Below, in pieces: positions 1 through 64,000 of a stretch of 64,000 nt of DNA. Source of the stretch: Bryobacter aggregatus MPL3 (GTDB lineage: Bacteria; Acidobacteriota; Terriglobia; Bryobacterales; Bryobacteraceae); the NCBI RefSeq assembly GCF_000702445.1, contig NZ_JNIF01000003.1, positions 3,038,001 through 3,102,000 on the forward strand. The letters run 5' to 3'. How positions within the stretch are numbered: position 1 is the first letter of the stretch; each line of letters opens with the position of its first letter. The notes under the pieces are model-generated. The model did no database searches. It was not told the origin of the DNA and saw only the letters and a program-made list of their open reading frames with translations. The position numbers and the translations under genes were made by a program.

Positions 1-794
1 CGTTCAAATTCAATCTTCCGGGCCATCGCATCGATCGTCGGAAGCGGATACAGCGCTCCTGCCAGATTCGTGGTGGTCGGACGAGCCAGGGCTATATTGA
101 ATAACCAAAAACTAGCCAACACCAGCGTGGCCCGCGAAGTGTCCGGAATGTAACGATAGGCCAGCCAGCAGATACTGGCCGCCGCCAGCGCATAGAGCAG
201 GTAGCACCCAAGCAGCAATAGCAGCCGGGTGGCTCCATTCAGCCCTAGCATCTTCCAGCTCAACATTGCGCTGAGGAGACAGGCAATCGCGAGTGCCGGT
301 GCACAGCGCTCGAACAAAGCAATGAGCATTGCCGTCCAGCTCTCCGTGCTCCCGGCCGCAATGGCTTCCCGGCGTTGCCAGCAGAGCAGCAAGGCCAGCA
401 TCGGAATGGCGATCTGCGCAAGGATGGCGGCGGTTAGACCGATTTGCCGGCCTGCCGGCGCATAGTCGTACCCCACCTGATCCTGGATGCGGGCGAGTCT
501 TCCCAGTTGCAACCACAGGGAGCTGCCCAACCAAGGACCATCTCCTGCATCAAAGCTGCTGAGCGGCGACGCCACGGCGGGCGCGTACACGGCTCCCATT
601 AAGGTGTCGAGCGGAAATGCGGGCGGGTGGTCGGCCCAGAGACGCTGTGCTTCCCGGCCTGCGCGATCCGCCTCAGAGTGCAACTCCAGTCCCTGCCACC
701 ATTGCATTCCTACCAGCAAGATTGCCAAGGTTGGAAGGGCATATCGGACTCTTGAGAGAAAGCGTTGTAGCGATTGCTCGTTGCGATCCGTCAT
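1..794 (-). CDS. ABC-2-type transporter permease, DUF3526-like (partial, runs off left edge)
   Basis: This reading frame starts at an ATG whose complement is at 792-794 and stays open to base 1, so the C-terminus is outside the window. It encodes one N-terminal membrane helix (about residues 17-27, ALPTLAILLVG), then a roughly 110-residue extracytoplasmic segment, then several hydrophobic helices (ILAQIAIPMLALLLCW, LFERCAPALAIACLLSAML, LLLLLGCYLLYALAAASI, TLVLASFWLFNIAL). The order of one helix, a soluble segment with a 'GPWLGSSLWLQLGR' stretch and then a helix bundle resembles DUF3526 ABC-2 permeases, which work with an ATPase and often a sister permease in export or gliding-type systems. 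No partner is visible inside the window. It is divergent from the PBP gene. Family assignment is from remembered architecture and is moderate; that it is a multi-helix membrane protein is clear. Confidence 0.6.
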   Translation of the reverse strand, partial: MTDRNEQSLQRFLSRVRYALPTLAILLVGMQWWQGLELHSEADRAGREAQRLWADHPPAFPLDTLMGAVYAPAVASPLSSFDAGDGPWLGSSLWLQLGRLARIQDQVGYDYAPAGRQIGLTAAILAQIAIPMLALLLCWQRREAIAAGSTESWTAMLIALFERCAPALAIACLLSAMLSWKMLGLNGATRLLLLLGCYLLYALAAASICWLAYRYIPDTSRATLVLASFWLFNIALARPTTTNLAGALYPLPTIDAMARKIEFE

Positions 795-863
795 TAGGAT
801 TACAGTAGCTCATGAGCGCACCCGACGAAGGCGTGCCAAAATAAAGGCGACTAAGCTTACCCT

Positions 864-3389
864 GTGGCGATTCGACTTCAAATACCCGCTCGCGCGTTTC
901 TCGTGCGCATTCTTCTTCATCCTGTCGGGCGCATCGTCCTGGCGTCACTCGCCTTTATTTTCATCGGCGGCCTGCTCTTTTTTGGCTTCCTGTACAACAA
1001 GTACTCGCGTGAAATTGACGAAAAACTGGCCGCTGGTCCCTTCCGCAACGCCTCCCGCATCTATGCCGCCCCGCATGTTCTAGCGCTCGGAGATCCTCTC
1101 GATCGCGAAGAACTCGTGGGCCAACTGCGGCGCAGTGGCTATAGCGATTCCAGCGGCAATCCGGTCGGCCATTATGTCCTGCGCGGCGACTCGATCGAGA
1201 TCTATCCCGGTCCCGATTCTTTCTTTGCCCGCGATGGGGGCCTGGTCCGCATCGCCGATGGCAAGATATCGCAAATCGTCTCGCTGGTCGATAATAGCGT
1301 CCGCAACCAGTACCAGTTGGAGCCGGAACTGGTGACGAATATTTTCGACCGTTCCCGCCAAAAGCGCCGCATGGTCCGCTACGAGGATCTGCCCAAGACG
1401 CTCGTGAATGCGGTTACCAGTGTCGAAGACAAACGCTTCTTCAAACACTCTGGCTTTGATCCGATCCGCATTGTGAAGGCGCTCATGGTCGACATCTCGA
1501 CCGGACGCCATGCCGAAGGAGCCTCCACGCTCAGCCAGCAATTGGCGCGTGGTTTCTTCCTCACTCCAGAGAAGACCTGGCGGCGCAAGATCAATGAAGC
1601 GTTGTACACGCTGATCCTCGAACAGAAGCTCACCAAAGAGCAGATCTTTGAGTACTATGCGAATTACGTTCCGTTGGGCTGGCGGGGTGGCTTCAATATT
1701 TTTGGCTTTGGCGAGGCCGCGCAAGCCTATCTGGGCAAGGATGTCCGAGACGTCACGCTGCCTGAGGCGGCCCTGCTCGCAGGGTTGATCCAGCGTCCGA
1801 GCGCAACCAATCCTTTTGTGTACCCGGAGAAGGCGAAGACCCGCCGCAATATCGTTCTCCGTCTGATGCGCGACAACGACTACATCGACGAACGGCTCTA
1901 TGCGCCCGCCACGGCCACCGAAGTGCGCACCGTCCGCGGCAATGGCGACTCGGCCGATTCCTCCTATTTCGTCGATCTCGTCAACGATACCCTCACCCAG
2001 AAGTTTCCTTCGATCGATTTCCAGGATGGCGGCTACCGTGTCTTCACCTCGCTTGATGTCGATTTGCAACGCGACGCTGCCGATGCTGTACGCGCCGGGC
2101 TCAAGGAAGTCGACGAAGCGATCGCCCGCAGGCATAAGAATGACAAGGATGGCAAGCCCGCTACCGTCCAGGTGGCCCTGGTTGCTCTCGATCCGCGCAA
2201 TGGCGAAATCAAGGCGCTGGTGGGCGGACGCAATTACGGGCTATCGCAATTGAACCGGGCCATGGCCAAACGCCAACCGGGTTCGATCTTCAAACCGCTG
2301 GTCTATGCGGCTGCCTTGAATACGGCTCTGTTTGACAGCGAGAAGGTCTTCACGCCCACCACCATGCTGGTGGACGAACCCACTACCTTCTATTACGATG
2401 GCCGCTCCTATGATCCCGGCAACTACCAGGAAAAATACTACGGAGCCGTCAGCCTGCGCACGGCCTTGATGAAGAGCCTGAACATCCCCACCATTAAGCT
2501 GGCCGAAGCCGTTGGCTATGGGGAAGTGGTGAAGCTCGCTCGCCGCGCGGGTTTGAATATGGAGGTCCGGGCGACGCCTTCCGTAGCGCTCGGCGCCTAT
2601 GAGGTGACGCCGATCGAAATGGCGGGTGCCTATACGATGTTCCCCACCAACGGGATCGCTTCGCGGCCCAGTTGGGTGCGCACCATTCGCGACCGCTTTG
2701 GAGGCAACATTTTCGAGCAGAAGGTGGAGCGCCACGAAGTGCTCGATCCGCGTATTGATTACATCATGGTGAATCTCATGGAAGACGTGCTGCGCGCCGG
2801 TACCGGTGCTGGCGTCCGCACCCGAGGCTTTACCTTACCGGCGGGCGGCAAGACGGGCAGCAGCCGCGATGGCTGGTTTGCCGGCTTCACCTCAAAGCTG
2901 GTTTGCGTCGTCTGGGTTGGCTTTGATGACAATCGCGACATCAAGCTGACCGGCGGACAAACCGCACTGCCGATCTGGACCGAATTCATGAAGCGCGCCC
3001 ACACCCACCGTGAGTATCGCAATGTCCATGGCTTTGAGGCGCCGCAAGGTGTGGTCTCGGCTGAGGTCGATGTGGCCACTGGCAAGCTGGGCGCAGGACG
3101 CACCGAGTATTATGTCGCTGGCACGCAGCCGGTTGAAGGAGTGAGCGGCCAGACGCAGGTCTTTGGCTGGGATCTGGAAGAGCCGAAAGCGGGCGTTTCG
3201 TCCCACCCTTCTTCTGCGGGCGGGGAAGGGCAGGTCTCTTCTGGGGGCCGCAGCGTGACGATCCGGAAGAAAGACGGAGAGACGGCTCGATCTGCTGAGG
3301 GCGATGCCGGACGCCGGGCAAAGCCGGGGGAGGAAGGGTCCCAGGACAAAAAGAGTATTTGGGGCAAGATCCGGTCGATATTCAAATAA
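864..3389 (+). CDS. Bifunctional penicillin-binding protein 1 (glycosyltransferase/transpeptidase)
   Basis: Class A PBP that polymerises lipid II and cross-links peptidoglycan in the periplasm, anchored by one N-terminal helix (about residues 21-44). A UB2H-like region follows (60-165, with GYSDSSGNPVGHY), as in the PBP1B subgroup. The GT51 domain covers about 170-345: catalytic Glu188 in VEDKRFFKHSGFDP and the GASTLSQQLARG motif at 219-230. The transpeptidase domain covers about 430-740: SxxK Ser474-Lys477 (GSIFKP), SxN at 538-540 (KSLN) and KTG at 663-665. The last 70 residues are low-complexity and charged, probably disordered. The start is GTG at 864, the first start after an in-frame TAA at 852; no strong Shine-Dalgarno is visible. 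All catalytic motifs are intact, and 841 residues is a normal length. Confidence 0.93.
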   Translation: MAIRLQIPARAFLVRILLHPVGRIVLASLAFIFIGGLLFFGFLYNKYSREIDEKLAAGPFRNASRIYAAPHVLALGDPLDREELVGQLRRSGYSDSSGNPVGHYVLRGDSIEIYPGPDSFFARDGGLVRIADGKISQIVSLVDNSVRNQYQLEPELVTNIFDRSRQKRRMVRYEDLPKTLVNAVTSVEDKRFFKHSGFDPIRIVKALMVDISTGRHAEGASTLSQQLARGFFLTPEKTWRRKINEALYTLILEQKLTKEQIFEYYANYVPLGWRGGFNIFGFGEAAQAYLGKDVRDVTLPEAALLAGLIQRPSATNPFVYPEKAKTRRNIVLRLMRDNDYIDERLYAPATATEVRTVRGNGDSADSSYFVDLVNDTLTQKFPSIDFQDGGYRVFTSLDVDLQRDAADAVRAGLKEVDEAIARRHKNDKDGKPATVQVALVALDPRNGEIKALVGGRNYGLSQLNRAMAKRQPGSIFKPLVYAAALNTALFDSEKVFTPTTMLVDEPTTFYYDGRSYDPGNYQEKYYGAVSLRTALMKSLNIPTIKLAEAVGYGEVVKLARRAGLNMEVRATPSVALGAYEVTPIEMAGAYTMFPTNGIASRPSWVRTIRDRFGGNIFEQKVERHEVLDPRIDYIMVNLMEDVLRAGTGAGVRTRGFTLPAGGKTGSSRDGWFAGFTSKLVCVVWVGFDDNRDIKLTGGQTALPIWTEFMKRAHTHREYRNVHGFEAPQGVVSAEVDVATGKLGAGRTEYYVAGTQPVEGVSGQTQVFGWDLEEPKAGVSSHPSSAGGEGQVSSGGRSVTIRKKDGETARSAEGDAGRRAKPGEEGSQDKKSIWGKIRSIFK

Positions 3390-3429
3390 ATCGTTTTGGA
3401 TTAGAATTTGAAGCAAGTGGAGGTGCCCG

Positions 3430-4218
3430 ATGCGACTACGCACCCTGTTTGTTTCGACAATGGCTGTCTCGGCTCTGCTTGGCCAGCCTCACGCCAATAA
3501 TTTCACCACCGCGTCGACTGCGACGCCTTCGTCTGTAGCGAATCCGATTCCGCCTCCAGAGAAAGCGGAACTCAGCCCCGAGATGCGGGGCGATATTTTC
3601 ATGGCACGGAAGATGTTCCGTGAGGCGGTCGAGATGTACCAGCAGATGCCGGCAAACTCCCCGGTCACCTGGAACAAAGTGGGCATCGCTTACCACCAGC
3701 TGAGCCAGCTCGATTTGGCGCGCAAGCAGTATGAGCGATCGGTCAAGCTGAACCCGAAGTATGCGGAAGCAATCAACAACCTCGGCACGGTAGCGTATGC
3801 TCAGAAGAACTATCGTCGCGCAACCAATCACTATCGAAAAGCCCTTCTCTACGCCCCGAATTCGGCGAGCATCCACTCCAATCTGGGAACCGCACTGTTC
3901 GCCCGCAAGAAGTACGAATTGGCCTTCACCTCTTACCAGACCGCGCTGAGCCTCGATCCGAATGTGTTTGAAAATCGGGGATCGCAGGGGACCGTTCTGC
4001 AGGAGCGCAGTGTCGATGAGCGGGCCAAGTTCCACTATCATCTGGCCAAGCTTTATGCCAAGGGAGGGCAAAACGACCGGGCCATGCAGTACTTGCGGAA
4101 AGCGCTCGAGGAAGGTTTCTCCGAGCGGGATAAGATTGCGGGCGACGAAGCATTCCGGGCCATCAAGGATGAGCCCGAGTTTCAGACACTTCTGAAGTCG
4201 GAGTTCCGTGTCCTCTAG
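3430..4218 (+). CDS. Exported tetratricopeptide-repeat protein
   Basis: A 262-residue protein with a signal peptide (about residues 1-22, RTLFVSTMAVSALLGQ) followed by a Pro/Thr-rich linker and TPR units. Three consecutive TPRs lie at about 78-180 (VTWNKVGIAYHQLSQLDLA, AEAINNLGTVAYAQKNYRRA, ASIHSNLGTALFARKKYELA) and another at about 200-235. TPRs are protein-protein scaffolds, so the likely role is a periplasmic or envelope assembly partner, but no specific function can be read. A good GGAGG Shine-Dalgarno lies just upstream (about 3419-3423). The stop overlaps the start of the next TPR lipoprotein gene by 11 bases, so the two are probably translationally coupled and may act together. They follow the PBP gene closely. 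Confidence 0.85.
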   Translation: MRLRTLFVSTMAVSALLGQPHANNFTTASTATPSSVANPIPPPEKAELSPEMRGDIFMARKMFREAVEMYQQMPANSPVTWNKVGIAYHQLSQLDLARKQYERSVKLNPKYAEAINNLGTVAYAQKNYRRATNHYRKALLYAPNSASIHSNLGTALFARKKYELAFTSYQTALSLDPNVFENRGSQGTVLQERSVDERAKFHYHLAKLYAKGGQNDRAMQYLRKALEEGFSERDKIAGDEAFRAIKDEPEFQTLLKSEFRVL

Positions 4219-5818
4219 CAGCAAATCTTTCACAATTTATTCGATCCTCATTCTGGCGCTTGCCGGGTGTTCCCGGCAGGCGCCTTCTCCTGTCAATTCG
4301 CGTCTCGTGATTCAGGAGTTTGAGAATCAAGGGCCCGATCCCGCGCAGAACTGGATGGGGTCTCTCATTGCCTATGCAAGCGCCCAGCGCCTGGTGCAAG
4401 ACCCCCGGCTGGCGGTCTCCGTCGTGCATGATGCGGAGGGCTGGCGCGAACTGGGGGCGGGCCGCCTCATCAGCGGAACGATTCGTCCGGCGGGCCAGGA
4501 CTTTCTCATCGAAGCGCGTCTCACCGACACCGCCACTTCCAACATTCTTTCCAGCTTCACGGCAAAGGTGCCGGAATCCGGTTTGCTCCAGGTTTCCGCG
4601 CAAATGCTGGGCCGTATGCTGGACGCAAAGCTGACGGAGATTCCTGCTGATCTCGGCGCGTGGCGCGCCTTCATGCAAGCCCAGTCGCAGAAGACGCTCG
4701 ATCCCTTTCTGGCGCTGCAGCAACGCTTCCCGGGCTTTGCTCCGGCCTATCCGGTGATCATCGATCAGCTCTTGCGTGCAGGGAGAACGGAAGAAGCGCA
4801 GGCGATGGCGGCGAAGCTCCCGTCCGATGCTGATCCGTTGACCAAGGCGCAAACCAGCCTTCTACTTGCGCCAGACGCCACGGCAAAGGTGGCGGCGGCA
4901 AAGAAGCTCCTCCCTTTGCGTCCCAGCGACTTGCGGCTCCGGGCAGAAATCGCAGCCACGGCGGCCAATCTTGGCGATTGGCCCACCGCGGTGGAAGAGT
5001 ATCAGGAACTCTCCCGGCAGGAACCGAACAAACCCGATTGGTGGAACAGCCTCGGCTACGCTTACGCCAACCAGGGGCAAGTACCCGAAGCGGTCAAGGC
5101 CATGGAGCAGTATCGCCGTCTTGCTCCAAACGAAGCCAATCCGATCGATTCACTGGGTGAAATCTACTACATGAATCGTAACTTCAAAGAAGCGGCCCAC
5201 TCCTTCCAGCAGGCGGCGCAACGTTTCCCGAACTTCCAAAACGGAGTGGAGTGGCGCAAGGCTGCTTTTGCAAATTTCTATGGCGGCGATGTGAAGGCGG
5301 CGGATCTTCTCTTTGACACCTGGTTGAAGCAGGTGTTTGCCAACGCTCCGAGCCACGCACAGTTCTTCCAGCGTGCCGTCTGGCTGGCTCGTACGGGCCG
5401 TTGGCCCCAAGCGCAGGCCTTACTGCAGACGGAGTCCAAGAAGAGCACTGGTGACCTCAAGGCGGCCCTTGATCTCTATCTGGAAATCCTGCGCTTCGGC
5501 GTTGATGGCGTGCGGCCCTCCCCGGCCACGCTGCAGGCGCTCAGCGCGCAGATCCGGGATCCGAATCTGCGCACCGAATTTTCGATCTTTGCCCTGCTCA
5601 GCCAGCCTGCTCCCAATGAAGCGGCTCTGGCCGCTCGTATCCAGGCGGCGATGCCGCAACCGCAACTGGTGAAGCTGCGTACCGAGATGCTGGCTGCCGC
5701 GCACCGGCTCTTTACTCCGGTCGATCCAACGAAGCCAAAAATCTTCCCTCTCCCCACAGGAATTGATACAGCTTTTCACGCAATGCTTTTGCGATTTGAG
5801 ATCCCTGTGATACGATAG
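4208..5818 (+). CDS. TPR-containing lipoprotein
   Basis: A 536-residue protein starting at GTG 4208 inside the 3' end of the preceding TPR gene. The N-terminus carries a type II signal peptide ending in a lipobox (LALAGC, Cys21), so a membrane-anchored lipoprotein is expected. Residues about 30-150 resemble the beta/alpha segment seen in proteins that sum contributions before a TPR stretch (LISGTIRPAGQDFLIEARLTDTAT, like adenylate-cyclase- or TolB-type N-domains). TPR-like helices follow, clearest at about 260-345 (WWNSLGYAYANQGQVPEAVKAMEQYRRLAP, written here only as the core of two units). Function is unknown. The 11-base overlap with the upstream gene suggests co-translation. The predicted tRNA/tuf promoter lies inside its last codons. 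Confidence 0.8.
   Translation: MSSSSKSFTIYSILILALAGCSRQAPSPVNSRLVIQEFENQGPDPAQNWMGSLIAYASAQRLVQDPRLAVSVVHDAEGWRELGAGRLISGTIRPAGQDFLIEARLTDTATSNILSSFTAKVPESGLLQVSAQMLGRMLDAKLTEIPADLGAWRAFMQAQSQKTLDPFLALQQRFPGFAPAYPVIIDQLLRAGRTEEAQAMAAKLPSDADPLTKAQTSLLLAPDATAKVAAAKKLLPLRPSDLRLRAEIAATAANLGDWPTAVEEYQELSRQEPNKPDWWNSLGYAYANQGQVPEAVKAMEQYRRLAPNEANPIDSLGEIYYMNRNFKEAAHSFQQAAQRFPNFQNGVEWRKAAFANFYGGDVKAADLLFDTWLKQVFANAPSHAQFFQRAVWLARTGRWPQAQALLQTESKKSTGDLKAALDLYLEILRFGVDGVRPSPATLQALSAQIRDPNLRTEFSIFALLSQPAPNEAALAARIQAAMPQPQLVKLRTEMLAAAHRLFTPVDPTKPKIFPLPTGIDTAFHAMLLRFEIPVIR
5789..5816 (+). promoter_or_regulatory. Candidate sigma-70 promoter for the tRNA-Tyr/tRNA-Thr/tuf unit
   Basis: TTGCGA at 5789-5794 and TACGAT at 5811-5816 are separated by 16 bases and lie about 45 bases before tRNA-Tyr. 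The match to the consensus is fair, not perfect. It sits within the last codons of the TPR lipoprotein gene. Confidence 0.35.
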
Positions 5819-5860
5819 AAAAGTTGTCAGGCGGCCTTCTTTGAGGGTTCGTGCGCACCC

Positions 5861-5949
5861 GGACAGGTGGCCGAGCGGTCAATGGCAACAGACTGTAAAT
5901 CTGTCGGAGTTTACCTCCTACGAAGGTTCAAATCCTTCCCTGTCCACCA
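5861..5949 (+). tRNA. tRNA-Tyr (anticodon GTA)
   Basis: The acceptor arms GGACAGG (5861-5867) and CCTGTCC (5939-5945) pair perfectly, followed by discriminator A and an encoded CCA (5947-5949). The anticodon loop CTGTAAA is flanked by ACAGA/TCTGT and places anticodon GTA at 5895-5897. A long variable arm makes it a class II tRNA, as expected for tyrosine. It lies just upstream of tRNA-Thr and tuf. Confidence 0.96.
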
Positions 5950-5996
5950 TTGATTCTTTCAATGCGCCACTCGTCCTGATACAGTAGTGCAAGCGG

Positions 5997-6072
<76 letters not shown>

Positions 6073-6139
6073 GATTTTTTTCCCCGCTTGATTTTCAGGA
6101 TCAAAAACTCCACTCTGGTTTAGTTAAGGCGTTAGCAAC

Positions 6140-7327
<1,188 letters not shown>

Positions 7328-7353
7328 GGTCGCGAGTTTCTCGCGCTTGTTGT

Positions 7354-7409
7354 GGGGACCGGAAGCCGGGAGGCGATGCCCATCCGGTTTTCGGTCCCCC
7401 AGTTGTTTT
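7354..7409 (+). terminator. Intrinsic terminator after tuf
   Basis: GGGGACCG at 7354-7361 pairs with CGGTCCCC at 7392-7399. Inner CCGG segments (7366-7369 and 7384-7387) can pair too, giving a long imperfect hairpin. It is followed by a T-rich run (TTGTTTTA, 7403-7410). It ends the tuf unit just before tRNA-Trp. Confidence 0.6.
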
Positions 7410-7414
7410 ATACT
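7409..7414 (+). promoter_or_regulatory. Candidate -10 element for tRNA-Trp/secE transcription
   Basis: TATACT at 7409-7414 is a good -10 hexamer 17 bases before tRNA-Trp. A convincing -35 is not visible because the spacing falls in the terminator stem. It is listed as a candidate only. Confidence 0.3.
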
Positions 7415-7430
7415 GTTGATTGGTTCCAAT

Positions 7431-7504
7431 AGGGGCATAGGCTAACGGTAAACCTGCGGTCTCCAAAACCGCCTTTGGGGGTTCGAATCCCTCTGCCCCT
7501 GCCA
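7431..7504 (+). tRNA. tRNA-Trp (anticodon CCA)
   Basis: The acceptor arms AGGGGCA (7431-7437) and TGCCCCT (7494-7500) pair perfectly, followed by discriminator G and an encoded CCA (7502-7504). The anticodon stem GCGGT/ACCGC encloses the loop CTCCAAA, so the anticodon is CCA at 7463-7465. The T-loop GGGTTCGAATCCC is canonical. Its position directly before secE is conserved in many bacteria. Confidence 0.97.
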
Positions 7505-7533
7505 AATCTTCCTCTACTCCCGGAAAGTTGAAA

Positions 7534-7767
7534 ATGGCGACTGAAAACGCAATGGAAAAGGCCAGCTCCTGGCCGCAGAACGTAAAAGACTATTTTGAAG
7601 ATCTCCAGAAGGAGATGCGTCTGGTCACTTGGCCCAGCCGTAAGCAAGTCATCGCCACTACTACCGTCGTCGTCGCCAGCGTCTTTCTTTTCGCAGCTTA
7701 CTTCGCAGTGATTGACCAGCTCTTCGTCCGGGCTGTGAGCCAGGTTTTTAAGATGAGCGCGAAATAG
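7534..7767 (+). CDS. secE: Preprotein translocase subunit SecE
   Basis: SecE clamps SecY in the inner-membrane SecYEG channel. The product is about 77 residues, the usual size for single-helix SecE. It has the conserved amphipathic segment DYFEDLQKEMRLVTWPSRKQV, whose TWPSRKQ core is the family signature, followed by one transmembrane helix (about VIATTTVVVASVFLFAAYFAVI). I chose ATG 7534, which has GGAAAG about eight bases upstream; an in-frame TTG two codons earlier (7528) is possible. It lies between tRNA-Trp and nusG, as expected. Confidence 0.95.
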   Translation: MATENAMEKASSWPQNVKDYFEDLQKEMRLVTWPSRKQVIATTTVVVASVFLFAAYFAVIDQLFVRAVSQVFKMSAK

Positions 7768-7783
7768 CGCCGCGAGGTCATCC

Positions 7784-8452
7784 ATGCCCGACTTTGACGA
7801 GATCGACGAAAACCAAGTGGCTCCTGATGATGTAGTGCCAGGGGTTGAAGAAGCTGCGCAAACAGAACATGCAGAGCATGAGGACTTAGTTCCGGCTGGT
7901 GAGTCTCAAGAAGATTCCCATCCGAATATGAACTGGTTCATCATTCATACTTATTCGGGTTTTGAAAATAAAGTTGCTGAATCCTTGAAGAGCCGTGCTG
8001 AGGCTTTCGGATTCGATCACCGTCTCGGCCAGATCCTGATTCCCAAGGAACAGGTTGTCGAGATGAAGAACGGTAAAAAAGTTACCAGTGAGCGCATGCT
8101 CTATCCGGGTTACGTGATGATCCAGATGGAGATGGATGACCAGCTCTGGCACGAAGTCAAAAATACCCCTCGTGTGACAGGCTTTGTGGGTGGCGGCAAT
8201 ACTCCGGTTCCCCTCACTGCAGACGAAGTCAATAAAGTTCTGTTCCGGCAGGCCCGTCCGGGTGATGCTCCCCGCCCGAAGGTCAATTACGAAAAGAACG
8301 AAACGGTGCGTATCGTCGATGGCCCGTTCAACAATTTCTCCGGCAAGGTCGACGAAGTCAATACCGAGCGCAACACGCTGCGCGTCATGGTTACGATCTT
8401 CGGCCGCTCCACCCCTGTCGAACTCGATTTCTTACAAGTAGAGAAGGTATAA
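7784..8452 (+). CDS. nusG: Transcription termination/antitermination protein NusG
   Basis: NusG binds RNA polymerase through its NGN domain and couples it to Rho or ribosomal S10 through its KOW domain. The NGN domain begins at [16 protein letters not shown] and carries the [12 protein letters not shown] signature. The KOW domain lies at about residues 170-222 ([19 protein letters not shown]). The protein is 222 residues because of an acidic N-terminal extension of about 47 residues (rich in D/E). The start at 7784 has GAGGT about seven bases upstream. An internal ATG at 7928 would give the standard-length protein, but has no better ribosome-binding site. It lies 16 bases after secE and 4 bases before rplK, a tight operon. 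Confidence 0.96.
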
Positions 8453-8456
8453 GCAA

Positions 8457-8885
8457 ATGGCAAAGAAAGTTACTGGCTCAGTAAAGCTTCAAATCCCCGC
8501 TGGCAAAGCAACTCCCGCCCCTCCGGTCGGTACGGCTCTTGGTCCGCAAGGCGTCAACATCATGGAATTCTGCAAGGCCTTCAATGCGAAGACCTCTGCT
8601 CCTGATATGGCTGGCCTCATCATCCCTGTTGTCATCACCATCTTCTCTGACCGTAGCTTCACCTTCATCACCAAGACCCCGCCAGTGCCGGTTCTGATCA
8701 AGAAGGCTGTTGGCATCACCAGTGGCTCGAAGGAACCCAATCGGAACAAGGTTGGCAAAATCACCATGAAGCAGGTGGAGGAAATTGCCAAAACGAAGAT
8801 GCCCGATCTCAACAGCTTCGATCTCGAAGGTGTGATCAATCAGGTGAAGGGTACGGCTCGCTCCATGGGTGTTGACGTAGTTTAA
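8457..8885 (+). CDS. rplK: 50S ribosomal protein L11
   Basis: L11 forms the GTPase-associated centre with 23S rRNA. The 142-residue product is the standard length. It contains the N-terminal [20 protein letters not shown] proline-rich segment and the C-terminal RNA-binding domain ([18 protein letters not shown], ending [10 protein letters not shown]). Its start is four bases after the nusG stop, so it is co-transcribed with secE-nusG. Unusually, rplA (L1) does not follow; a receptor gene starts 50 bases downstream. Confidence 0.98.
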
Positions 8886-8923
8886 TCCCTGTAGGGCTTA
8901 CTTTATATTTTTAATATTGATAC

Positions 8924-8950
8924 GATGCGTAGCGCATGTCGCTACGCATC
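8924..8950 (+). promoter_or_regulatory. Perfect 11-bp hairpin enclosing the start codon of the first TonB-dependent receptor
   Basis: GATGCGTAGCG (8924-8934) and CGCTACGCATC (8940-8950) are exact inverted repeats around the five-base loop CATGT, which contains the ATG at 8936-8938. There is no Shine-Dalgarno upstream. It may hide the start codon from ribosomes or act as a weak terminator for rplK. After the stem comes TTTGCTTT, a poor T-run, so a translational switch is at least as likely as a terminator. Confidence 0.55.
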
Positions 8951-11900
8951 TTTGCTTTGGGCCTCATTTTCTCCCTTGCCTCTCTACTCGCACAGCAGAC
9001 CACTGCCACACTAACGGGTACTGTCACAGACTCGACAGGTGCTACGGTCCCCGGTGCGGTGGTTAAAGTCGTCAGTAGCAGTACTAACGCGATTCGCGAT
9101 ACTCGTACCGACGAATCTGGCAACTATAATCTTCCATTTCTACCGTCTGGCGATTACGCCGTAACGCTTTCTTCCAAGGGCTTCCAGACCCAGTCCGTCA
9201 CCGGCTTGAACCTACAGGTGGGACAAACTCTGCGCCAGGATTTCCAGCTCAAAATCGGTGATGTCACCGAAACCGTTTCGGTCGCTGCCAGCAGTGCGAT
9301 CCTGCAAACGGACAACGCCGTGGTGGGCACGGTCATCGATGCCGCCAAAGTATCGGATCTGCCCCTCAACGGCAGAAACTTTGTCCAGTTAGCGCAACTG
9401 ATTCCCGGTGTCCAGGCGGGAACTCCCGGCTCGATCACAGTACGCCGCGGCCGCGGCTCGATCGGTCAAACCTCTTCTGCCTATGGAGAAACAGCGATGT
9501 CGGCAAACGGACAGCGCGATACCGCCAATCGTTTCTTCCTCGATGGCATCGAGATCATGGACTATGACGCGATGAGTTACAGTTTCTCGCCTTCCGTCGA
9601 CTCTCTCAGTGAGTTCAAGGTGGAAACTTCCACTTACGGAGCTGAAGCGGGCGGGGCACCGGGTGGCTATGTGAACATCATCTCCAAACGTGGTTCAAAC
9701 CAATTGCATGGCACTCTCTGGGAGTTCAACCGCAATAACGCGCTGACGCAGAGTTACGATGCGATTGCCAATAAAGATGTCACTCCGCCGCGGCTGAATC
9801 GCAATCAGTTTGGCGCCAATGTCGGTGGTCCTGTGTTTCTTCCTAAGCTCTATCGCGGCATTGACAAGACCTTCTTCTTTTTCAACTGGGAGCAGGGAAG
9901 GCTGCTGCAGGCCACCACCCCGGGTCTGCGCATCGTGCCGCCGACTGCTTATCGCAACGGAGATTTCAGCCAGCTCACGAATGCGCGTACCGGCGAGAAG
10001 ATTATCCTGCGGGATCCGATGGGCGTCGGCCCTTTTCCGAACAACCAGATTCCGTCGAGCCTCTTAAGTCCGCAGGCGAAAGCGTTCTTGCCGTTTACGC
10101 CCAATCCGAACACCAGCCAGGGTGCGTTCAACTTTATCTCCGCGACACCCAGCGCGCTCTCGCGGCAGAAGAACTTCCTGGTTCGTGGGGATCATAACTT
10201 CTCGCCGAAAGACTCGATCTATCTGCGTTATGCCTGGAACGATACCTTTGAAGCGGGAATCCCTTTCTGGGGCAATGACCAGCGCGACAACCTGGGCAGC
10301 GTTCGCACCTGGGGCGGTGGCTATGTCCACACCTTCTCTCCCACCCTGGTCAACGATTTCAAAGGCGGTACGCACAGCTTTGCCGAGTTTGAAAACTTCG
10401 GAACTTCCAATAAGCCGGAGTTCGACATTGCGGGCAAGATGGGCTTGCCTCTGGTCTCTCGCCGGCCCTTTGAGTACGGACCTCCTTCCATCTCCATCAG
10501 CGGCAATGATGGCGGCTTCTCGGTGTTTGATCTCCAACGCCAGATCGGCCCGCGCCAACGTTCCAACTCCATCACGCAGTTTGCGGACATTCTGAGTTGG
10601 CAGCATGGGAAGCACTTCCTCAAAGCGGGCATCGATCTTGCGATTCGCGAAGTCACCTTCGATCAGGCTCGCGCTGCCCGTGGCGCTTTCGGCTTTGATG
10701 GAACGTATACGGGCGCGGCGATGGCAGACTTCATGCTTGGCTATGTCAAAACGTCCAGCATCAATCCAACTCCGACGGCCACCCGTCTAAAAAACCTCTG
10801 GCAGAGTTATTTCTTCAGCGACGACTGGCGTCCCACCTCACGTCTCACGGTCAACGTCGGTCTCCGTTACGACTACTTTGGCAAGTACACCCAGGCCGAC
10901 GACAAGTTCGTTAATATCGGGCAGAACGGCATGATCGTGACGGATCTGATCACCCCGCAGAACTCGAAGTATGGCCGCGGTCTCATCCGTCCCGATAAGA
11001 ATAACTGGGGCCCACGTTTCGGCTTTGCCTACCGTCCCACCTTCGCTGATGAAATGGTGATCCGTGGCGGTTACGGACTCTACTACACGCCGCAGATCTC
11101 AAACGCCATCTTCGCCATGGCCGAGGGTGCGCAAGCGACTTCGGGCGCTGCTCTGATCGGCAGCACCTCCACGACGCCCAACATCTTCTTCAACAATCCT
11201 TTCGCGCTCGCGCAAACCTCTGGGGCTTTGAACTTTGCCGTATCAAACGATCCGGAAATGCGAGACAGCTACATCCAGCAATGGAATCTGAACATCCAGA
11301 AGAAGGTCTTTGCGAACATCGTGATCGATGCCGGTTATGTCGGTTCGAAGGGCACACGCTTACTGGTCACCTTCGGCGATATGAACCGTCCGATCGAGGT
11401 GGTGGATCCGCGGACCCCTGGACTTGCTTCGCTCAATTCCCGCCGTCCGGACCAACTGTTCCAGCGCGCCGTCACAGGAGATAAGTCCATCGGAAATTCG
11501 ATCTATCACGCGCTCCAAGTGAAGGCCGAGCGCCGCCTGGCAAAGGGGGCCACGTTTCTGGCCGCCTACACCTGGTCCCATGCCATCTCCGGCCCGTCCG
11601 ATATCGGTGGGCAAGTGGGCGGTGGAAACTTCATCGGTGCTCCTCAGGACATCTTCAATCTCCGGAATGACCGTTCCACCTCCGGCTTTGACCTGCGGCA
11701 CCGTTTTGTGAATACGATCCTCTATGAGCTGCCCTTCTTCAAAAATTCGAAAGGCATTGCACGTTCGCTCCTGGGGGGGTGGAATCTCAGCACGATCATG
11801 ACGTTCCAGGGCGGCTATCCGGCTCCTGTCAGCGCCAACATTGATACGACGGGCACGGGAATCAACTCGCGTCCTGATCAGGTGGCCGGACAGAACGGCA

Positions 11901-12256
11901 ATCTGGCCGGGGGAGACCGCACTTGGGCCAAGTGGATCAATACCAACGCCTTCCTGGCTGCCGATCCGGTGCGCAACCCCACAGCCTACGGCCGCTTCGG
12001 AACCTCACCGCGTACCGATGCGGTGCGGCTGCCGGGCATTACGAACTTTGACTTCTCAGTGAACAAGCAATTCCGTCTGGGGGAAACGCGCCGCCTGGAG
12101 TTCCGGACGGAGATCTTCAATTTGTTCAACAACTACAATCCAGACCCGGGCACTCTCGATCTCAACGTTCGTTCGGCCACCTTCGGCTCGATTGGCGGCG
12201 GCGTGCAAGGGATCACCACCCGCGTCATCCAACTCGGCGCGAAGCTGTACTTTTAA
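8936..12256 (+). CDS. Oar-like TonB-dependent outer-membrane receptor
   Basis: A 1,106-residue outer-membrane protein. A signal peptide (residues 1-20, ending LLAQ) is followed by a carboxypeptidase-regulatory-like beta-sandwich (about 24-105, TLTGTVTDSTGATVPGA), a plug domain (about 110-235, with LPLNGRNFVQLAQLIPGV) and a long beta-barrel ending in the aromatic LGAKLYF. This is the Oar-like/SusC-related architecture expanded in Acidobacteriota, thought to take up glycans or peptides; the substrate cannot be read. No SusD, TonB or ExbBD gene is adjacent. The chosen ATG lies in the loop of a perfect hairpin (8924-8950) and lacks a Shine-Dalgarno, so the start is less certain than the gene. A strong terminator follows at 12275-12312. 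Confidence 0.92.
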   Translation: MSLRIFALGLIFSLASLLAQQTTATLTGTVTDSTGATVPGAVVKVVSSSTNAIRDTRTDESGNYNLPFLPSGDYAVTLSSKGFQTQSVTGLNLQVGQTLRQDFQLKIGDVTETVSVAASSAILQTDNAVVGTVIDAAKVSDLPLNGRNFVQLAQLIPGVQAGTPGSITVRRGRGSIGQTSSAYGETAMSANGQRDTANRFFLDGIEIMDYDAMSYSFSPSVDSLSEFKVETSTYGAEAGGAPGGYVNIISKRGSNQLHGTLWEFNRNNALTQSYDAIANKDVTPPRLNRNQFGANVGGPVFLPKLYRGIDKTFFFFNWEQGRLLQATTPGLRIVPPTAYRNGDFSQLTNARTGEKIILRDPMGVGPFPNNQIPSSLLSPQAKAFLPFTPNPNTSQGAFNFISATPSALSRQKNFLVRGDHNFSPKDSIYLRYAWNDTFEAGIPFWGNDQRDNLGSVRTWGGGYVHTFSPTLVNDFKGGTHSFAEFENFGTSNKPEFDIAGKMGLPLVSRRPFEYGPPSISISGNDGGFSVFDLQRQIGPRQRSNSITQFADILSWQHGKHFLKAGIDLAIREVTFDQARAARGAFGFDGTYTGAAMADFMLGYVKTSSINPTPTATRLKNLWQSYFFSDDWRPTSRLTVNVGLRYDYFGKYTQADDKFVNIGQNGMIVTDLITPQNSKYGRGLIRPDKNNWGPRFGFAYRPTFADEMVIRGGYGLYYTPQISNAIFAMAEGAQATSGAALIGSTSTTPNIFFNNPFALAQTSGALNFAVSNDPEMRDSYIQQWNLNIQKKVFANIVIDAGYVGSKGTRLLVTFGDMNRPIEVVDPRTPGLASLNSRRPDQLFQRAVTGDKSIGNSIYHALQVKAERRLAKGATFLAAYTWSHAISGPSDIGGQVGGGNFIGAPQDIFNLRNDRSTSGFDLRHRFVNTILYELPFFKNSKGIARSLLGGWNLSTIMTFQGGYPAPVSANIDTTGTGINSRPDQVAGQNGNLAGGDRTWAKWINTNAFLAADPVRNPTAYGRFGTSPRTDAVRLPGITNFDFSVNKQFRLGETRRLEFRTEIFNLFNNYNPDPGTLDLNVRSATFGSIGGGVQGITTRVIQLGAKLYF

Positions 12257-12274
12257 GCGACGGCTTTCGCCATC

Positions 12275-12312
12275 AAAACAGGAGGCGCCCGCCAGTGGGC
12301 GCCTCTTGTTTT
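12275..12312 (+). terminator. Strong, probably bidirectional intrinsic terminator
   Basis: GAGGCGCCC (12282-12290) pairs with GGGCGCCTC (12297-12305) around a six-base loop. The flanking AAAACA (12275-12280) and TGTTTT (12307-12312) extend the stem and give U-tracts on both strands. It ends the first receptor gene. Confidence 0.85.
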
Positions 12313-12370
12313 AAGCACTCAAAAAAAAATCAGGAACTCGGTTTAATTTATAGATTATAGATTTTTATGA

Positions 12371-12729
12371 GCTGAGGCGTACATTTTCGGATCTGGCCAC
12401 GTGACGCAGTTCCAATCGGGGGCTCTCGGTTCGGCCGACTCGATCAACTTCTCGGGCCAGTTCAGCGACTCGGCCTTAAGACCCGATGCAGCCTGAAAAC
12501 AGACACTGTTCACCAAGACTACTTCGGGGACCGACCGTCTACGCAATATCCTTTATGCACCTGGCTTCCAGAACTGGAATCTTTCGGCATGCAAGAACTT
12601 CAGAATCGGTGAGAGCCTGCACGTTCAGTTGGTGGCCTGGACCGCAATCCCAACAACGGAACTTTTGGACAGGTAACGTCCAAGACCGGCGAGCGTAATA
12701 TGCAATTCGGGCTTCGTTTCGCTTTCTAG
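12371..12729 (+). pseudogene. Decayed C-terminal fragment of a third Oar-like TonB-dependent receptor
   Basis: Only the barrel end remains. One frame from 12377 reads AYIFGSGHVTQFQSG ... SGQFSDSALRPDAA, then hits TGA (12494-12496), then resumes TLFTKTTSGTDRLRNILYAPGFQN and NLSACKNFRIGESLHVQL. A second frame ends NPNNGTFGQVTSKTGERN and MQFGLRFAF with TAG at 12727-12729. The intact receptor at 12942 has NPGFNNFNMSAFKNFRFQE and NPNNATFGKVTQK at the same places, with about 15 residues (RAEFFNLPNHPNW region) between; those are deleted here and the frame shifts. No N-terminal part or start exists upstream, so it is a remnant of a tandem receptor copy. The 58 bases before it hold nothing recognisable. 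Confidence 0.8.
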
Positions 12730-12752
12730 ATAACGAGAACAACGAGCTCGAG

Positions 12753-12782
12753 CGGATCGGCCTGCATCAGCGGGCCGATCCG
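12753..12782 (+). terminator. Hairpin after the receptor pseudogene, possible relic terminator
   Basis: CGGATCGGCC (12753-12762) and GGCCGATCCG (12773-12782) are perfect inverted repeats with a ten-base loop, 24 bases after the pseudogene stop. There is no T-run after it. It is most simply the worn terminator of the lost gene. The remaining sequence up to 12941 is AT-rich and contains TAGAAT (about 12854-12859) as a possible -10 for the next receptor, without a clear -35. Confidence 0.4.
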
Positions 12783-12941
12783 TCATGCCTATAGCTGAAT
12801 TAAGAATTCTTACTATAAGGTGCGGATAAAACACAAAGAAATTCTTTTTCGGTAGAATTTGTGAGGGTCTTACAACTTTGGGTTCAGGCTTCTCTGGTCT
12901 GAATCTGAGGTGTCACTCTCTGTTCTGAGGAAAAAGAAATC

Positions 12942-15900
12942 ATGAAGAGCAAAGTTCGCTCGCTGTCTCTCAGGCTTGGTCTCTTGCTTTCCGCTATCTT
13001 TCTCGCGGCAAGCTCGGGCTTCGCTCAATCTGACTCATCCCAAATCACCGGCAACGTTCATGACGCATCGGGTGCTTCCATTCCTGGCGCTAAGGTTACA
13101 GCGCGGAACGAAGGTACCGGAACCGAACGTCAAACAACCACCACCGGTGAAGGCTTTTACACCATCACCAACCTCCAGCCTGGCTACTACACCGTAAGCG
13201 TAGAGGCCGCTGGTTTCAAGAAGTACATCAAAAAGACAAATAAACTGGATGCTTCGATCCCGCTTTCGGTAGAGATCTCTCTTGAGGTCGGCGCCGTATC
13301 GGAATCGATCGAAGTCACTGCTTCCACTGCCAGTGTTCAGGCTGACTCTGCTACGGTCGGGAAAACGATCGAAGCCAAGCAGATCGAAAACATGGCGATG
13401 AACGGCCGCAACCCGCTGCTGCTCGCCCAGTTGAAGCCGGGCGTTCAGGGCGATGCGATGAACCGTTTTACCTTTGGTCTCAACAACGGGTTGCAGATCA
13501 ACGGCGCCAGAAGCCAGGACTTCCTCATCACCTTTGATGGCGCGGTCGGCGTTCGTACGCGTTCGAATGGCACCTCTGTTGGAACTGCTGACGTGGATAC
13601 TGTGCAAGAAGTTCAAGTTCTCACTTCGAACTACAACGCTGAATACGGCCGCACCTCCGGCGGTCAGGTCCGCATCGTCACCAAGTCTGGTGGACGCGAC
13701 CTTCACGTCACTGCCTACGAATACCTGCGGAACCGTGAGCTCGACGCCAACACTTGGCTCCGCAATACGACTGGTGCGCGGAAGCCGCAGAATACCTTCA
13801 ATCAATTCGGTTTCGTGGTCAATGGTCCGATCATGGTCCCGAAGGTCTTCAATACGGACCGGAGCAGAGCCTTCTTCTCCTTCTCGCAAGAGTATGTGCG
13901 CTATCGCCAGGAAGTCACTGCCACCACGACAGTGCCGACTCCTCTGATGCGTACCGGAAACTTTAGCGAACTCTTGAGCCCCAATCCGTTCTTTGCGGTC
14001 CGGACGATCAATGACCCGACGACGGGTGCGCCTTTCCCTGGCAACATCATCCCGGCGAATCGTGTCAGCTCAAACGGCCTCGCGCTGTTGCGTGCCTACC
14101 CGGATGCCTTACCTGGCTATCTCTCGGGACGGAACAACTACTTCGCTTCGCGCTCGCAGCCTGAAAACCAGCGCAAGGATAACCTCGGTATCGATCTCCT
14201 CCCGACTTCGAACCAGACCATCCGCGCCCGCTGGTCCAATTACACCTATCACATCCTGAACGGTTTCAATAACAACACCGACCGTGCCACGACCGATCAG
14301 AGCCGTCCGAACGTCACTGGTTCGATCAACCACGTGTGGACGATCAATCCGACCACCGTCAACGAGTTCCTTGTTGCCGCCTCCGTCGATCGCGTCTACA
14401 CCAAGGTGAACCAGAGCACCGGCGCCTATAAGCGCAGTGCTTATGGCATCAACTACCCCTACCTCTTTGGTGGCGCAAAGGAAATTCAGGACAAGATCCC
14501 GACGATCGAAATCAATAGCTTCGGTACTGTTGACGGCGGTCCTTATCCGTCCCAGTCAACCGGCCCGATCTATCAGATCTCGAACAACACAACGAAGATC
14601 ATCCGGAATCACACCCTGAAGTTCGGCTTCTACTTCGAGCGTTCTGGCCAGAACGATTTTGACCAGATCAACGTGAGTGGCGTCCCCGGTGGCACCAACA
14701 ACCAGAATGGCCGTTTTGTGTTCTCTGACGGCCGTCAGGGCGCTCCGAACTCCGGCCTCGCCATCGCGAACGCAGCTCTCGGACTCTTTGATACCTATGC
14801 GGAAATCGGCACGCGCGCCTATACTCCGTATCGTGGCCAGATGTATGAAGCCTTCTTCCAGGACTCCTGGAAGATCAACTCCAAGCTGCGTATCGAAATG
14901 GGCTTGCGCTACACGATCATGCAGCCTTATTACTATTCGCTCTGGAACAACATCGCCGTCTTCGATCCTTCGAAGTACGATCCTGCAAAGGCTGTTGTTC
15001 TCGACCGTGCAACGGGTAACGTTCTCAGTGGCGACCGCTACAACGGAATCGTGATTCCGGGAACCGGCTGGCCCAAGGCCGCGATTGGCCGTGTGCCGAT
15101 CGCCAGCGATCCCTCATTCAACCGCCTGTTCTCGGGTGGCAGCAACACCTTTGGTCAGTTGCAGAAAAACAACTGGGCTCCGCGCTTTGGTATTGCCTAT
15201 TCGATCAATACAAAGACGGTCGTCCGCGCCGGTGGTGGAAGCTTCTTCCAGCGTCCTGGTGTCTCTGACGGTGTCTTCCTTGGCGGTCAGGCTCCCTTCC
15301 AGCCCTTCGCCTCTGTTACCGCTGGCAACGTGGACAACCCCGGCGGCACCGCCGGCACGCAGTTCCCGTTCTACTACATGACCACCGATCCGGTCTTCAA
15401 GATTCCACGTTCCTACCAGTGGAATACCACTGTCGAACGTGAAGTCGGCTTCAGCACGATCGTCACTGCTGCCTATGTGGGCCGCACGGCGAACAACCTG
15501 GAACGGACTCGTAATCTGAACCAACTCCAGCCGGGTACGACCCAGGCCAATCCTGGTGCGAATGTCAACTTCCTTCGTCCCTACAAGGGCTTTGCCCAGA
15601 TTGACTTGCAAGAGAATGCTGCTCGCAGTACCTATCATTCCTTTCAACTCGAAGCGAACCGTCGCTTTAGCAAAGGCTTCCTGGTTGGCGCTGCTTACAC
15701 GCTCTCCAAGAGCATGGACAATGCCTCCGGCCGTAAGGATCTGCTCTGGAACGCCTACAACGACAAGAACTTCTGGGGCGCTTCGAGCTTCGACAACCGC
15801 CACATGTTCCAGATCAACTTCGTGTACGAACTGCCCTTCTACAGGACCAGCGGCAACGCTGTTGCGCGCATGGTTCTCGGCGGATGGCAGACCAGTGGTA

Positions 15901-16337
15901 ACTATCAATGGCAAACCGGTAAACCGTTTAGCATCACGACGGGTGACGACTTTGCTGGTACCGGCACCGGAACGCAGCCGTGGGAAATCACCTCGGCCGC
16001 CAGCTACCCGCGCCAGTTCGCACAGGGCAGTGCGGATCCTGCCAAGTGGATTCAGGTAACGGCCGCCAAGCCGGTTGCCGGAACTTTCTCCACCACGCAG
16101 AACCGCAACATGTTCTACAACCCTGGTTTCAATAACTTCAACATGTCGGCGTTTAAGAACTTCCGCTTCCAGGAACGCCACAATGTGCAGTTGCGCGCTG
16201 AGTTCTTCAACCTCCCGAACCACCCGAACTGGTCCGGTGTGGACACCAACCCGAACAACGCAACCTTCGGGAAGGTGACACAGAAGACGCAGACCGCTCC
16301 CCGCAACATCCAACTCGCTCTCCGCTATACCTTCTAG
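12942..16337 (+). CDS. Oar-like TonB-dependent outer-membrane receptor
   Basis: A 1,131-residue receptor, paralogous in architecture to the one at 8936. A signal peptide (about residues 1-28, LLLSAIFLAASSGFAQ) precedes a carboxypeptidase-regulatory-like domain (about 32-112, SQITGNVHDASGASIPGA), a plug (about 120-240, MNGRNPLLLAQLKPGVQ) and a barrel ending NIQLALRYTF, the C-terminal aromatic needed for BAM recognition. It probably imports oligomeric organic substrate; the ligand is unknown. GAGG lies about 14 bases before the ATG. The 5' region is long (about 200 bases), suggesting its own promoter. It is the intact relative of the fragment at 12371-12729 and ends in a hairpin terminator. Confidence 0.94.
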   Translation: MKSKVRSLSLRLGLLLSAIFLAASSGFAQSDSSQITGNVHDASGASIPGAKVTARNEGTGTERQTTTTGEGFYTITNLQPGYYTVSVEAAGFKKYIKKTNKLDASIPLSVEISLEVGAVSESIEVTASTASVQADSATVGKTIEAKQIENMAMNGRNPLLLAQLKPGVQGDAMNRFTFGLNNGLQINGARSQDFLITFDGAVGVRTRSNGTSVGTADVDTVQEVQVLTSNYNAEYGRTSGGQVRIVTKSGGRDLHVTAYEYLRNRELDANTWLRNTTGARKPQNTFNQFGFVVNGPIMVPKVFNTDRSRAFFSFSQEYVRYRQEVTATTTVPTPLMRTGNFSELLSPNPFFAVRTINDPTTGAPFPGNIIPANRVSSNGLALLRAYPDALPGYLSGRNNYFASRSQPENQRKDNLGIDLLPTSNQTIRARWSNYTYHILNGFNNNTDRATTDQSRPNVTGSINHVWTINPTTVNEFLVAASVDRVYTKVNQSTGAYKRSAYGINYPYLFGGAKEIQDKIPTIEINSFGTVDGGPYPSQSTGPIYQISNNTTKIIRNHTLKFGFYFERSGQNDFDQINVSGVPGGTNNQNGRFVFSDGRQGAPNSGLAIANAALGLFDTYAEIGTRAYTPYRGQMYEAFFQDSWKINSKLRIEMGLRYTIMQPYYYSLWNNIAVFDPSKYDPAKAVVLDRATGNVLSGDRYNGIVIPGTGWPKAAIGRVPIASDPSFNRLFSGGSNTFGQLQKNNWAPRFGIAYSINTKTVVRAGGGSFFQRPGVSDGVFLGGQAPFQPFASVTAGNVDNPGGTAGTQFPFYYMTTDPVFKIPRSYQWNTTVEREVGFSTIVTAAYVGRTANNLERTRNLNQLQPGTTQANPGANVNFLRPYKGFAQIDLQENAARSTYHSFQLEANRRFSKGFLVGAAYTLSKSMDNASGRKDLLWNAYNDKNFWGASSFDNRHMFQINFVYELPFYRTSGNAVARMVLGGWQTSGNYQWQTGKPFSITTGDDFAGTGTGTQPWEITSAASYPRQFAQGSADPAKWIQVTAAKPVAGTFSTTQNRNMFYNPGFNNFNMSAFKNFRFQERHNVQLRAEFFNLPNHPNWSGVDTNPNNATFGKVTQKTQTAPRNIQLALRYTF

Positions 16338-16360
16338 CCAAAGCGATTTTTAACAAACAA

Positions 16361-16388
16361 AAAGGGCTCTCCTACCGGGGAGCCCTTT
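16361..16388 (+). terminator. Intrinsic terminator after the second receptor
   Basis: AAAGGGCTCTCC (16361-16372) pairs with GGGGAGCCCTTT (16377-16388), with one G-U pair and a four-base loop TACC. A- and T-runs flank the stem. It lies 24 bases after the receptor stop and 12 bases before the next gene's ATG. Confidence 0.8.
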
Positions 16389-16399
16389 ATGATTTCTAC

Positions 16400-16732
16400 A
16401 TGAGAATCCTTGTGAATTTCTTTTTTGCCGCCGCACTTGCTGCGGCTGCTGACCTCAGTGGGAAATGGGCCTGCACTGTGGAGTTCGATGGCGGTAGTGG
16501 CAGTCCGAACTTTGACTTGAAGCAGACCGGTTCCGACATCAAAGGCAGCTACAGCGGACAACTGGGCGACACCGAATTGAGCGGCAAAGCAGAGGGCAAC
16601 AAATTTACGCTGAGTTTTACTGCCGGAGGCTACGCGCTTGTTTATAAGGGCAGTCTCGAGAACGATGCGCTCAAAGGCTCGGTTGATCTTGGGGGCCAGG
16701 CGACGGGCACCTTCTCCTGCAAACGGAAATAA
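16400..16732 (+). CDS. Small secreted protein, function unknown
   Basis: A 110-residue protein with a clear signal peptide (MRILVNFFFAAALAAAA). The mature part is about 93 residues of alternating short beta-strand-like segments (LSGKWACTVEF, FDLKQTGSDIKGSYSG, LSGKAEGNKFTLSF, LKGSVDLGGQATGTF), a pattern typical of a small beta-barrel or lipocalin-like secreted domain. Two cysteines (Cys27-region WACTV and C-terminal FSCKRK) could form a disulfide. No enzyme motif is seen. The start lies right behind a terminator hairpin; the only GGGAG is inside the hairpin arm, so expression probably uses a promoter overlapping the terminator. The product is plausible but unplaced. Confidence 0.7.
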   Translation: MRILVNFFFAAALAAAADLSGKWACTVEFDGGSGSPNFDLKQTGSDIKGSYSGQLGDTELSGKAEGNKFTLSFTAGGYALVYKGSLENDALKGSVDLGGQATGTFSCKRK

Positions 16733-16735
16733 CGC

Positions 16736-17185
16736 CTACTCGGCGAAGCGCAGGACTTCCGCCGGCGAAGGCTTGCCGCGCTGTCCAAATTTGATCTTGC
16801 CGTCGGGGCCAATCAGGTAAACGGTCCGCTTCACGATCAGTCCATGCGCGTGGTAGAGCTGCCCGATCTTTTGTCCCTGGTCGACCAGCAGGGGGAAGGG
16901 CAATTGCCTTCCATTGACGAACTTCTTGTGGCTCTCCGCCGACTGCGGATTGATGCCAAAGACGACGGCATTCTTCTGCTTGACCAGTTGCCAATTGTCG
17001 CGGATCTCGCACACCTGCTTCGTGCAAACGGTCGTATCGTCGCCCGGATAGAAGACGAGGATGACGTTCTTGCCGCGCAGCTTCTGCAGGCTCACCTCGT
17101 TGCCATCCTGATCCTTTGCCGTAAACAGAGGCGCGTCTACGCCCACTTCCAAGGGGTCACTCCAGAGCCAGCTCAATTGCAACAT
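16736..17185 (-). CDS. bcp: Peroxiredoxin of the Bcp/PrxQ type
   Basis: A thiol peroxidase that reduces H2O2 and organic hydroperoxides. The 149-residue protein has the AhpC/TSA thioredoxin-like fold (VGVDAPLFTAKDQDGNEVSLQ). The peroxidatic Cys54 and a resolving Cys59 sit five residues apart in the catalytic helix (DDTTVCTKQVCEIRD), the PrxQ arrangement, although the usual TPGCT is replaced by TTVCT. No signal peptide is seen, so it is cytosolic. It is convergent with the small secreted protein (three-base gap) and lies nine bases downstream of the purine permease gene on the same strand, suggesting co-transcription. Confidence 0.92.
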   Translation of the reverse strand: MLQLSWLWSDPLEVGVDAPLFTAKDQDGNEVSLQKLRGKNVILVFYPGDDTTVCTKQVCEIRDNWQLVKQKNAVVFGINPQSAESHKKFVNGRQLPFPLLVDQGQKIGQLYHAHGLIVKRTVYLIGPDGKIKFGQRGKPSPAEVLRFAE

Positions 17186-17194
17186 CTGGTGTGA

Positions 17195-18523
17195 TTATCC
17201 TCCACTCAGATAGAAGAAGCGCGCGATGAACAACGCGGTCAACCCATAGACCAGCCAGCCCACTTCCTGCCACTTGCCCTGCGCCAGTTTCAGCAGCGTA
17301 TAAGCGACAAAGCCAAAGGCAACGCCGTTCGCAATGCTGAAGCTGAGCGGAATGGCGAGGATCGTCAGAAAGGCGGGAATCGCCACCTCGGCATCATCCC
17401 AACGGATCTCTGCCGCATGCGACATCATCATGCTGCCGACGAGAATCAAGGCCGGTGCTGTAGCCGCAGCGGGAATCACACCCACAATGGGCGCGGCAAA
17501 GAGCGCGACCAGGAACAGCAATCCGGTGACGATCGCCGTCACTCCAGTGCGTCCTCCGGCCAGAACTCCCGATGCGCTCTCGATATAGCTCACTACGGTG
17601 GAGGTGCCCAGTAGCGAGCCAAACATCGTCGCGATCGAATCACAGAGCAGAATCCGCCCCACGCGTGGGATCTTCTGCTGGTTGTCGAGCAGGCCTGCCT
17701 TCTTCGTCACGGCCACCAGTGTTCCGAGATTATCGAACAAGTCGACGAACAGGAATACGAACACGATCTCGAGCAGCCCGAGTCCCAGCGCGCCTCGCAC
17801 ATCGAGCTGGAATGCGCTTTGTCCCAACTGTGGCAGATAACTCGGCTGCCAGCTCCATTGGGTGAGTCCGAAGATCGCGCCCAGCAGACTGGTGCCGAGG
17901 ATTCCGAGCAGCATCGCCGCTCGCACCCGCCAGGCGAGCAGCGCTCCGATGAGGAGTAGTCCGCAAATCGCTAAGACTGTTGTGGGCTCGCGTAGATTTC
18001 CCAGCCGCACGATCGTCGCCGGATCCGGCACGATGATCCCGGCGTTCTTGAGGCCGATGAAGGCGATAAACAAGCCGATGCCGACGGCGACTGCGGCGTA
18101 CAGATCCGCCGGCATCGCCTCGACAATCTTCTGGCGCAGTCCGGTCAAGGTCAGCAGGAGGAATGCGACACCCGAAAGAAACACTGCTCCCAGCGCCACC
18201 TGCCAGGAGACGCCCAGGCCCTTGACGACGACATAAGTGAAGTAGGCGTTCAGCCCCATGCCGGGGGCAAGCGCGATGGGATAGCGTGCGACGGCGCCCA
18301 TCAGAATGCTTCCCAAAGCCGCGCTCAAGCAGGTGGCCGCCGTTACCGCGCCCACTGGCATGCCCGCTTCGCCGAGGATGGAAGGGTTCACGAAGACGAT
18401 GTAAGCCATCGTGATGAAGGTGGTGGCGCCGGCTAAAATTTCGGTCCGCCAGCTCGCGCCGAGTCTCGCAAACTCGAAATAGGACTCCAGTTTCCCGCGC
18501 ATCTGGATCCATGATGGCAGCAT
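17195..18523 (-). CDS. NCS2-family purine (adenine/guanine/hypoxanthine) permease, AzgA-like
   Basis: A 442-residue inner-membrane proton symporter for purines with about 13-14 hydrophobic helices. Family signatures include TEILAGATTFITMAYIVFVNP near the N-terminus, ALAPGMGLNAYFTYVV (substrate-binding region), a long LLEIVFVFLFVDLFDNLGTLVAV helix and the GTSTVVSYIESASGVLAGGRTG motif, typical of AzgA/PbuG-like carriers. Length is normal. Start ATG at 18523 has AGAGG immediately adjacent, too close for a normal Shine-Dalgarno, so the second Met (codon at 18500-18502) could be the real start. It is upstream of the peroxiredoxin in the same direction and divergent from the DAHP synthase gene. Base specificity cannot be read from sequence. 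Confidence 0.92.
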   Translation of the reverse strand: MLPSWIQMRGKLESYFEFARLGASWRTEILAGATTFITMAYIVFVNPSILGEAGMPVGAVTAATCLSAALGSILMGAVARYPIALAPGMGLNAYFTYVVVKGLGVSWQVALGAVFLSGVAFLLLTLTGLRQKIVEAMPADLYAAVAVGIGLFIAFIGLKNAGIIVPDPATIVRLGNLREPTTVLAICGLLLIGALLAWRVRAAMLLGILGTSLLGAIFGLTQWSWQPSYLPQLGQSAFQLDVRGALGLGLLEIVFVFLFVDLFDNLGTLVAVTKKAGLLDNQQKIPRVGRILLCDSIATMFGSLLGTSTVVSYIESASGVLAGGRTGVTAIVTGLLFLVALFAAPIVGVIPAAATAPALILVGSMMMSHAAEIRWDDAEVAIPAFLTILAIPLSFSIANGVAFGFVAYTLLKLAQGKWQEVGWLVYGLTALFIARFFYLSGG

Positions 18524-18581
18524 CCTCTAAGCGCACGTTTCAAAAGACTAGTAAAATCTAAGATTCCGCGCTTATTTCTCA

Positions 18582-19634
18582 ATGTCATTCCGCACCGACG
18601 ACGTACGCATTCGCGGCATCCGCGAACTCAATCCTCCTGTTGATCTCCTCAAGGAACTTCAACCTACCGAAGATGTAACCCGTGCTATCCACAATACTCG
18701 CCAAGAGCTGCATGAAATCATTCATGGCCAAAGCAATCGTCTTGTCGTTGTGGTGGGTCCTTGCTCGATCCACGATGTGGACGCTGCTCTTGAATATGCT
18801 GCCCGTTTGAAGGAGATTGCGAAGCCTTACAGAGGGCAACTCCTCACTCTCATGCGGGTCTATTTCGAGAAGCCCCGCACCACCGTGGGCTGGAAGGGGC
18901 TCATCAACGATCCCTTTCTTGATGAAAGCTTCTCGATCAATGAAGGCATCCGCCGGGCGCGCAAGCTGCTGCTCGACCTCGCCAACATGGGGCTGCTTTC
19001 GGCTACCGAGTTTCTCGACATGATCACGCCGCAGTACATCGCGGACCTCATTGTCTGGGGGGCCATCGGCGCGCGTACGACGGAGAGCCAGTCGCATCGC
19101 CAGTTGGCGAGCGGGCTCTCTTGCCCGGTCGGCTTCAAAAACGGCACCGACGGCAACGTGCGCATTGCGATCGATGCGATCCGCGCCGCGGCAGAACCGC
19201 ATCATTTCCTCAGCGTCACCAAGACCGGCCACGCCGCGATTGTCGAGACCAACGGCAACCCCGACTGCCACGTCATCCTCCGCGGCGGGAAGCTCCCGAA
19301 TTTCGATGAGGAAGCGGTTTCGAGCGCTCTCGACACCTTGCGGGCGCAGAAGGTCCCCGATCGTCTCATGATTGATTGCTCGCACGCGAATTCACAAAAG
19401 CACGCGGCCAACCAGACCATCGTGGCGCAGTCCATTGCCGAACAGATCGAAGCGGGCCAGACCGGCATCTTTGGCGTGATGATCGAATCGAACATCGTGT
19501 CCGGCCGTCAGGATCTGATCGCCGGAAAGCCGCTGACCTTTGGCCAGTCGATCACCGACGAGTGCATCGATATCCCGTCCACCGCACGCATCTTTGAAAG
19601 GCTTGCCGAAGCATGTCTGAAGTCCAGGACATAA
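18582..19634 (+). CDS. aroG: 3-deoxy-7-phosphoheptulonate (DAHP) synthase, type I
   Basis: Catalyses phosphoenolpyruvate plus erythrose 4-phosphate to DAHP, the first step of the shikimate pathway. The 350-residue protein is of the AroF/G/H class. The metal-binding GPCSIHD lies at about residues 60-66, followed by KPRTTVGWKGLINDP, GARTTESQSHRQLASGLSCPVGFKNGTDG and DCSHANSQK, all characteristic. The N-terminal RIRGIRELNPP resembles the allosteric segment of E. coli AroG, so feedback inhibition by an aromatic amino acid is likely, but which one is not determinable. No Shine-Dalgarno is visible before ATG 18582. Its 3' end overlaps the exonuclease III gene by 22 bases, so the two are co-transcribed. 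Confidence 0.96.
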   Translation: MSFRTDDVRIRGIRELNPPVDLLKELQPTEDVTRAIHNTRQELHEIIHGQSNRLVVVVGPCSIHDVDAALEYAARLKEIAKPYRGQLLTLMRVYFEKPRTTVGWKGLINDPFLDESFSINEGIRRARKLLLDLANMGLLSATEFLDMITPQYIADLIVWGAIGARTTESQSHRQLASGLSCPVGFKNGTDGNVRIAIDAIRAAAEPHHFLSVTKTGHAAIVETNGNPDCHVILRGGKLPNFDEEAVSSALDTLRAQKVPDRLMIDCSHANSQKHAANQTIVAQSIAEQIEAGQTGIFGVMIESNIVSGRQDLIAGKPLTFGQSITDECIDIPSTARIFERLAEACLKSRT

Positions 19635-20401
19635 AGCGAATCGCAACGTGGAACGTCAACGGCATCCGGGCTTGTGCCAAGTCCGGTCTGGCCGAGTGGC
19701 TGCAGACTCACGATGCGGATGTGATTCTGCTCCAGGAAGTGCGTGCGGATGCGCACCAGATTCCCGAGGACATTGCCTGCCTGTCGCACTACAACCAGCA
19801 CTGGTATGCTGCGACGGTACGCAAAGGCTATAGCGGCACTGGCATCCTGTCGAAGGATGTCCCGCTGAAGGTTTACTCCGGCCTGGGCTACGAGGAGTTT
19901 GACGGCGAAGGCCGTGCGATTGCGGCCGAGTTTGATCGCTACATCGTCGTCAGCGCCTACTTCCCGAATTCACAGGCTCTCGGCGGGCGCATCGATTACA
20001 AGCTGCGCTTCTGCGCGGCGATGGAAGGCTGGCTTGAGAAGCTGGGCCGCACTGGCAAGCCCGTTGTCCTCGGGGGCGACTTCAACGTTGCGCCCTATCC
20101 GATTGATCTCGCACGGCCCAAAGACAACGAAAAGAATCCCGGCTACCTGCCGGAAGAGCGTGCCTGGATGGACGCCTTCCTCAAGAGTGGCTGGATCGAC
20201 ACCTGGCGCCATCTGAACCCGGGTGTGGTGAAGTATTCCTGGTGGAGCGCCCGCATGAACGCCCGCGCCAAGAATATCGGTTGGAGAATTGACTTTAACG
20301 TGGTTGCCAGCAAATTTGCTGACCGCATTGCCGCTGCCGATATGCTCAATGACATTACCGGCAGCGACCATTGTCCTGTGACTCTCGATCTGCGCGTTTA
20401 A
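19613..20401 (+). CDS. xthA: Exodeoxyribonuclease III (AP endonuclease)
   Basis: Cleaves 5' of abasic sites in base-excision repair and has 3'-5' exonuclease activity. The 262-residue EEP-fold protein has the metal-ligand Glu42 (LLQEVR), N-terminal TWNVNGIRA, catalytic GGDFNVAP, and C-terminal GSDHCPV with the active-site Asp-His. The WWSARMNARAKNIGWRIDFN segment matches the XthA subgroup. ATG 19613 overlaps the DAHP synthase stop by 22 bases. It converges with the PQQ dehydrogenase gene, with only three bases between stops. Length and motifs are normal. Confidence 0.96.
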   Translation: MSEVQDIKRIATWNVNGIRACAKSGLAEWLQTHDADVILLQEVRADAHQIPEDIACLSHYNQHWYAATVRKGYSGTGILSKDVPLKVYSGLGYEEFDGEGRAIAAEFDRYIVVSAYFPNSQALGGRIDYKLRFCAAMEGWLEKLGRTGKPVVLGGDFNVAPYPIDLARPKDNEKNPGYLPEERAWMDAFLKSGWIDTWRHLNPGVVKYSWWSARMNARAKNIGWRIDFNVVASKFADRIAAADMLNDITGSDHCPVTLDLRV

Positions 20402-20404
20402 GCC

Positions 20405-22780
20405 CTATTCAGGCAGCGCAAAACTGTACAACACCTGGCCTGCCGCAATCGCGACATACTGCTTGCCGTCCACCGCGTAGCTGATCGGTGAAGTGGCCGT
20501 GGTGGCGCCCGTCTGCATCCTCCACAGATACTTGCCCGTTGCCGCCTCCAGCGCAATCAGATTGCCCTCTGCCGTTGCGGAGAACAGCACGCCCGTCGAG
20601 GTGGCGAGCACGCCCGCAGCAAGCGATCCCCGTGACAGCGGATGTTCCCACTTCACATCCCCCGTCGCTGTGTCGATGGCCTTGATGCCTGCCAGCGGCT
20701 TGTCGCCGGTGGCAACGGAGCGGCCACCCCAGTAGGCCTTGCCGGGCTCATAGACACTCTTCTCGCGAATGAAGCGCTCGGCGCCATCGGCATAGACCGT
20801 GTAGAGCATTCCATTGCTGCTGTCGAAGGAAGGGCTCTGCCAGTTGGTGCCGCCGACGAGGGTCGGATAGACGACGCGGCCTTCGGGTGTGGAGTCTGTA
20901 TTTGGAATCACCTTCGGGCGACCATCGGCCTCAAAGCCGGCGTTCCAGGTTTGGCGGACATAGGGCTTGCCAAAGAGCAGTTTACCGTTCGTACGATCGA
21001 GCACATAGAAGATCCCATTCCGATTGGTCTGCACCAGCAGCTTGCGCTGCACTCCATCGATCACCCGGTCGACCAGCACCAGATCCTGATTCGCATCCCA
21101 ATCGTGGCTGTCATTGGGGGTGAACTGGTAGTGCCATTTGCGCTTGCCAGTCGCAGGATCGAGGGCGAGCACGGAGCAGGAAAACAGGTTGTCGCCCTTG
21201 CGAATTTCAGCGTCCATATCGGGCCCGGGATTGCCGGTGGCCCAGTACAGCGTATCGAGTTCGGCATCATAGCTGCCAGTGAGCCAGGTGGGCGCGCCAC
21301 CAAGCTTCCAGCTATCGCCCTTCCATGTCTCATGACCGAATTCGCCAGGTCCCGGAACGGTGTTGAATCGCCATACCCGCTTGCCGGTCACAACGTCATA
21401 AGCATCGAGAAAGCCGCGAATGCCATGCTCGCCACCGGCGACGCCGACAATCACCTTGTCCTTCACCACCAGTGGCGCGACGGTGACGCTGTAGCCTTCC
21501 ATGGTGTCGGCCACTTGGGTTTCCCAAAGCGGACGTCCGGTGCGCCGGTCGAGTGCGACGAGCGCCGCATCGAGGGTTCCGAAGAAGACGCGATTGCCCA
21601 ACACCGCGACGCCGCGGTTGTAGCGGTTGCTCTCAAAGGCGTTTACCTTCTTTTGCGTGCGCTGGTACTTCCAGATCTGCATGCCGGTGCGCGCATCGAG
21701 CGCAAAGACCTGGCCTGGCATTCCGGCCGTGTACATGATGCCGTCGATCACGATCGGGGTGGTTTCGAGGATCGAGTCGCCAGGCATCTGCACAGACCAC
21801 TTGGCCTGCAACTGCTTCACATTGGCCGGAGTAATCTGCTGGAGCTGGCTGAAGTGCTTGCCTGCGTAGTCTCCCCAGTAGGTGAGCCAGTTTTGCGGCT
21901 CCTTGGAGGCATTCCGAATCCGCTCATAGCTCAGGCCGCCGGCGGGTAAGTCGCCGCGTACGGTGGCTGCGTAATCGCGAGCGGTCAGGGTTTTGAGATA
22001 AGCGACGATGTCCTGGATCTCCTCGCCACTGAGGCGGGTGGCATAGTTCGCAGGCATCATCGAGGTTTCGATCGTCTTCCGGCTCTTGAGGCTGGCCTTG
22101 TCGAGCATATGGAAGCTACCGTCACGTTCGCTGATTTGCACGACGAAGCTATCTTCATTGCGCCTGAGACCGGTTATGGTTTTACCTTCGGCGGTGACCA
22201 CTTCGATCATGCCCGGGCCTTTCTGGCCGCCGATCAGCTCGTTCGGTTTGAGGATCTTATTCTTCAGTGCTTCGGCCGGAGTTCCTGCTGCTGCAGAGAG
22301 ATCTGGCGCGACAATGCCGCCTCGTCCGTTCACCTCATGGCAACGGAAGCAGGAGGCTTTTCCGAAGTACAGGGCTTCGCCTTTCTTCGGATCGCCCGGC
22401 ACGGTCTCGTTTACTTTGACGGTGCTGCTACTCAGGCTGCGAAGATAGCTGACAATCTGCCACGCTTCGGTAATCCCGAGCTTTTGGAAGGCGGGCATCT
22501 GCGTGCCCGTGATACCGTTGCGAATGTTGAGGAAGATCTCTCCGTCTTTCGCTCCATGCTTAAAAATTCCTGTCGCAAGGGCGGGTCCACGGTCGCTTCC
22601 TGCCGCATTTCCACCGTGACAGGCCTGGCAGGCTTGGCCAAACAGTTTTTTGCCGGATTCAACTGCGGTTGCGTCAGCAGCGAGTGGATTCTTTTCATTC
22701 TGCGGCGTGTGTTCCTGTCCAACAAGGACAGTCAACGAGAAACAAGCGGCCGCAAGGCGCCGCGACAGGGCAGGGAACAT
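20405..22780 (-). CDS. PQQ-dependent dehydrogenase with two N-terminal cytochrome c domains
   Basis: A periplasmic quinoprotein of about 791 residues. A signal peptide starts at the Met encoded at 22778-22780 (FPALSRRLAAACFSLTVLV). An in-frame GTG at 22834 would add 18 residues ahead of it and is less likely. Two cytochrome c domains carry heme motifs CQACH (about residues 51-55) and CFRCH (144-148). An eight-bladed PQQ propeller follows (about 280-791) with repeated ALDxxTG/W docking motifs and the active-site segment NDSHDWDAN. Such enzymes oxidise an alcohol or sugar and pass electrons to the hemes; here the hemes are N-terminal, the reverse of most quinohemoprotein alcohol dehydrogenases. 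Substrate is unknown. It follows the pseudouridine synthase gene and an aldehyde dehydrogenase, which could oxidise an aldehyde product. Confidence 0.92.
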   Translation of the reverse strand: MFPALSRRLAAACFSLTVLVGQEHTPQNEKNPLAADATAVESGKKLFGQACQACHGGNAAGSDRGPALATGIFKHGAKDGEIFLNIRNGITGTQMPAFQKLGITEAWQIVSYLRSLSSSTVKVNETVPGDPKKGEALYFGKASCFRCHEVNGRGGIVAPDLSAAAGTPAEALKNKILKPNELIGGQKGPGMIEVVTAEGKTITGLRRNEDSFVVQISERDGSFHMLDKASLKSRKTIETSMMPANYATRLSGEEIQDIVAYLKTLTARDYAATVRGDLPAGGLSYERIRNASKEPQNWLTYWGDYAGKHFSQLQQITPANVKQLQAKWSVQMPGDSILETTPIVIDGIMYTAGMPGQVFALDARTGMQIWKYQRTQKKVNAFESNRYNRGVAVLGNRVFFGTLDAALVALDRRTGRPLWETQVADTMEGYSVTVAPLVVKDKVIVGVAGGEHGIRGFLDAYDVVTGKRVWRFNTVPGPGEFGHETWKGDSWKLGGAPTWLTGSYDAELDTLYWATGNPGPDMDAEIRKGDNLFSCSVLALDPATGKRKWHYQFTPNDSHDWDANQDLVLVDRVIDGVQRKLLVQTNRNGIFYVLDRTNGKLLFGKPYVRQTWNAGFEADGRPKVIPNTDSTPEGRVVYPTLVGGTNWQSPSFDSSNGMLYTVYADGAERFIREKSVYEPGKAYWGGRSVATGDKPLAGIKAIDTATGDVKWEHPLSRGSLAAGVLATSTGVLFSATAEGNLIALEAATGKYLWRMQTGATTATSPISYAVDGKQYVAIAAGQVLYSFALPE

Positions 22781-22823
22781 ACGTATAAGCCTATCGCAAC
22801 GTGTTACAGCCGCCGCTTGGATT

Positions 22824-24845
22824 TTATTGATCACGCCGGCGGGTGAAGCGGCGATCGCCTACACCTTTTGAGGGGCCTTTGAATGGAGGTTTGCTGTGGC
22901 TCTCCGCCTGAGGACGGAAGGACGTTTTCGGGCCCCAATCGCCGCGCGAAGGAGGCTTTGCACTCCAATCAGACTTTGGTTTGGGGGACCACTTGGAGTC
23001 GCCACGAGGAGCGTCACCGCCGCGAGGTGCCCAGTCGGACTTGCCGCGTGAAGGAGGTTTCGCACCCCAATCAGACTTCGGCTTCGGACTCCAATTCGAG
23101 CCGCTCCGGGAGTCGTCGCCACCGCGAGGGGACCACTCCGCCTTACCACGCGCAGGAGGCTTCGAGCCCCAATCGGACTTCGGCTTTGGAGACCAGTTCG
23201 AGCCGCCCCGCGAGTCGTCGCCCCCGCGAGGTGCCCAGTCGGATTTACCACGCGAAGGAGGTTTCGCACCCCAGTCAGACTTCGGCTTCGGACTCCAATT
23301 CGAGCCGCTCCGGGAGTCGTCGCCCCCGCGAGGTGCCCAGTCGGATTTACCACGCGAAGGAGGCTTCGCACCCCAGTCGGACTTCGGCTTCGGCGACCAG
23401 TTCGAGTCGCCACGAGGAGCATCACCACCGCGAGGTGCCCAGTCGGATTTGCCACGTGAAGGAGGTTTCGCACCCCAGTCGGACTTCGGCTTCGGGGACC
23501 AGTTCGAGTCGCCACGAGGAGCATCACCACCGCGAGGTGCCCAGTCGGATTTGCCACGTGAAGGAGGTTTCGCACCCCAGTCGGACTTCGGCTTCGGCGA
23601 CCAGTTTGAGTCGCCACGGGGAGCGTCACCACCACGAGGTGCCCAGTCGGATTTACCACGCGAAGGAGGTTTTGCACCCCAGTCGGACTTCGGCTTCGGG
23701 GACCAGTTCGAGTCGCCACGAGAAGCATCACCACCACGAGGGGACCACTCCGCCTTACCACGCGAAGGAGGCTTCGCACCCCAGTCGGACTTCGGCTTCG
23801 GAGACCAGTTCGAGTCGCCACGGGGAGCGTCGTCCCCGCGAGGTGCCCACTCCGCCTTGCTGCCCGTACGTGGTTTCGGATTCCAAGTGGACTTCTTGGG
23901 AGACCATTGTGAGTCGCTACGAGAATCGCCGCCGCGAGGCGCCCGATCGGATCTATCGCGTGAAGGCGATTTCGCACTCCAATCTGACTCAACCGGCTTC
24001 GACCGGCCGAACTGCGTCCGTGAAGGCGGCCTCATTCCTCCTTGCGCATCCGGGGCCGCTTCCGTTTCCTTCCGTACCGGCTTCTCTTCCATCCCAGCCA
24101 GCTTCATGAGTTTCGTCACTTCGCCCGGATTCAGATGGCGCCACTTGCCGGATTCAAGTCCCGTCAGGGTCAGCGGCCCCAGATTGGTCCGCACCAGCTT
24201 CAATACCTGGCTATCCATCGCCTCGATCATCCGGCGCACTTGCCGGTTTTTGCCTTCGGTAATCGTGAGCTCGACAAAGCTCTTCGATTCGTTCTCACGC
24301 ACCCGGTTGACGATCGCCGGCCTTGTCATGCCATCCTTCAATTCCACGCCTTGGCGCAGCGTCTCGAGCGCCTCATCCGACAGTTTGGTCGAACACTTCA
24401 CGAGATAAGTCTTCGGCACATGGAATTCCGGATTCGTCATCCGCTCGGCGAGCGCCGTGTCATTGGTCAGCAAGAGCAGTCCGCTGGTATCTTCATCCAG
24501 CCGGCCCACGGTCCCGACAAAGGATGGAACGTCGGTAAGCAGGTCGTAGACGGTCTTCCGGCCTTCCGGGTCGCCCTTACTCGTAATGTAGCCTGCGGGC
24601 TTATAAAGGAGGATGTAAAGCTTGTCGAGCGTCTTGACCAGACGCCCGTCCAATTCAATCCGGTCCTGGATCGGATCGATCCACTCATCCGGATTCTCGA
24701 CCATCCTGCCATTCACCGTCACCCGCCGCGAGTGGATCCAGTGCCGTGCATCCGTTCGCGAGCCCAGGCCCGCCTTGGAGATCACGCGTTCGAGCGTCTT
24801 GCTCGTAATCGGGCTCTTGGTTGTTTTCTTTATTGGGCGGTCCAT
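22824..24845 (-). CDS. RsuA/RluB-type rRNA pseudouridine synthase with repetitive tail
   Basis: Residues 18-75 form an S4 RNA-binding domain (RVISKAGLGSRTDARHWI) and about 76-240 the catalytic domain, with nucleophile Asp117 in GRLDEDTSGLLLLTND, PAGYITSKGDPEGRKTV and EGKNRQVRRM. These match enzymes that modify uridine in 16S or 23S rRNA; which site cannot be told. From about residue 265 the protein is disordered and basic, with nine copies of a 34-residue unit (331-636), making it 673 residues instead of the usual 240-300. It starts at ATG 24845, overlapping the 3' end of the aldehyde dehydrogenase gene by 16 bases, and its stop is only 43 bases before the dehydrogenase start, so the three genes look co-transcribed. 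Confidence 0.95.
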   Translation of the reverse strand: MDRPIKKTTKSPITSKTLERVISKAGLGSRTDARHWIHSRRVTVNGRMVENPDEWIDPIQDRIELDGRLVKTLDKLYILLYKPAGYITSKGDPEGRKTVYDLLTDVPSFVGTVGRLDEDTSGLLLLTNDTALAERMTNPEFHVPKTYLVKCSTKLSDEALETLRQGVELKDGMTRPAIVNRVRENESKSFVELTITEGKNRQVRRMIEAMDSQVLKLVRTNLGPLTLTGLESGKWRHLNPGEVTKLMKLAGMEEKPVRKETEAAPDAQGGMRPPSRTQFGRSKPVESDWSAKSPSRDRSDRAPRGGDSRSDSQWSPKKSTWNPKPRTGSKAEWAPRGDDAPRGDSNWSPKPKSDWGAKPPSRGKAEWSPRGGDASRGDSNWSPKPKSDWGAKPPSRGKSDWAPRGGDAPRGDSNWSPKPKSDWGAKPPSRGKSDWAPRGGDAPRGDSNWSPKPKSDWGAKPPSRGKSDWAPRGGDAPRGDSNWSPKPKSDWGAKPPSRGKSDWAPRGGDDSRSGSNWSPKPKSDWGAKPPSRGKSDWAPRGGDDSRGGSNWSPKPKSDWGSKPPARGKAEWSPRGGDDSRSGSNWSPKPKSDWGAKPPSRGKSDWAPRGGDAPRGDSKWSPKPKSDWSAKPPSRGDWGPKTSFRPQAESHSKPPFKGPSKGVGDRRFTRRRDQ
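22938..23855 (-). repeat. Nine tandem 102-bp coding repeats in the pseudouridine synthase tail
   Basis: Each unit encodes 34 residues close to SDWAPRGGDAPRGDSNWS followed by PKPKSDWGAKPPSRGK. Units three to five are identical in protein sequence; others differ mainly in the APRGD/DSRSG positions and in SDW versus AEW. The near-identity at DNA level suggests recent expansion by unequal exchange. Because of the high identity this tract is also a likely place for assembly or length errors. Confidence 0.95.
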
Positions 24846-26209
24846 ATACTCTTCACTGTTGTAAATTCTTCGATCGCTTCTTGCCCGAGTTCCCGTCCAA
24901 AGCCTGACTGCTTCACACCACCAAACGGAACAGCTGCGTCAAACTCATTGTAAGAGTTCACCCACACGGTCCCCGCATGCAATGCACTGGCCATCCGGTT
25001 AGCCCGCTTCAAATCGCTGGTCCAAACGGCAGCGGCGAGCCCGTAGGAGGTGCCATTGGCGATGGCGAGCGCTTCCTCTTCCGTCTCAAAACGAATCACG
25101 CTCAGCACCGGCCCAAAGATCTCTTCCTGCGCGATTCTCATGCTGTTCTTTACTCCGCTAAACACCGTAGCTTGCACAAAACAACCAACATTCCCCTCGC
25201 GAGCGCCGCCACAAACCAGGTTTGCTCCCTCTGCTTTTCCTGTCTTGATATAACCGAGAACCCGCTCCATCTGCTGCTTGGAAATCAGGCTCCCCAGTAC
25301 GACATCGTCCTGCCGCGGGTCTCCCATCTTCAATCCCCGCACCCGTTTCACCAGCCGGTCGACAAACTCATCATGGAGGGAGGACTGTACCAGGAGACGG
25401 CTCCCGGCGGTACAGATTTGCCCCTGATTGGAAAAAATTCCCCACAGTGCTCCGCGAAGCGCAGCTTTCGGGTCCGCATCACCGAAAACAATATTTGCGC
25501 TCTTGCCGCCCAATTCGAGGCTCACTGGCTTCAAGTTACTCTCTGCCGAGGCCAACAACAAGCGTCTGCCCGTCCGGGTCGAGCCGGTGAAGGAGATCTT
25601 GTCGACATCCATATGCCGCGCCAAGGCTTCGCCCGTCGTGTGGCCATAGCCATTGACCACCTGGAAGACTCCCGGCGGAACGCCCGCCTCTGCGAGCAAC
25701 TCCGCCAGCTTCAACGCATGAAATGGCGTCAACTCGCTGGGCTTCAGCAGGACGCTGTTGCCACAGGCGAGGGCAGGCGCAATCTTCCAGGCTGCGAGAC
25801 AAAGCGGGTAGTTCCAGGGCACGATTGCCCCCACCACGCCCATCGCCTCGCGCTGGCTTGCGACGGAAAACGGACCATCCGCCGCAATCGTCCTGCCGCC
25901 AATTCGCCTCACGGCGCCGGCAAAATAACGGAACGCGTCGGCGGAGCCGCCAACATCGCTCCCACGTGATTCCTTCAAGGTCTTGCCGGTTTCGAGTGTC
26001 ACCAGCAAGGCCAGATCTTCGCGATCCCGCTCAATCAGATCGCCAATCCGCCACAGGATCGCTTCCTTCTCGCTTGGCAGCTTCCGGGCCCACACTCCGG
26101 CTGCAAAGGCAGCGCGCGCGGCGGCGACCGCCTGGTTGACTCCTGCTTCTCCAGAATCCGCGATCTCCCCGAGTACTTCCTCCGTCGCAGGATTCTCCAC
26201 CGCAATCAT
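24830..26209 (-). CDS. NAD(P)-dependent aldehyde dehydrogenase
   Basis: Oxidises aldehydes to acids. The 459-residue protein has catalytic Cys266 (GQICTAGS), general base Glu232 (LELGGKSAN), the transition-state Asn133 (PWNYP), the cofactor-binding KPSE (156-159) and FTGST (207-211). It fits the betaine-aldehyde/gamma-aminobutyraldehyde-like ALDH group, but substrate cannot be fixed. I chose ATG at 26209 (GGGGTG about four bases upstream); a frame extends to 26332, but that part reads as unrelated residues and would overlap the divergent SDR gene. The gene sits upstream of the pseudouridine synthase and PQQ dehydrogenase on the same strand. Its pairing with a quinoprotein suggests an alcohol-to-acid route, which is inference. 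Confidence 0.93.
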   Translation of the reverse strand: MIAVENPATEEVLGEIADSGEAGVNQAVAAARAAFAAGVWARKLPSEKEAILWRIGDLIERDREDLALLVTLETGKTLKESRGSDVGGSADAFRYFAGAVRRIGGRTIAADGPFSVASQREAMGVVGAIVPWNYPLCLAAWKIAPALACGNSVLLKPSELTPFHALKLAELLAEAGVPPGVFQVVNGYGHTTGEALARHMDVDKISFTGSTRTGRRLLLASAESNLKPVSLELGGKSANIVFGDADPKAALRGALWGIFSNQGQICTAGSRLLVQSSLHDEFVDRLVKRVRGLKMGDPRQDDVVLGSLISKQQMERVLGYIKTGKAEGANLVCGGAREGNVGCFVQATVFSGVKNSMRIAQEEIFGPVLSVIRFETEEEALAIANGTSYGLAAAVWTSDLKRANRMASALHAGTVWVNSYNEFDAAVPFGGVKQSGFGRELGQEAIEEFTTVKSIWTAQ

Positions 26210-26230
26210 CGTCACCCCAACATCGTCACA

Positions 26231-26236
26231 TAGAAT
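26231..26236 (+). promoter_or_regulatory. Candidate -10 element for a leaderless SDR transcript
   Basis: TAGAAT at 26231-26236 stands only seven bases before ATG 26244, so transcription would begin at or next to the start codon. No Shine-Dalgarno is present in the 34-base gap to the divergent aldehyde dehydrogenase. There is no good -35, so this is tentative. Confidence 0.3.
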
Positions 26237-26243
26237 AGCGACA

Positions 26244-26981
26244 ATGCGTACAGTCCTCATTACGGGTGCCAGCAAGGGAATCGGAGCGGCTACGGCTCTG
26301 GCCTTCGCGAAAGAAGGGGCATCCCTTCTCATCCATTACTCATCAGACAAGAGCGGAGCCGAAGCAGTGGCCAGCGAAGCTCGGGCCCTCGGCGCCACTG
26401 CCGAAACGATCCATGCCGATCTCGCCACTCTGGCCGGTGCACAAGCATTTGCAGAAACACTGAAGGGCCGCAAGATTGACGTACTGATTAATAATGCCGG
26501 TTCGCTCCTCGGCAGACACTCTTTAGCCAGCATGCCCTCGGATCATTGGGAGCAGACGGTGATGCTCAATCTCTCGAGCGTCTTTTATGTCACCCAGGCG
26601 GTTGTGCCGCACATGATCGAACAGAAGCAGGGTTGGATCGTCAATGTCGGGTCCATTGCCGGACGCAATGGCGGCGGTCCGGGAGCTTTTGCTTACGCCA
26701 CCTGCAAAGGCGCCGTTTCTGCGCTCACCAAGGGCATGGCCAAAGAACTGGCACCGCAAGGCATCCATGTGAATTGCGTCGCTCCCGGTGTGATCGCCAC
26801 CCATTTCCACGAGGTTTTCTCGACGCCGCAAATGCTCGAGAGCTTCAAAGCAAACACCCCCGCCGGCCGCTTGGGCAGCAGCGAAGAAACCGCCGATGTC
26901 ATTGCCTACCTGTGTTCTCCACAAGCCGCGTATATCTACGGCCAAACCATTGAAGTCAACGGTGGCATGTACTTCGCATAG
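26244..26981 (+). CDS. Short-chain dehydrogenase/reductase, FabG-like
   Basis: A 245-residue classical SDR. The NAD(P)-binding TGASKGIG lies at 7-14, NNAG at 83-86, and the catalytic Ser137, Tyr151 and Lys155 (YATCK) are all present. The C-terminal PAGRLGSSEETADVIAYLCS and IEVNGGM match FabG-type 3-oxoacyl-ACP or glucose-dehydrogenase-like reductases. The start ATG 26244 immediately precedes MRTVLITGAS; upstream in-frame codons read as the antisense of the aldehyde dehydrogenase. It is divergent from aldehyde dehydrogenase by 34 bases, suggesting shared control. It converges with the NDH-2 fusion (three-base gap). Substrate is unknown. Confidence 0.94.
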   Translation: MRTVLITGASKGIGAATALAFAKEGASLLIHYSSDKSGAEAVASEARALGATAETIHADLATLAGAQAFAETLKGRKIDVLINNAGSLLGRHSLASMPSDHWEQTVMLNLSSVFYVTQAVVPHMIEQKQGWIVNVGSIAGRNGGGPGAFAYATCKGAVSALTKGMAKELAPQGIHVNCVAPGVIATHFHEVFSTPQMLESFKANTPAGRLGSSEETADVIAYLCSPQAAYIYGQTIEVNGGMYFA

Positions 26982-26984
26982 TTT

Positions 26985-29051
26985 CTAGTTCACTTCGCGG
27001 AGTGCGTCTCGCTCGGCCTGGATCTTGCGCATTACAAGCGCCATCAGCGATTCGAGACGAATATATCCTGCAATGCGCCGGTCGTTGATGTCATAGACGA
27101 CCGGCATTCTCTTCATGCTCCGCTCCCGCATCATCTCCGTCACGAGCAGCGGCGAATCGTCCACCGTGACCCAGATCGGATTCTGCGTCATGATGTCCTT
27201 CACCTTGATCTTGCCGCGCTCCTCCTCGGGCATGGCCGCGATCATTTCGAGCGTCGACAACAGATCGGTTCGCGTCAGAACGCCGGACAGATTCGCCTTC
27301 TCATCGACAACGCAGAAAAAGTCTGCTTTCTCTCTTTCAAACTGACCCACTGCCGAAGTAAAGGTGCAGTTCTCGCTGAGAGGTTGCGAGGGCAAGGGTT
27401 CGATTACATCCTTCAGCACGCTGTGCTTCAGAATGTCGCTTGAGCGCGGTAGCTTCTGCCGCATCGTTGTCCGCTTCCGGATCGCGTTATTCACCTGTTG
27501 CGACAAGGGGGCGAGGATCTTCGACATCTTGGCGAACATCCCTTTGCCAATAATCGTCAATTCGACATCGGTTCTGGCCCGCACACTGGCGTTGCGCGGC
27601 CGGTCTTCCACCAGCGCCATCTCGCCAAAGAAATCGCCGGGGCCGAACATGGCCACCATCTCTGGCTCCTGTCCGTCCTCAATCTGCCGCATCACCTCCA
27701 CCTCGCCCTTCTCGATGACGTAGAAGTCGGTGGCGGGATCACCCTTCTTGAAGATAAAACTGCCGGCTTCAAAGTAGGCGTCGTGGACGCGATTCGCATG
27801 GTCGATCTTGACGCCCGTGATATCGCGCGAGAACATCAACTCCCAGGTCCAGTCGAGAGCCACCTTCACCTTGCGTGAGAAGGAGGGAATCTTCAGGAGA
27901 TAGACGGTCCGCCAGATGAACCAGGCAATAAAACCGGAGAGCTTCACGCCCATCATTTCGGCGACGGCATTGTGTCCGCCAATGGCGCACAGCATGCCCA
28001 GGGGCTTGAAATAGAAGGGCTTGGTGGGCTTGCCTTGGAGCAGCGCGAAAAGATTGGCGGCGCATTGCTTGCCTTGCCGTTCCGCAAATTGTCCCGTTGG
28101 CGGAGAGGGCTCGTTGTCAAAGCTATTGAGGACCAAGGCGCAGTCTCCAATGGCCCATGCGTTCTCATAACCCAGCAGCCGCATATCGGGCTGTGTCTTC
28201 AAGCGGCCCTTGTCTTTCTCCGCCTTCATCCTTTCGACAAACGGATGCGGGGCCGTGCCTGTTGTGCCCACGACAGTTGCGGCATGAAAGTGTGTCCCAT
28301 CACTGAGCGTCACACCATCGGCTGTCACCATCTTCACGCGCTGTTTCAGGACGATCTTGACCCCGTTCTGCTCCATCTTCTTCTTGGTGAAGTCGCGCAG
28401 GGTGGAGGAGACTTCGGGGAGTAACTGCTCCCGGCTATGGATCAAGATGACCTGCGATTCTTCCGGCTTGATCGTCGGGTAATACTTCTCACTTGCTTGC
28501 AGGAGATCGTTGATTTCGCCGGCTACCTCGACTCCCGAGAAGCCGCCTCCGATCACTGCGAAGGTCAGGAAGAACTCCCGGCGTACGGGGTCCTCACAAA
28601 CCGCTGCCTGCTCGAGCTGCTGCGAAATCTGCGCCCGCAATGCCACCGCATCGGCGACCGTACGAAACGGAAAGGCATGATCGGCCATCCCCGGTACAGC
28701 GCTGAGATTCACACCACTGCCGCAGGCAATAATCACATGGTCGTATTTCAGAGTCCGTTTCAGTCCATCGAAGCTTTCAAACACGAGCGTGTTTTCGGGC
28801 AGATGGATGTCGATCACCTTTTCGCGGCGGCACTCCACGTCGGGCAACGCCACCCGCAGCGGGGTGGCAGGAACTTCCGCCTGGATCGAACTTCCGGCTA
28901 CTTCCGCCAACAGCGGTTGGAACACCATATAGTTCTCTTCGCTGAATACGACAATGTGCGCTTCCTCGGTGCTCATCAACCGGCGAAGCCGACGCCCACA
29001 AGCCACCCCGGCGAACCCGCCTCCGACAATCGCAATTGTTTTCTTCGCCAT
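26985..29051 (-). CDS. NDH-2-type NADH dehydrogenase fused to cyclic-nucleotide-binding and CBS domains
   Basis: A 688-residue three-part protein. Residues 1-415 are a type II NADH:quinone oxidoreductase: FAD site GGGFAGVACGR (10-20), NAD site VIGGGFSGVEVAGE (167-180), AIGDCA (300-305) and the C-terminal membrane-binding helix region (SGFIAWFIWRTVYLL, 372-386). Residues about 420-545 are a cyclic-nucleotide-binding domain, with phosphate-binding cassette FGEMALVEDRPRNASV (475-490), which keeps the Glu and Arg typical of cAMP/cGMP ligands. Residues about 548-680 are two CBS motifs (ending VKDIMTQNPIWVTVDDSPL and IAGYIRLESLM), which bind adenine nucleotides. The C-terminal two domains look like those of putative signal-transduction proteins. 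Expected role: nucleotide-controlled electron entry at the inner membrane. All domains appear intact. Confidence 0.93.
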   Translation of the reverse strand: MAKKTIAIVGGGFAGVACGRRLRRLMSTEEAHIVVFSEENYMVFQPLLAEVAGSSIQAEVPATPLRVALPDVECRREKVIDIHLPENTLVFESFDGLKRTLKYDHVIIACGSGVNLSAVPGMADHAFPFRTVADAVALRAQISQQLEQAAVCEDPVRREFFLTFAVIGGGFSGVEVAGEINDLLQASEKYYPTIKPEESQVILIHSREQLLPEVSSTLRDFTKKKMEQNGVKIVLKQRVKMVTADGVTLSDGTHFHAATVVGTTGTAPHPFVERMKAEKDKGRLKTQPDMRLLGYENAWAIGDCALVLNSFDNEPSPPTGQFAERQGKQCAANLFALLQGKPTKPFYFKPLGMLCAIGGHNAVAEMMGVKLSGFIAWFIWRTVYLLKIPSFSRKVKVALDWTWELMFSRDITGVKIDHANRVHDAYFEAGSFIFKKGDPATDFYVIEKGEVEVMRQIEDGQEPEMVAMFGPGDFFGEMALVEDRPRNASVRARTDVELTIIGKGMFAKMSKILAPLSQQVNNAIRKRTTMRQKLPRSSDILKHSVLKDVIEPLPSQPLSENCTFTSAVGQFEREKADFFCVVDEKANLSGVLTRTDLLSTLEMIAAMPEEERGKIKVKDIMTQNPIWVTVDDSPLLVTEMMRERSMKRMPVVYDINDRRIAGYIRLESLMALVMRKIQAERDALREVN

Positions 29052-29113
29052 GCTCTCTCTCTAGTGTGCCTTTGTTTCCTTCGGGATGGTGGCGGTCTGG
29101 AGGAGGAGAAGCC

Positions 29114-30223
29114 TTGAAGAAAAATCAGACCTTCCTCAGTTTCTTCCTGCTGGCGGCGTACGGGATTGCACAAAAGGAGAGCCCGCAACCCAAGTTGCAG
29201 TACGCCGTGATCCTCACCCGACACGGCGTTCGCGCTCCTCTGGCGCCGAATCGCTGGCTTCATTTTTACTCCGTGGGGTCTTGGCCCAGTTGGGGCGTCC
29301 TCCCTGGTCATCTCACTCCCCACGGGCGGCAGATGATGAAGCTGATGGGAGCCTACTATGGCGAGACCTTTCGCGCCGAAGGGCTGCTTGCTCGCAATGG
29401 TTGCGAGGACTCCGGCCGCATCTATGTCTGGTCAGATAGCGATCAGCGCACTACGGAATCGGCTCGTGCACTCCTTGAAGGGATCATCCCCGGATGTCGC
29501 TATGCGGTCCACTCTGGCAGACCAGGGATTCCAGATCCGCTCTTGTCTACGCAAGGCACTGCACGATTTCGCTCAGAGGATCGATCTGGACTCCAACCCG
29601 CACTCGACAAGTTGCACTTTGTGCTCAAGGGCGCGCGAGCGAGATCGAATCTTTCTCTACGCACGGCAGCAACCTTAGCCGAGAATCTGATGCTCGAATA
29701 CGCCAATGGCTTCGAGGGAAACGAACTGGGCTGGGGGAGACTGTCCCAGGAAGATTTGCAAGAGATCCTGACGCTCCGTGCTGCGCAGCCGCGCAAAGCG
29801 GAGTATGCGCGGAATCTTTGGCTGCGAATCCAGACTTCGCTGTGCCAAGCCGCGACAGGCGAAAGCATCGATGGCTCGATCGGACCCAAGAACACGGCAC
29901 TGCTGATCCTATCGGGTCACGACAAGAACCTCGAAAGTCTGGCCGCGCTGCTCGGACTCAACTGGCAGCTTGCCTCCTATCCAAAGAACTATGCTTCGCC
30001 AGGCGGAGCACTGGTCTTTACGTTGTGGAGGCAAGACGGGCGCTTCCGATTGCGGTCCCAATACATCGCGCAGAGTCTGGAGCAGTTACACAACGGTAGC
30101 GGCGGCACACCTGTTGTGATCGACCTGGGGAGCTCCGATTTTACTCCCATCACCCGGCCGCCCCACGGACACTTCTGCGTCGCGACCTCTCTTCTGGTCA
30201 CTTCCAGCAAGCGGCGGAGATAA
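29114..30223 (+). CDS. Exported histidine acid phosphatase (phytase-like)
   Basis: A secreted phosphomonoesterase of the branch-2 histidine phosphatase superfamily (phytase/glucose-1-phosphatase-like). After a signal peptide (MKKNQTFLSFFLLAAYGIAQ) comes the nucleophile motif LTRHGVRAPL (His37, Arg36 and Arg40), the WSDSDQRTTESA segment and the proton-donor pair His269-Asp270 in GHDKNLESL. At 369 residues it is of usual size. I chose TTG 29114 because AGGAGGAG (29101-29108) lies five bases upstream and the product then begins with a perfect signal peptide; in-frame codons further upstream lie in the leader of the divergent NDH-2 gene. Substrate (phytate or sugar phosphate) is not distinguishable. 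Confidence 0.87.
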   Translation: MKKNQTFLSFFLLAAYGIAQKESPQPKLQYAVILTRHGVRAPLAPNRWLHFYSVGSWPSWGVLPGHLTPHGRQMMKLMGAYYGETFRAEGLLARNGCEDSGRIYVWSDSDQRTTESARALLEGIIPGCRYAVHSGRPGIPDPLLSTQGTARFRSEDRSGLQPALDKLHFVLKGARARSNLSLRTAATLAENLMLEYANGFEGNELGWGRLSQEDLQEILTLRAAQPRKAEYARNLWLRIQTSLCQAATGESIDGSIGPKNTALLILSGHDKNLESLAALLGLNWQLASYPKNYASPGGALVFTLWRQDGRFRLRSQYIAQSLEQLHNGSGGTPVVIDLGSSDFTPITRPPHGHFCVATSLLVTSSKRRR

Positions 30224-30227
30224 AATA

Positions 30228-33200
30228 ATGTCCATCATGCGCCTCCTCCTTGTCCTCGCGATTTCCACCCTCAGCTTTGGAGCGGCGCCTATCGAGTTCA
30301 ATCGCGACGTCCGGCCGATTCTCTCCGACAAGTGCCTGGCCTGTCACGGTGCCGACGCGAAGAACAAGGGCATTCCGCTTCGTCTCGACATCGAAGCTCA
30401 GGCGAAAGCAGACCTCGGCGGCCACCGCGCTATCGTCCCCGGCAATCCCGAGGCGAGCGAACTCGTGAAACGAATCAACACCGATTCGAAGGCTCGCAAG
30501 ATGCCCCCCATCTTCACCGGTCACGTCCTCACCCAGGCCGAGCGCGACACCCTTACTCAATGGATCGCCCAAGGAGCACAGTGGCAGAAGCACTGGAGCT
30601 TCATTCCTCCCGTGCGCCCTGCCTTGCCCAAGGTCTCGGACGAGAAATGGGCGCGCAATCCCATCGACAACTTCATCCTCGCCAAGCTTGATCGCGAAGG
30701 TCTCAAGCCCAGCCCGGAGGCGTCCAAGGACCGGCTCATCCGCCGCGTCACCCTCGATCTGACCGGCGTGCCCCCGACTCCGGCTGAAGTCGATACCTTT
30801 CTCAAGGACAAGTCCCCCGATGCCTATGACAAGGTCGTCCAGCGTCTGTTGGCCAACCCAAAGTACGGGGAACGCCTTGCCATGCGCTGGCTCGACAACG
30901 CGCGCTATGCCGATTCGAATGGCTACCAATACGACGGGGAACGCCAGATGTGGCGCTGGCGCGATTACGTCATCGAGAGCTTCAACAAGAACAAACCCTT
31001 CAATGATTTCATTACTGAGCAGATTGCCGGTGACCTGCTGCCCAACGCGACCATGGAACAGAAGATGGGCACGGGCTTCAATCGCAACCACCGCGCGAAC
31101 ACGGAGTTCGGCATCGTTGCCGAAGAGTACGCGGTGGAGTATGTGATCGATCGCGTCGAGACAAACAGCGCTGTGTTCCTCGGTCTCACCATGGGCTGCG
31201 CCCGCTGCCACAACCACAAGTACGATCCGACGACGCAGAAGGAGATGTACCAGTTCTACGCCTACTTCAACAATGTGCCCGAGCACGGCCGCGCTATGAA
31301 GTACGGCAACTCGCCGCCGCTCATTGCCGCGCCCACGCAAGACCAGCAGGCAAAGCTCGCGCAGTTGGATCAGTCGATCGAGCAGGCGCGTAAGGCGCTG
31401 CGTGTCTCGGCCACCCAGCAGCAAAGCTGGCAGACCTCGCTCCTGAAGCAGCCGGAACAGCACTGGGTCCCCGCCGTCGACCTCAAGCGGAAGCTCAGCT
31501 TTGAGGACCCCGAGCAGACACGGGCCAACGCGGGCATCGTGCGCTTTGTGCCGGGCCGCATCGGCAAGGCGGTCGAACTCGATGGCACTAACTATCTCGA
31601 CGCCGGATTTGAAGCTGCCAACTTCGACATCGAAGAACGCTTCACCATTGCAACCTGGGTCTACTCCGACAAGCTGCCGAACGGAACCTTGTTTTCGCGC
31701 ATGAATGACCGCTTGAAGGGCCGTGGCTATGGCCTCGAGGCGCGCGAGGGCAAGATCCACGTCCACTTCACTTCGGAATTTGCCGACGACGCAATCCGCA
31801 TGGACAGCGAAGCCGTGCTCCAGCCCAAGACCTGGCAACACGTGACGCTCACCTACAACGGCTCTCGCATGGCCGACGGTATCAAGGTCTATGTGGATGG
31901 CAAGCCGGTGCCGCTGAAGATCGAAATCGACGCGATCTACCGGCCCTTTAATAACGCAGCCAAGCAGTTTCCTGAACCCTTCCGCATCGGCGCCGGTGGT
32001 GGCCCCACCAAGCGTTTCGCCGGCCGTTTCGATGAACTCGGTGTCTGGTCACGCGTACTCTCGACAGAAGACATCGCGGTTCTCGCCGAAGGCAAGAGCC
32101 TCCAGCAACTCGCGCAAGATCCGAGCTCTCCTCATGCCAAGCGAGTGCTGCGCGCAGCCTATCTCGAGGCGGGAGCTCCTCAGCCGCAGCGGGAACTGTG
32201 GGCCAGGATCCAGCAGTTGGAACACGATCGCGAGCTCTTTGAATTCGAGCTCCCCACCGTCATGGTGATGGCGGAAATGCCCGTTCGCCGCGACACCTTC
32301 ATCCTGCAACGGGGTGAATATGACAAGCCCGGTGAGAAGGTGGAGCCTGGAGTGCCCAGCTTTCTGCCGCCGCTCCCCGCAGGCGCGCCGAACAACCGCC
32401 TCGGCCTGGCGCAGTGGATGACGGCAAAGGACCACCCGCTCACTGCTCGCGTGAACATCAACCGCTTCTGGCAAGCGATCTTCGGCACGGGCATCGTCAA
32501 GACGACGGAAGACTTCGGTAACCAAGGCGAATGGCCCTCGCACCCCGAACTCCTCGATTGGCTCGCCACGGAGTTTGTGGAATCCAAGTGGGACCTCAAG
32601 CACATGATGCAGCTGATGGTGACCAGCGCCGCCTATCGTCAGGATTCGCGCACCACTCCCGATCTCACCCAGCGTGACCCCGAAAATCGATGGCTCGCCC
32701 ACGGCCCCCGTCTGCGTCTGCCCGCCGAAGCGATTCGCGACCAGGCGCTCTACGCCGCAGGTCTGCTGAATCCGAAACTCGGTGGCCGCAGCACCAAGTC
32801 CTACCAGCCTGCGGGGCTCTGGGAAGAGCAGTCGATGCAGAACATGGACTACGAGCAGGACCACGGCGCAGACCTCTACCGCCGCTCGCTGTACATGTAC
32901 TGGAAGCGCACGATCGCGCCGCCAATGATGGTTACCTTCGACGCCTCGACGCGCGAGAGCTGCACGGTGCGCGAATCACGCAGTAACACACCGCTGCAGG
33001 CGCTCAATCTGATGAACGATGTCACCTTCCTTGAAGCCGGGCGTCAGATCGGGCGCCGCATGATCGCAGAAGGCGGCGCGACCGACGAGGCCCGTCTCAG
33101 CTACGGCATGAAGCTGCTGCTCTCGCGGACTCCAACGCCCAAGGAACTCAGTATCCTCAAATCGAACCTGAACTACCATCGCGACTACTTCGCCAGCAAT

Positions 33201-33335
33201 CCAGGACGCGTGGATACTTACTTGTCCAAGGGCGAGTCGCCCGTTTCCAAAACGATTCCGCCGCAGGAACAGGCTGCCTATATGGCGGTGGGCAACCTGA
33301 TTCTGAATCTCGATGAAGCAGTTACAAAGGACTAA
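30228..33335 (+). CDS. PSCyt1/DUF1549/LamG/DUF1553 exported protein (Planctomycete-type cytochrome C family)
   Basis: A 1,035-residue exported protein. A signal peptide (residues 1-22) leads into a cytochrome-c-like PSCyt1 domain with CLACH (about residues 37-41). DUF1549 follows (about 140-350, NPIDNFILAKLDREGLKPSPEA, RLIRRVTLDLTGVPPTPAE, and a second heme-like CARCHNHKYDP). A LamG/concanavalin-like domain is inserted (about 420-620, FTIATWVYSDKLP, GRFDELGVWSRVLS), and DUF1553 forms the C-terminal third (LAQWMTAKDHPLTARVNINR, RESRSNTPLQALNLMND). Function is not established; family members occur in Planctomycetes and Acidobacteria next to DUF1501 genes and are linked to polysaccharide utilisation. 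Here DUF1501 starts two bases downstream, so they form an operon. Start codon 30228 follows GGAG. Confidence 0.93.
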   Translation: MSIMRLLLVLAISTLSFGAAPIEFNRDVRPILSDKCLACHGADAKNKGIPLRLDIEAQAKADLGGHRAIVPGNPEASELVKRINTDSKARKMPPIFTGHVLTQAERDTLTQWIAQGAQWQKHWSFIPPVRPALPKVSDEKWARNPIDNFILAKLDREGLKPSPEASKDRLIRRVTLDLTGVPPTPAEVDTFLKDKSPDAYDKVVQRLLANPKYGERLAMRWLDNARYADSNGYQYDGERQMWRWRDYVIESFNKNKPFNDFITEQIAGDLLPNATMEQKMGTGFNRNHRANTEFGIVAEEYAVEYVIDRVETNSAVFLGLTMGCARCHNHKYDPTTQKEMYQFYAYFNNVPEHGRAMKYGNSPPLIAAPTQDQQAKLAQLDQSIEQARKALRVSATQQQSWQTSLLKQPEQHWVPAVDLKRKLSFEDPEQTRANAGIVRFVPGRIGKAVELDGTNYLDAGFEAANFDIEERFTIATWVYSDKLPNGTLFSRMNDRLKGRGYGLEAREGKIHVHFTSEFADDAIRMDSEAVLQPKTWQHVTLTYNGSRMADGIKVYVDGKPVPLKIEIDAIYRPFNNAAKQFPEPFRIGAGGGPTKRFAGRFDELGVWSRVLSTEDIAVLAEGKSLQQLAQDPSSPHAKRVLRAAYLEAGAPQPQRELWARIQQLEHDRELFEFELPTVMVMAEMPVRRDTFILQRGEYDKPGEKVEPGVPSFLPPLPAGAPNNRLGLAQWMTAKDHPLTARVNINRFWQAIFGTGIVKTTEDFGNQGEWPSHPELLDWLATEFVESKWDLKHMMQLMVTSAAYRQDSRTTPDLTQRDPENRWLAHGPRLRLPAEAIRDQALYAAGLLNPKLGGRSTKSYQPAGLWEEQSMQNMDYEQDHGADLYRRSLYMYWKRTIAPPMMVTFDASTRESCTVRESRSNTPLQALNLMNDVTFLEAGRQIGRRMIAEGGATDEARLSYGMKLLLSRTPTPKELSILKSNLNYHRDYFASNPGRVDTYLSKGESPVSKTIPPQEQAAYMAVGNLILNLDEAVTKD

Positions 33336-33337
33336 CG

Positions 33338-34720
33338 ATGCACACCAGACGTAAATTCACCGGCATCGGTTTTGCCGCGCTTGGTTCTTTATTGGGTAAA
33401 GATTCAGACACGCCGGTCGGCCTGCCGCACTTCCCGGCAAAAGCAAAGAACGTGATCCTGCTCTTCCAGCATGGCGCGCCGAGCCAACTCGATCTCTTCG
33501 ATTGGAAGCCCGGCCTGCAAGCACGCCGCGGGCAGAACCTGCCGGATTCGATTCGCAACGGCCAGCGCCTCACCGGCATGAGCGCCTATCAGGACAGCTT
33601 CCCAACGGCGCCCACGATCTTCAAGTTTGCGCAGCACGGCCAGTCGCAACAATGGTTCAGTGAACTGGTGCCTCACATGGCAAAGGTCTCGGACGATCTC
33701 TGCTTCGTCAAGAGTCTGCATACGGAGGCGATTAATCATGATCCGGCGGTGACCTTTTGCCAAACCGGCTTCCAGCTTGCCGGGCGTCCCAGCATTGGCT
33801 CCTGGGTTTCTTATGGCCTGGGCAGCGAGAATCAGAATCTCCCCGCCTATGTCGTGATGGTGAGCCAAGGCAGCGGTAACACGCAAGCGCTTGCCGATCG
33901 TAGCTTCGGCTCGGGCTTCCTCCCCACCAAGTACACCGGAGTAAAGTTCCGTGGTGGCGCTGATCCGGTGCTCTATCTGAGCGATCCCGAAGGCTACTCG
34001 CGCGAGGCGCGTCGCAAGTATCTCGACGACCTCGGACAACTGAATCAGATCAAGCTCGACGAATACCAGGACCCCGAGATTGCAACACGCATCGCGCAAT
34101 ACGAGATGGCCTTCCGGATGCAAGCGAGTGTTCCCGAGTTGAGCGATCTGTCGAAGGAATCGCCAGAGACTCTCGAGATGTACGGTCCTGAGGCCAAGAA
34201 GCCTGGCAGCTATGCGGCTAACTGCATCCTGGCCCGGCGTCTGGTGGAGCGGGGCGTCCGCTTCGTGCAACTTTTCCACCGGGGATGGGACCAGCACACG
34301 AATCTCCCGAAGGAGATCCGTGGCCAGTGTTTGGAAACCGATCAGCCCTCGGCGGCGCTGGTGCAAGACCTGAAGCAGCGTGGACTGTTGAAGGACACTC
34401 TCGTGATCTGGATGGGCGAATTTGGCCGTACGGTGTACTCGCAAGGCACGCTGACGGAGACCAACTACGGTCGCGATCATCATCCGCGTTGCTTTACGGC
34501 TTGGCTCGCTGGTGGCGGCTTCAAGGGTGGTCTTACTTATGGCGAGACCGACGACTTCTCGTACAACATCGCACAAGACCCGGTAGATCTTCACGACCTC
34601 CACGCGACGATCTTCCAGGCGCTCGGAGTGGACCACACCCGACTCACCTTCAAGTTTCAGGGGCGCCACTACCGCCTGACCGATGTCAAGGGCAGGGTAG
34701 TGAGGCCCCTGCTGAGCTAG
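33338..34720 (+). CDS. DUF1501 (sulfatase-like) exported protein
   Basis: A 460-residue protein of the DUF1501 family, whose members resemble alkaline-phosphatase/sulfatase folds. The N-terminus is Tat-like (TRRKFTGIGFAALGSLLG), so it is probably exported folded. Family segments seen are NVILLFQHGAPSQLDLFDWKP, HMAKVSDDLCFVKSLHTEAINHDPA, GRPSIGSWVSYGLGSE, LVERGVRFVQLFHRGWDQH and DTLVIWMGEFGRT with RDHHPRCFTAWLAGGG (quoted in pieces). Its function is not proven; it is almost always paired with a DUF1549/DUF1553 protein, as here, with only two bases between. Its TAG stop overlaps, tail to tail, the stop of the giant propeller gene (CTAG at 34717-34720). Confidence 0.93.
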   Translation: MHTRRKFTGIGFAALGSLLGKDSDTPVGLPHFPAKAKNVILLFQHGAPSQLDLFDWKPGLQARRGQNLPDSIRNGQRLTGMSAYQDSFPTAPTIFKFAQHGQSQQWFSELVPHMAKVSDDLCFVKSLHTEAINHDPAVTFCQTGFQLAGRPSIGSWVSYGLGSENQNLPAYVVMVSQGSGNTQALADRSFGSGFLPTKYTGVKFRGGADPVLYLSDPEGYSREARRKYLDDLGQLNQIKLDEYQDPEIATRIAQYEMAFRMQASVPELSDLSKESPETLEMYGPEAKKPGSYAANCILARRLVERGVRFVQLFHRGWDQHTNLPKEIRGQCLETDQPSAALVQDLKQRGLLKDTLVIWMGEFGRTVYSQGTLTETNYGRDHHPRCFTAWLAGGGFKGGLTYGETDDFSYNIAQDPVDLHDLHATIFQALGVDHTRLTFKFQGRHYRLTDVKGRVVRPLLS

Positions 34721-37700
34721 GGGGCGGTGACGCGCACCAGAATGGATCGGATGCTCGGGGTCGCAAATCCTTCTGGCGTTGTTAACTCGAGCACCGTGGA
34801 ACCCGGCTTCAAGCCCTCGATTTCAATTTCCTTCGTCGACTCTCCCGGTGCGAAAACCACTGTCTGCGCGGGCAGCTTCAACACCCCGAGCTCAGAGCTG
34901 CTCGCGGATAGGTGTACGGGTGAGGCCCCCGGACGCAGCCCATCCCAAAGCCTCCCAGCACTTCTCCCTTCGGAATCGACGGAGGTGAAGACAATCTCCA
35001 TTTTCCGCTTTTGCCCCACTGGTATGGTGATCGTGTTCGACGAGTACATCGCGTCGCTCAGCACAAAGCCGGTCTGGGCGAATCTTACCTCTTGCACCGT
35101 GTCCAGATATCCAGGGGCGCTGAAAAGAAGCTGTGTACTTCCACTACTGGCGAGGCCATGCAGATAGAAGCTCGTACTCGCTCCAGGTTCTATGGTGAGG
35201 CTTGCGGCGGGGAGAACTTTATTCGTCCGTGAGAGCAACAACGATGCGGGTTTGAGGGAGCGGACCGTCACTACGTTTTTCAGGCCCGAACTGATGTAAC
35301 TCGACGTGGTCGAATTGTAGTAAGCGGTTAGGGCTCCAGAGCTGATCGGAATCGAGGGTAGGCTGACAGTAACCGTCAGCGCCCGATCCAGCGCAGGCGG
35401 TGCGGCCGCAAAGCCCTCTGGAACGCCAATCCGGAGTGTTGCTGTTCCTTCGCCTACCGCGGTAATTATGAAGTCGCTCTGGCCGTAATTGAGGTTGCGG
35501 GCCGAGGAGACGCTCACAACTTTGGGGTTGCTGGACTCCAGCAAAAACAGAAGGGGATCCATTGCTGGATATAGAGATCCATACCCGCTACCGGAAATAA
35601 TTTTACTCAACTCCGGTCTTGGGATGGGATAGATGCGGACGCTGCTGCGAGCTTCCTGGCCGAGCGCCAAGCTCATTCGATCCGGAGAACCGTATTCTGA
35701 GAACTGAAAGTAAGAGTTGTTCAGGTAGAGCGTTGTTCTACCGGTTTCGTAAGAGGCCAATGTGTACTCGATTTCGACTGTCCCCTCGAATGCAAGCGCT
35801 TCCGCATAAAACACTTCGGAGTTTTGTGTATTCGCATTCCAGACGACATTGAGAGACGCAGCCGAGTTTCCGGTGCTGCGGCGGAGAACGAGTTTGCTCG
35901 GGTCGAGACTCCGGACGGATAGGATTGCATTGTCGGCCGGACCACTTCCTCCAGTTTCTACCTGGACGGATAATGCGCTCCAGATACCTCGAGAGACAAT
36001 GCTCGGAGGCATGGTTAAAGCGGCTTTCTGGGTGGTCACCCGGTAGGGCCCGGCGACGGAAACCGGATTGCCCGGCGGACGGATTTCAAATTTCAGATCC
36101 GCCTCTCCTGGCGCAAGGGCGTCGAGCTTGACGTTGAGATAGCCAACGCCTGGCTTGAACACGCCACTCGGCGTCACCTTCAATGCTCCTGGATTTGAGT
36201 TTGAGATTTGTAGGCTAATCTCCCCGACGCCCGGTCGCGGGCCTGCGGTTGCAAAGCGGTCTGGCGTCGTGATCGACGCTGACCAGGTGACGGGCGTATT
36301 GGTTCGGACCTTCAACTGTGGGGTTCCTGCATACGAATTGAGATTCATCGCAAGGAGCGCTGATCTCATGTAGATCCGCACGACGCTTTCTTCCGCCTGG
36401 TCGCTTTGCATTCTGAGGCTCCCCGATCCTTCCTCCGTCAGGCCGTGGAAATAGAAGTCTGCACTACTGCTGACCTGGATCGAAGTCTTTCCGGGATCGT
36501 TTGGAGAATTGCTGAGGAGGAATTTGGAAGGATCGAGTGAGGTCAGGGTCACAGAATTCTTCGGACTCCCCTCAATCGTCATGCGGCTTTGGACCAGCAT
36601 GTCTTTCACTGCGTAGTTGCTCGAACTCGTCAAGCTAGCCGTGCGGATCTGCATTGAGAGGCGGGTGCGGCGGGACGGAACCGAAAAGCCTTGGACGGGG
36701 GCAAGCACGATTTCCGAATCGCCCGCACTGGCCAGGATCGGCGTGACGATGCAGTAAGTGGCCGGACTGAGAAGCATGCACTGATCTTTGGATAGTGCTA
36801 CGTACTTGGGATCGGAGCTCAATTTGACGATTGCGCTGAGGCCGGGGCGGATTGCCTGGGCCAGCATCGGAATGCCGGTTTCGGGGTCGAGAAGATAAGA
36901 GGTCACCCGGACGCTGTCATTCATATAGCCGAAAACAAAGGACTCAATTTGGGTCGTCGTAAAAGCGAAGCCCGAGGGCGCCAGACGTACCGGAAAGGAG
37001 AACTCCTGCCGATTATCGATCTTGACCCGGACCGTGGTCTCTCCAGCGGCCGCAAGTCCGATGACATCAAAGTTGAAGTAGATCGAGCTGTCTCGATTGC
37101 CAAGGGTGAGACTCGAGGAATATTCTTGTGCGGAAGAGTTTGCGAGTTGCACGAGCGAGGCGTCATCCACGGTGATCTTCATCGTCTCTTTCGCGTAATT
37201 CGGAACGCTGAAACCAACCGATTGCCGGAGATCCTTCCCCACCGTGACCGCAGGGATTGAGATCTCGACAGGCGGGTTGTCGCGAATGGTGACTTCGATC
37301 GGCTCGGGCGCATAGAAGGACTCATCATCCATGCTCACCGTCAGCGTAGCCTTACCCTTCGCAAGTCCTCGGAAGGGGCCGAAGCTGTTCGCGATCGGGC
37401 TGCTGTTCGCATTCGTTTTGATCACCTCCGGGTTGCTGCTGAGCGCTTTTGCCGTCGGATAGGGGTAAGGGTTTAGGTTGGTCTTCTCGCCGTCAAAAAA
37501 GAACTTCGCTGCAAGATAGAAATCCACATTGGGAGGCGCTTGAACACCATCGGCTGGTCCGCCCGTACTGTTGGTTCCGCCAGAGAATTCCACCCTCACT
37601 TTGCGCAAGTCGACCTGGACCCAGATGTCTTCTTCAAAAAGATCCGATTGGAGTCGGACCCGCGTGCTCCCCTCAGAGGCGACACCCTTCACAAAGAGAT

Positions 37701-40590
37701 TAAGAGAGGAAGTCGGCTGTTCGATCGAAAGCTCGGCGCTTGCGGCATGGATCGCATTCGTTCCAGTTGAGATTCCGACGAGAACCTGACTCGGATCTTC
37801 ACTCTCGACCCTGAATTTTCCTCGATATATAGGAGCGGTTTGGTTCGTTCTCAATCGACTCGAAAACGAGATCGAGGTGGTTTGACCTTTGTAGATAACG
37901 ATACGGTCTTGTGCGGCTGTGAGCCGGGCGGGAACGATCCGCATCTGCAAGGCGCCGATCGGGTAAACGGGGTAATTCGACGTCGCGGTGACTGTGACCA
38001 CGCCCGGCGCCAGGGGGGTGACGTCATAGTTGCTGGCGCTGTAGCTGGATGGCTCTTTGCTAATCGACGCCACGGAAGGGTCGGATACCTCAAATCGGAA
38101 CTGGGGCGCAGGCATCGATGGAGCCAGGTAGAACGATTGAAAGCTCGCATTCACCGTTCCATCGGGGCCGACGATTACGGGGAAAGTCGAAATCGTCCCT
38201 GCGCTCACGAGCATGTCCAGAACGGTTGGAACAGACACTGAATAGGAAAAGGCGCCCGTGCGGAGTTGCACGCGTCGAGTCGGAAATCCGGGCATGCTGA
38301 ACGTGACCGTCGTATCGCCGCTGTCCTGGAGTCCAACGAATTGCAGGCTGGCCGCGCCGCTATAGGTCGAAAGTAGAAAAGTTGCTTCGCCCTTGGTTTG
38401 GTCATTCAGCAGCACGCCGCCAACTGAGGGGTCTTCGACGCGTATCGTGATGGGATCCAGTTGCAGATTGGCCGACGATCGTAGCGATATGGTGGTGCGG
38501 GCTCCCTTGGCGACCCAAATCGTTTCCGGAATTTCAAGGGTTTGTGTCGTTACATCGGCAAGGAACGAGTCCACGCCGGAATCGAGTTTCATCTGCCAGG
38601 ATTTTTTGGTGGGCAGGTCGGGTGAAGTGGTTGTTCCAGCAAGCCTAAGCAAACCCGTCGAGGTCAAGTAGATGCCGTTGATCTCATCCTCGCCGGAGCC
38701 TCCAAAATAGCTGAGTTGATTCCATTCTCCCGAAGCCGTGATGTACCCGAAGAAGCCATCTTTAGAACCATTGAGCTTCGATTGCAGCGCGCCGCTGGTG
38801 GGAAGATCCGGACTGGTGGTAGAGCCGCCAAATGCGAAACCTCCTATTCCTGAGGTCAGTGTGCGGATGGACTCTGTGCCCGAGCCGCCAACATAGGTGA
38901 GATGAGTGGGGTCATAGGCGCCTGCACGATAGATCCCAAAAAACGCATCGACGCCGCCGCCCAAGCGCTCCTGTACGGCGTGGCGCACCGGGAGATCTGG
39001 AGAGGTCGTTTCCCCGGCAACTCCCAGCGCTCCGGAGAGGGTGCTGAGACCGAGAATGCGATCTTCTCCGCTGCCTCCGAGGCGTGTCGCGCCGATGAAT
39101 TGTGGTTCTATCGCCAAGCCAGAGCTCGTTGTTCCGGCAATGATATCGACCAGGAATGCATCGCTCGGTCCCGATAAGTCTCCAGCCACAGCCGGAAACA
39201 CCGGGGAGCGAGTCTCTCCTCCAAATCGAATGCTGTTCAACGGAGCGCCGGAATAGGCGATGGCGGAGGCGACATCATCCCCGCTTCCTCCCCAGTAAGT
39301 GGAGAACATCAATTTTGACAAGTCGGAGGCGGACACCGTCGAGACAAATGCATCTGTACCCCCTCCCTGTTCCCATTGGAATGCCTTTGCGACCGGAAAG
39401 TCGCTGGAGTCTGTGGAGCCGACCACCACAATGGAACCGTTCAAATAGAGGGATGCGTTTGCGCGGTCTGCTCCTGACCCTCCGATATATCGTCCGGACA
39501 TGGACATAGAAGACTGGATGCTTTGAGTCCAATAGCCCTGCAACGTAAGAACGAAGGCATCGGAGGGGCCCCCTCCATACTCGTTAACAAATTTTCTCGA
39601 TTCCAGCGAGAAATCTCTGCTCGAGGTAGTTCCGGTCAGAACCAAATAGGCGGTGGTGTAGCTGGATGCTGCGGACAGAGAGACCATCGTGGCCGATGCA
39701 ACCTCATCATCGCCAGACCCTCCAAAAACCATCGTGTATCCATTGAACAGGACGGTCCCAAGTTGCTGGGCTGCTGGCGTCGGACTGAGAAAGCGCACCA
39801 TGATGTCGCGCTGACGGCGCTTGGCGGGCGTCGCACCCAGTAAGGCGATGGAGGTGGTGGAGCCTGCCGCATAGCCGTTCCCGACAACGGTCAATCGATC
39901 ATCGCCCTCGCCTCCCAAGTAAGTGGCGAACTCAAGGACCGGATCAACGACCAACGGCAAATCGCGTCGATAAGTGTCTGCCTGAAAACAGAACTCGTTT
40001 GAACCGCAGGAATACAATCCACCGTTGACCGGCACCCGCCCAGCCGGAGTGTCCTGGTACAGCTGCGGCGCCAGTTGTGTCAGCTTGCGACTTCCCACAT
40101 TTGTCGCGAGCTGAGAGTCCTGCAACTGGAGCGGCTCGCTCGAACGCAGACGGATGCGCTTCGGGTCCGCGCCGGGATGCACGATGAAGTCATACTCCAG
40201 CTTTCCCGCAACTCGATAGAAGGTGAGGTCGATTCCGGGGTAGACTCCTTTGCGAATGATTCGCTCGTACTGCGGAGCATTCTCCACCCACTGCTTCGGG
40301 TCGCTTCCGGTCTTGTAGCTGATCGTTCTGCCGATCGGACCGACCTGCTCCCATTTGCCCGCTTGGATGCCTGGCAGCGTGATCGACAGCTCCTGCATGT
40401 CTCCGGCTTCGTCGGGCTGCAGGAGCCGGAACCCATCGGATCGAAACGAGACAAATCCCTGTCCTTGTCTCGAGAAGAATTCGATTTTCGGATCCACTTG
40501 GCCGAGGTTCTTTTCAAATGAGGCGTCCTTTGACGTCGTGCTCGCCAACATACATATTGCGGAGGCAAGAATTAGGGAGATGGTTTTCAT
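34717..40590 (-). CDS. Giant exported SBBP beta-propeller/Ig-like stalk protein (paralogue A)
   Basis: A 1,957-residue exported protein. A signal peptide (residues 1-20) is followed by a DUF7948-like module (about 24-215, FEKNLGQVDPKIEFFSRQ and YDFIVHPGADPKRI). Then come SBBP-type propeller repeats (about 220-690) with the recurring YxGGSGxD motif (YLGGEGDDR, FGGSGDDEV, YIGGSGADR, YWGGSGDDV, LGGSGEDRI, YVGGSGTES, YFGGSGEDE). The remaining 1,260 residues are repeated beta-sandwich-like segments with SxDPSxxxV and xAxGxxTVTxxS patterns, like bacterial Ig-like (Big) or invasin-type stalks. No sortase, type IX or autotransporter end is visible. It likely acts at the cell surface or outside, in adhesion or matrix roles; this is inference. 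It lies 16 bases after paralogue B's stop, same strand. No Shine-Dalgarno is visible. Confidence 0.88.
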   Translation of the reverse strand: MKTISLILASAICMLASTTSKDASFEKNLGQVDPKIEFFSRQGQGFVSFRSDGFRLLQPDEAGDMQELSITLPGIQAGKWEQVGPIGRTISYKTGSDPKQWVENAPQYERIIRKGVYPGIDLTFYRVAGKLEYDFIVHPGADPKRIRLRSSEPLQLQDSQLATNVGSRKLTQLAPQLYQDTPAGRVPVNGGLYSCGSNEFCFQADTYRRDLPLVVDPVLEFATYLGGEGDDRLTVVGNGYAAGSTTSIALLGATPAKRRQRDIMVRFLSPTPAAQQLGTVLFNGYTMVFGGSGDDEVASATMVSLSAASSYTTAYLVLTGTTSSRDFSLESRKFVNEYGGGPSDAFVLTLQGYWTQSIQSSMSMSGRYIGGSGADRANASLYLNGSIVVVGSTDSSDFPVAKAFQWEQGGGTDAFVSTVSASDLSKLMFSTYWGGSGDDVASAIAYSGAPLNSIRFGGETRSPVFPAVAGDLSGPSDAFLVDIIAGTTSSGLAIEPQFIGATRLGGSGEDRILGLSTLSGALGVAGETTSPDLPVRHAVQERLGGGVDAFFGIYRAGAYDPTHLTYVGGSGTESIRTLTSGIGGFAFGGSTTSPDLPTSGALQSKLNGSKDGFFGYITASGEWNQLSYFGGSGEDEINGIYLTSTGLLRLAGTTTSPDLPTKKSWQMKLDSGVDSFLADVTTQTLEIPETIWVAKGARTTISLRSSANLQLDPITIRVEDPSVGGVLLNDQTKGEATFLLSTYSGAASLQFVGLQDSGDTTVTFSMPGFPTRRVQLRTGAFSYSVSVPTVLDMLVSAGTISTFPVIVGPDGTVNASFQSFYLAPSMPAPQFRFEVSDPSVASISKEPSSYSASNYDVTPLAPGVVTVTATSNYPVYPIGALQMRIVPARLTAAQDRIVIYKGQTTSISFSSRLRTNQTAPIYRGKFRVESEDPSQVLVGISTGTNAIHAASAELSIEQPTSSLNLFVKGVASEGSTRVRLQSDLFEEDIWVQVDLRKVRVEFSGGTNSTGGPADGVQAPPNVDFYLAAKFFFDGEKTNLNPYPYPTAKALSSNPEVIKTNANSSPIANSFGPFRGLAKGKATLTVSMDDESFYAPEPIEVTIRDNPPVEISIPAVTVGKDLRQSVGFSVPNYAKETMKITVDDASLVQLANSSAQEYSSSLTLGNRDSSIYFNFDVIGLAAAGETTVRVKIDNRQEFSFPVRLAPSGFAFTTTQIESFVFGYMNDSVRVTSYLLDPETGIPMLAQAIRPGLSAIVKLSSDPKYVALSKDQCMLLSPATYCIVTPILASAGDSEIVLAPVQGFSVPSRRTRLSMQIRTASLTSSSNYAVKDMLVQSRMTIEGSPKNSVTLTSLDPSKFLLSNSPNDPGKTSIQVSSSADFYFHGLTEEGSGSLRMQSDQAEESVVRIYMRSALLAMNLNSYAGTPQLKVRTNTPVTWSASITTPDRFATAGPRPGVGEISLQISNSNPGALKVTPSGVFKPGVGYLNVKLDALAPGEADLKFEIRPPGNPVSVAGPYRVTTQKAALTMPPSIVSRGIWSALSVQVETGGSGPADNAILSVRSLDPSKLVLRRSTGNSAASLNVVWNANTQNSEVFYAEALAFEGTVEIEYTLASYETGRTTLYLNNSYFQFSEYGSPDRMSLALGQEARSSVRIYPIPRPELSKIISGSGYGSLYPAMDPLLFLLESSNPKVVSVSSARNLNYGQSDFIITAVGEGTATLRIGVPEGFAAAPPALDRALTVTVSLPSIPISSGALTAYYNSTTSSYISSGLKNVVTVRSLKPASLLLSRTNKVLPAASLTIEPGASTSFYLHGLASSGSTQLLFSAPGYLDTVQEVRFAQTGFVLSDAMYSSNTITIPVGQKRKMEIVFTSVDSEGRSAGRLWDGLRPGASPVHLSASSSELGVLKLPAQTVVFAPGESTKEIEIEGLKPGSTVLELTTPEGFATPSIRSILVRVTAP

Positions 40591-40606
40591 CGGGATATAT
40601 ATCTAC

Positions 40607-43600
40607 TTAGCGAACGTTGATCAGAGATTCGATTGTTTGCGCGGGAGCCGTTCCAAACGCCGGAACGGAAATGCGGAGTACCACTGCACCGGCCCCACTA
40701 AGATCCAGTTTCAGATTTTTGATCGAGTCACCTGGCATCCATGTGACTTTGGAATCGCGAAACTTGGCAATGCCCGGCGCTGAGGTGGAAAGGGTCATTT
40801 CAATTGGTCCAATCAACGGACTCAATCCCGCGCAGGAGTAATTGCACCCCAGTTGGAGAGGAAGCTCCACTGTGCCCTGCGTCAGACTCACTTGGGAGAT
40901 TCTGGAGGCATCGGCGAAGAAGGTAGCATCTACGGCAGACAGCACTACCTTACCGTCGGTATAGCCAGGGGAACTGAGATACAGTTCGCCGTTTTTTGCA
41001 TCATTGCTGAGTGCCACGTAAACTTCTAGTTGTCGATAGGCGGAAGGTTGCACACTGAGTTCCGTGGCCAGGGCGGTCGTGGCGCTGGATCCCAGTCGGA
41101 AGCCACTCTCGGGACTGACCCGAAGCTTTACCATTTCTCTCGAGGAAGACGGCAGGCTGATGCTCATGAGCGAGACTGTCCCACGTCCAAAGGATCGGGG
41201 ATAGCCCTCGAAGCTCCAGGGGATGACTCGAATGGTCTGCGGCGTAGCCAGGACCTCTAAGTCCGCCGGCCCTTCCACGGACACTTCGGCCTCGCCGACG
41301 CTGTTGAATTGGATCGGAACCGAAGCATACAGGCCGTTTGAATTGATGACTCCCCGATTTCCGGACGGGAAGGAAACGACGTCTTCGCGACTCGAACGAA
41401 TGCGGAACTCCAGATCGCGCCCAGGCAGTGGGCGCAGCCCCCCCCCTGCCGACTTCGCGTAGTTCGGAATATACTCGATCCGAAGCTGAAGAGCCTGGCC
41501 GGCTTCTCCGATGTGATAAGGCGTGGACCAATTCGAAGAAGACCATCCGAGCGCCAGGGGTTCCTGGTAGACGGAGAAGGTCTGAGGCTCCCATCCATCC
41601 CGTTCCAAGCTGACCTCGTATCTTGCCGAGCTATTTTCCTTCATCACCGCCTGGAGGTAGACGCTTCCGTCACTCGCCAGAGAGGCGCTCTCGGTCCCGA
41701 TGCTTGTGCCGGTCGATGAAACGAGCAGGGCGTCCGGGTTCAAGGAGCGAATCTTGATTCCATTGGGTAGGGAATAGGTTCCCTCAATCCGAAACGAGAC
41801 ACGACTCTCGAAGCCTCGCCCCACCAGCAGCCATCCGTTGGCGGAGAGTGTCCCTTGGCGGACATTGATCTTTGCTTTCGAGGCCGGAGTGGCCGTATAT
41901 CCTTCCGGCTGATCGATCTCCAGGTAAGTTGTGCCAGCGGATAATGCTGAAAAGTTGACGGTCAATCCATTGAAGGAGTCTGAGGGGAAGCGTACGACGG
42001 GGCTGGGGCCCTCGACTTGCACGATCTCCGGAGCCGCGCTGCGGATTCGCAGGAGGAATGGCTCCGTTTCGGGAGTCAGGGTAACCGGGCCGACGTAATT
42101 GGAGCCCAATGTTTCTACTTCTCCAGAGACAGGATCGATGGGGGCGATGAGCATCCTGAGAGAGCCCCGCACGTTTGCGCCGGGCTGTTCCAAGCTGAGT
42201 TCTGCGCCGGGCAATCTTTGCCCGCTGCTGGACTCGGTGCGAAACACGATCGTCGCGGGGCCCACACGAACCGGAATTCTCATCGAAGGCCCTGCCGTGG
42301 ATTCGACCAGGATTTCCGTTTCTCCAGTTCGTTGACGAGCCTGGATATAGATCGGGTTGTAGGAAGAGTAATTCGACTTTACCTGAACCGATTCTTTTCC
42401 CATTGCGCCGGGCTGTGTCGAAATCAAAATCAGACTGGGGTCCAAAGAACGCAATTGGAACTCTGCTCCCGGGAAATTCGGGAACAGGCTCCATCCGACC
42501 TGCAGATTCGGAGCGAGGATCACGGGGCGTAACGACGAACTCATCCCTGCCGGATTTCCTCCGCTGATGAGGCGAACGGCAAGCTCCGGCATTGCTAACG
42601 TTTTGGTCTTCTCAAAGATGCGGATGGTCACTTCACCGCTTCCCATACATTGGATGGGGAGCTGGAAGGCCTTTCCGTAGGTTGGTTTCACCGTTTCGGT
42701 TGCTGTGCAAATCTGTGGATCAGAAGAATTGGCGCCGAATGTGATCGGCCGCGGGTTAGAGAAGGCGCCGCTAACCAACTTCCCTCCGTCATCTCCCTCA
42801 ATGCTCACGGTCAACGAGATCGTTGACGCCGTGATCCTCACCGGGGAAAGCTCGGTTGTCATGCGAGCGCTGATGATGCGGACTGGAATTTCCAGACCAT
42901 TGAGGAACGAATCTGTGAAGCGAAGCATCGTCCTGTCTCCCACCTTCCCCAGGGCGCGGATGACGACGGAGGTCGAAGCGGTGGGTAGCGGCAACACCGT
43001 CGCCGTGATTTGGTTGTTCGACACAAACTCGGCCACTCCCGGATTGGAATATTCGTAGCGGAGATTCCGGGTTGGCATCGCCGTCGCAAATTCCGTGAGG
43101 AAGGTGACCTGACTCTCCATTCCTTCCGGAATCAGGATCTCAGGGCCTCCCGTGTAGATCGATTGCGGGACAACGGTAAAGTCAGCCCAGACGTAGGGGG
43201 AGGCGAACTTTTGAGAGGGGAGGGACAGCGAGCAGCGTGCCGGACCTGTCTGAGAGAAGGTCATCTCGGTTTTGGAAGAATCAAAAGAGACAATCCGTCC
43301 TCGCGTGCATTGGAAATCAAGGAACGGGACCTCAGGCGCCAGGGGCGCGCTTGCGAGGCTCAGCACATCGGACATGGGATGGATCGCTACGAATGACAAC
43401 GAAAGACTTTGGGTGCTCAGTACGGGAACTCGTGGATTGATATTGATTCGCGCCGAGCTGGGTACGACAGTCAAGTCCAGGGTGTAGGTGACGCCCTTTG
43501 CCTCGGAAAAGATCAGACGGGTGCTTCCAGACTTTCCGATCGCCTGGATGAAATAGGTGTTCGCTCCGTAGGTTCCTGCCGGCGACTCGACTACGATCGA

Positions 43601-46342
43601 AGGCTGGCCCGCTTCGAAATTCGTCCGGCTCACCAGAATGAGCGACGGGTCTTCGCTCGTAATGGTGACCTCGCCAATTCCCGAGCGGAAGTAGCTGGTG
43701 GAAGTCAGGCCGCCCAGCACCGTAGCCCGGTTGGAAAGACGGCTCGGGTCGTTTTCGCTCGCGGCCGCTGTCCAGACTCGAATCTTTTGGACTGCTCCGG
43801 TGGCGAAGTACGGGGAGCTAGGAATGAGTTCGTAATTGCCCACCTTTTGCAATTCCAGGTTTCGCGTCAATTGCAGGTTGGGGGTAAGGTCCGGACGGAC
43901 CCGCACAGCCGATTCATCACTGGAGACGAAGCTGATCGTCGGCTCCAGGCCAGCGCGCGGTCTCTGTGTTTCGCTGGGAAGCGACGTATCGGGATCGATG
44001 GGCTTGAGCTCGATAGTACTGGAAATGCTACTCCCTACGAATCCCGTCAACTGCGGCTCGCGTGGATAGATCGCGCTGGGCACGACCTGCACCCGCAAGC
44101 GACGCTCGGGAATTCCTGGAGCGCTCAGAATAATTTCCGTACTGCCTTCGCCGCCCATCGAATGGACTGCGAAGTTCCCGGGCTGGTTGTAGTTGAGCGG
44201 CTGTCCCACCTTGTAGAGAAAGAAGCTGGAGAATGGCTCTTTCGTCGATTGGTCCCCGTATCCCAACTTCACGAGTTCGGGATTGGCGGATTCGACACGG
44301 ACGGTTCCGACGACGCTGGAATCCAAAACCGATTGGAGGGTCACGGTCGTCTGCAGGTTGTTGCCCAGGATGATGTCTGGCGCACTCAGGATCGGCGCAC
44401 GAAGACGAAGCAGAAAGGCGTCATTGCCGCCGCCAGGCTGGGGAGAATCGAGCAAAAGTTCTGGCTGTAAGGCGGACACCCAATCCGATTGATCGGTGAT
44501 GCCAGCCAGATGGAGAGGGCCGGAGATCTCCATCTGTGCTGCGTAGTGGATTCGATCCTTACCCGGTCCTCCTATGCGCGCGCCCCAGTACGGACGAAGT
44601 GTGGAATCAAAGGTGGCGAGTACCCCGTCCAACCCTCCATGCGCGGCCGTCAAGCTGGAGGGGGGCATGGGTAGATCTTTCGAATCAGAAGACCCGGAAA
44701 GCAACAGATCTCCCACATAAGCCGAGACGTGCTCTACGCGATCCGCGCCGCCCCCGCCCCAATAAGTGGCATGGGTCAGTTTTGTTCCATTAGAGCTGAA
44801 GCGAAGCAGGAAGCCGTCCGTCGCTCCACCGCCGTAAGCTTCCTGAGATGCCTGGAGGAGAGTGAGGTTGTGAGAATTCGTGGTTCCGGCTACGAACAGC
44901 CCATGTCCGGCCAGAGAAATCATTCCGGCGACCTCTTCGTTCGCCGACCCGCCGTAGGCGCCCTGCCATTGCAGTTCGGGTAGGCCCGAGGTGAATCGTA
45001 CCAATCCAATCCAGGCGTCTCTTGCCCCACTCGGGCGGTGCCACTCCGGGTGTGGACCCGCCATATCCGCGGTCTCCGTGTCCCCGGCAAACAGGATTTC
45101 GCCTTTTGTCGCATCGAGAAGATGAATACTCCGGATGTGATCCTTCCCATTGCCTTCTCCGATCCAGTAGAGGTCCTGATTGCCAGTCAATGCGACAAAT
45201 CCGCGGGAGCCCGGGCGGCCGGACAGCTCGATGTCGCCGGCATAATAAAGTCGCGAATCGTAAGTCCGGGTGCTCACTACCGCCGTGATCCGCTCCGTAT
45301 GTTCCGTCGACATCATGCGCGGGGCGAAGCGGCCCTGCTCATCAAAGCTGAGAATCAGTCCGTCACTTTCGCCACCTCCGTAATACCAGTTGGCAATGGG
45401 GAGATCGCGCGAGTTTGTCCATCCTCCGACATACTGAGCCCTGGAAGCATTGGGGAAAAGCTCCAGCGCCACGGCGGGATTCAGCTCCTCGTCTCCACTC
45501 CCGCCCCAAAACACTGTCCGATAGCCATTCCCACCTTGGTAATAACGAACAAAGACATCGGAGCCGCTCCGTCTTCCGTCTCCTTCCCAGGACTGCGAGC
45601 GCGTCGTCCCCACGACATAGTTGGCGGTCACCAGGGCCACTTTCTCCTCGCCCTCGCCGCCAATCACACCAGCGATCTCGATCACCGGATCAATCCGCAC
45701 TGCTCCTTTGAGCGTCCCATCCAGGCGAAAGCGGGCCCGATTCTCTGATTGTGCGAGGAGTGCCCCAGGATACTCCTTGCTGCCCTGAAAGAAACGCGGT
45801 AAGTGCTGCGTCCAGCGCACGCCGCCCAGGCTGGCCTCGACCCGCCCATCGGCCCGAAACGCCACCGGCACCCCTTGCCATTGCAGTTCAATCGAAGCAA
45901 TGCGATCGGCCCGATCGAGCAGGAAATCATACTCGATTTTCCCGTTGCTCCAATACACAATCCAGTCCACGCCAGGAACTGCATTTTTCATGCGCAGGCG
46001 CGCGAACTTCGGTGCATCCGTCACCCAGCGGCTGGGGTCTTTCCCTATCTGATAGCTCACCGTTTCTCCGGTGGCTTGCTCTCCCACCCACTTCCCCTTT
46101 GCGCCAAGAAGCGAGAGGGAAAGAACACTGCCATCTGCTGCGGCAAAGTCCAGCGACGAGTCTCCGGCCCGTAAAATCAAGGAACCCTGTCTTGTTACAA
46201 ACTGTGCACCAGACTGGCTTTGTCCTTGGTTTTGCTCAAAACCACGAAGGGGAACTCCCTTATTGGTCGCGCCAAAACAGACAGGAAGATAGCTCAACAA
46301 GATGAGAATGGGAAAAACTCTGTAAGGAAGCAATTCCTCCAT
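40607..46342 (-). CDS. Giant exported SBBP beta-propeller/Ig-like stalk protein (paralogue B)
   Basis: About 1,911 residues with the same plan as paralogue A: a signal peptide (YRVFPILILLSYLPVCFGA), a DUF7948-like module (FEQNQGQSQSGAQFVTRQ; VDWIVYWSNGKIEYDFLL), propeller repeats with degenerate GG motifs (IGGEGEEKV, WGGSGDEELN, YGGSANEEV, YWGGGGADRV, IGGPGKDRI) and a very long beta-rich stalk (about residues 660-1911, for example SNPGVAEFVSNNQITATVLP). I chose ATG at 46342; a TTG nine codons upstream (46369) is open, but adds an unlikely N-terminus. TTTAGG directly abuts the ATG, so the start is uncertain. Being first in the pair, it probably drives the transcript for paralogue A. Sequence is clearly related to A but far from identical, so the duplication is old. 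Confidence 0.86.
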   Translation of the reverse strand: MEELLPYRVFPILILLSYLPVCFGATNKGVPLRGFEQNQGQSQSGAQFVTRQGSLILRAGDSSLDFAAADGSVLSLSLLGAKGKWVGEQATGETVSYQIGKDPSRWVTDAPKFARLRMKNAVPGVDWIVYWSNGKIEYDFLLDRADRIASIELQWQGVPVAFRADGRVEASLGGVRWTQHLPRFFQGSKEYPGALLAQSENRARFRLDGTLKGAVRIDPVIEIAGVIGGEGEEKVALVTANYVVGTTRSQSWEGDGRRSGSDVFVRYYQGGNGYRTVFWGGSGDEELNPAVALELFPNASRAQYVGGWTNSRDLPIANWYYGGGESDGLILSFDEQGRFAPRMMSTEHTERITAVVSTRTYDSRLYYAGDIELSGRPGSRGFVALTGNQDLYWIGEGNGKDHIRSIHLLDATKGEILFAGDTETADMAGPHPEWHRPSGARDAWIGLVRFTSGLPELQWQGAYGGSANEEVAGMISLAGHGLFVAGTTNSHNLTLLQASQEAYGGGATDGFLLRFSSNGTKLTHATYWGGGGADRVEHVSAYVGDLLLSGSSDSKDLPMPPSSLTAAHGGLDGVLATFDSTLRPYWGARIGGPGKDRIHYAAQMEISGPLHLAGITDQSDWVSALQPELLLDSPQPGGGNDAFLLRLRAPILSAPDIILGNNLQTTVTLQSVLDSSVVGTVRVESANPELVKLGYGDQSTKEPFSSFFLYKVGQPLNYNQPGNFAVHSMGGEGSTEIILSAPGIPERRLRVQVVPSAIYPREPQLTGFVGSSISSTIELKPIDPDTSLPSETQRPRAGLEPTISFVSSDESAVRVRPDLTPNLQLTRNLELQKVGNYELIPSSPYFATGAVQKIRVWTAAASENDPSRLSNRATVLGGLTSTSYFRSGIGEVTITSEDPSLILVSRTNFEAGQPSIVVESPAGTYGANTYFIQAIGKSGSTRLIFSEAKGVTYTLDLTVVPSSARININPRVPVLSTQSLSLSFVAIHPMSDVLSLASAPLAPEVPFLDFQCTRGRIVSFDSSKTEMTFSQTGPARCSLSLPSQKFASPYVWADFTVVPQSIYTGGPEILIPEGMESQVTFLTEFATAMPTRNLRYEYSNPGVAEFVSNNQITATVLPLPTASTSVVIRALGKVGDRTMLRFTDSFLNGLEIPVRIISARMTTELSPVRITASTISLTVSIEGDDGGKLVSGAFSNPRPITFGANSSDPQICTATETVKPTYGKAFQLPIQCMGSGEVTIRIFEKTKTLAMPELAVRLISGGNPAGMSSSLRPVILAPNLQVGWSLFPNFPGAEFQLRSLDPSLILISTQPGAMGKESVQVKSNYSSYNPIYIQARQRTGETEILVESTAGPSMRIPVRVGPATIVFRTESSSGQRLPGAELSLEQPGANVRGSLRMLIAPIDPVSGEVETLGSNYVGPVTLTPETEPFLLRIRSAAPEIVQVEGPSPVVRFPSDSFNGLTVNFSALSAGTTYLEIDQPEGYTATPASKAKINVRQGTLSANGWLLVGRGFESRVSFRIEGTYSLPNGIKIRSLNPDALLVSSTGTSIGTESASLASDGSVYLQAVMKENSSARYEVSLERDGWEPQTFSVYQEPLALGWSSSNWSTPYHIGEAGQALQLRIEYIPNYAKSAGGGLRPLPGRDLEFRIRSSREDVVSFPSGNRGVINSNGLYASVPIQFNSVGEAEVSVEGPADLEVLATPQTIRVIPWSFEGYPRSFGRGTVSLMSISLPSSSREMVKLRVSPESGFRLGSSATTALATELSVQPSAYRQLEVYVALSNDAKNGELYLSSPGYTDGKVVLSAVDATFFADASRISQVSLTQGTVELPLQLGCNYSCAGLSPLIGPIEMTLSTSAPGIAKFRDSKVTWMPGDSIKNLKLDLSGAGAVVLRISVPAFGTAPAQTIESLINVR

Positions 46343-46407
46343 CCTAAACGTTGAATTGAAGAAACTCAATTTAACAATTTCAGAGATAGTCCTCGTATTT
46401 GAAGGAG

Positions 46408-46992
46408 CTAGTTTTTGATCCGGCGCCAGATGAGTAGATAAAGACCAACCATGGAACAGGCGATCGCTGCGCAGCCCACTCCAGCGGTTGCGCCGAAGAG
46501 CGGATCCATCAAGGTGGGTGCAAATCCGGATTTTGCCGCCATCAGGCCAGTGAAACCGTTCAACGGAATTCCCAGCGCCAGCCCGCCCATGACCAGTAAG
46601 ATATCGAAGCTCTCGCTATCCTGCACATTCTGCAGGGCCACTCCCAGAAGCAGTCCCACCAGTCCGAGAAAGGCGGGGTGGGCAAGTTGCAGAAACGAAC
46701 CCACCATCAATACGGCGCCAAGTAGCGGCATCACCCATTTCAACCCCAGGCGGCGAGGTTGGGGTGTCAGCGCCAGCACGGCGAGCACCAGAAATTTTCC
46801 ATGGAAAAAGACATGGTCGAAGAACCAATACAGCAACGCGCCACCTCGGGCATCGGGCGGCCCGGGCACGATCCGGCGCAATCCTTCTGTCAGGATCAGG
46901 CCTGCGATGGCGATTCCTGCCAGAGTGCGCCACTTCACCGTCTCATTCGCTGTTTTTTCCAAGCCGTCCCACTCCTCCCAATTCCATTCCAC
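46408..46992 (-). CDS. Multi-helix membrane protein of unknown function
   Basis: A 194-residue protein with a charged N-terminus (MEWNWEEWDGLEKTANETVK) and five or so hydrophobic helices (LAGIAIAGLILTEGL, FFHGKFLVLAVLAL, VMPLLGAVLMVGSFLQL, FLGLVGLLLGVALQ, LLVMGGLALGIPLNGF, and a final GCAAIACSMVGLYLLI). The FFDHVFFHGKFLVLAVLAL stretch faintly recalls the FxGKFxxLFSLLFG motif of DUF418/YeiB acyltransferase-like proteins, but without catalytic residues, so no function is called. It is on the same strand as the giant genes and 65 bases upstream of paralogue B, so it could be co-transcribed with them. Confidence 0.7.
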   Translation of the reverse strand: MEWNWEEWDGLEKTANETVKWRTLAGIAIAGLILTEGLRRIVPGPPDARGGALLYWFFDHVFFHGKFLVLAVLALTPQPRRLGLKWVMPLLGAVLMVGSFLQLAHPAFLGLVGLLLGVALQNVQDSESFDILLVMGGLALGIPLNGFTGLMAAKSGFAPTLMDPLFGATAGVGCAAIACSMVGLYLLIWRRIKN

Positions 46993-47057
46993 TGGTTCAA
47001 TATCAGGTTAAAGGCTGAAGCTCCACCTAGAGAGCGGATTTGCTCCTTTTCCATGCA

Positions 47058-47423
47058 ATGATTCTAGAGAGTTTCCCCTTGGATCGTACTCACACTATTT
47101 TCATTTGGATGATGTTTCTTCTGGCTGCCAACACGGGCGTCTTATTGACGCTGCTGCGGGAGCGAATCGCGTTTCGTGCGGTCCGGGACGAGATCGCGCG
47201 CTTGCTGCCTCCTGGCTACGATCCTCGCCGTCTCGATTATCCCTATCTGTTTTCTTTCCTGACTCCGCCGGCTTGGCGTGACGCTTTGCGAGCGCATGAG
47301 TCGCAATTTCCCGATCATCGTCCCCGTCTGGCTTGGCAACGCTTTCTCAAGCTCCGCACGATCCTGATGCTGGGCGAAATTGCTGTCATCTTTGCCTTCG
47401 TGGTTTGGATGTTGATAGGGTAA
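47058..47423 (+). CDS. Small membrane protein of unknown function
   Basis: A 121-residue protein with two predicted membrane helices, one near the N-terminus ([19 protein letters not shown]) and one at the C-terminus ([20 protein letters not shown]). Between them is a soluble stretch of about 70 residues rich in Arg, Pro and aromatic residues ([22 protein letters not shown]). I chose ATG 47058; a TTG 18 bases upstream (47040) is also open. No family was recognised. It lies between a divergently transcribed membrane protein gene and the KDG kinase gene 19 bases downstream on the same strand, so it may be co-transcribed with the latter. Confidence 0.6.
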
Positions 47424-47442
47424 AATCGAAAGTCTGCACTCT

Positions 47443-48474
47443 ATGAAGCCCGTAGTCACCTTTGGTGAAATCATGCTCCGTCTGGCGCCTCCTGGATTCG
47501 AGCGCTTTCTGCAATCGCCACAATTCGTCGCCACCTTCGGGGGCGGGGAAGCAAACGTTGCGGTCAGCGTCTCGGGCTTTGGTTGGCCAGCCCGTTACAC
47601 TACGGTGCTTCCCGACAAGAATCCCATTAGCGACGCCTTTCTGGGCGAGATGCGCCGTTTTGGCGTGGACGTTTCGCAGGTGGCGCGTGGCGCAGGACGC
47701 TTCGGCATTTACTACGTCGAGCCGGGTGCAAACCAACGCGCTTCGAAAGTTGTCTATGACCGCGAAGGCTCTTCGATTGCCATTGCGAAACCGGGTGCAA
47801 TCGATTTCGCCAAGGTATTTGCCGGTGCGGGCTGGTTCCACATCACCGGGATCACTCCGGCGATCAGCGCCAGTGCGGCCGAGCTTGCCATCGAAAGCGT
47901 GAAAGCGGCCAAAGCCGTTGGCTGCAAAGTCAGTCTCGATTTGAACTTCCGTAAGAATCTTTGGAAGTACGGCAAGAAGGCCAGTGAAGTGATGCCGCTG
48001 CTGGTCGAACACACGGACGTGATCATTGCGAACGAGGAAGATTGCCAGATGGCGCTCGGAATCGAAAGCGAAGCCGATGTCCATTCTGGAAAGCTCGATC
48101 ACGGTGCTTATGAAAAACTCAGCGCAAAGGTGCTGGCCGCTTACCCGCAGGTGAGTTCCATTGCGATCACCTTGCGCGAGTCCTTCTCGGCCTCTCACAA
48201 TGGCTGGTCGGCCTGCTTCAATGATCGAAAGAATTTTCTGGTCTCAAAACGCTACGACATCACGCATATTGTCGACCGTGTCGGCGGTGGAGACAGTTTT
48301 GCTGGCGGCCTGATCTACGGCCTGCTGGCGCTTGAGACGCCCCAGGCTGCTCTCGAATTCGCTGTGGCTGCCAGTTGCTTGAAGCATTCCATCCCAGGTG
48401 ACTTCAACCGCTTCACTCGTGAAGAAGTTGAGGGTTTGGTCCAGGGTGGCGGTTCTGGCCGCGTACAACGATAA
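47443..48474 (+). CDS. kdgK: 2-keto-3-deoxygluconate kinase-type PfkB sugar kinase
   Basis: A 343-residue ribokinase-fold kinase that would phosphorylate 2-keto-3-deoxygluconate (KDG) at C6 in hexuronate or Entner-Doudoroff-type catabolism. The N-terminal [20 protein letters not shown] is typical of KDG kinases, the substrate-binding [10 protein letters not shown] lies at 32-41, and the catalytic motif [13 protein letters not shown] places the base at Asp284 with the GGGD anion hole. Assignment to KDG rather than another sugar rests on overall resemblance, so the exact substrate is likely but not proven. A hexuronate or galactonate dehydratase-like enolase-superfamily gene lies near the right end of the window, which is compatible with KDG production. 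Confidence 0.87.
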
Positions 48475-48546
48475 AATTTCCAAGTCTCCAAACACAGGAA
48501 ACCTTTTTTCCGGAGCGCCGTTACAATAGGAGTTGTTTCAATCCTT

Positions 48547-49575
48547 ATGACTTCACGCCGTCACTTCATGCTCGCGGGATCGGCGTTGCTGAACGGCGCT
48601 CCTTTTTCTTCTTTTTTAGATGCTGCCCAGGCAACGAAGCCCCTTTCGGTTTCCACCAGTGAGGTAATCGTTCCAATTACCGTTACGGACGACAAGGGAA
48701 AGTTCGTCAGCGATTTGCGGCAGCCGGACTTTAAGATCTTCGATGAGGGCAAAGAGCAGAAGATCACCTACTTCAACGCGGAGCGCGAACAGCCCGTTGT
48801 CGTCGGCTTCCTGCTCGACATGAGCAACCTGAACCGCCTCCATTGGAAGACCTTCGCCGAGGCGACCGAAGAACTGGTTCTCGCGCTGCTTCCCCAGGAA
48901 GGTCCGAAGCAGACTGCCGGTTATCTCATCACTTACTCGACCACCGCCGAGGTGGCTGTGGATACGACAAATTCGCCGGACAAGATCCAGGAGAAGATCC
49001 GCAAGATCAAGCCCGGGGGCGGTGCGGCTCTCTACGATGCGCTGTATCTTGCCTGTACCAATCGCAAGCTGGTGCGTGGCGAGCCGATTGAACCCCGCCG
49101 CGTCATTGTTGTGATTGGCGACGGGCATGACTCGGCATCGAAAAAGAGTCTCGATGAAGTCATCGAACTGGCTCAGCGCAACCTGGTCACCATTTTCGGC
49201 ATGAGCACGGTTGCCTTTGGTTTCAAGCAGGAAGGCGAGAAGAACTTGCTCCGCCTGGCGGAGGAGACCGGTGGCCGTGTTGTCTTTCCGCTCGAAGGTT
49301 TGTATAAGGACGTTTCGGGTTTTCTTTCCACTCCCAGCGATGAAGGCAACTACGCGCTGAAGGTGGGCACTGGGCAATATGCTGCAGAACTGGCCAAGGG
49401 CATGTTCAACGCCGTTGCCGCCATCCAGGGCGAGATCACCACCCAATACATCATCCGTTACTCTCCCACTAGTACCGATGACCGCAAGGCGTTCCGCAAG
49501 ATCCGGGTTGAGGTACCCAATATCGCCAACCTCAAAATTCGCTTCCGCTCCGGATATTACCCCGCAAATCCTTAA
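48547..49575 (+). CDS. VWFA-related acidobacterial-type exported protein
   Basis: A 342-residue protein with a Tat-like N-terminus (TSRRHFMLAGSALLNG) and a von Willebrand factor A-type domain. A short N-terminal strand region (VIVPITVTDDKGKFVSDL) and RQPDFKIFDEGKEQKITYFN precede the VWA fold, where the MIDAS-like LLDMSNLNRLHWKTF replaces DxSxS, so metal binding is probably altered. VIVVIGDGHDSASKKSLDEV and the C-terminal RKIRVEVPNIANLKIRFRSG plus YYP are hallmarks of the acidobacterial VWFA-related family (TIGR03436 type). Function is unknown; presumed periplasmic or surface adhesion scaffold. GGAG lies 14 bases before the ATG. It is followed by an S24-like gene 14 bases downstream. Confidence 0.9.
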   Translation: MTSRRHFMLAGSALLNGAPFSSFLDAAQATKPLSVSTSEVIVPITVTDDKGKFVSDLRQPDFKIFDEGKEQKITYFNAEREQPVVVGFLLDMSNLNRLHWKTFAEATEELVLALLPQEGPKQTAGYLITYSTTAEVAVDTTNSPDKIQEKIRKIKPGGGAALYDALYLACTNRKLVRGEPIEPRRVIVVIGDGHDSASKKSLDEVIELAQRNLVTIFGMSTVAFGFKQEGEKNLLRLAEETGGRVVFPLEGLYKDVSGFLSTPSDEGNYALKVGTGQYAAELAKGMFNAVAAIQGEITTQYIIRYSPTSTDDRKAFRKIRVEVPNIANLKIRFRSGYYPANP

Positions 49576-49589
49576 CCGATAAGAAAGAC

Positions 49590-50366
49590 ATGCTCTTCTC
49601 CCTTCTCAGCGTCGCCCTCCCCGGAAGACCGGAAGAGCCCGCCGGAGTGCTGCTGTACGATCCTGCGAGCGAGAGCATGGGGGTGAAGCTGCGGCGGGAC
49701 TGGCATCATCTGGCGGAGCCTGAGGATGCTGAGATTCTTGCTGGCATCGAATCTCATTTGAAGCAACTCAGTCGCGAGATGGGCGCCGCGCGCTGCCTGG
49801 CCTTTCTCGAAGACACGCTCAGCAACACGCTGCGCCTGGGAGAGCGCAACGAAGTCTCCTCCTCGCAATTGGATTTCACGCTCCACCAGCTTTACCGGGA
49901 GTATGTTCCGGTGACGGTCGAGCCCTATGTCACGCATCTCCCGCGCTATGCCCTGCGTTCTGCCGCGGGGGCTTTTGGGGAACAAATCGCCGATCCAAAT
50001 GAAGTCCAGGATTGGGTGGAGGCGCCCGAAGGCTTGCGGCTCAACAAAGGCATGTTTGTTTGTGAAGTGTACGGCCGCAGCATGCAGCCGCTGGTGCCCT
50101 CCGGGAGTCTTTGCGTCTTTCGCAAGTTCACCGCCGGGTCCCGCAATGGCAAGCGTGTGCTGGTGGAGGATCGCAGCGAATCGACGTCTGGCGGCGAACG
50201 CTACACGCTCAAGGTGTACCAATCAAACAAGTCTGTCTCTGCGGAAGGCGACTGGACTCACGAGAGCATCGAACTCCACCCGCTCAACCCGGATTTCCCC
50301 GTTCTCCATCTGAGCGCGGACGAAGACCGCTACGCTGTGCTCGCCGAGTTTGTCTGCGTCTTATAG
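49590..50366 (+). CDS. S24/LexA-fold protease-like protein without a helix-turn-helix domain
   Basis: A 258-residue protein whose C-terminal half (about 150-258) matches the LexA/UmuD-type S24 fold: Ser164 in VYGRSMQPLVPSGSLCVFRK and Lys208 in GERYTLKVY form the expected Ser-Lys dyad. The N-terminal about 130 residues (MLFSLLSVALPGR, GVKLRRDWHHLAEPEDAE, EDTLSNTLRLGER) are not an HTH or any domain I recognise. So it may be a self-processing or translesion-like factor, or a signal-processing protein, rather than an ordinary repressor. No adjacent target gene suggests its role. It starts 14 bases after the VWFA gene stop, so co-expression is likely. Its stop overlaps the convergent GNAT gene by six bases. 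Confidence 0.8.
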   Translation: MLFSLLSVALPGRPEEPAGVLLYDPASESMGVKLRRDWHHLAEPEDAEILAGIESHLKQLSREMGAARCLAFLEDTLSNTLRLGERNEVSSSQLDFTLHQLYREYVPVTVEPYVTHLPRYALRSAAGAFGEQIADPNEVQDWVEAPEGLRLNKGMFVCEVYGRSMQPLVPSGSLCVFRKFTAGSRNGKRVLVEDRSESTSGGERYTLKVYQSNKSVSAEGDWTHESIELHPLNPDFPVLHLSADEDRYAVLAEFVCVL

Positions 50367-50849
50367 CGCGCGCTCGTACCACCAATCCACTTGCGGATCA
50401 TTGCCCACCGGAAAGACCTTCTCGCCGCACTTGGCAAAGCCCCACTTCTGATAGAAGCGCTGGGCGCGAAGGTTCTTCTCCCAAACGCCGAGCACGATGC
50501 GCCGATAGCCCATCGCACGGGCCAGTTCGAGGCTATCTTCCATCAAGCGGTGTGCTGCCCCGGTGCCAATGGCGCGCTGCTCCAGGTAGAAGCGCACCAA
50601 CTCCACCAATTCTGTGTCCAATCCCAGCAGTCGTGAATAACCAAGCGCACCACTCTCATCCTCAAGAATCAGGAAGTGCGACAGCTGCTGTTCTAACTCG
50701 GTCTGCACTTTCTCTGGCGCATAGGAGCTGTCGAGAAAAAGCTGCATGTCTTCGTCGCTGCAAGTTCCGGCAAAGGTCTCAAAGAAGGTCCGGCGGCCCA
50801 TCATGACGAGCAGATCCCGGTCGGCTAGGGTTGCGATTCGAGCTTGCAC
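50361..50849 (-). CDS. GNAT-family N-acetyltransferase
   Basis: A 162-residue acetyltransferase of the GNAT fold. An N-terminal strand-helix (ARIATLADRDLLVMMGRRTF) leads to the acetyl-CoA loop RAIGTGAAHRLMEDSLELA (a Q/RxxGxG/A variant with RAIGTG) and the C-terminal ENLxAQxFYxKxGF-like motif WEKNLRAQRFYQKWGF. This resembles spermidine/spermine or other amine acetyltransferases, but substrate cannot be fixed. It overlaps the TIGR03790 gene upstream by 25 bases on the same strand, indicating co-translation, and is convergent with the S24-like gene. Confidence 0.92.
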   Translation of the reverse strand: MQARIATLADRDLLVMMGRRTFFETFAGTCSDEDMQLFLDSSYAPEKVQTELEQQLSHFLILEDESGALGYSRLLGLDTELVELVRFYLEQRAIGTGAAHRLMEDSLELARAMGYRRIVLGVWEKNLRAQRFYQKWGFAKCGEKVFPVGNDPQVDWWYERAL

Positions 50850-51928
50850 AGCGGATCTCCTACGATCAGACTTTGCCAGGACAGCACGGGCAAGGCGAGA
50901 TAAAAACTCTCCGCCAGATTCCTTCCACTGAGATAGGGCGGAAACAAGGCATCGGGATGCACGGTGAAGCGGAGATACGGTTCATCGACATAACCCGAGA
51001 TGCCGCTCACCCCCTCCCAGACATAATCGAGGATCATCGATTGCGGCGCTCCGGCAAAGAAGGTTTCGGGCTTGCTCCATTCGCCCAAGGTCCAGGTGGT
51101 GGGCGGCATTTTCATCGTGCGCGCATTGGTCGAGACATACTCGGCGGCAATCGCTCCTGGCAACCATTCCATGCCACTCTTGCGGCTCTTGCGATTCCGG
51201 TCGTTCGACCCCCAACTGGCGTATCCGATCACATTCTTGGCCCACTCCACGATGGCGGCGCTTCTTTCGAGAATCACCCGATTTTCGGGCAGCAGAATCG
51301 CAGTGTTCAGTAACCAGTCATTCCCTTCGGCGTCATTGTCGGCTTTGAGATCCAGCACCACTTTGCCGATATTCTTCGCGCCGCGGCAGCGCTCCACTGC
51401 TTTCTTGGCATCCTCAAAGCTGTAGCCGGCCAGCCGTGTCACCAGGTAGAGGGGGATTGCGGGGTGCGAGAACGGTTCGTCTTTTCGCTTGAAGAATGGA
51501 TTGTCGAGTGGTCCCTCAATGGGGATCTTGGCGCCATGCAGCTTGCCGTAGAGCATGGCCAGTTCACTGTCGACGCTCGCTCCATCTGTCCGGAGCGGTT
51601 CTGCTTTTTTTGTGGCAGAGATCCGGATTGCCAGTCCCTGCGTCATCACAATGTAATAGGTGCTCTCGACCGTCTTGTTCCGCTGCAGGCATTCCCCTAG
51701 AGGACCGGCGATCTCCCGCTCATAGACTTCCCGGCTGACAATCTCCTCTTCGCTTGCCGTGACCCTGCAAATCTGCTTTGGCTGCAGCCCGTGCCAACTC
51801 GCATAGAAGTCTCCCAATCGCCGCGAAAGAGCCGAATTCTGGTTCACCACCAGCGTCACATTGTTCTTGTCTCCAGCCCAAGTTGCCAATGCGAATAGAA
51901 AGAAAACTCCAGTCCTGATCCTGCCTTG
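50825..51928 (-). CDS. TIGR03790-like exported protein
   Basis: A protein of about 367 residues in the family of uncharacterised exported proteins I associate with TIGR03790. The N-terminal VTLVVNQNSALSRRLGDFYA, with TYYIVMTQGLAIRI and later RLAGYSFEDAKKAV, ERCRGAKNIGKVVLDLK and the C-terminal FYLALPVLSWQSLIVGDPLC, match that family. A signal peptide (RTGVFFLFALATWAG) is present if translation starts at TTG 51928, which has GGAG five bases upstream. A longer frame from 51985 would put about 20 unrelated residues first. Function is unknown. It overlaps the GNAT gene by 25 bases, and is divergent from a LysR regulator, a typical arrangement for a regulated target. Confidence 0.8.
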   Translation of the reverse strand, partial: QGRIRTGVFFLFALATWAGDKNNVTLVVNQNSALSRRLGDFYASWHGLQPKQICRVTASEEEIVSREVYEREIAGPLGECLQRNKTVESTYYIVMTQGLAIRISATKKAEPLRTDGASVDSELAMLYGKLHGAKIPIEGPLDNPFFKRKDEPFSHPAIPLYLVTRLAGYSFEDAKKAVERCRGAKNIGKVVLDLKADNDAEGNDWLLNTAILLPENRVILERSAAIVEWAKNVIGYASWGSNDRNRKSRKSGMEWLPGAIAAEYVSTNARTMKMPPTTWTLGEWSKPETFFAGAPQSMILDYVWEGVSGISGYVDEPYLRFTVHPDALFPPYLSGRNLAESFYLALPVLSWQSLIVGDPLCKLESQP

Positions 51929-52058
51929 CAATGCGCTCCGGCCCCCTTCTGCTCCAGCGCGAAATCGCGGCTCGGCATACCTCAAATGCTATACTCGCAA
52001 GTGCAAAGCTCGCAACCTGCGTAGGGAATGTGAGGCCTTGCCGTACCGTCCAGAACCA

Positions 52059-52979
52059 ATGGATCTCGACCAACTACATACGTTTCTAGAGATCGTTCGC
52101 CTCAAGAGCTTCTCGAAGGCGGCTCAAACCTGCTTTCGCACCCAACCCGCGATCAGCGCGCAGGTGCGGCAACTGGAACAAGAGCTGAATTCGAATCTGT
52201 TTGAGCGCCTTGGCACCCGCATTGCGCTCACTCCCGCCGGCAAGATCTTTGCAGAGTATGCAGAACAGATTCTCGATCTCCGGCGCCGCGCGCAGGAGAC
52301 CATCCAGGAACTGGAGCGCGTTCCCCGCGGCGAACTCATCATTGCCGCCAACGAAGCCACCTGCATCTACGTCCTGCCCGAAGTTTTCAGCGAGTACAAA
52401 AAACAATTCCCCAACGTCCAACTCCATGTCGACCGCAGCTATGGTTCCCGTGTGCTCCAGGCCGTGCAGGACAACATGGCAGACTTCGGGATCACGCAGC
52501 TTCCAGTCGATGCGAAGAAATGCCAGGTGGTCAAAATCCACTCCGATGAAATCCGTGTCCTGGTTCCCCGCGACCATCCTCTCGCCGCCAAACGGCAAAT
52601 CGTAGCCGCCGACCTTGTTCCTTACCAACTCCTCCTTCCCAAGACCGGCACCACCCGTGCAAAGTTAAACTCCTGGCTCGAACCGGTCGAAGAGCAATTA
52701 CAGGTTTCGATGGAACTCGATTCAACCGAGATGATCAAGCGCTTTGTCATGGCTGGCTTGGGCGTGAGCTTTTTGGCGGGCTCCCATTGCCGTGAGGAAG
52801 TGGCGGCCGGCAAGCTCGCCACCATTGCACTCGGCCCCGAGCCGATGATCCGGCGTCTGGCCCTGATCTACCGCAAAGACAAGTCACTCAGCCGCGCCGC
52901 TCTTGGCTTCATTCAGGTAATTCTCGATCAGGCGGGCGACAACATGCGTCCCTTAGGCCTGGTGGGAGTGGGCGACTAG
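52059..52979 (+). CDS. LysR-family transcriptional regulator
   Basis: A 306-residue LysR regulator. The N-terminal helix-turn-helix (MDLDQLHTFLEIVRLKSFSK, then AAQTCFRTQPAISAQVRQLE) covers about residues 1-60, and the effector-binding domain (about 90-300) shows the usual periplasmic-binding-protein-like halves (GELIIAANEATCIYVLPEV, and VPYQLLLPKTGTTRAKL). Start ATG 52059 gives the exact canonical LysR N-terminus; in-frame codons upstream to 51861 read as nonsense residues. It is divergent from the TIGR03790 gene by about 130 bases, a classical LysR configuration in which the regulator controls the opposite gene. Inducer unknown. A small gene follows 11 bases downstream. Confidence 0.94.
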   Translation: MDLDQLHTFLEIVRLKSFSKAAQTCFRTQPAISAQVRQLEQELNSNLFERLGTRIALTPAGKIFAEYAEQILDLRRRAQETIQELERVPRGELIIAANEATCIYVLPEVFSEYKKQFPNVQLHVDRSYGSRVLQAVQDNMADFGITQLPVDAKKCQVVKIHSDEIRVLVPRDHPLAAKRQIVAADLVPYQLLLPKTGTTRAKLNSWLEPVEEQLQVSMELDSTEMIKRFVMAGLGVSFLAGSHCREEVAAGKLATIALGPEPMIRRLALIYRKDKSLSRAALGFIQVILDQAGDNMRPLGLVGVGD

Positions 52980-52990
52980 GTGTTTCTCTC

Positions 52991-53392
52991 ATGAAGACGA
53001 CCATCAAGCGCACAACCGTCTACATCTCCATGGGCGATTCAACCCAGGTTTACCGTTCTCCCGACGAGATTCCCGCCAAGCTCCGCAAGCAACTGGTTCT
53101 GTCGACGCGCGGCATGAACAGCGCAACGATTCTGATTGCCGATCGTGGCGGCCGTGAAGAGATCCGCAAGATCCTCAATGGCGAGCCGAGTCCGCTGAAG
53201 AGCCGCTTGCGGCCCGGCTACCTCAAGCGCAGTCTTGGCATTGCGGAGGAGACGAGCGAAAGCGGCGAGGGCCACAGCGAAGCGGCGCCTGAGCTTGTTC
53301 CCACCGTCCGCACCTGGGGACTGCGCAACTGGGCGGAACTGCTTCTGCCGGGTCTGGTCGGCATTGGCCTCTGGGTTCTTTTCACCCGTTAG
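52991..53392 (+). CDS. Small tail-anchored protein of unknown function
   Basis: A 133-residue protein with no recognised domain. The N-terminal 50 residues (KRTTVYISMGDSTQVYRSPD, EIPAKLRKQLVLSTRGMNSA) look like short beta-strands and a helix; the middle is a charged, Gly/Glu-rich linker (GIAEETSESGEGHSEAAPE), and the C-terminus is a single hydrophobic helix (WAELLLPGLVGIGLWVLF), suggesting a tail-anchored inner-membrane protein. It starts 11 bases after the LysR gene on the same strand, so it is likely co-transcribed with it. Function unknown. Confidence 0.65.
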   Translation: MKTTIKRTTVYISMGDSTQVYRSPDEIPAKLRKQLVLSTRGMNSATILIADRGGREEIRKILNGEPSPLKSRLRPGYLKRSLGIAEETSESGEGHSEAAPELVPTVRTWGLRNWAELLLPGLVGIGLWVLFTR

Positions 53393-53453
53393 TTGCCACG
53401 CCGCTGAAATAAGTCGGATTCCCCATCGTCAGGCAGGATGAGGATACGATTCC

Positions 53454-55955
53454 ATGATTCTGCTTGATAGCATTGCGCACGATTTCCGCCAAGGACTTCG
53501 TCTCATGGCTCGCCATCCGGGCGCTACCATCGTGACCGTGTTTGCTCTCGCTGTGGGCATCAGCGTGAACACTGCCGTTTTCACCGTGTACCAGGCAATG
53601 GTGGCCCGTCCTCTCGACGCCCGCGATCCGGCCAGCATGGTGAGTTTTGCGTTGCAGCGCGACTCTGGCGCCACCGAGTTCCGCTTCAGCCATTCCGATT
53701 ACGAAGCCTATCGCGATCAAAATACTTCCTTGCGCGGTCTGGTTGCCTTCCGGCCAGCCCACTTCACGCTGTCCCATGCCGGCAGCAGGATCAGCCAACG
53801 CAGTGCCGTTCAGGATTCGGGCATCGGCAAACTTGGTATCTTCCCGGCAGGAGCCAGCAATGTCGAGTACGCAAGTGTCGCTGTCGTTTCTGAAAATTAC
53901 TTTCGGGTCTTGGACATTACTCTGCTCGCGGGACGAAGCTTTGAGCCGGGCGGTGCTCCCACCGTGCTGATCAGCGAAAACTACTGGCAGCGGCGCTTTG
54001 CAGGGGACCCGGCGATCCTCGGCAAGACCATCCATCTGAACGGGATCGCTGTCAGCATCATCGGCATCACGCCGCACAACTTTGTCGGTACCGGAATCAA
54101 CGCGCCTGCTTTCTGGGTGCCGCTCGGGCTCGATCCCTTGCTGCAGGCAGACCCGCAGTGGTTGCGCAATCGCGACAATCACCCATACCGGCTCTTTGGC
54201 CGTCTGGCTCCCGGTGCGCAACGGAGCCAGACCCAAGCAGAGCTCACCCGCATCACCCACGATCTTGAGCCCGCTGCGGCGTCCCCGGCAACGGCGCTGG
54301 TCTGGCCTGGCTCGCCCTTCCCGCTTCCTTTGTCCTATTACGGCGGCTTGCAACTCGTGATCCTGCTTCTCATGATTTCTGCCGGAATGGTGCTGGCTGT
54401 TGCCTGTGCGAATGTCGGCAGTTTGCAACTGGCGCGGGCGCGGTCCCGGCAAAGTGAATTGCGCACCCGGCTCTCGCTCGGCGCGAGCCGTCTCCGCGTC
54501 ATCCGCCAACTCATGACAGAAAACACAAGCCTCGGGCTGCTCGCCGGGCTCTGTGCGCTGTGTCTCACCTGGGCCTTGCTGCGCTGGCTGGCGAACTTTT
54601 CCGCCACGGCACTGCCGGTCGAGTTTGGGGGGCTGATTTTCGATGTCACGCCGAATCTCGCCATCTTTGCCTATGTTGTTGGCATCTCGCTGCTGGCCGG
54701 AATGCTATCGGGGCTGGCCCCGGCGCTCGAGAGTTCCGGTGTCGCGCTTTCCTCTGCCATGCGCTCGACCACCGCGTCGATCGGAAGCCGCCGCCTCCAG
54801 GACATCCTCGTTGCCGTTCAGGTCGCCTTGTCGCTGGTGCTCCTCCTCGCCGGCACGCTGTTGATCCGGCGCTCGCTCCACTCGCTCGAGAGTTCCGATC
54901 GCTACGCGAGCCACCAACTCATCGATATCGAAATCCAGTTTCCCGAGAATGCGAGGCCGAGCGAGGCCCGCAAACGGAGTCTGATGGACAGCCTGCGCAC
55001 GCGTCTGGCCGCCTTGCCGGGAGTCACTGTAGTTACCAGTGCCGAGACTCCAGAAGTTGTCCGCCACCGTGCGGCATTGCCGGTGGAATCAACGAAAACA
55101 GCGCCATCAACCGTTGAGACCACCGAGGTGCAGCCGAACTACTTTGAATGCATCGGCCTCCCGCTTGTGCTCGGCCGCAGCTTCCAATCGACCGGCGAGG
55201 TAATCCTTAGTGAGGCAGTTGCAAAACAGCTCTGGCCGGGGCAGAATCCGCTGGGCCGCCAACTGCGTCTCGCCGCGCCGGGAGATCGCAGTCAGAACTT
55301 CCTCAGTGCGCCCTCCTACGAGGTGGTCGGGGTGGCTCGCGACAAACGGGAGCCGGATCTGGACGGCAACAGCGCGAAAGAGATTTACTTCCCCCTCCCC
55401 GTAGACCAGTTCCATCCTCACTCAATCCTGGTCCGTACGCATGCTGACCCGGCCGCGCTGCTCCAAGCCATCGACCGGATGAGCGCTTCTTTCCAGCCCG
55501 ATCTGGTGCTCAGCTTCTCGACCTTTGAGGAGATGCGCCGCCATGAGCCGCTCTTTCTGATTGCGAGCCTCGCTGCTGCCGTCGCCTCCCTCTTCGGTTT
55601 CTTTGGACTGCTGCTCGCGGTGATGGGGATCTATGCGACGGTCAGCTACATCGTCGTCCTGCGGACGCGCGAAGTCGGCATTCGCATGGCGGTGGGGGCA
55701 CAGCAGCGTGACGTACTGCGTCTGATTCTGCAGGAAAGCAGCCGGCCGGTTCTGGTCGGATTGCTCGGCGGCATTGTCCTGGCCAGCGCTGTTGCCAGCC
55801 TCGCGCATCGCCTGCTGCTCGGGCTCATCTCGCTTGATCCTCTCAACTTTGGCGCTGTCTCTTTGCTGTTTTTCCTGATCGCATTGCTCGCCGCCTATCC
55901 TCCCGCCCGTCGGGCAATGCGTGTGGATCCGATGGTTGCGCTGCGCTACGAATGA
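53454..55955 (+). CDS. ABC transporter permease of the acidobacterial duplicated orphan permease (ADOP) type
   Basis: An 833-residue MacB/FtsX-like membrane protein. A first helix (GATIVTVFALAVGISVNTAVF, about 24-44) is followed by an extracytoplasmic MacB_PCD domain (about 60-270), a three-helix FtsX module (about 290-425), a second large periplasmic segment and a second FtsX module (about 690-830, with TVSYIVVLRTREVGIRMAVGA and PARRAMRVDPMVALRYE). Two FtsX modules in one chain and no ATPase gene nearby fit the ADOP family, common in Acidobacteria, whose energy source is unknown. Expected role: a mechanotransmission or export-linked envelope protein; this is inference. GAGGAT lies about 10 bases before ATG 53454. 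Confidence 0.9.
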   Translation: MILLDSIAHDFRQGLRLMARHPGATIVTVFALAVGISVNTAVFTVYQAMVARPLDARDPASMVSFALQRDSGATEFRFSHSDYEAYRDQNTSLRGLVAFRPAHFTLSHAGSRISQRSAVQDSGIGKLGIFPAGASNVEYASVAVVSENYFRVLDITLLAGRSFEPGGAPTVLISENYWQRRFAGDPAILGKTIHLNGIAVSIIGITPHNFVGTGINAPAFWVPLGLDPLLQADPQWLRNRDNHPYRLFGRLAPGAQRSQTQAELTRITHDLEPAAASPATALVWPGSPFPLPLSYYGGLQLVILLLMISAGMVLAVACANVGSLQLARARSRQSELRTRLSLGASRLRVIRQLMTENTSLGLLAGLCALCLTWALLRWLANFSATALPVEFGGLIFDVTPNLAIFAYVVGISLLAGMLSGLAPALESSGVALSSAMRSTTASIGSRRLQDILVAVQVALSLVLLLAGTLLIRRSLHSLESSDRYASHQLIDIEIQFPENARPSEARKRSLMDSLRTRLAALPGVTVVTSAETPEVVRHRAALPVESTKTAPSTVETTEVQPNYFECIGLPLVLGRSFQSTGEVILSEAVAKQLWPGQNPLGRQLRLAAPGDRSQNFLSAPSYEVVGVARDKREPDLDGNSAKEIYFPLPVDQFHPHSILVRTHADPAALLQAIDRMSASFQPDLVLSFSTFEEMRRHEPLFLIASLAAAVASLFGFFGLLLAVMGIYATVSYIVVLRTREVGIRMAVGAQQRDVLRLILQESSRPVLVGLLGGIVLASAVASLAHRLLLGLISLDPLNFGAVSLLFFLIALLAAYPPARRAMRVDPMVALRYE

Positions 55956-55994
55956 ATTCATCGAATTGCGGGCAGCTGTTCCGATAAGAGGAGT

Positions 55995-56240
55995 GTGAAC
56001 TTCCTGCTCGCGAAAAAACGCACGCTGCACATCTTCCACGAAAACGGCAAATCCGTGCCCTTCGCATTGCAGGAGCGCGACAGCGCCTTGGTTGGCTTTG
56101 CCACTCCGGAAGCGATTCCGGTGGGTGTCTATATCGAGTGCCTCGACCAACAGGCACAGCCGGTTGAGCAGACACACCTCAAGCCTTTGCTCACCATCAG
56201 TGTTGAACTCAAGGACGAGGCTGCGCCTTCAAAAGAGTAA
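55995..56240 (+). CDS. Small hypothetical protein
   Basis: An 81-residue cytosolic-type protein starting at GTG 55995, with a strong AAGAGGAG Shine-Dalgarno six bases upstream (55986-55993). It reads NFLLAKKRTLHIFHENGKSV, PFALQERDSALVGFATPEAI and a C-terminal acidic tail (SVELKDEAAPSKE). No domain, signal peptide or membrane helix was recognised. It follows the ADOP gene by 39 bases and ends within a perfect palindromic terminator (56239-56268), so it is probably the last gene of that unit. Confidence 0.6.
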   Translation: MNFLLAKKRTLHIFHENGKSVPFALQERDSALVGFATPEAIPVGVYIECLDQQAQPVEQTHLKPLLTISVELKDEAAPSKE

Positions 56241-56268
56241 AGAGGTAGACTTCGAAGTCTACCTCTTT
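56239..56268 (+). terminator. Perfect 15-bp palindromic terminator
   Basis: AAAGAGGTAGACTTC (56239-56253) is immediately followed by its exact reverse complement (56254-56268). The A/T ends give a U-rich tract in both directions, so it can serve the gene at 55995 and the convergent small gene at 56295. It overlaps the former's stop codon. Confidence 0.8.
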
Positions 56269-56294
56269 GATACTTTCGATTGGTTCGGAATGTT

Positions 56295-56483
56295 CTAGTT
56301 CAGACTCCGCACTCCAGCGAGCACACTACCTACCAACGATAAAATCAGCGTGGCAAAGAGAATCCACCCGATCCGGTTCGCACGCCGCGTCCGGTACAAG
56401 CTATTCTGAATCACGCCTCTCTGCATTCCAAGTTTCTGCATTTCGTCTTCCGGCCGCGCCAGTTGAATTTTGTCCTGCTCCAT
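56295..56483 (-). CDS. Small single-helix membrane protein
   Basis: A 62-residue protein with a charged N-terminal half (EQDKIQLARPEDEMQKLGMQ, then RGVIQNSLYRTRRANR) and one C-terminal transmembrane helix (IGWILFATLILSLVGSVLAGV). GAGGAGCG, seven bases before the ATG (complement of 56481-56483), is a strong Shine-Dalgarno, supporting it as real despite its size. No family recognised. It is convergent with the preceding gene across a shared palindromic terminator. Confidence 0.7.
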   Translation of the reverse strand: MEQDKIQLARPEDEMQKLGMQRGVIQNSLYRTRRANRIGWILFATLILSLVGSVLAGVRSLN

Positions 56484-56573
56484 TGCTTCGCTCCTCAGGG
56501 TGTTTCGAGAATTTAGCGGTAGACAAACAATGTCTTTCAGGAGAAAGGCCGGACAACAAGATCCAAAGCCTTC

Positions 56574-56622
56574 GTTACAGTATACGCACGTTGGGAATAT
56601 TTTGTTACAGTCTTGTGACAGT
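56574..56622 (+). repeat. Three direct copies of GTKACAGT upstream of the RmlD gene
   Basis: GTTACAGT at 56574-56581 and 56604-56611, and GTGACAGT at 56615-56622. Their starts are 30 and 11 bases apart, close to whole helical turns, which suits a multi-site operator. They lie 64-112 bases before the RmlD start. The function is inferred from spacing only. Confidence 0.4.
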
Positions 56623-56685
56623 CCGCCGCTTGATATCCTGCTAATTCCCCTAATCGGCCATTTTGGCGAAAGCGAGAGAGCATCT

Positions 56686-57540
56686 GTGAAAGTAGCAGTA
56701 TTTGGTTCCGAGGGTCAGCTCGGAGTGGAATTGGTCCGTGTTTTCAACGAACGTGGCCATCAGGTGAGGGGCTTCAGCCGTCGCAGTGTCGATATTTGCG
56801 ATGCCGCTCAAGTCGAATCGACGGTCGCCGCCATGGAAGCCGACCTGGTGTTGAATGCCGCTGCCTATAATAAAGTCGACGTCGCCGAGACCGAACCGCA
56901 GGTTGCCTATGCGGTGAACGGCCTGGCTGTCCGGAACCTGGCCGTTGCCTGCCGGCAATCGGACGCCCGGCTGGTGCATTTTTCTACCGACTATGTCTTT
57001 GACGGCATGGCCGGACGCCCCTACCGGGAAGATGATCTTGTTCGCCCCTTGAGCGCCTATGGCGTCTCAAAACTGGCTGGAGAACTCTACGCCCAGGCCT
57101 ATTGCGACTCCGCCCTTGTCTTACGCACCAGCGGTGTCTTCGGCCCTGCCGGGGTGCGCACGGCGGGTGGGAACTTCATTGAATCGATGCTCCGTCTTGC
57201 CGCAAAAGGCCAGCCTCTCCGTGTCGTGCAGGATCATGTCGCCTCGCCTACCTATGCTCCGGAACTTGCGCGGGTCACTGCCGATCTGGTCGAGAGCAAG
57301 CAGACCGGAGTCTTCCATACCGGGGGCGGGGAAGCGATCTCCTGGTATGACTACGCCGCGAAAATCTTCGCCAAGGCTGGCGTTTCGCCGGAGTTGAAGC
57401 CCACCACCGAACGCGAATACCGCACCCCGGCGCGCCGCCCGAAATACTCGGCTCTCGAGAACACACGTCTGGCGGCACTCCCCATCAAAGCTTTTCCGAG
57501 CCTCGACGAACAGATCGCTCTCTACTTCCAAAACAGGTGA
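56686..57540 (+). CDS. rfbD: dTDP-4-dehydrorhamnose reductase
   Basis: Reduces dTDP-4-dehydro-L-rhamnose to dTDP-L-rhamnose for surface polysaccharide. The 284-residue RmlD-type SDR has the N-terminal NADPH motif FGSEGQLG (6-13), FSTDYVFDG, the catalytic Tyr-x3-Lys in SAYGVSKLAGE, and C-terminal TGVFHTGGGEAISWYDYA and ARRPKYSALENTRL, all family signatures. I chose GTG 56686, where the product opens with MKVAVFGSEG; upstream in-frame codons give unrelated residues. No other rml genes (RmlA, B, C) are in the window, so it may be an isolated copy or the enzyme of another NDP-sugar. Three operator-like repeats lie upstream. Confidence 0.92.
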   Translation: MKVAVFGSEGQLGVELVRVFNERGHQVRGFSRRSVDICDAAQVESTVAAMEADLVLNAAAYNKVDVAETEPQVAYAVNGLAVRNLAVACRQSDARLVHFSTDYVFDGMAGRPYREDDLVRPLSAYGVSKLAGELYAQAYCDSALVLRTSGVFGPAGVRTAGGNFIESMLRLAAKGQPLRVVQDHVASPTYAPELARVTADLVESKQTGVFHTGGGEAISWYDYAAKIFAKAGVSPELKPTTEREYRTPARRPKYSALENTRLAALPIKAFPSLDEQIALYFQNR

Positions 57541-57545
57541 ACCCC

Positions 57546-58379
57546 ATGCTGAAGTTTCTTCTGACTCTCACTCTCTTTGCCCAGACCAGCGATTGGACCA
57601 ACCCCTTTCCTCCTCACAGGGTTGCAGACAATCTTTACTATGTCGGCAGCGAAGGTCTGGCCAGCTTCTTGGTGACTTCACCGCAGGGGCACATTCTGAT
57701 CAATAGCAATCTCGAGAGCGAGGTCCCGCAGCTCAAAGCCTCAGTGGAGAAACTAGGCTTCCGCTTTGAAGATGTGAAGATCCTTCTGATCAGCCACGCG
57801 CATTGGGACCACAATGCGGGCAGCGCAAAGATCAAAGAGCTGACCAAGGCGAAATATATGGTGATGGACGCTGACGTTCCGGAAATCCTCGACGGCGGCA
57901 AATCGAATTTCCAATATGGCCGGGATCCGCAATCGCTGGTTCGCCCCACTACGGTCGATCGCATCCTCCACGACGGCGACACGGTCAGACTCGGGGGCAA
58001 CACCCTGACGGCCCACCTCACCCCAGGCCACACCAAGGGCTGCACCACCTGGACCCTGACCGTGAAAGACGGCGGCAAGTCCTACAACGCCGTCATCATC
58101 GGAAGCCCGAACGTGAACACTGGCTACAAGCTGCTCGATAACCCGGCTTATCCGGGAATGGCGGCGGATTTTGAAAAGACCTTCAAGGTGCTCAAGTCTC
58201 TCCCCTGCGATCTCTTCCTCGGCGCCCATGGCGCCTATTACGGGCTTGCGGCGAAGTACCCGAAGCTGAAGTCCGGAGGGGCGAATCCGTTTGTGGATCC
58301 TTCTGGCTACCAGGCTTATGTTGCTGAGCGCGAGCAGGCCTTCCGCAAAGAATTAGCGGCCCAGCAACGGCTGCGATAA
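57546..58379 (+). CDS. Subclass B3-type metallo-beta-lactamase-fold hydrolase
   Basis: A 277-residue secreted zinc hydrolase. After a signal peptide (MLKFLLTLTLFAQ) it has zinc ligands HAHWDH (84-89), His162 in TPGHTKGCTTW and His228 in GAHGAYYG. The GHTKGCTTW region and lack of Cys221 fit subclass B3 beta-lactamases (L1/FEZ-like), which hydrolyse penicillins, cephalosporins and carbapenems, but related non-lactamase enzymes exist; activity is not proven. I chose ATG 57546 with AGGTG six bases upstream; a GTG at 57537, overlapping the previous stop, is possible. It is directly behind rfbD. Its stop region overlaps the convergent stress-protein gene by 27 bases. Confidence 0.87.
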   Translation: MLKFLLTLTLFAQTSDWTNPFPPHRVADNLYYVGSEGLASFLVTSPQGHILINSNLESEVPQLKASVEKLGFRFEDVKILLISHAHWDHNAGSAKIKELTKAKYMVMDADVPEILDGGKSNFQYGRDPQSLVRPTTVDRILHDGDTVRLGGNTLTAHLTPGHTKGCTTWTLTVKDGGKSYNAVIIGSPNVNTGYKLLDNPAYPGMAADFEKTFKVLKSLPCDLFLGAHGAYYGLAAKYPKLKSGGANPFVDPSGYQAYVAEREQAFRKELAAQQRLR

Positions 58380-59228
58380 AACGAGTTCTGTCGATTCGGT
58401 TGCTGTCGTCAGTGGCTTCACCGGCAGGCACACCACTTCGCAGTGCAAGCGTTCGAGTTCCGCATTGATCGAAGAGCTGAACAGAGTATGGCGAACCGCG
58501 TGCTTTTCTCCTACGACGGCAAGATCCGTCTGGCAGTCGGCGAGCAGACGGCCGAGATCGCGAGACCGCGTTCCTGCCGTCACATGCAGCGAGGTGCGCA
58601 GGCCAAACTGATCCTCCAGCCGCTGCAGTTCCTGGAGCGAAACGTTCGGCTTCTCAAGGCGAATGTCTGCGGCCACCATGCCTTCATGCACTTCCGGCCA
58701 CGGGGTCTGGTAGATGATGTGCAGGGTGGCGCCAGCGCTTCGCGCCAGTTCCGCCGCCCAGCTTGCTTCCTCAATCCAGGTGGGGTGCCCCGTCATCACA
58801 TAGGAGACATTCTTTGGCTTACTGGCTATCGGCGACAGTTGCTCGGCACGGCCACGGGTCCAGATGCGCACTCCGGCGCGCACCAGTTCTGCCCGCATCG
58901 ACCGGTGAAAGAGTCTCGGAAAGCCCAGCGGTTGGCTGGCCGGGCAAAACACCAGCTCCGGATTTTCCCGGCGGCAGTAGTCCACGATCTCCGTCACCGG
59001 ATCTCCAGCCAGCAGAACCCGGCTGCATTGCGCATAGTGGTCGGCCTCGCTGAAGAAGGACTTCAGCCGGGCGCCCGCAATCTCACCCTGCCTCTTGCCC
59101 GGCGCGTGGACGTGTAACAGGGTCAGTTCGCCCTGTTCCCGATCCACCCACTCCGCCGGCCCGGGAATTGCATGAAAGCATGCTTCCGAAAAATTCGTAA
59201 CAAACAAGAGTTTTTTCTGTGTCTTCAT
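58353..59228 (-). CDS. Tandem universal stress protein
   Basis: A 291-residue protein made of two UspA-type domains. The first (about 1-140) reads KKLLFVTNFSEACFHAIPGP and TLLHVHAPG; the second (about 150-285) KNVSYVMTGHPTWIEEASWA, ATLHIIYQTPWPE and TDLAVVGEKH. The usual ATP-binding GxxGxxxxxxxxxG(S/T) is degenerate in both, so it may not bind ATP. The role is stress survival; the exact task is unknown. I chose ATG 59228 with AGGTGA about six bases upstream; in-frame codons upstream to 59309 lie in the bestrophin gene. It follows that gene by ten bases on the same strand, so they form an operon. Confidence 0.85.
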   Translation of the reverse strand: MKTQKKLLFVTNFSEACFHAIPGPAEWVDREQGELTLLHVHAPGKRQGEIAGARLKSFFSEADHYAQCSRVLLAGDPVTEIVDYCRRENPELVFCPASQPLGFPRLFHRSMRAELVRAGVRIWTRGRAEQLSPIASKPKNVSYVMTGHPTWIEEASWAAELARSAGATLHIIYQTPWPEVHEGMVAADIRLEKPNVSLQELQRLEDQFGLRTSLHVTAGTRSRDLGRLLADCQTDLAVVGEKHAVRHTLFSSSINAELERLHCEVVCLPVKPLTTATESTELVLSQPLLGR

Positions 59229-59238
59229 GTCTTTCACC

Positions 59239-60126
59239 TCAGTACAGGAATCCGTCCACCGGCTGGACTTCCGCCGGGATTTCGCTTTCGCCAAACAGCT
59301 GCCGCACATTCACCTCAATCGTCCGGGACAGGCTGGTGAGCGGCGTATCGTGAACCGTGTTTTCAAAAGGAGCTTCGATTTCGCGGCCCACTGTATCGAG
59401 TGCGATGAAAATAAAGCTCACCAGAGTCGAGGCCAGCGGTGTCATCAGGCCCATCCCTTCCACCAGTCCGAGGGGCAGAAGTACGCAATAGACGTTCACC
59501 AGTACCCTCGGGAAGAAGTCGTACTGCCGTGGCAGTGGCGTCGTTTTGATACGCTCGCAACTTCCCAGCAGCGTCGTCAGTTCGGTCAGACTGCGATCCA
59601 GTTGCATCCACCGGAACTCGCCGATCTTCGCCTTCTGGAGTTGCTTGCCCATCTGCAGTAAGATCGCGGATGGAACATTGTTATGCGTCCGCAACATCTC
59701 GATTTCCGTCTCGCCCAACAGCTTCTGCAATTCCGGAAATGGATTCTGTTTGCGCAGCCGGCAACGCGTGGCGGCGATAAAGGCGATCTGCAGGTTGCAC
59801 ATCGTCTTCTGCCAGGCATTGGGCGTCTCTCCACCATCCACCAGAGTCAGCACCTGCCGGGCAAGAGTGCGCGAGGCATTGACCAGCCCGCCCCAAAGCG
59901 TTCGTGCTTCCCACCACCGCTCATAAGCAGAGTTTGTGCGGAAGGCCAGAAAGATTCCGATCGCGCTTCCCATCGTGCTCAGTGGCAAGCCCGGCAAAGC
60001 CAATGCCTTCCAGTCCGCTAAGGTGTATAGCATGGCGATGGTCAAATCGAACAAAAATAGAAGCACCAGCCGGTTGGCCACTGTTGGCCACATCCGTCGC
60101 AGGGGCAAATGGTCGCGTACAATCAT
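59239..60126 (-). CDS. Bestrophin-like chloride channel (RFP-TM family)
   Basis: A 295-residue inner-membrane protein of the bacterial bestrophin family, which form pentameric anion or Na+/cation channels. Family segments are LAFRTNSAYERWWEARTLWG near the N-terminus, CERIKTTPLPRQYDFFPRV in the middle and SFIFIALDTVGREIEAPFEN near the C-terminus, including the neck region. About four helices (ANRLVLLFLFDLTIAML, LPLSTMGSAIGIFLAF, YCVLLPLGLVEGMGLM, TPLASTLVSFIFIAL) are visible. Its position upstream of a universal stress protein suggests a role in ion homeostasis under stress (inference). It is divergent from the histidine kinase gene by 122 bases. Confidence 0.9.
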   Translation of the reverse strand: MIVRDHLPLRRMWPTVANRLVLLFLFDLTIAMLYTLADWKALALPGLPLSTMGSAIGIFLAFRTNSAYERWWEARTLWGGLVNASRTLARQVLTLVDGGETPNAWQKTMCNLQIAFIAATRCRLRKQNPFPELQKLLGETEIEMLRTHNNVPSAILLQMGKQLQKAKIGEFRWMQLDRSLTELTTLLGSCERIKTTPLPRQYDFFPRVLVNVYCVLLPLGLVEGMGLMTPLASTLVSFIFIALDTVGREIEAPFENTVHDTPLTSLSRTIEVNVRQLFGESEIPAEVQPVDGFLY

Positions 60127-60248
60127 TAAAGTTTTTTACCCACATCTCGACCTTACCGGCTCCTGCTCCGACATTCTAGATATCGATCCGTCATCCTTCG
60201 ATCCGGCAAAACTATCTTTTGATCGGTTAAGATAAATTAACAAAACCC

Positions 60249-61667
60249 ATGCCCACTCGCCTCACCATCCTTGGGCTGCCCCTGCCAGAGACCTCCTTCC
60301 GGAGGCACTATGTGCTTCCTCTCACAGTTGCGCTGATTGGGCTCCTGGCGGGCTTGGAATGGTATCTCCACATCGATTACTCGCTGGGGATTCTCTATGT
60401 CTTCCCGATCATGGCTGCTGCTACCGTACTGGGGCGATTCGAGATCATTGTCCTTGCTGTCACCTGCGCGTACATCCGTGGCCTCTTCACGCCACAAGAG
60501 GCGCAACTGGAGCATCTGCTACGCTTTGCGATGGCGACGCTGGCTTTTTCCGGACTGGGCCTGCTGGTGGTGGAAATGAGCCGCAACCGGCGTACGGTAC
60601 TGGCCTACTATGCGAGCCTGGGACTCGAACAGGAGTTGCGCCGGAAAGCCGAGCATCAACTCCGCATTCTGGTGGAATCGAGTCCAGCCGCGATCCTCAC
60701 CATTGACCACTCCGGCACCATCGTTGCCGCAAATCGTTCGGCGTCCGAAATGTTCCTCGACGAAGCAAAGCACCCACTGGTGGGCCGGCAGGTTTCTGAG
60801 TACGTTGCGACGCTCGGGAATGCGTTGCAGGTGCCGAGCGGACCGCGGCAGATGCGCGCCTCGGCCTGGACCTGGGGACGCAAAGCAGACTCTTCGGCCT
60901 TTCCAATTGCCACTTGGTTCTCAACTTATGGAGAAGGCCGCGACCGCCATCTGGCGGCAATTATCGTCGACGTTTCTGAGGAGATTCGCGACCGGGAGCG
61001 GGAGAACTTCAAGCACCTTCTCGATTACAACCGCTTGCTGGCTGGCGCGGTTTCTCACGAGATCCGGAACCTCTGTTCGGCGGCCTCTGTCCTTTGTTCC
61101 GTGCTTTCCAGCCGCGAGGATCTCAAGCAGAATGCAGATTTCAATGCGCTCTCTCACTTGATTGAAGGCCTCTCGCACATGGCTAGCTTCGAGCTGCGCA
61201 AAGAGGCTGATGCTCACGCCGCTGCGGTTTCGATTCCGGCTGTTCTCCAGCAATTGCGGATCATCATCGAGCCGGACTGGCGCGACAATGACAGCGTCAT
61301 CGACTGGAGGATTGCGGACAATCTGCCTGAGGTCCACGCCGACGCACATGGCCTGCTCCAGATCTTTCTCAACCTGACACAGAACTCTCTGCGAGCTGTC
61401 TCCGATTCCGAGGTGCGCGAACTCTGCGTGCAGGCCACGCAAGAGGGGCAGGGCGTTCGGCTCAGTTTCAACGATTCTGGTCCTGGGTTGATGCACCCGG
61501 ATGAACTCTTCCAGCCCTTCCGTCCCAATTCCGACGGCACCGGGCTCGGCCTCTACATTTCTCGCATGCTCGCCCGCAGCTTTGGCGGCGACCTAATTCA
61601 CATCCCCACGAAGAAAGGATGCCAGTTTGACGTCACCCTCCACGGAAAGCGGAAGCCCCATCTCTAG
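60249..61667 (+). CDS. Membrane-associated PAS-domain sensor histidine kinase
   Basis: A 472-residue kinase. About four N-terminal helices (YVLPLTVALIGLLAGLEWYL, YSLGILYVFPIMAAATVLG, FEIIVLAVTCAYIRGLF, FAMATLAFSGLGLLVVEM) form an integral sensor. A PAS domain follows (about 135-245, VESSPAAILTIDHSGTIVAANR). The phosphorylated His270 lies in GAVSHEIRNLCSAASV, and the ATPase has N-box Asn379 (LTQNSLRA), DSGPGL (409-414) and GTGLGLYI (430-437). It autophosphorylates and passes phosphate to the response regulator encoded by the overlapping downstream gene (41 bases). There is no clear Shine-Dalgarno before ATG 60249. Signal sensed is unknown. The divergent bestrophin gene could be a target. Confidence 0.94.
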   Translation: MPTRLTILGLPLPETSFRRHYVLPLTVALIGLLAGLEWYLHIDYSLGILYVFPIMAAATVLGRFEIIVLAVTCAYIRGLFTPQEAQLEHLLRFAMATLAFSGLGLLVVEMSRNRRTVLAYYASLGLEQELRRKAEHQLRILVESSPAAILTIDHSGTIVAANRSASEMFLDEAKHPLVGRQVSEYVATLGNALQVPSGPRQMRASAWTWGRKADSSAFPIATWFSTYGEGRDRHLAAIIVDVSEEIRDRERENFKHLLDYNRLLAGAVSHEIRNLCSAASVLCSVLSSREDLKQNADFNALSHLIEGLSHMASFELRKEADAHAAAVSIPAVLQQLRIIIEPDWRDNDSVIDWRIADNLPEVHADAHGLLQIFLNLTQNSLRAVSDSEVRELCVQATQEGQGVRLSFNDSGPGLMHPDELFQPFRPNSDGTGLGLYISRMLARSFGGDLIHIPTKKGCQFDVTLHGKRKPHL

Positions 61668-62313
61668 CTCTGCGCGCATTCGTCTCTATGTGCTCGACGA
61701 CCACGCGCTCTTTCGCGAAGGTCTGCTGAGCCTGCTGGCGACCGATAACGACTTTGAAATCGTGGGCGCCTCCGGGAACATTGCAGAGGCGATGCTTTCC
61801 ATTCCCGTCCTCCAGCCGGATGTCTTGATTCTCGATTACGACCTCGGGGAAAAGACTGCCGTGCAGGTAGTGGATACGCTGGCGCGCGAGAAATTTCAGG
61901 GCCGGATCCTGCTGGTCACCGCTGGCCTGCCGGATCGCGATGCGCTGACCTTGATCCGCAATGGTGTCTCTGGCATCTTCCATAAGCTCCATGCACCAGC
62001 CGATCTGCAACGCTGCATCCGGGAAGTAGCCCAGGGCAGAACGCTCATCGAGCAGGACTATCTGCGCGGTTTGATCGCCTCGGCAACCAACGAAATGGAG
62101 CAGCCTGCTCCCAGTCTCACGGCTCGGGACCGGGAGATCCTCCGCTTTCTGCTCGAGGGGCTGGCGAACAAAGAAATTGCGCTCCAACTCCGGGTTTCGG
62201 AAAGTGCGGTCAAAGCTTCGATCCAATCGTTGTTTGCCAAGACCGGGGTCCGCACGCGAAGCCAACTCGTTCGCATTGCGCTCGAGAATTATCTCGAACA
62301 ACTCCGCGAATGA
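61627..62313 (+). CDS. LuxR/NarL-family response regulator
   Basis: A 228-residue response regulator. The receiver domain (about 18-135) has phosphoacceptor Asp70 (DVLILDYDLGEK), acidic Asp24-Asp25 and the conserved Lys120 (GIFHKLH). The LuxR-type helix-turn-helix (about 165-225) reads LTARDREILRFLLEGLANKE and IALQLRVSESAVKASIQSLF. It starts at TTG 61627 with AAAGGA ten bases upstream, inside the histidine kinase 3' end, which confirms co-translation with its cognate kinase. The target promoter is unknown; the nearby enolase-superfamily gene and bestrophin gene are candidates by proximity. Confidence 0.93.
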   Translation: MTSPSTESGSPISSSARIRLYVLDDHALFREGLLSLLATDNDFEIVGASGNIAEAMLSIPVLQPDVLILDYDLGEKTAVQVVDTLAREKFQGRILLVTAGLPDRDALTLIRNGVSGIFHKLHAPADLQRCIREVAQGRTLIEQDYLRGLIASATNEMEQPAPSLTARDREILRFLLEGLANKEIALQLRVSESAVKASIQSLFAKTGVRTRSQLVRIALENYLEQLRE

Positions 62314-62332
62314 TGATAGAACTTGACCTGTC

Positions 62333-62446
62333 ATGCAACGCCGCACCTTCCTGAGTTCTGCTCTCGCCATGCCCTTGGCGGGCATCCTTGCCCCGCTTGA
62401 AAAACTAGCTGCGCTGATATCGGCAAAGTCAAAATCACCGATGTGA
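62333..62446 (+). other. Frameshifted N-terminal export signal of the enolase-superfamily gene
   Basis: ATG 62333 opens a frame of 37 codons (MQRRTFLSSALAMPLAGI, a Tat-like signal) that ends at TGA 62444-62446. The enolase-like frame resumes at about 62413 (ADIGKVKITDVKMRASG). Joining the two by restoring one base near 62412 gives a continuous Tat signal plus mature protein, so this is most likely a one-base deletion, either real or an error. Confidence 0.75.
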
Positions 62447-63558
62447 AGATGCGAGCCTCGGGTACGCACACCCAGATCCGGATCGATACCGATGCGGGCA
62501 TCTCGGGGATGGGCGAATCCGGTGTGACTCCCGCCATGATGAAGGGCTGGATGGAGCAATACAAACCGTTGCTCCTTGACCAGGACCCGCTCGCCATCGG
62601 CTACCACTTCCATCGCATGACGACGCTCATGCACACCTATATGTCGCGGATTCCCGCCATGAGTGGCATCGACATGGCGCTCTGGGATCTGGCCGGAAAG
62701 CTGCTTAATGTTCCGGTCTACAAATTGCTGGGCGGCTCCTTCCGCGAAGAGGTCCCCTTCTTTATCAATACCGAGCCGCGGGATATGCTCGACCCGAAAT
62801 CGATCAAGGACTGGGCTGACCAATTCCGCGCCAGTCCGCTGGGCTTCCGGGCCTGCAAGATCAATACCCATACCGTCTTCGGCATTCCAATGGGCAAATA
62901 CACCACCGCCCTGTCGGCCCGCGACATCAACAAGCTGCATACCTCCTTTGGCAATGTCCGCAAAGAACTGGGCCTCGACTACGACATCATGGTCCACTGC
63001 CACAACGAATACGATCTGGCGACCGCCAAGGCGATGGCCAGAGCAGTGGAAGAGATCCAGCCGAAATGGTTTGAAGACCCGCTGCCGCCCCAGTTCTCCG
63101 ACTCCTGGGTCGCCCTCAAGCGCGACATCAAGGTCCCGCTGCTGACCGGCGAAAAATGTGAAATGCCACAAGGGTTCTACCCGTTCTTGAAGGAGCAGGC
63201 GGTGGACTATATTTATCCCGACATTGCCTTCTGCGGCGGGATCACGGCCTTTATGAAGATCGCAGCCATGGCGTCGGTCTTCCGCATCCCAATCGCCACG
63301 CACAACGTCGGCGGCATCCACCTGACGATGTCCTGCATCCATGTGGGCCTCTCGATCATGGACTTCCTCACCAGCGAGGCAGCCATGGGGGGTCCCAATG
63401 GCGGAGTGCTTGCCATGGCGACCAATCCGCCGGTGGTGAAGAACGGAATGGCGGCGAAGCCCACCGGCCCCGGTCTCGGCGTCGATCTGAACGAAGAAGC
63501 CTATCAACAGCAATTCACCCGCCGCCGTGTCGCCCCGGAATTCCAGGTCTGGAGTTAG
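62443..63558 (+). CDS. Mandelate racemase/muconate-lactonising-type (enolase superfamily) enzyme
   Basis: A 371-residue reading frame for an enolase-superfamily acid-sugar dehydratase or racemase. It begins at GTG 62443 in the middle of the natural protein, because the Tat signal at 62333-62446 is in another frame. Seen residues: Lys139 (CKIN), the metal or base region HCHNEYD (184-190), Glu211 (WFEDPL), Glu237 (TGEKCE) and His287 (ATHNVGG). The usual first metal ligand Asp of the DxN/DxH motif is His185 here, as in some Acidobacterial and planctomycete homologues I recall. Galactonate-, altronate- or mannonate-type substrates are possible; a KDG kinase gene elsewhere fits a hexonate pathway, but the substrate is not fixed. 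It follows the response regulator gene by 20 bases. Confidence 0.85.
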   Translation: MKMRASGTHTQIRIDTDAGISGMGESGVTPAMMKGWMEQYKPLLLDQDPLAIGYHFHRMTTLMHTYMSRIPAMSGIDMALWDLAGKLLNVPVYKLLGGSFREEVPFFINTEPRDMLDPKSIKDWADQFRASPLGFRACKINTHTVFGIPMGKYTTALSARDINKLHTSFGNVRKELGLDYDIMVHCHNEYDLATAKAMARAVEEIQPKWFEDPLPPQFSDSWVALKRDIKVPLLTGEKCEMPQGFYPFLKEQAVDYIYPDIAFCGGITAFMKIAAMASVFRIPIATHNVGGIHLTMSCIHVGLSIMDFLTSEAAMGGPNGGVLAMATNPPVVKNGMAAKPTGPGLGVDLNEEAYQQQFTRRRVAPEFQVWS

Positions 63559-63644
63559 CAATCACGCGGAATCCACTTCCGAATCGGCTCATCCCCTGAG
63601 CGCAAACAGTTGAAAAATTGGATATTATGGCGATAAGAGTTGAA

Positions 63645-63662
63645 TCAGGGCAATTGCCCTGA
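63645..63662. promoter_or_regulatory. Perfect 18-bp palindrome upstream of the last gene
   Basis: TCAGGGCAATTGCCCTGA at 63645-63662 is an exact palindrome 23 bases before ATG 63685, too short-looped for a terminator and with no T-run. A TTGAAA at 63610-63615 and AT-rich TATTAT (63623-63628) nearby suggest a promoter region. It is consistent with an operator for a dimeric regulator. Confidence 0.4.
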
Positions 63663-63684
63663 ATTGTGTTGCAGAAGGGTTGTG

Positions 63685-64000
63685 ATGAAGGAGCTTAAGG
63701 GCCAGTTTGTCGGCGCGTTATTCGTCGTCCTGACGGTAGCTGCCCTTGTTGCGGCCGGAATCAATTTCCGCCAGCAATTTAAGTACCTTCTCTGTACGGA
63801 CGGCATCACGTGGGTGGATCGCACCTCCCCGGATGGCCGTCCGTATGTCGTTGCGCTTGATGTCAAAAAAGGCTCTTCCGGCGAGCGCGCGGGCATCCAC
63901 CGTTGGGAAGTTCTCGATCGCATCGGTACGGTGAAAATTCGCTCCAGTAGCGACATCCCGGCCATCCTTTTCGGGAAACCGTGGCTCACTGTCGACTACT
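63685..64000 (+). CDS. Membrane-anchored PDZ-like protein (partial, runs off right edge)
   Basis: The first 105 codons of a protein that continues beyond the window. After a short positive start (MKELKGQF), a hydrophobic helix (VGALFVVLTVAALVAAGI) anchors it. The following residues (GITWVDRTSPDGRPYVVALD, VKKGSSGERAGIHRWEVLD) resemble the carboxylate-binding and core strands of a PDZ domain (GSSGERAGI... WEVLDRIG). Such N-terminal PDZ plus a later kinase, phosphatase or cyclase domain is common in Acidobacterial signalling proteins, but the C-terminus is not visible. I chose ATG 63685 (a GTG directly before, 63682, is also open), with AAGGG about seven bases upstream. Confidence 0.7.
   Translation, partial: MKELKGQFVGALFVVLTVAALVAAGINFRQQFKYLLCTDGITWVDRTSPDGRPYVVALDVKKGSSGERAGIHRWEVLDRIGTVKIRSSSDIPAILFGKPWLTVDY

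Follow-up and report, generated by a model that had tools for sequence, protein, structure and literature searches.

A Bryobacter gene joining an NDH-2-family flavoprotein to a cyclic-nucleotide-binding domain and a CBS pair: a candidate gated NAD(P)H:quinone oxidoreductase

Introduction

Bacterial type II NADH dehydrogenase (NDH-2) is usually regarded as an entry point for electrons that has no regulation of its own, and plant NDH-2 is under the control of Ca2+. In the stretch of Bryobacter aggregatus MPL3 DNA analyzed here (64,000 nucleotides; referred to as the window), a single gene appeared to join NDH-2 to a cyclic-nucleotide-binding (CNB) domain and a CBS pair, which raises the question of whether this chain is real and, if so, whether its tail could gate the enzyme. 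On balance, we consider it probable, from sequence comparison, that the fusion is an NAD(P)H:quinone oxidoreductase under allosteric gating, comparable to the Ca2+-regulated eukaryotic NDH-2 but with other sensors. If this is true, signaling could throttle respiration at its first step, within one protein, and the fusion would be a simple system for studying respiration controlled in this way.

Domain organization of the fused gene

The three-part fusion proposed in the initial annotation was borne out by one open reading frame (ORF) of 688 aa, with an ATG start and zero internal stops, and by the Pfam domains that it contains (window positions):

26985..29051, minus strand: fused gene, NDH-2 + CNB + CBS pair, 688 aa (ORF, Pfam, homologues)
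28071..29039, minus strand: flavoprotein domain with two dinucleotide-binding sites, residues 5-327 (Pyr_redox_2, 4.8e-44; best solved matches NDH-2)
28437..28439, minus strand: codon of His205; canonical NDH-2 has an acid linked to NADH specificity (alignment)
28077..28094, minus strand: quinone-site motif GQFAER, residues 320-325, near the AQxAxR variant (alignment; PMC5299459)
27822..27998, minus strand: NDH2_C, membrane-interacting module, residues 352-410 (PF22366, 1.1e-11)
27765..27848, minus strand: junction from W401 to the CNB domain, residues 402-429, of constant length (30 residues from W401 to G430, 59/59)
27525..27776, minus strand: CNB domain (cNMP_binding), residues 426-509 (PF00027, 8.8e-25)
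27582..27629, minus strand: phosphate-binding cassette FGEMALVEDRPRNASV, residues 475-490, with Glu477 and Arg486 (sequence, alignment)
27237..27386, minus strand: CBS1, about residues 556-605 (limits set by us), with the motif GVLTRTDLL (Pfam stretch, alignment)
27033..27203, minus strand: CBS2, residues 617-673, without T/S-x-x-D (best stretch of PF00571)

Among solved structures, the N-terminal part was matched best by NDH-2 entries (9mqy, 4nwz, 5na1, and 9pxk), and the middle part by PKA regulatory subunits and by 9ya0, a protein of Toxoplasma. Pfam matched CBS in two stretches of the window protein (2.7e-13; best, residues 617-673), and these tandem motifs form a Bateman module. The cassette at residues 475-490, with Glu477 and Arg486, was present in the window copy as claimed, and the statement that a standard NDH-2 ends near residue 430 was fair: the host genome encodes a second, canonical NDH-2 of 430 aa, 28% identical to the fusion. 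This canonical enzyme elsewhere in the genome may leave the fusion free to specialize.

Distribution and phylogeny

The fusion was found in other assemblies at 85%, 70%, 51%, and 48% identity across almost its full length (the first two from Bryobacter sp. MAGs). Since the same domain order recurs in many assemblies, a local misassembly or frameshift joining two genes was ruled out. When the domain order was searched for across Acidobacteriota genomes, the fusion was found again, and it also occurred in Verrucomicrobiota and Gemmatimonadota. With residues 339-688 as the query, at least 8 of 250 genomes of the order carried the fusion (G000, the host, and G001, G002, G005, G014, G729, G778, and G831); the gene of G001 was frame-broken and split, and the other seven had intact ORFs of 674-689 aa. 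The fusion was carried by at least 3 of 297 genomes in a sample of the phylum, the host genome included, and by at least 19 of 288 genomes of Verrucomicrobiota, the phylum of a Pedosphaera MAG with the fusion (L067). Twelve fusions of Verrucomicrobiota formed one type (L086-L097, query included; the match of L089 crosses one upstream stop), while seven others (L102-L108) gave better alignments to the window protein (best segment, 46-49%). A further fusion, at 46%, was on plasmid 1 of Gemmatirosa kalamazoonensis (Gemmatimonadota).

CNB, CBS, and NDH2_C were all matched by Pfam in 31/31 aligned fusions from three phyla. In the alignment of two-domain NDH-2-CNB relatives (A2), CNB was matched in 14/14, and CBS only in the window protein. 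The set of rows excluded same-locus duplicates, loci matching only CNB or only CBS, the frame-broken L007, L064, L119 (G001), and L112 (G553), and L140, which is truncated at a contig edge. L036 and L065, open at the 5' end, were included in the counts, and L100, a probable two-domain member, is absent from them. Five two-domain rows (three on the Verrucomicrobial side and two divergent) were tallied apart from the 22 main ones. As a separate observation, the broken fusion copies (L064/L119 and L112) were spread over several frames and came from MAGs or other assemblies.

In a tree of the NDH-2 part, built on 50 of 107 rows, fusions, two-domain proteins, and plain relatives were separate from canonical NDH-2. 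The subgroup including the window protein (referred to as triQ) had a support of 100/99, and its grouping with another subgroup in the family of the host (referred to as G8) had 98/94; Verrucomicrobial fusions with a different CBS pattern are referred to as V-type. In the best tree, the fusions clustered with three two-domain Verrucomicrobial proteins at a support of 86/91. This support was too low to claim a single origin of the fusion, and the tree of the CNB domain alone was poorly resolved.

Between the window gene and that of L062, the dN/dS values were 0.04 (NDH-2), 0.05 (CNB), and 0.09 (CBS), which are rough because dS was near saturation (1.3-2.0). Where dS was finite in the remaining pairs, values for the CBS part spanned 0.12-0.45; this part was among the fastest evolving, which counts against gating. 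The dN/dS value was below 1 for every pair and domain having finite dS.

Junction and proposed mechanism

W401, where the membrane module ends, and G430 in the CNB domain span 30 residues in 59/59 proteins (31 fusions and 28 two-domain proteins). Inspection by eye of the ungapped junction in 57 of these agreed with this fixed length; the other two, L138 and L139, did not pass the motif filter used for that comparison. The spacings between the CNB domain and CBS1 (82-88), between CBS1 and CBS2 (65-73), and within the inner loop of the CNB domain (18-24) varied among relatives; spacings inside domains were also near-constant (G352-W401, 50 in 58/59; E477-F506, 30 in 54/59). Because the junction is fixed while the CNB-CBS linker varies, this pattern suggests a rigid link between the sensor and the quinone-site module: the junction resembles the interior of a domain rather than a tether. 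On the other hand, a fixed junction may also reflect packing without signaling. An AlphaFold model, for which the alignment input was six sequences (window protein and five loci), was poor (mean pLDDT 65.6, pTM 0.47, pLDDT below 50 at residues 349-423), and gave no trustworthy contacts.

In the mechanism that we favor, the fusion would be a membrane-bound flavoprotein of the NDH-2 family, in which FAD relays electrons from NAD(P)H to quinone, as judged from the family and conserved residues, and the C-terminal tail would act as an allosteric sensor. The CNB domain stands at a fixed distance from the membrane module adjoining the quinone site; a ligand bound there could shift this module and open or close access of quinone or the dimer. 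The CBS pair would probably sense an adenine nucleotide via its sole intact site, CBS1, and tune the CNB domain. Regulation in cis, as envisaged in the initial annotation, is the natural reading of the three-part domain order.

CBS pair

T/S-x-x-D in CBS is a motif of the adenosine site. In the triQ subgroup, this motif was found in CBS1 of 11/13 proteins (T..E and R..D in the others) and in none of the CBS2 domains, whereas the V-type fusions had it in CBS1 of 0/14 and CBS2 of 14/14; G8 had S..E and C..D, and therefore neither strict motif. Since triQ and V-type retain opposite CBS halves, one adenine-nucleotide site per pair appears to be enough. The idea that the tail senses adenine nucleotide status was weakened: the window protein has a CBS pair with T-x-x-D in CBS1, but the motif is absent from CBS2.

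A form of gating that overlaps with ours is that the tail senses another nucleotide, for example c-di-AMP or AMP/ATP via CBS1, with the CNB domain serving as a passive relay. CBS pairs can bind c-di-AMP, and a diadenylate cyclase domain was found in 7/8 genomes tested, including four Bryobacter; together with the predominance of T-x-x-D in CBS1 of triQ, this makes a different ligand possible. We doubt it as the full account, however, given that the Glu/Arg cassette is conserved in 22/22 two-domain proteins, which have no CBS pair.

CNB domain and cyclic nucleotides

Glu477 was found in 31/31 fusions, while Arg486 was found in 16/31 and lost in 15/31: it was kept in 11/13 of triQ (His in L006 and L102), 4/4 of G8, and 1/14 of V-type (Trp in 13), and was lost even in a 70%-identical Bryobacter. 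All of the main two-domain proteins (22/22) had Arg486. The V-type cassette resembles the consensus of the CBS family without Arg, GERALLAGGPYSLTARA, given in the available part of Kannan et al. (PMC2246266). Three two-domain Verrucomicrobial proteins (L098, L099, and L101) had a CNB domain without the FGE cassette, with both Glu and Arg lost, and no CBS pair; by their sequences, they appear to be natural examples of a decayed sensor.

Among five CNB matches in the host genome, those that kept both Glu and Arg were the fusion and L183, a CRP-like regulator (alignment by eye). Co-loss of Arg486 with this regulator, a pattern seen in G005, was rejected because close matches of the regulator were also not found in G001 and G002, which keep Arg486. 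A PF00211 search for class III cyclase found none in the host, G001, G005, or G778; there was one short match at a contig end in G002 (22.8 bits; cut-off, 21.9), and 11/15 genomes were matched overall. A CYTH protein was found in 4/4 Bryobacter genomes tested, the host copy reaching 46.8 bits, below the cut-off for class IV cyclases (57.95). Glu477 and Arg486 are kept in the window copy, but the proposed gating by cAMP or cGMP is weakened by the frequent loss of Arg486 elsewhere; since the host gave no match to class III cyclase, cAMP or cGMP is no more than a putative ligand.

These observations bear on a further explanation, that the tail has a structural role: its CNB and CBS folds would help to assemble dimers or oligomers or to position the protein at the membrane, and the binding of ligands would have decayed or never have had a controlling role. 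The loss of Arg486 in about half of the fusions, G8 without either strict CBS motif, the three cassette-less Verrucomicrobial relatives, and the lack of a class III cyclase match in the host and two congeners are all in its favor. We nevertheless regard it as rather unlikely, because Glu477 is invariant, Arg486 is universal in the main two-domain group, and the remaining CBS site has been selectively kept, which is needless for a purely structural role.

Catalytic part and cofactor specificity

The glycine residues of the two dinucleotide-binding motifs, GxGxxG (G10, G12, and G15) and GxGxxGxE (G168, G170, and G173), and E175 were invariant in 12 window-type rows, and E175, D303, Q321, A323, and R325 were invariant in 31 fusions. 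E175 corresponds, by motif, to E172 of Staphylococcus aureus NDH-2 (PMC5299459). In the part of the same paper available to us, AQxAxR is one of three quinone motifs of NDH-2 (with AQxAxQ and APxAxQ), found in 15% of 1762 NDH-2s. The window motif GQFAER has Q321, A323, and R325 of AQxAxR (12/12 window-type), with Gly in place of the first Ala (12/13 of the window subgroup). Compared with the AQxAxR group (PMC5299459), the fusion thus shares GxGxxGxE with E175, GD at 302-303, Q..A.R, and NDH2_C, but adds the C-terminal CNB domain and CBS pair, and has His205 instead of an acid and Gly320 instead of Ala.

Residue 205 aligns with Asp/Glu of solved NDH-2s and is Glu/Asp in 22/23 canonical NDH-2 rows; on the other hand, it was His in 13/13 of triQ and 14/14 of V-type, and Gln in 4/4 of the G8 fusions. 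The window protein therefore lacks the acid that, in NADH-specific members, stands where strand 2 of the NADH domain ends. According to the available part of PMC11670749, this acid (E272 in Ndi1) has been proposed to keep NADPH out; the same paper also describes a yeast enzyme that has Gln at this position and used only NADH. Since His replaces the canonical Glu/Asp, the window protein is likely to use NADPH or both NADH and NADPH, and the missing acid is a feature of a subtype and no bar to NDH-2 membership. The name "NADH dehydrogenase" is accordingly weakened by His205. In plain sister relatives without a sensor, residue 205 was His in 21/25 and Glu in 4/25, and Arg325 was found in 24/25. 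Because these relatives mostly carry His, the change at residue 205 is older than the sensor; since both residues are common in sensor-less relatives, His205 and Arg325 are features of the clade, unlinked to the tail.

It is quite improbable that the protein is instead a non-respiratory member of this superfamily, oxidizing NAD(P)H with a different acceptor. In favor of that reading, the best NCBIfam model was Nterm_to_SelD, far under the cut-off (128 of 310 bits), and His205 and Arg325 depart from canonical NDH-2; against it, NDH2_C was found in 31/31 fusions, the flavoprotein part was best matched by solved NDH-2s, and AQxAxR is a reported NDH-2 quinone motif (PMC5299459).

As a separate observation, a two-domain NDH-2-CNB protein on a plasmid of Rhodobacter sp. 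CZR27 (L162, 2905-4572) has VIEFA at 205, with Glu where the clade has His.

Returning to the gated oxidoreductase, the most specific version, which we put forward tentatively, is that the flow of NADPH electrons into the quinone pool is gated in one polypeptide by a second messenger together with the adenylate pool, with the CNB domain rigidly clamped to the quinone-site module and opposite CBS halves kept by two lineages. The likely use of NADPH would link the anabolic redox state to the quinone pool.

Comparison with known systems

The tail had been compared with signaling proteins of the DUF294 type. DUF294 was not matched by Pfam in the window protein or the host genome, and an origin from DUF294 in the host was therefore rejected. 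Six other genomes gave seven weak matches (21.0-28.1 bits; cut-off, 21), six of which sit in frames of 879-1000 aa that we presume to be GlnD/GlnE-like. No DUF294 protein was found among the matches listed in a CNB-CBS profile search. The module of a DUF294 CNB-CBS protein from Ruegeria sp. TM1040 (L163) is shared, with 28% identity to the V-type tail; this protein is annotated as nucleotidyltransferase-like and, unlike the fusion, keeps both CBS motifs. The comparison was therefore sound insofar as CNB-CBS modules are known elsewhere (PMC2246266), but not for the host itself.

In the available part of Kannan et al. 2007 (PMC2246266), the CNB-CBS family has the same CNB domain with a C-terminal CBS pair, and the Bact_Pyrredox family has the same CNB domain joined to an N-terminal pyridine-nucleotide flavoprotein; these are two separate families, Bact_Pyrredox has tandem CNB domains, and the three-part order does not appear in that part of the paper. 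No description of the three-part order was found in the open-access PMC literature among the matches listed. Both partial combinations are already in print.

The fusion also resembles EF-hand NDH-2 of fungi and plants, such as Neurospora crassa NDE1 (PMC11670749), in that both combine NDH-2 with a second-messenger domain, and NDE1, like the window protein, has an uncharged residue at the NADH/NADPH determinant. The fusion differs in having another sensor domain and in being bacterial, and its control is predicted from sequence. In the available part of the same paper, Ca2+ had no significant effect at two of three pH values on a yeast NDH-2 for which an EF-hand is predicted, which cautions against deducing control from domains.

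Genomic neighborhood and other observations

The fusion gene stands alone, between two plus-strand genes: an SDR-like gene (named from sequence) that ends at 26981 and, on the opposite flank, a histidine phosphatase gene with its start near 29114 (start chosen by us). No consistent operon partner was found, and the flanks were common only to Bryobacter loci. Outside the genus, window-like neighbors were limited to L177, with a PSCyt/DUF1501 pair nearby, and L178, with an SDR-like protein; a few other neighbor pairs recurred between single loci, where several of the longest frames were antisense shadows.

Several other features of the window were observed. A PSCyt1/DUF1549/LamG/DUF1553 protein and a DUF1501 protein (30228-34720) adjoin the fusion, as they do in L167, and similar proteins are near a V-type fusion in L177. 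Two adjacent minus-strand ORFs (34717-40590 and 40607-46369; 1957 and 1920 aa) both have an N-terminal DUF7948. A 102-bp tandem repeat of 8.9 copies (22945-23849) lies within an RNA pseudouridine synthase gene (22824-24845, minus strand), in which it encodes a long tail of repeats of about 34 aa.
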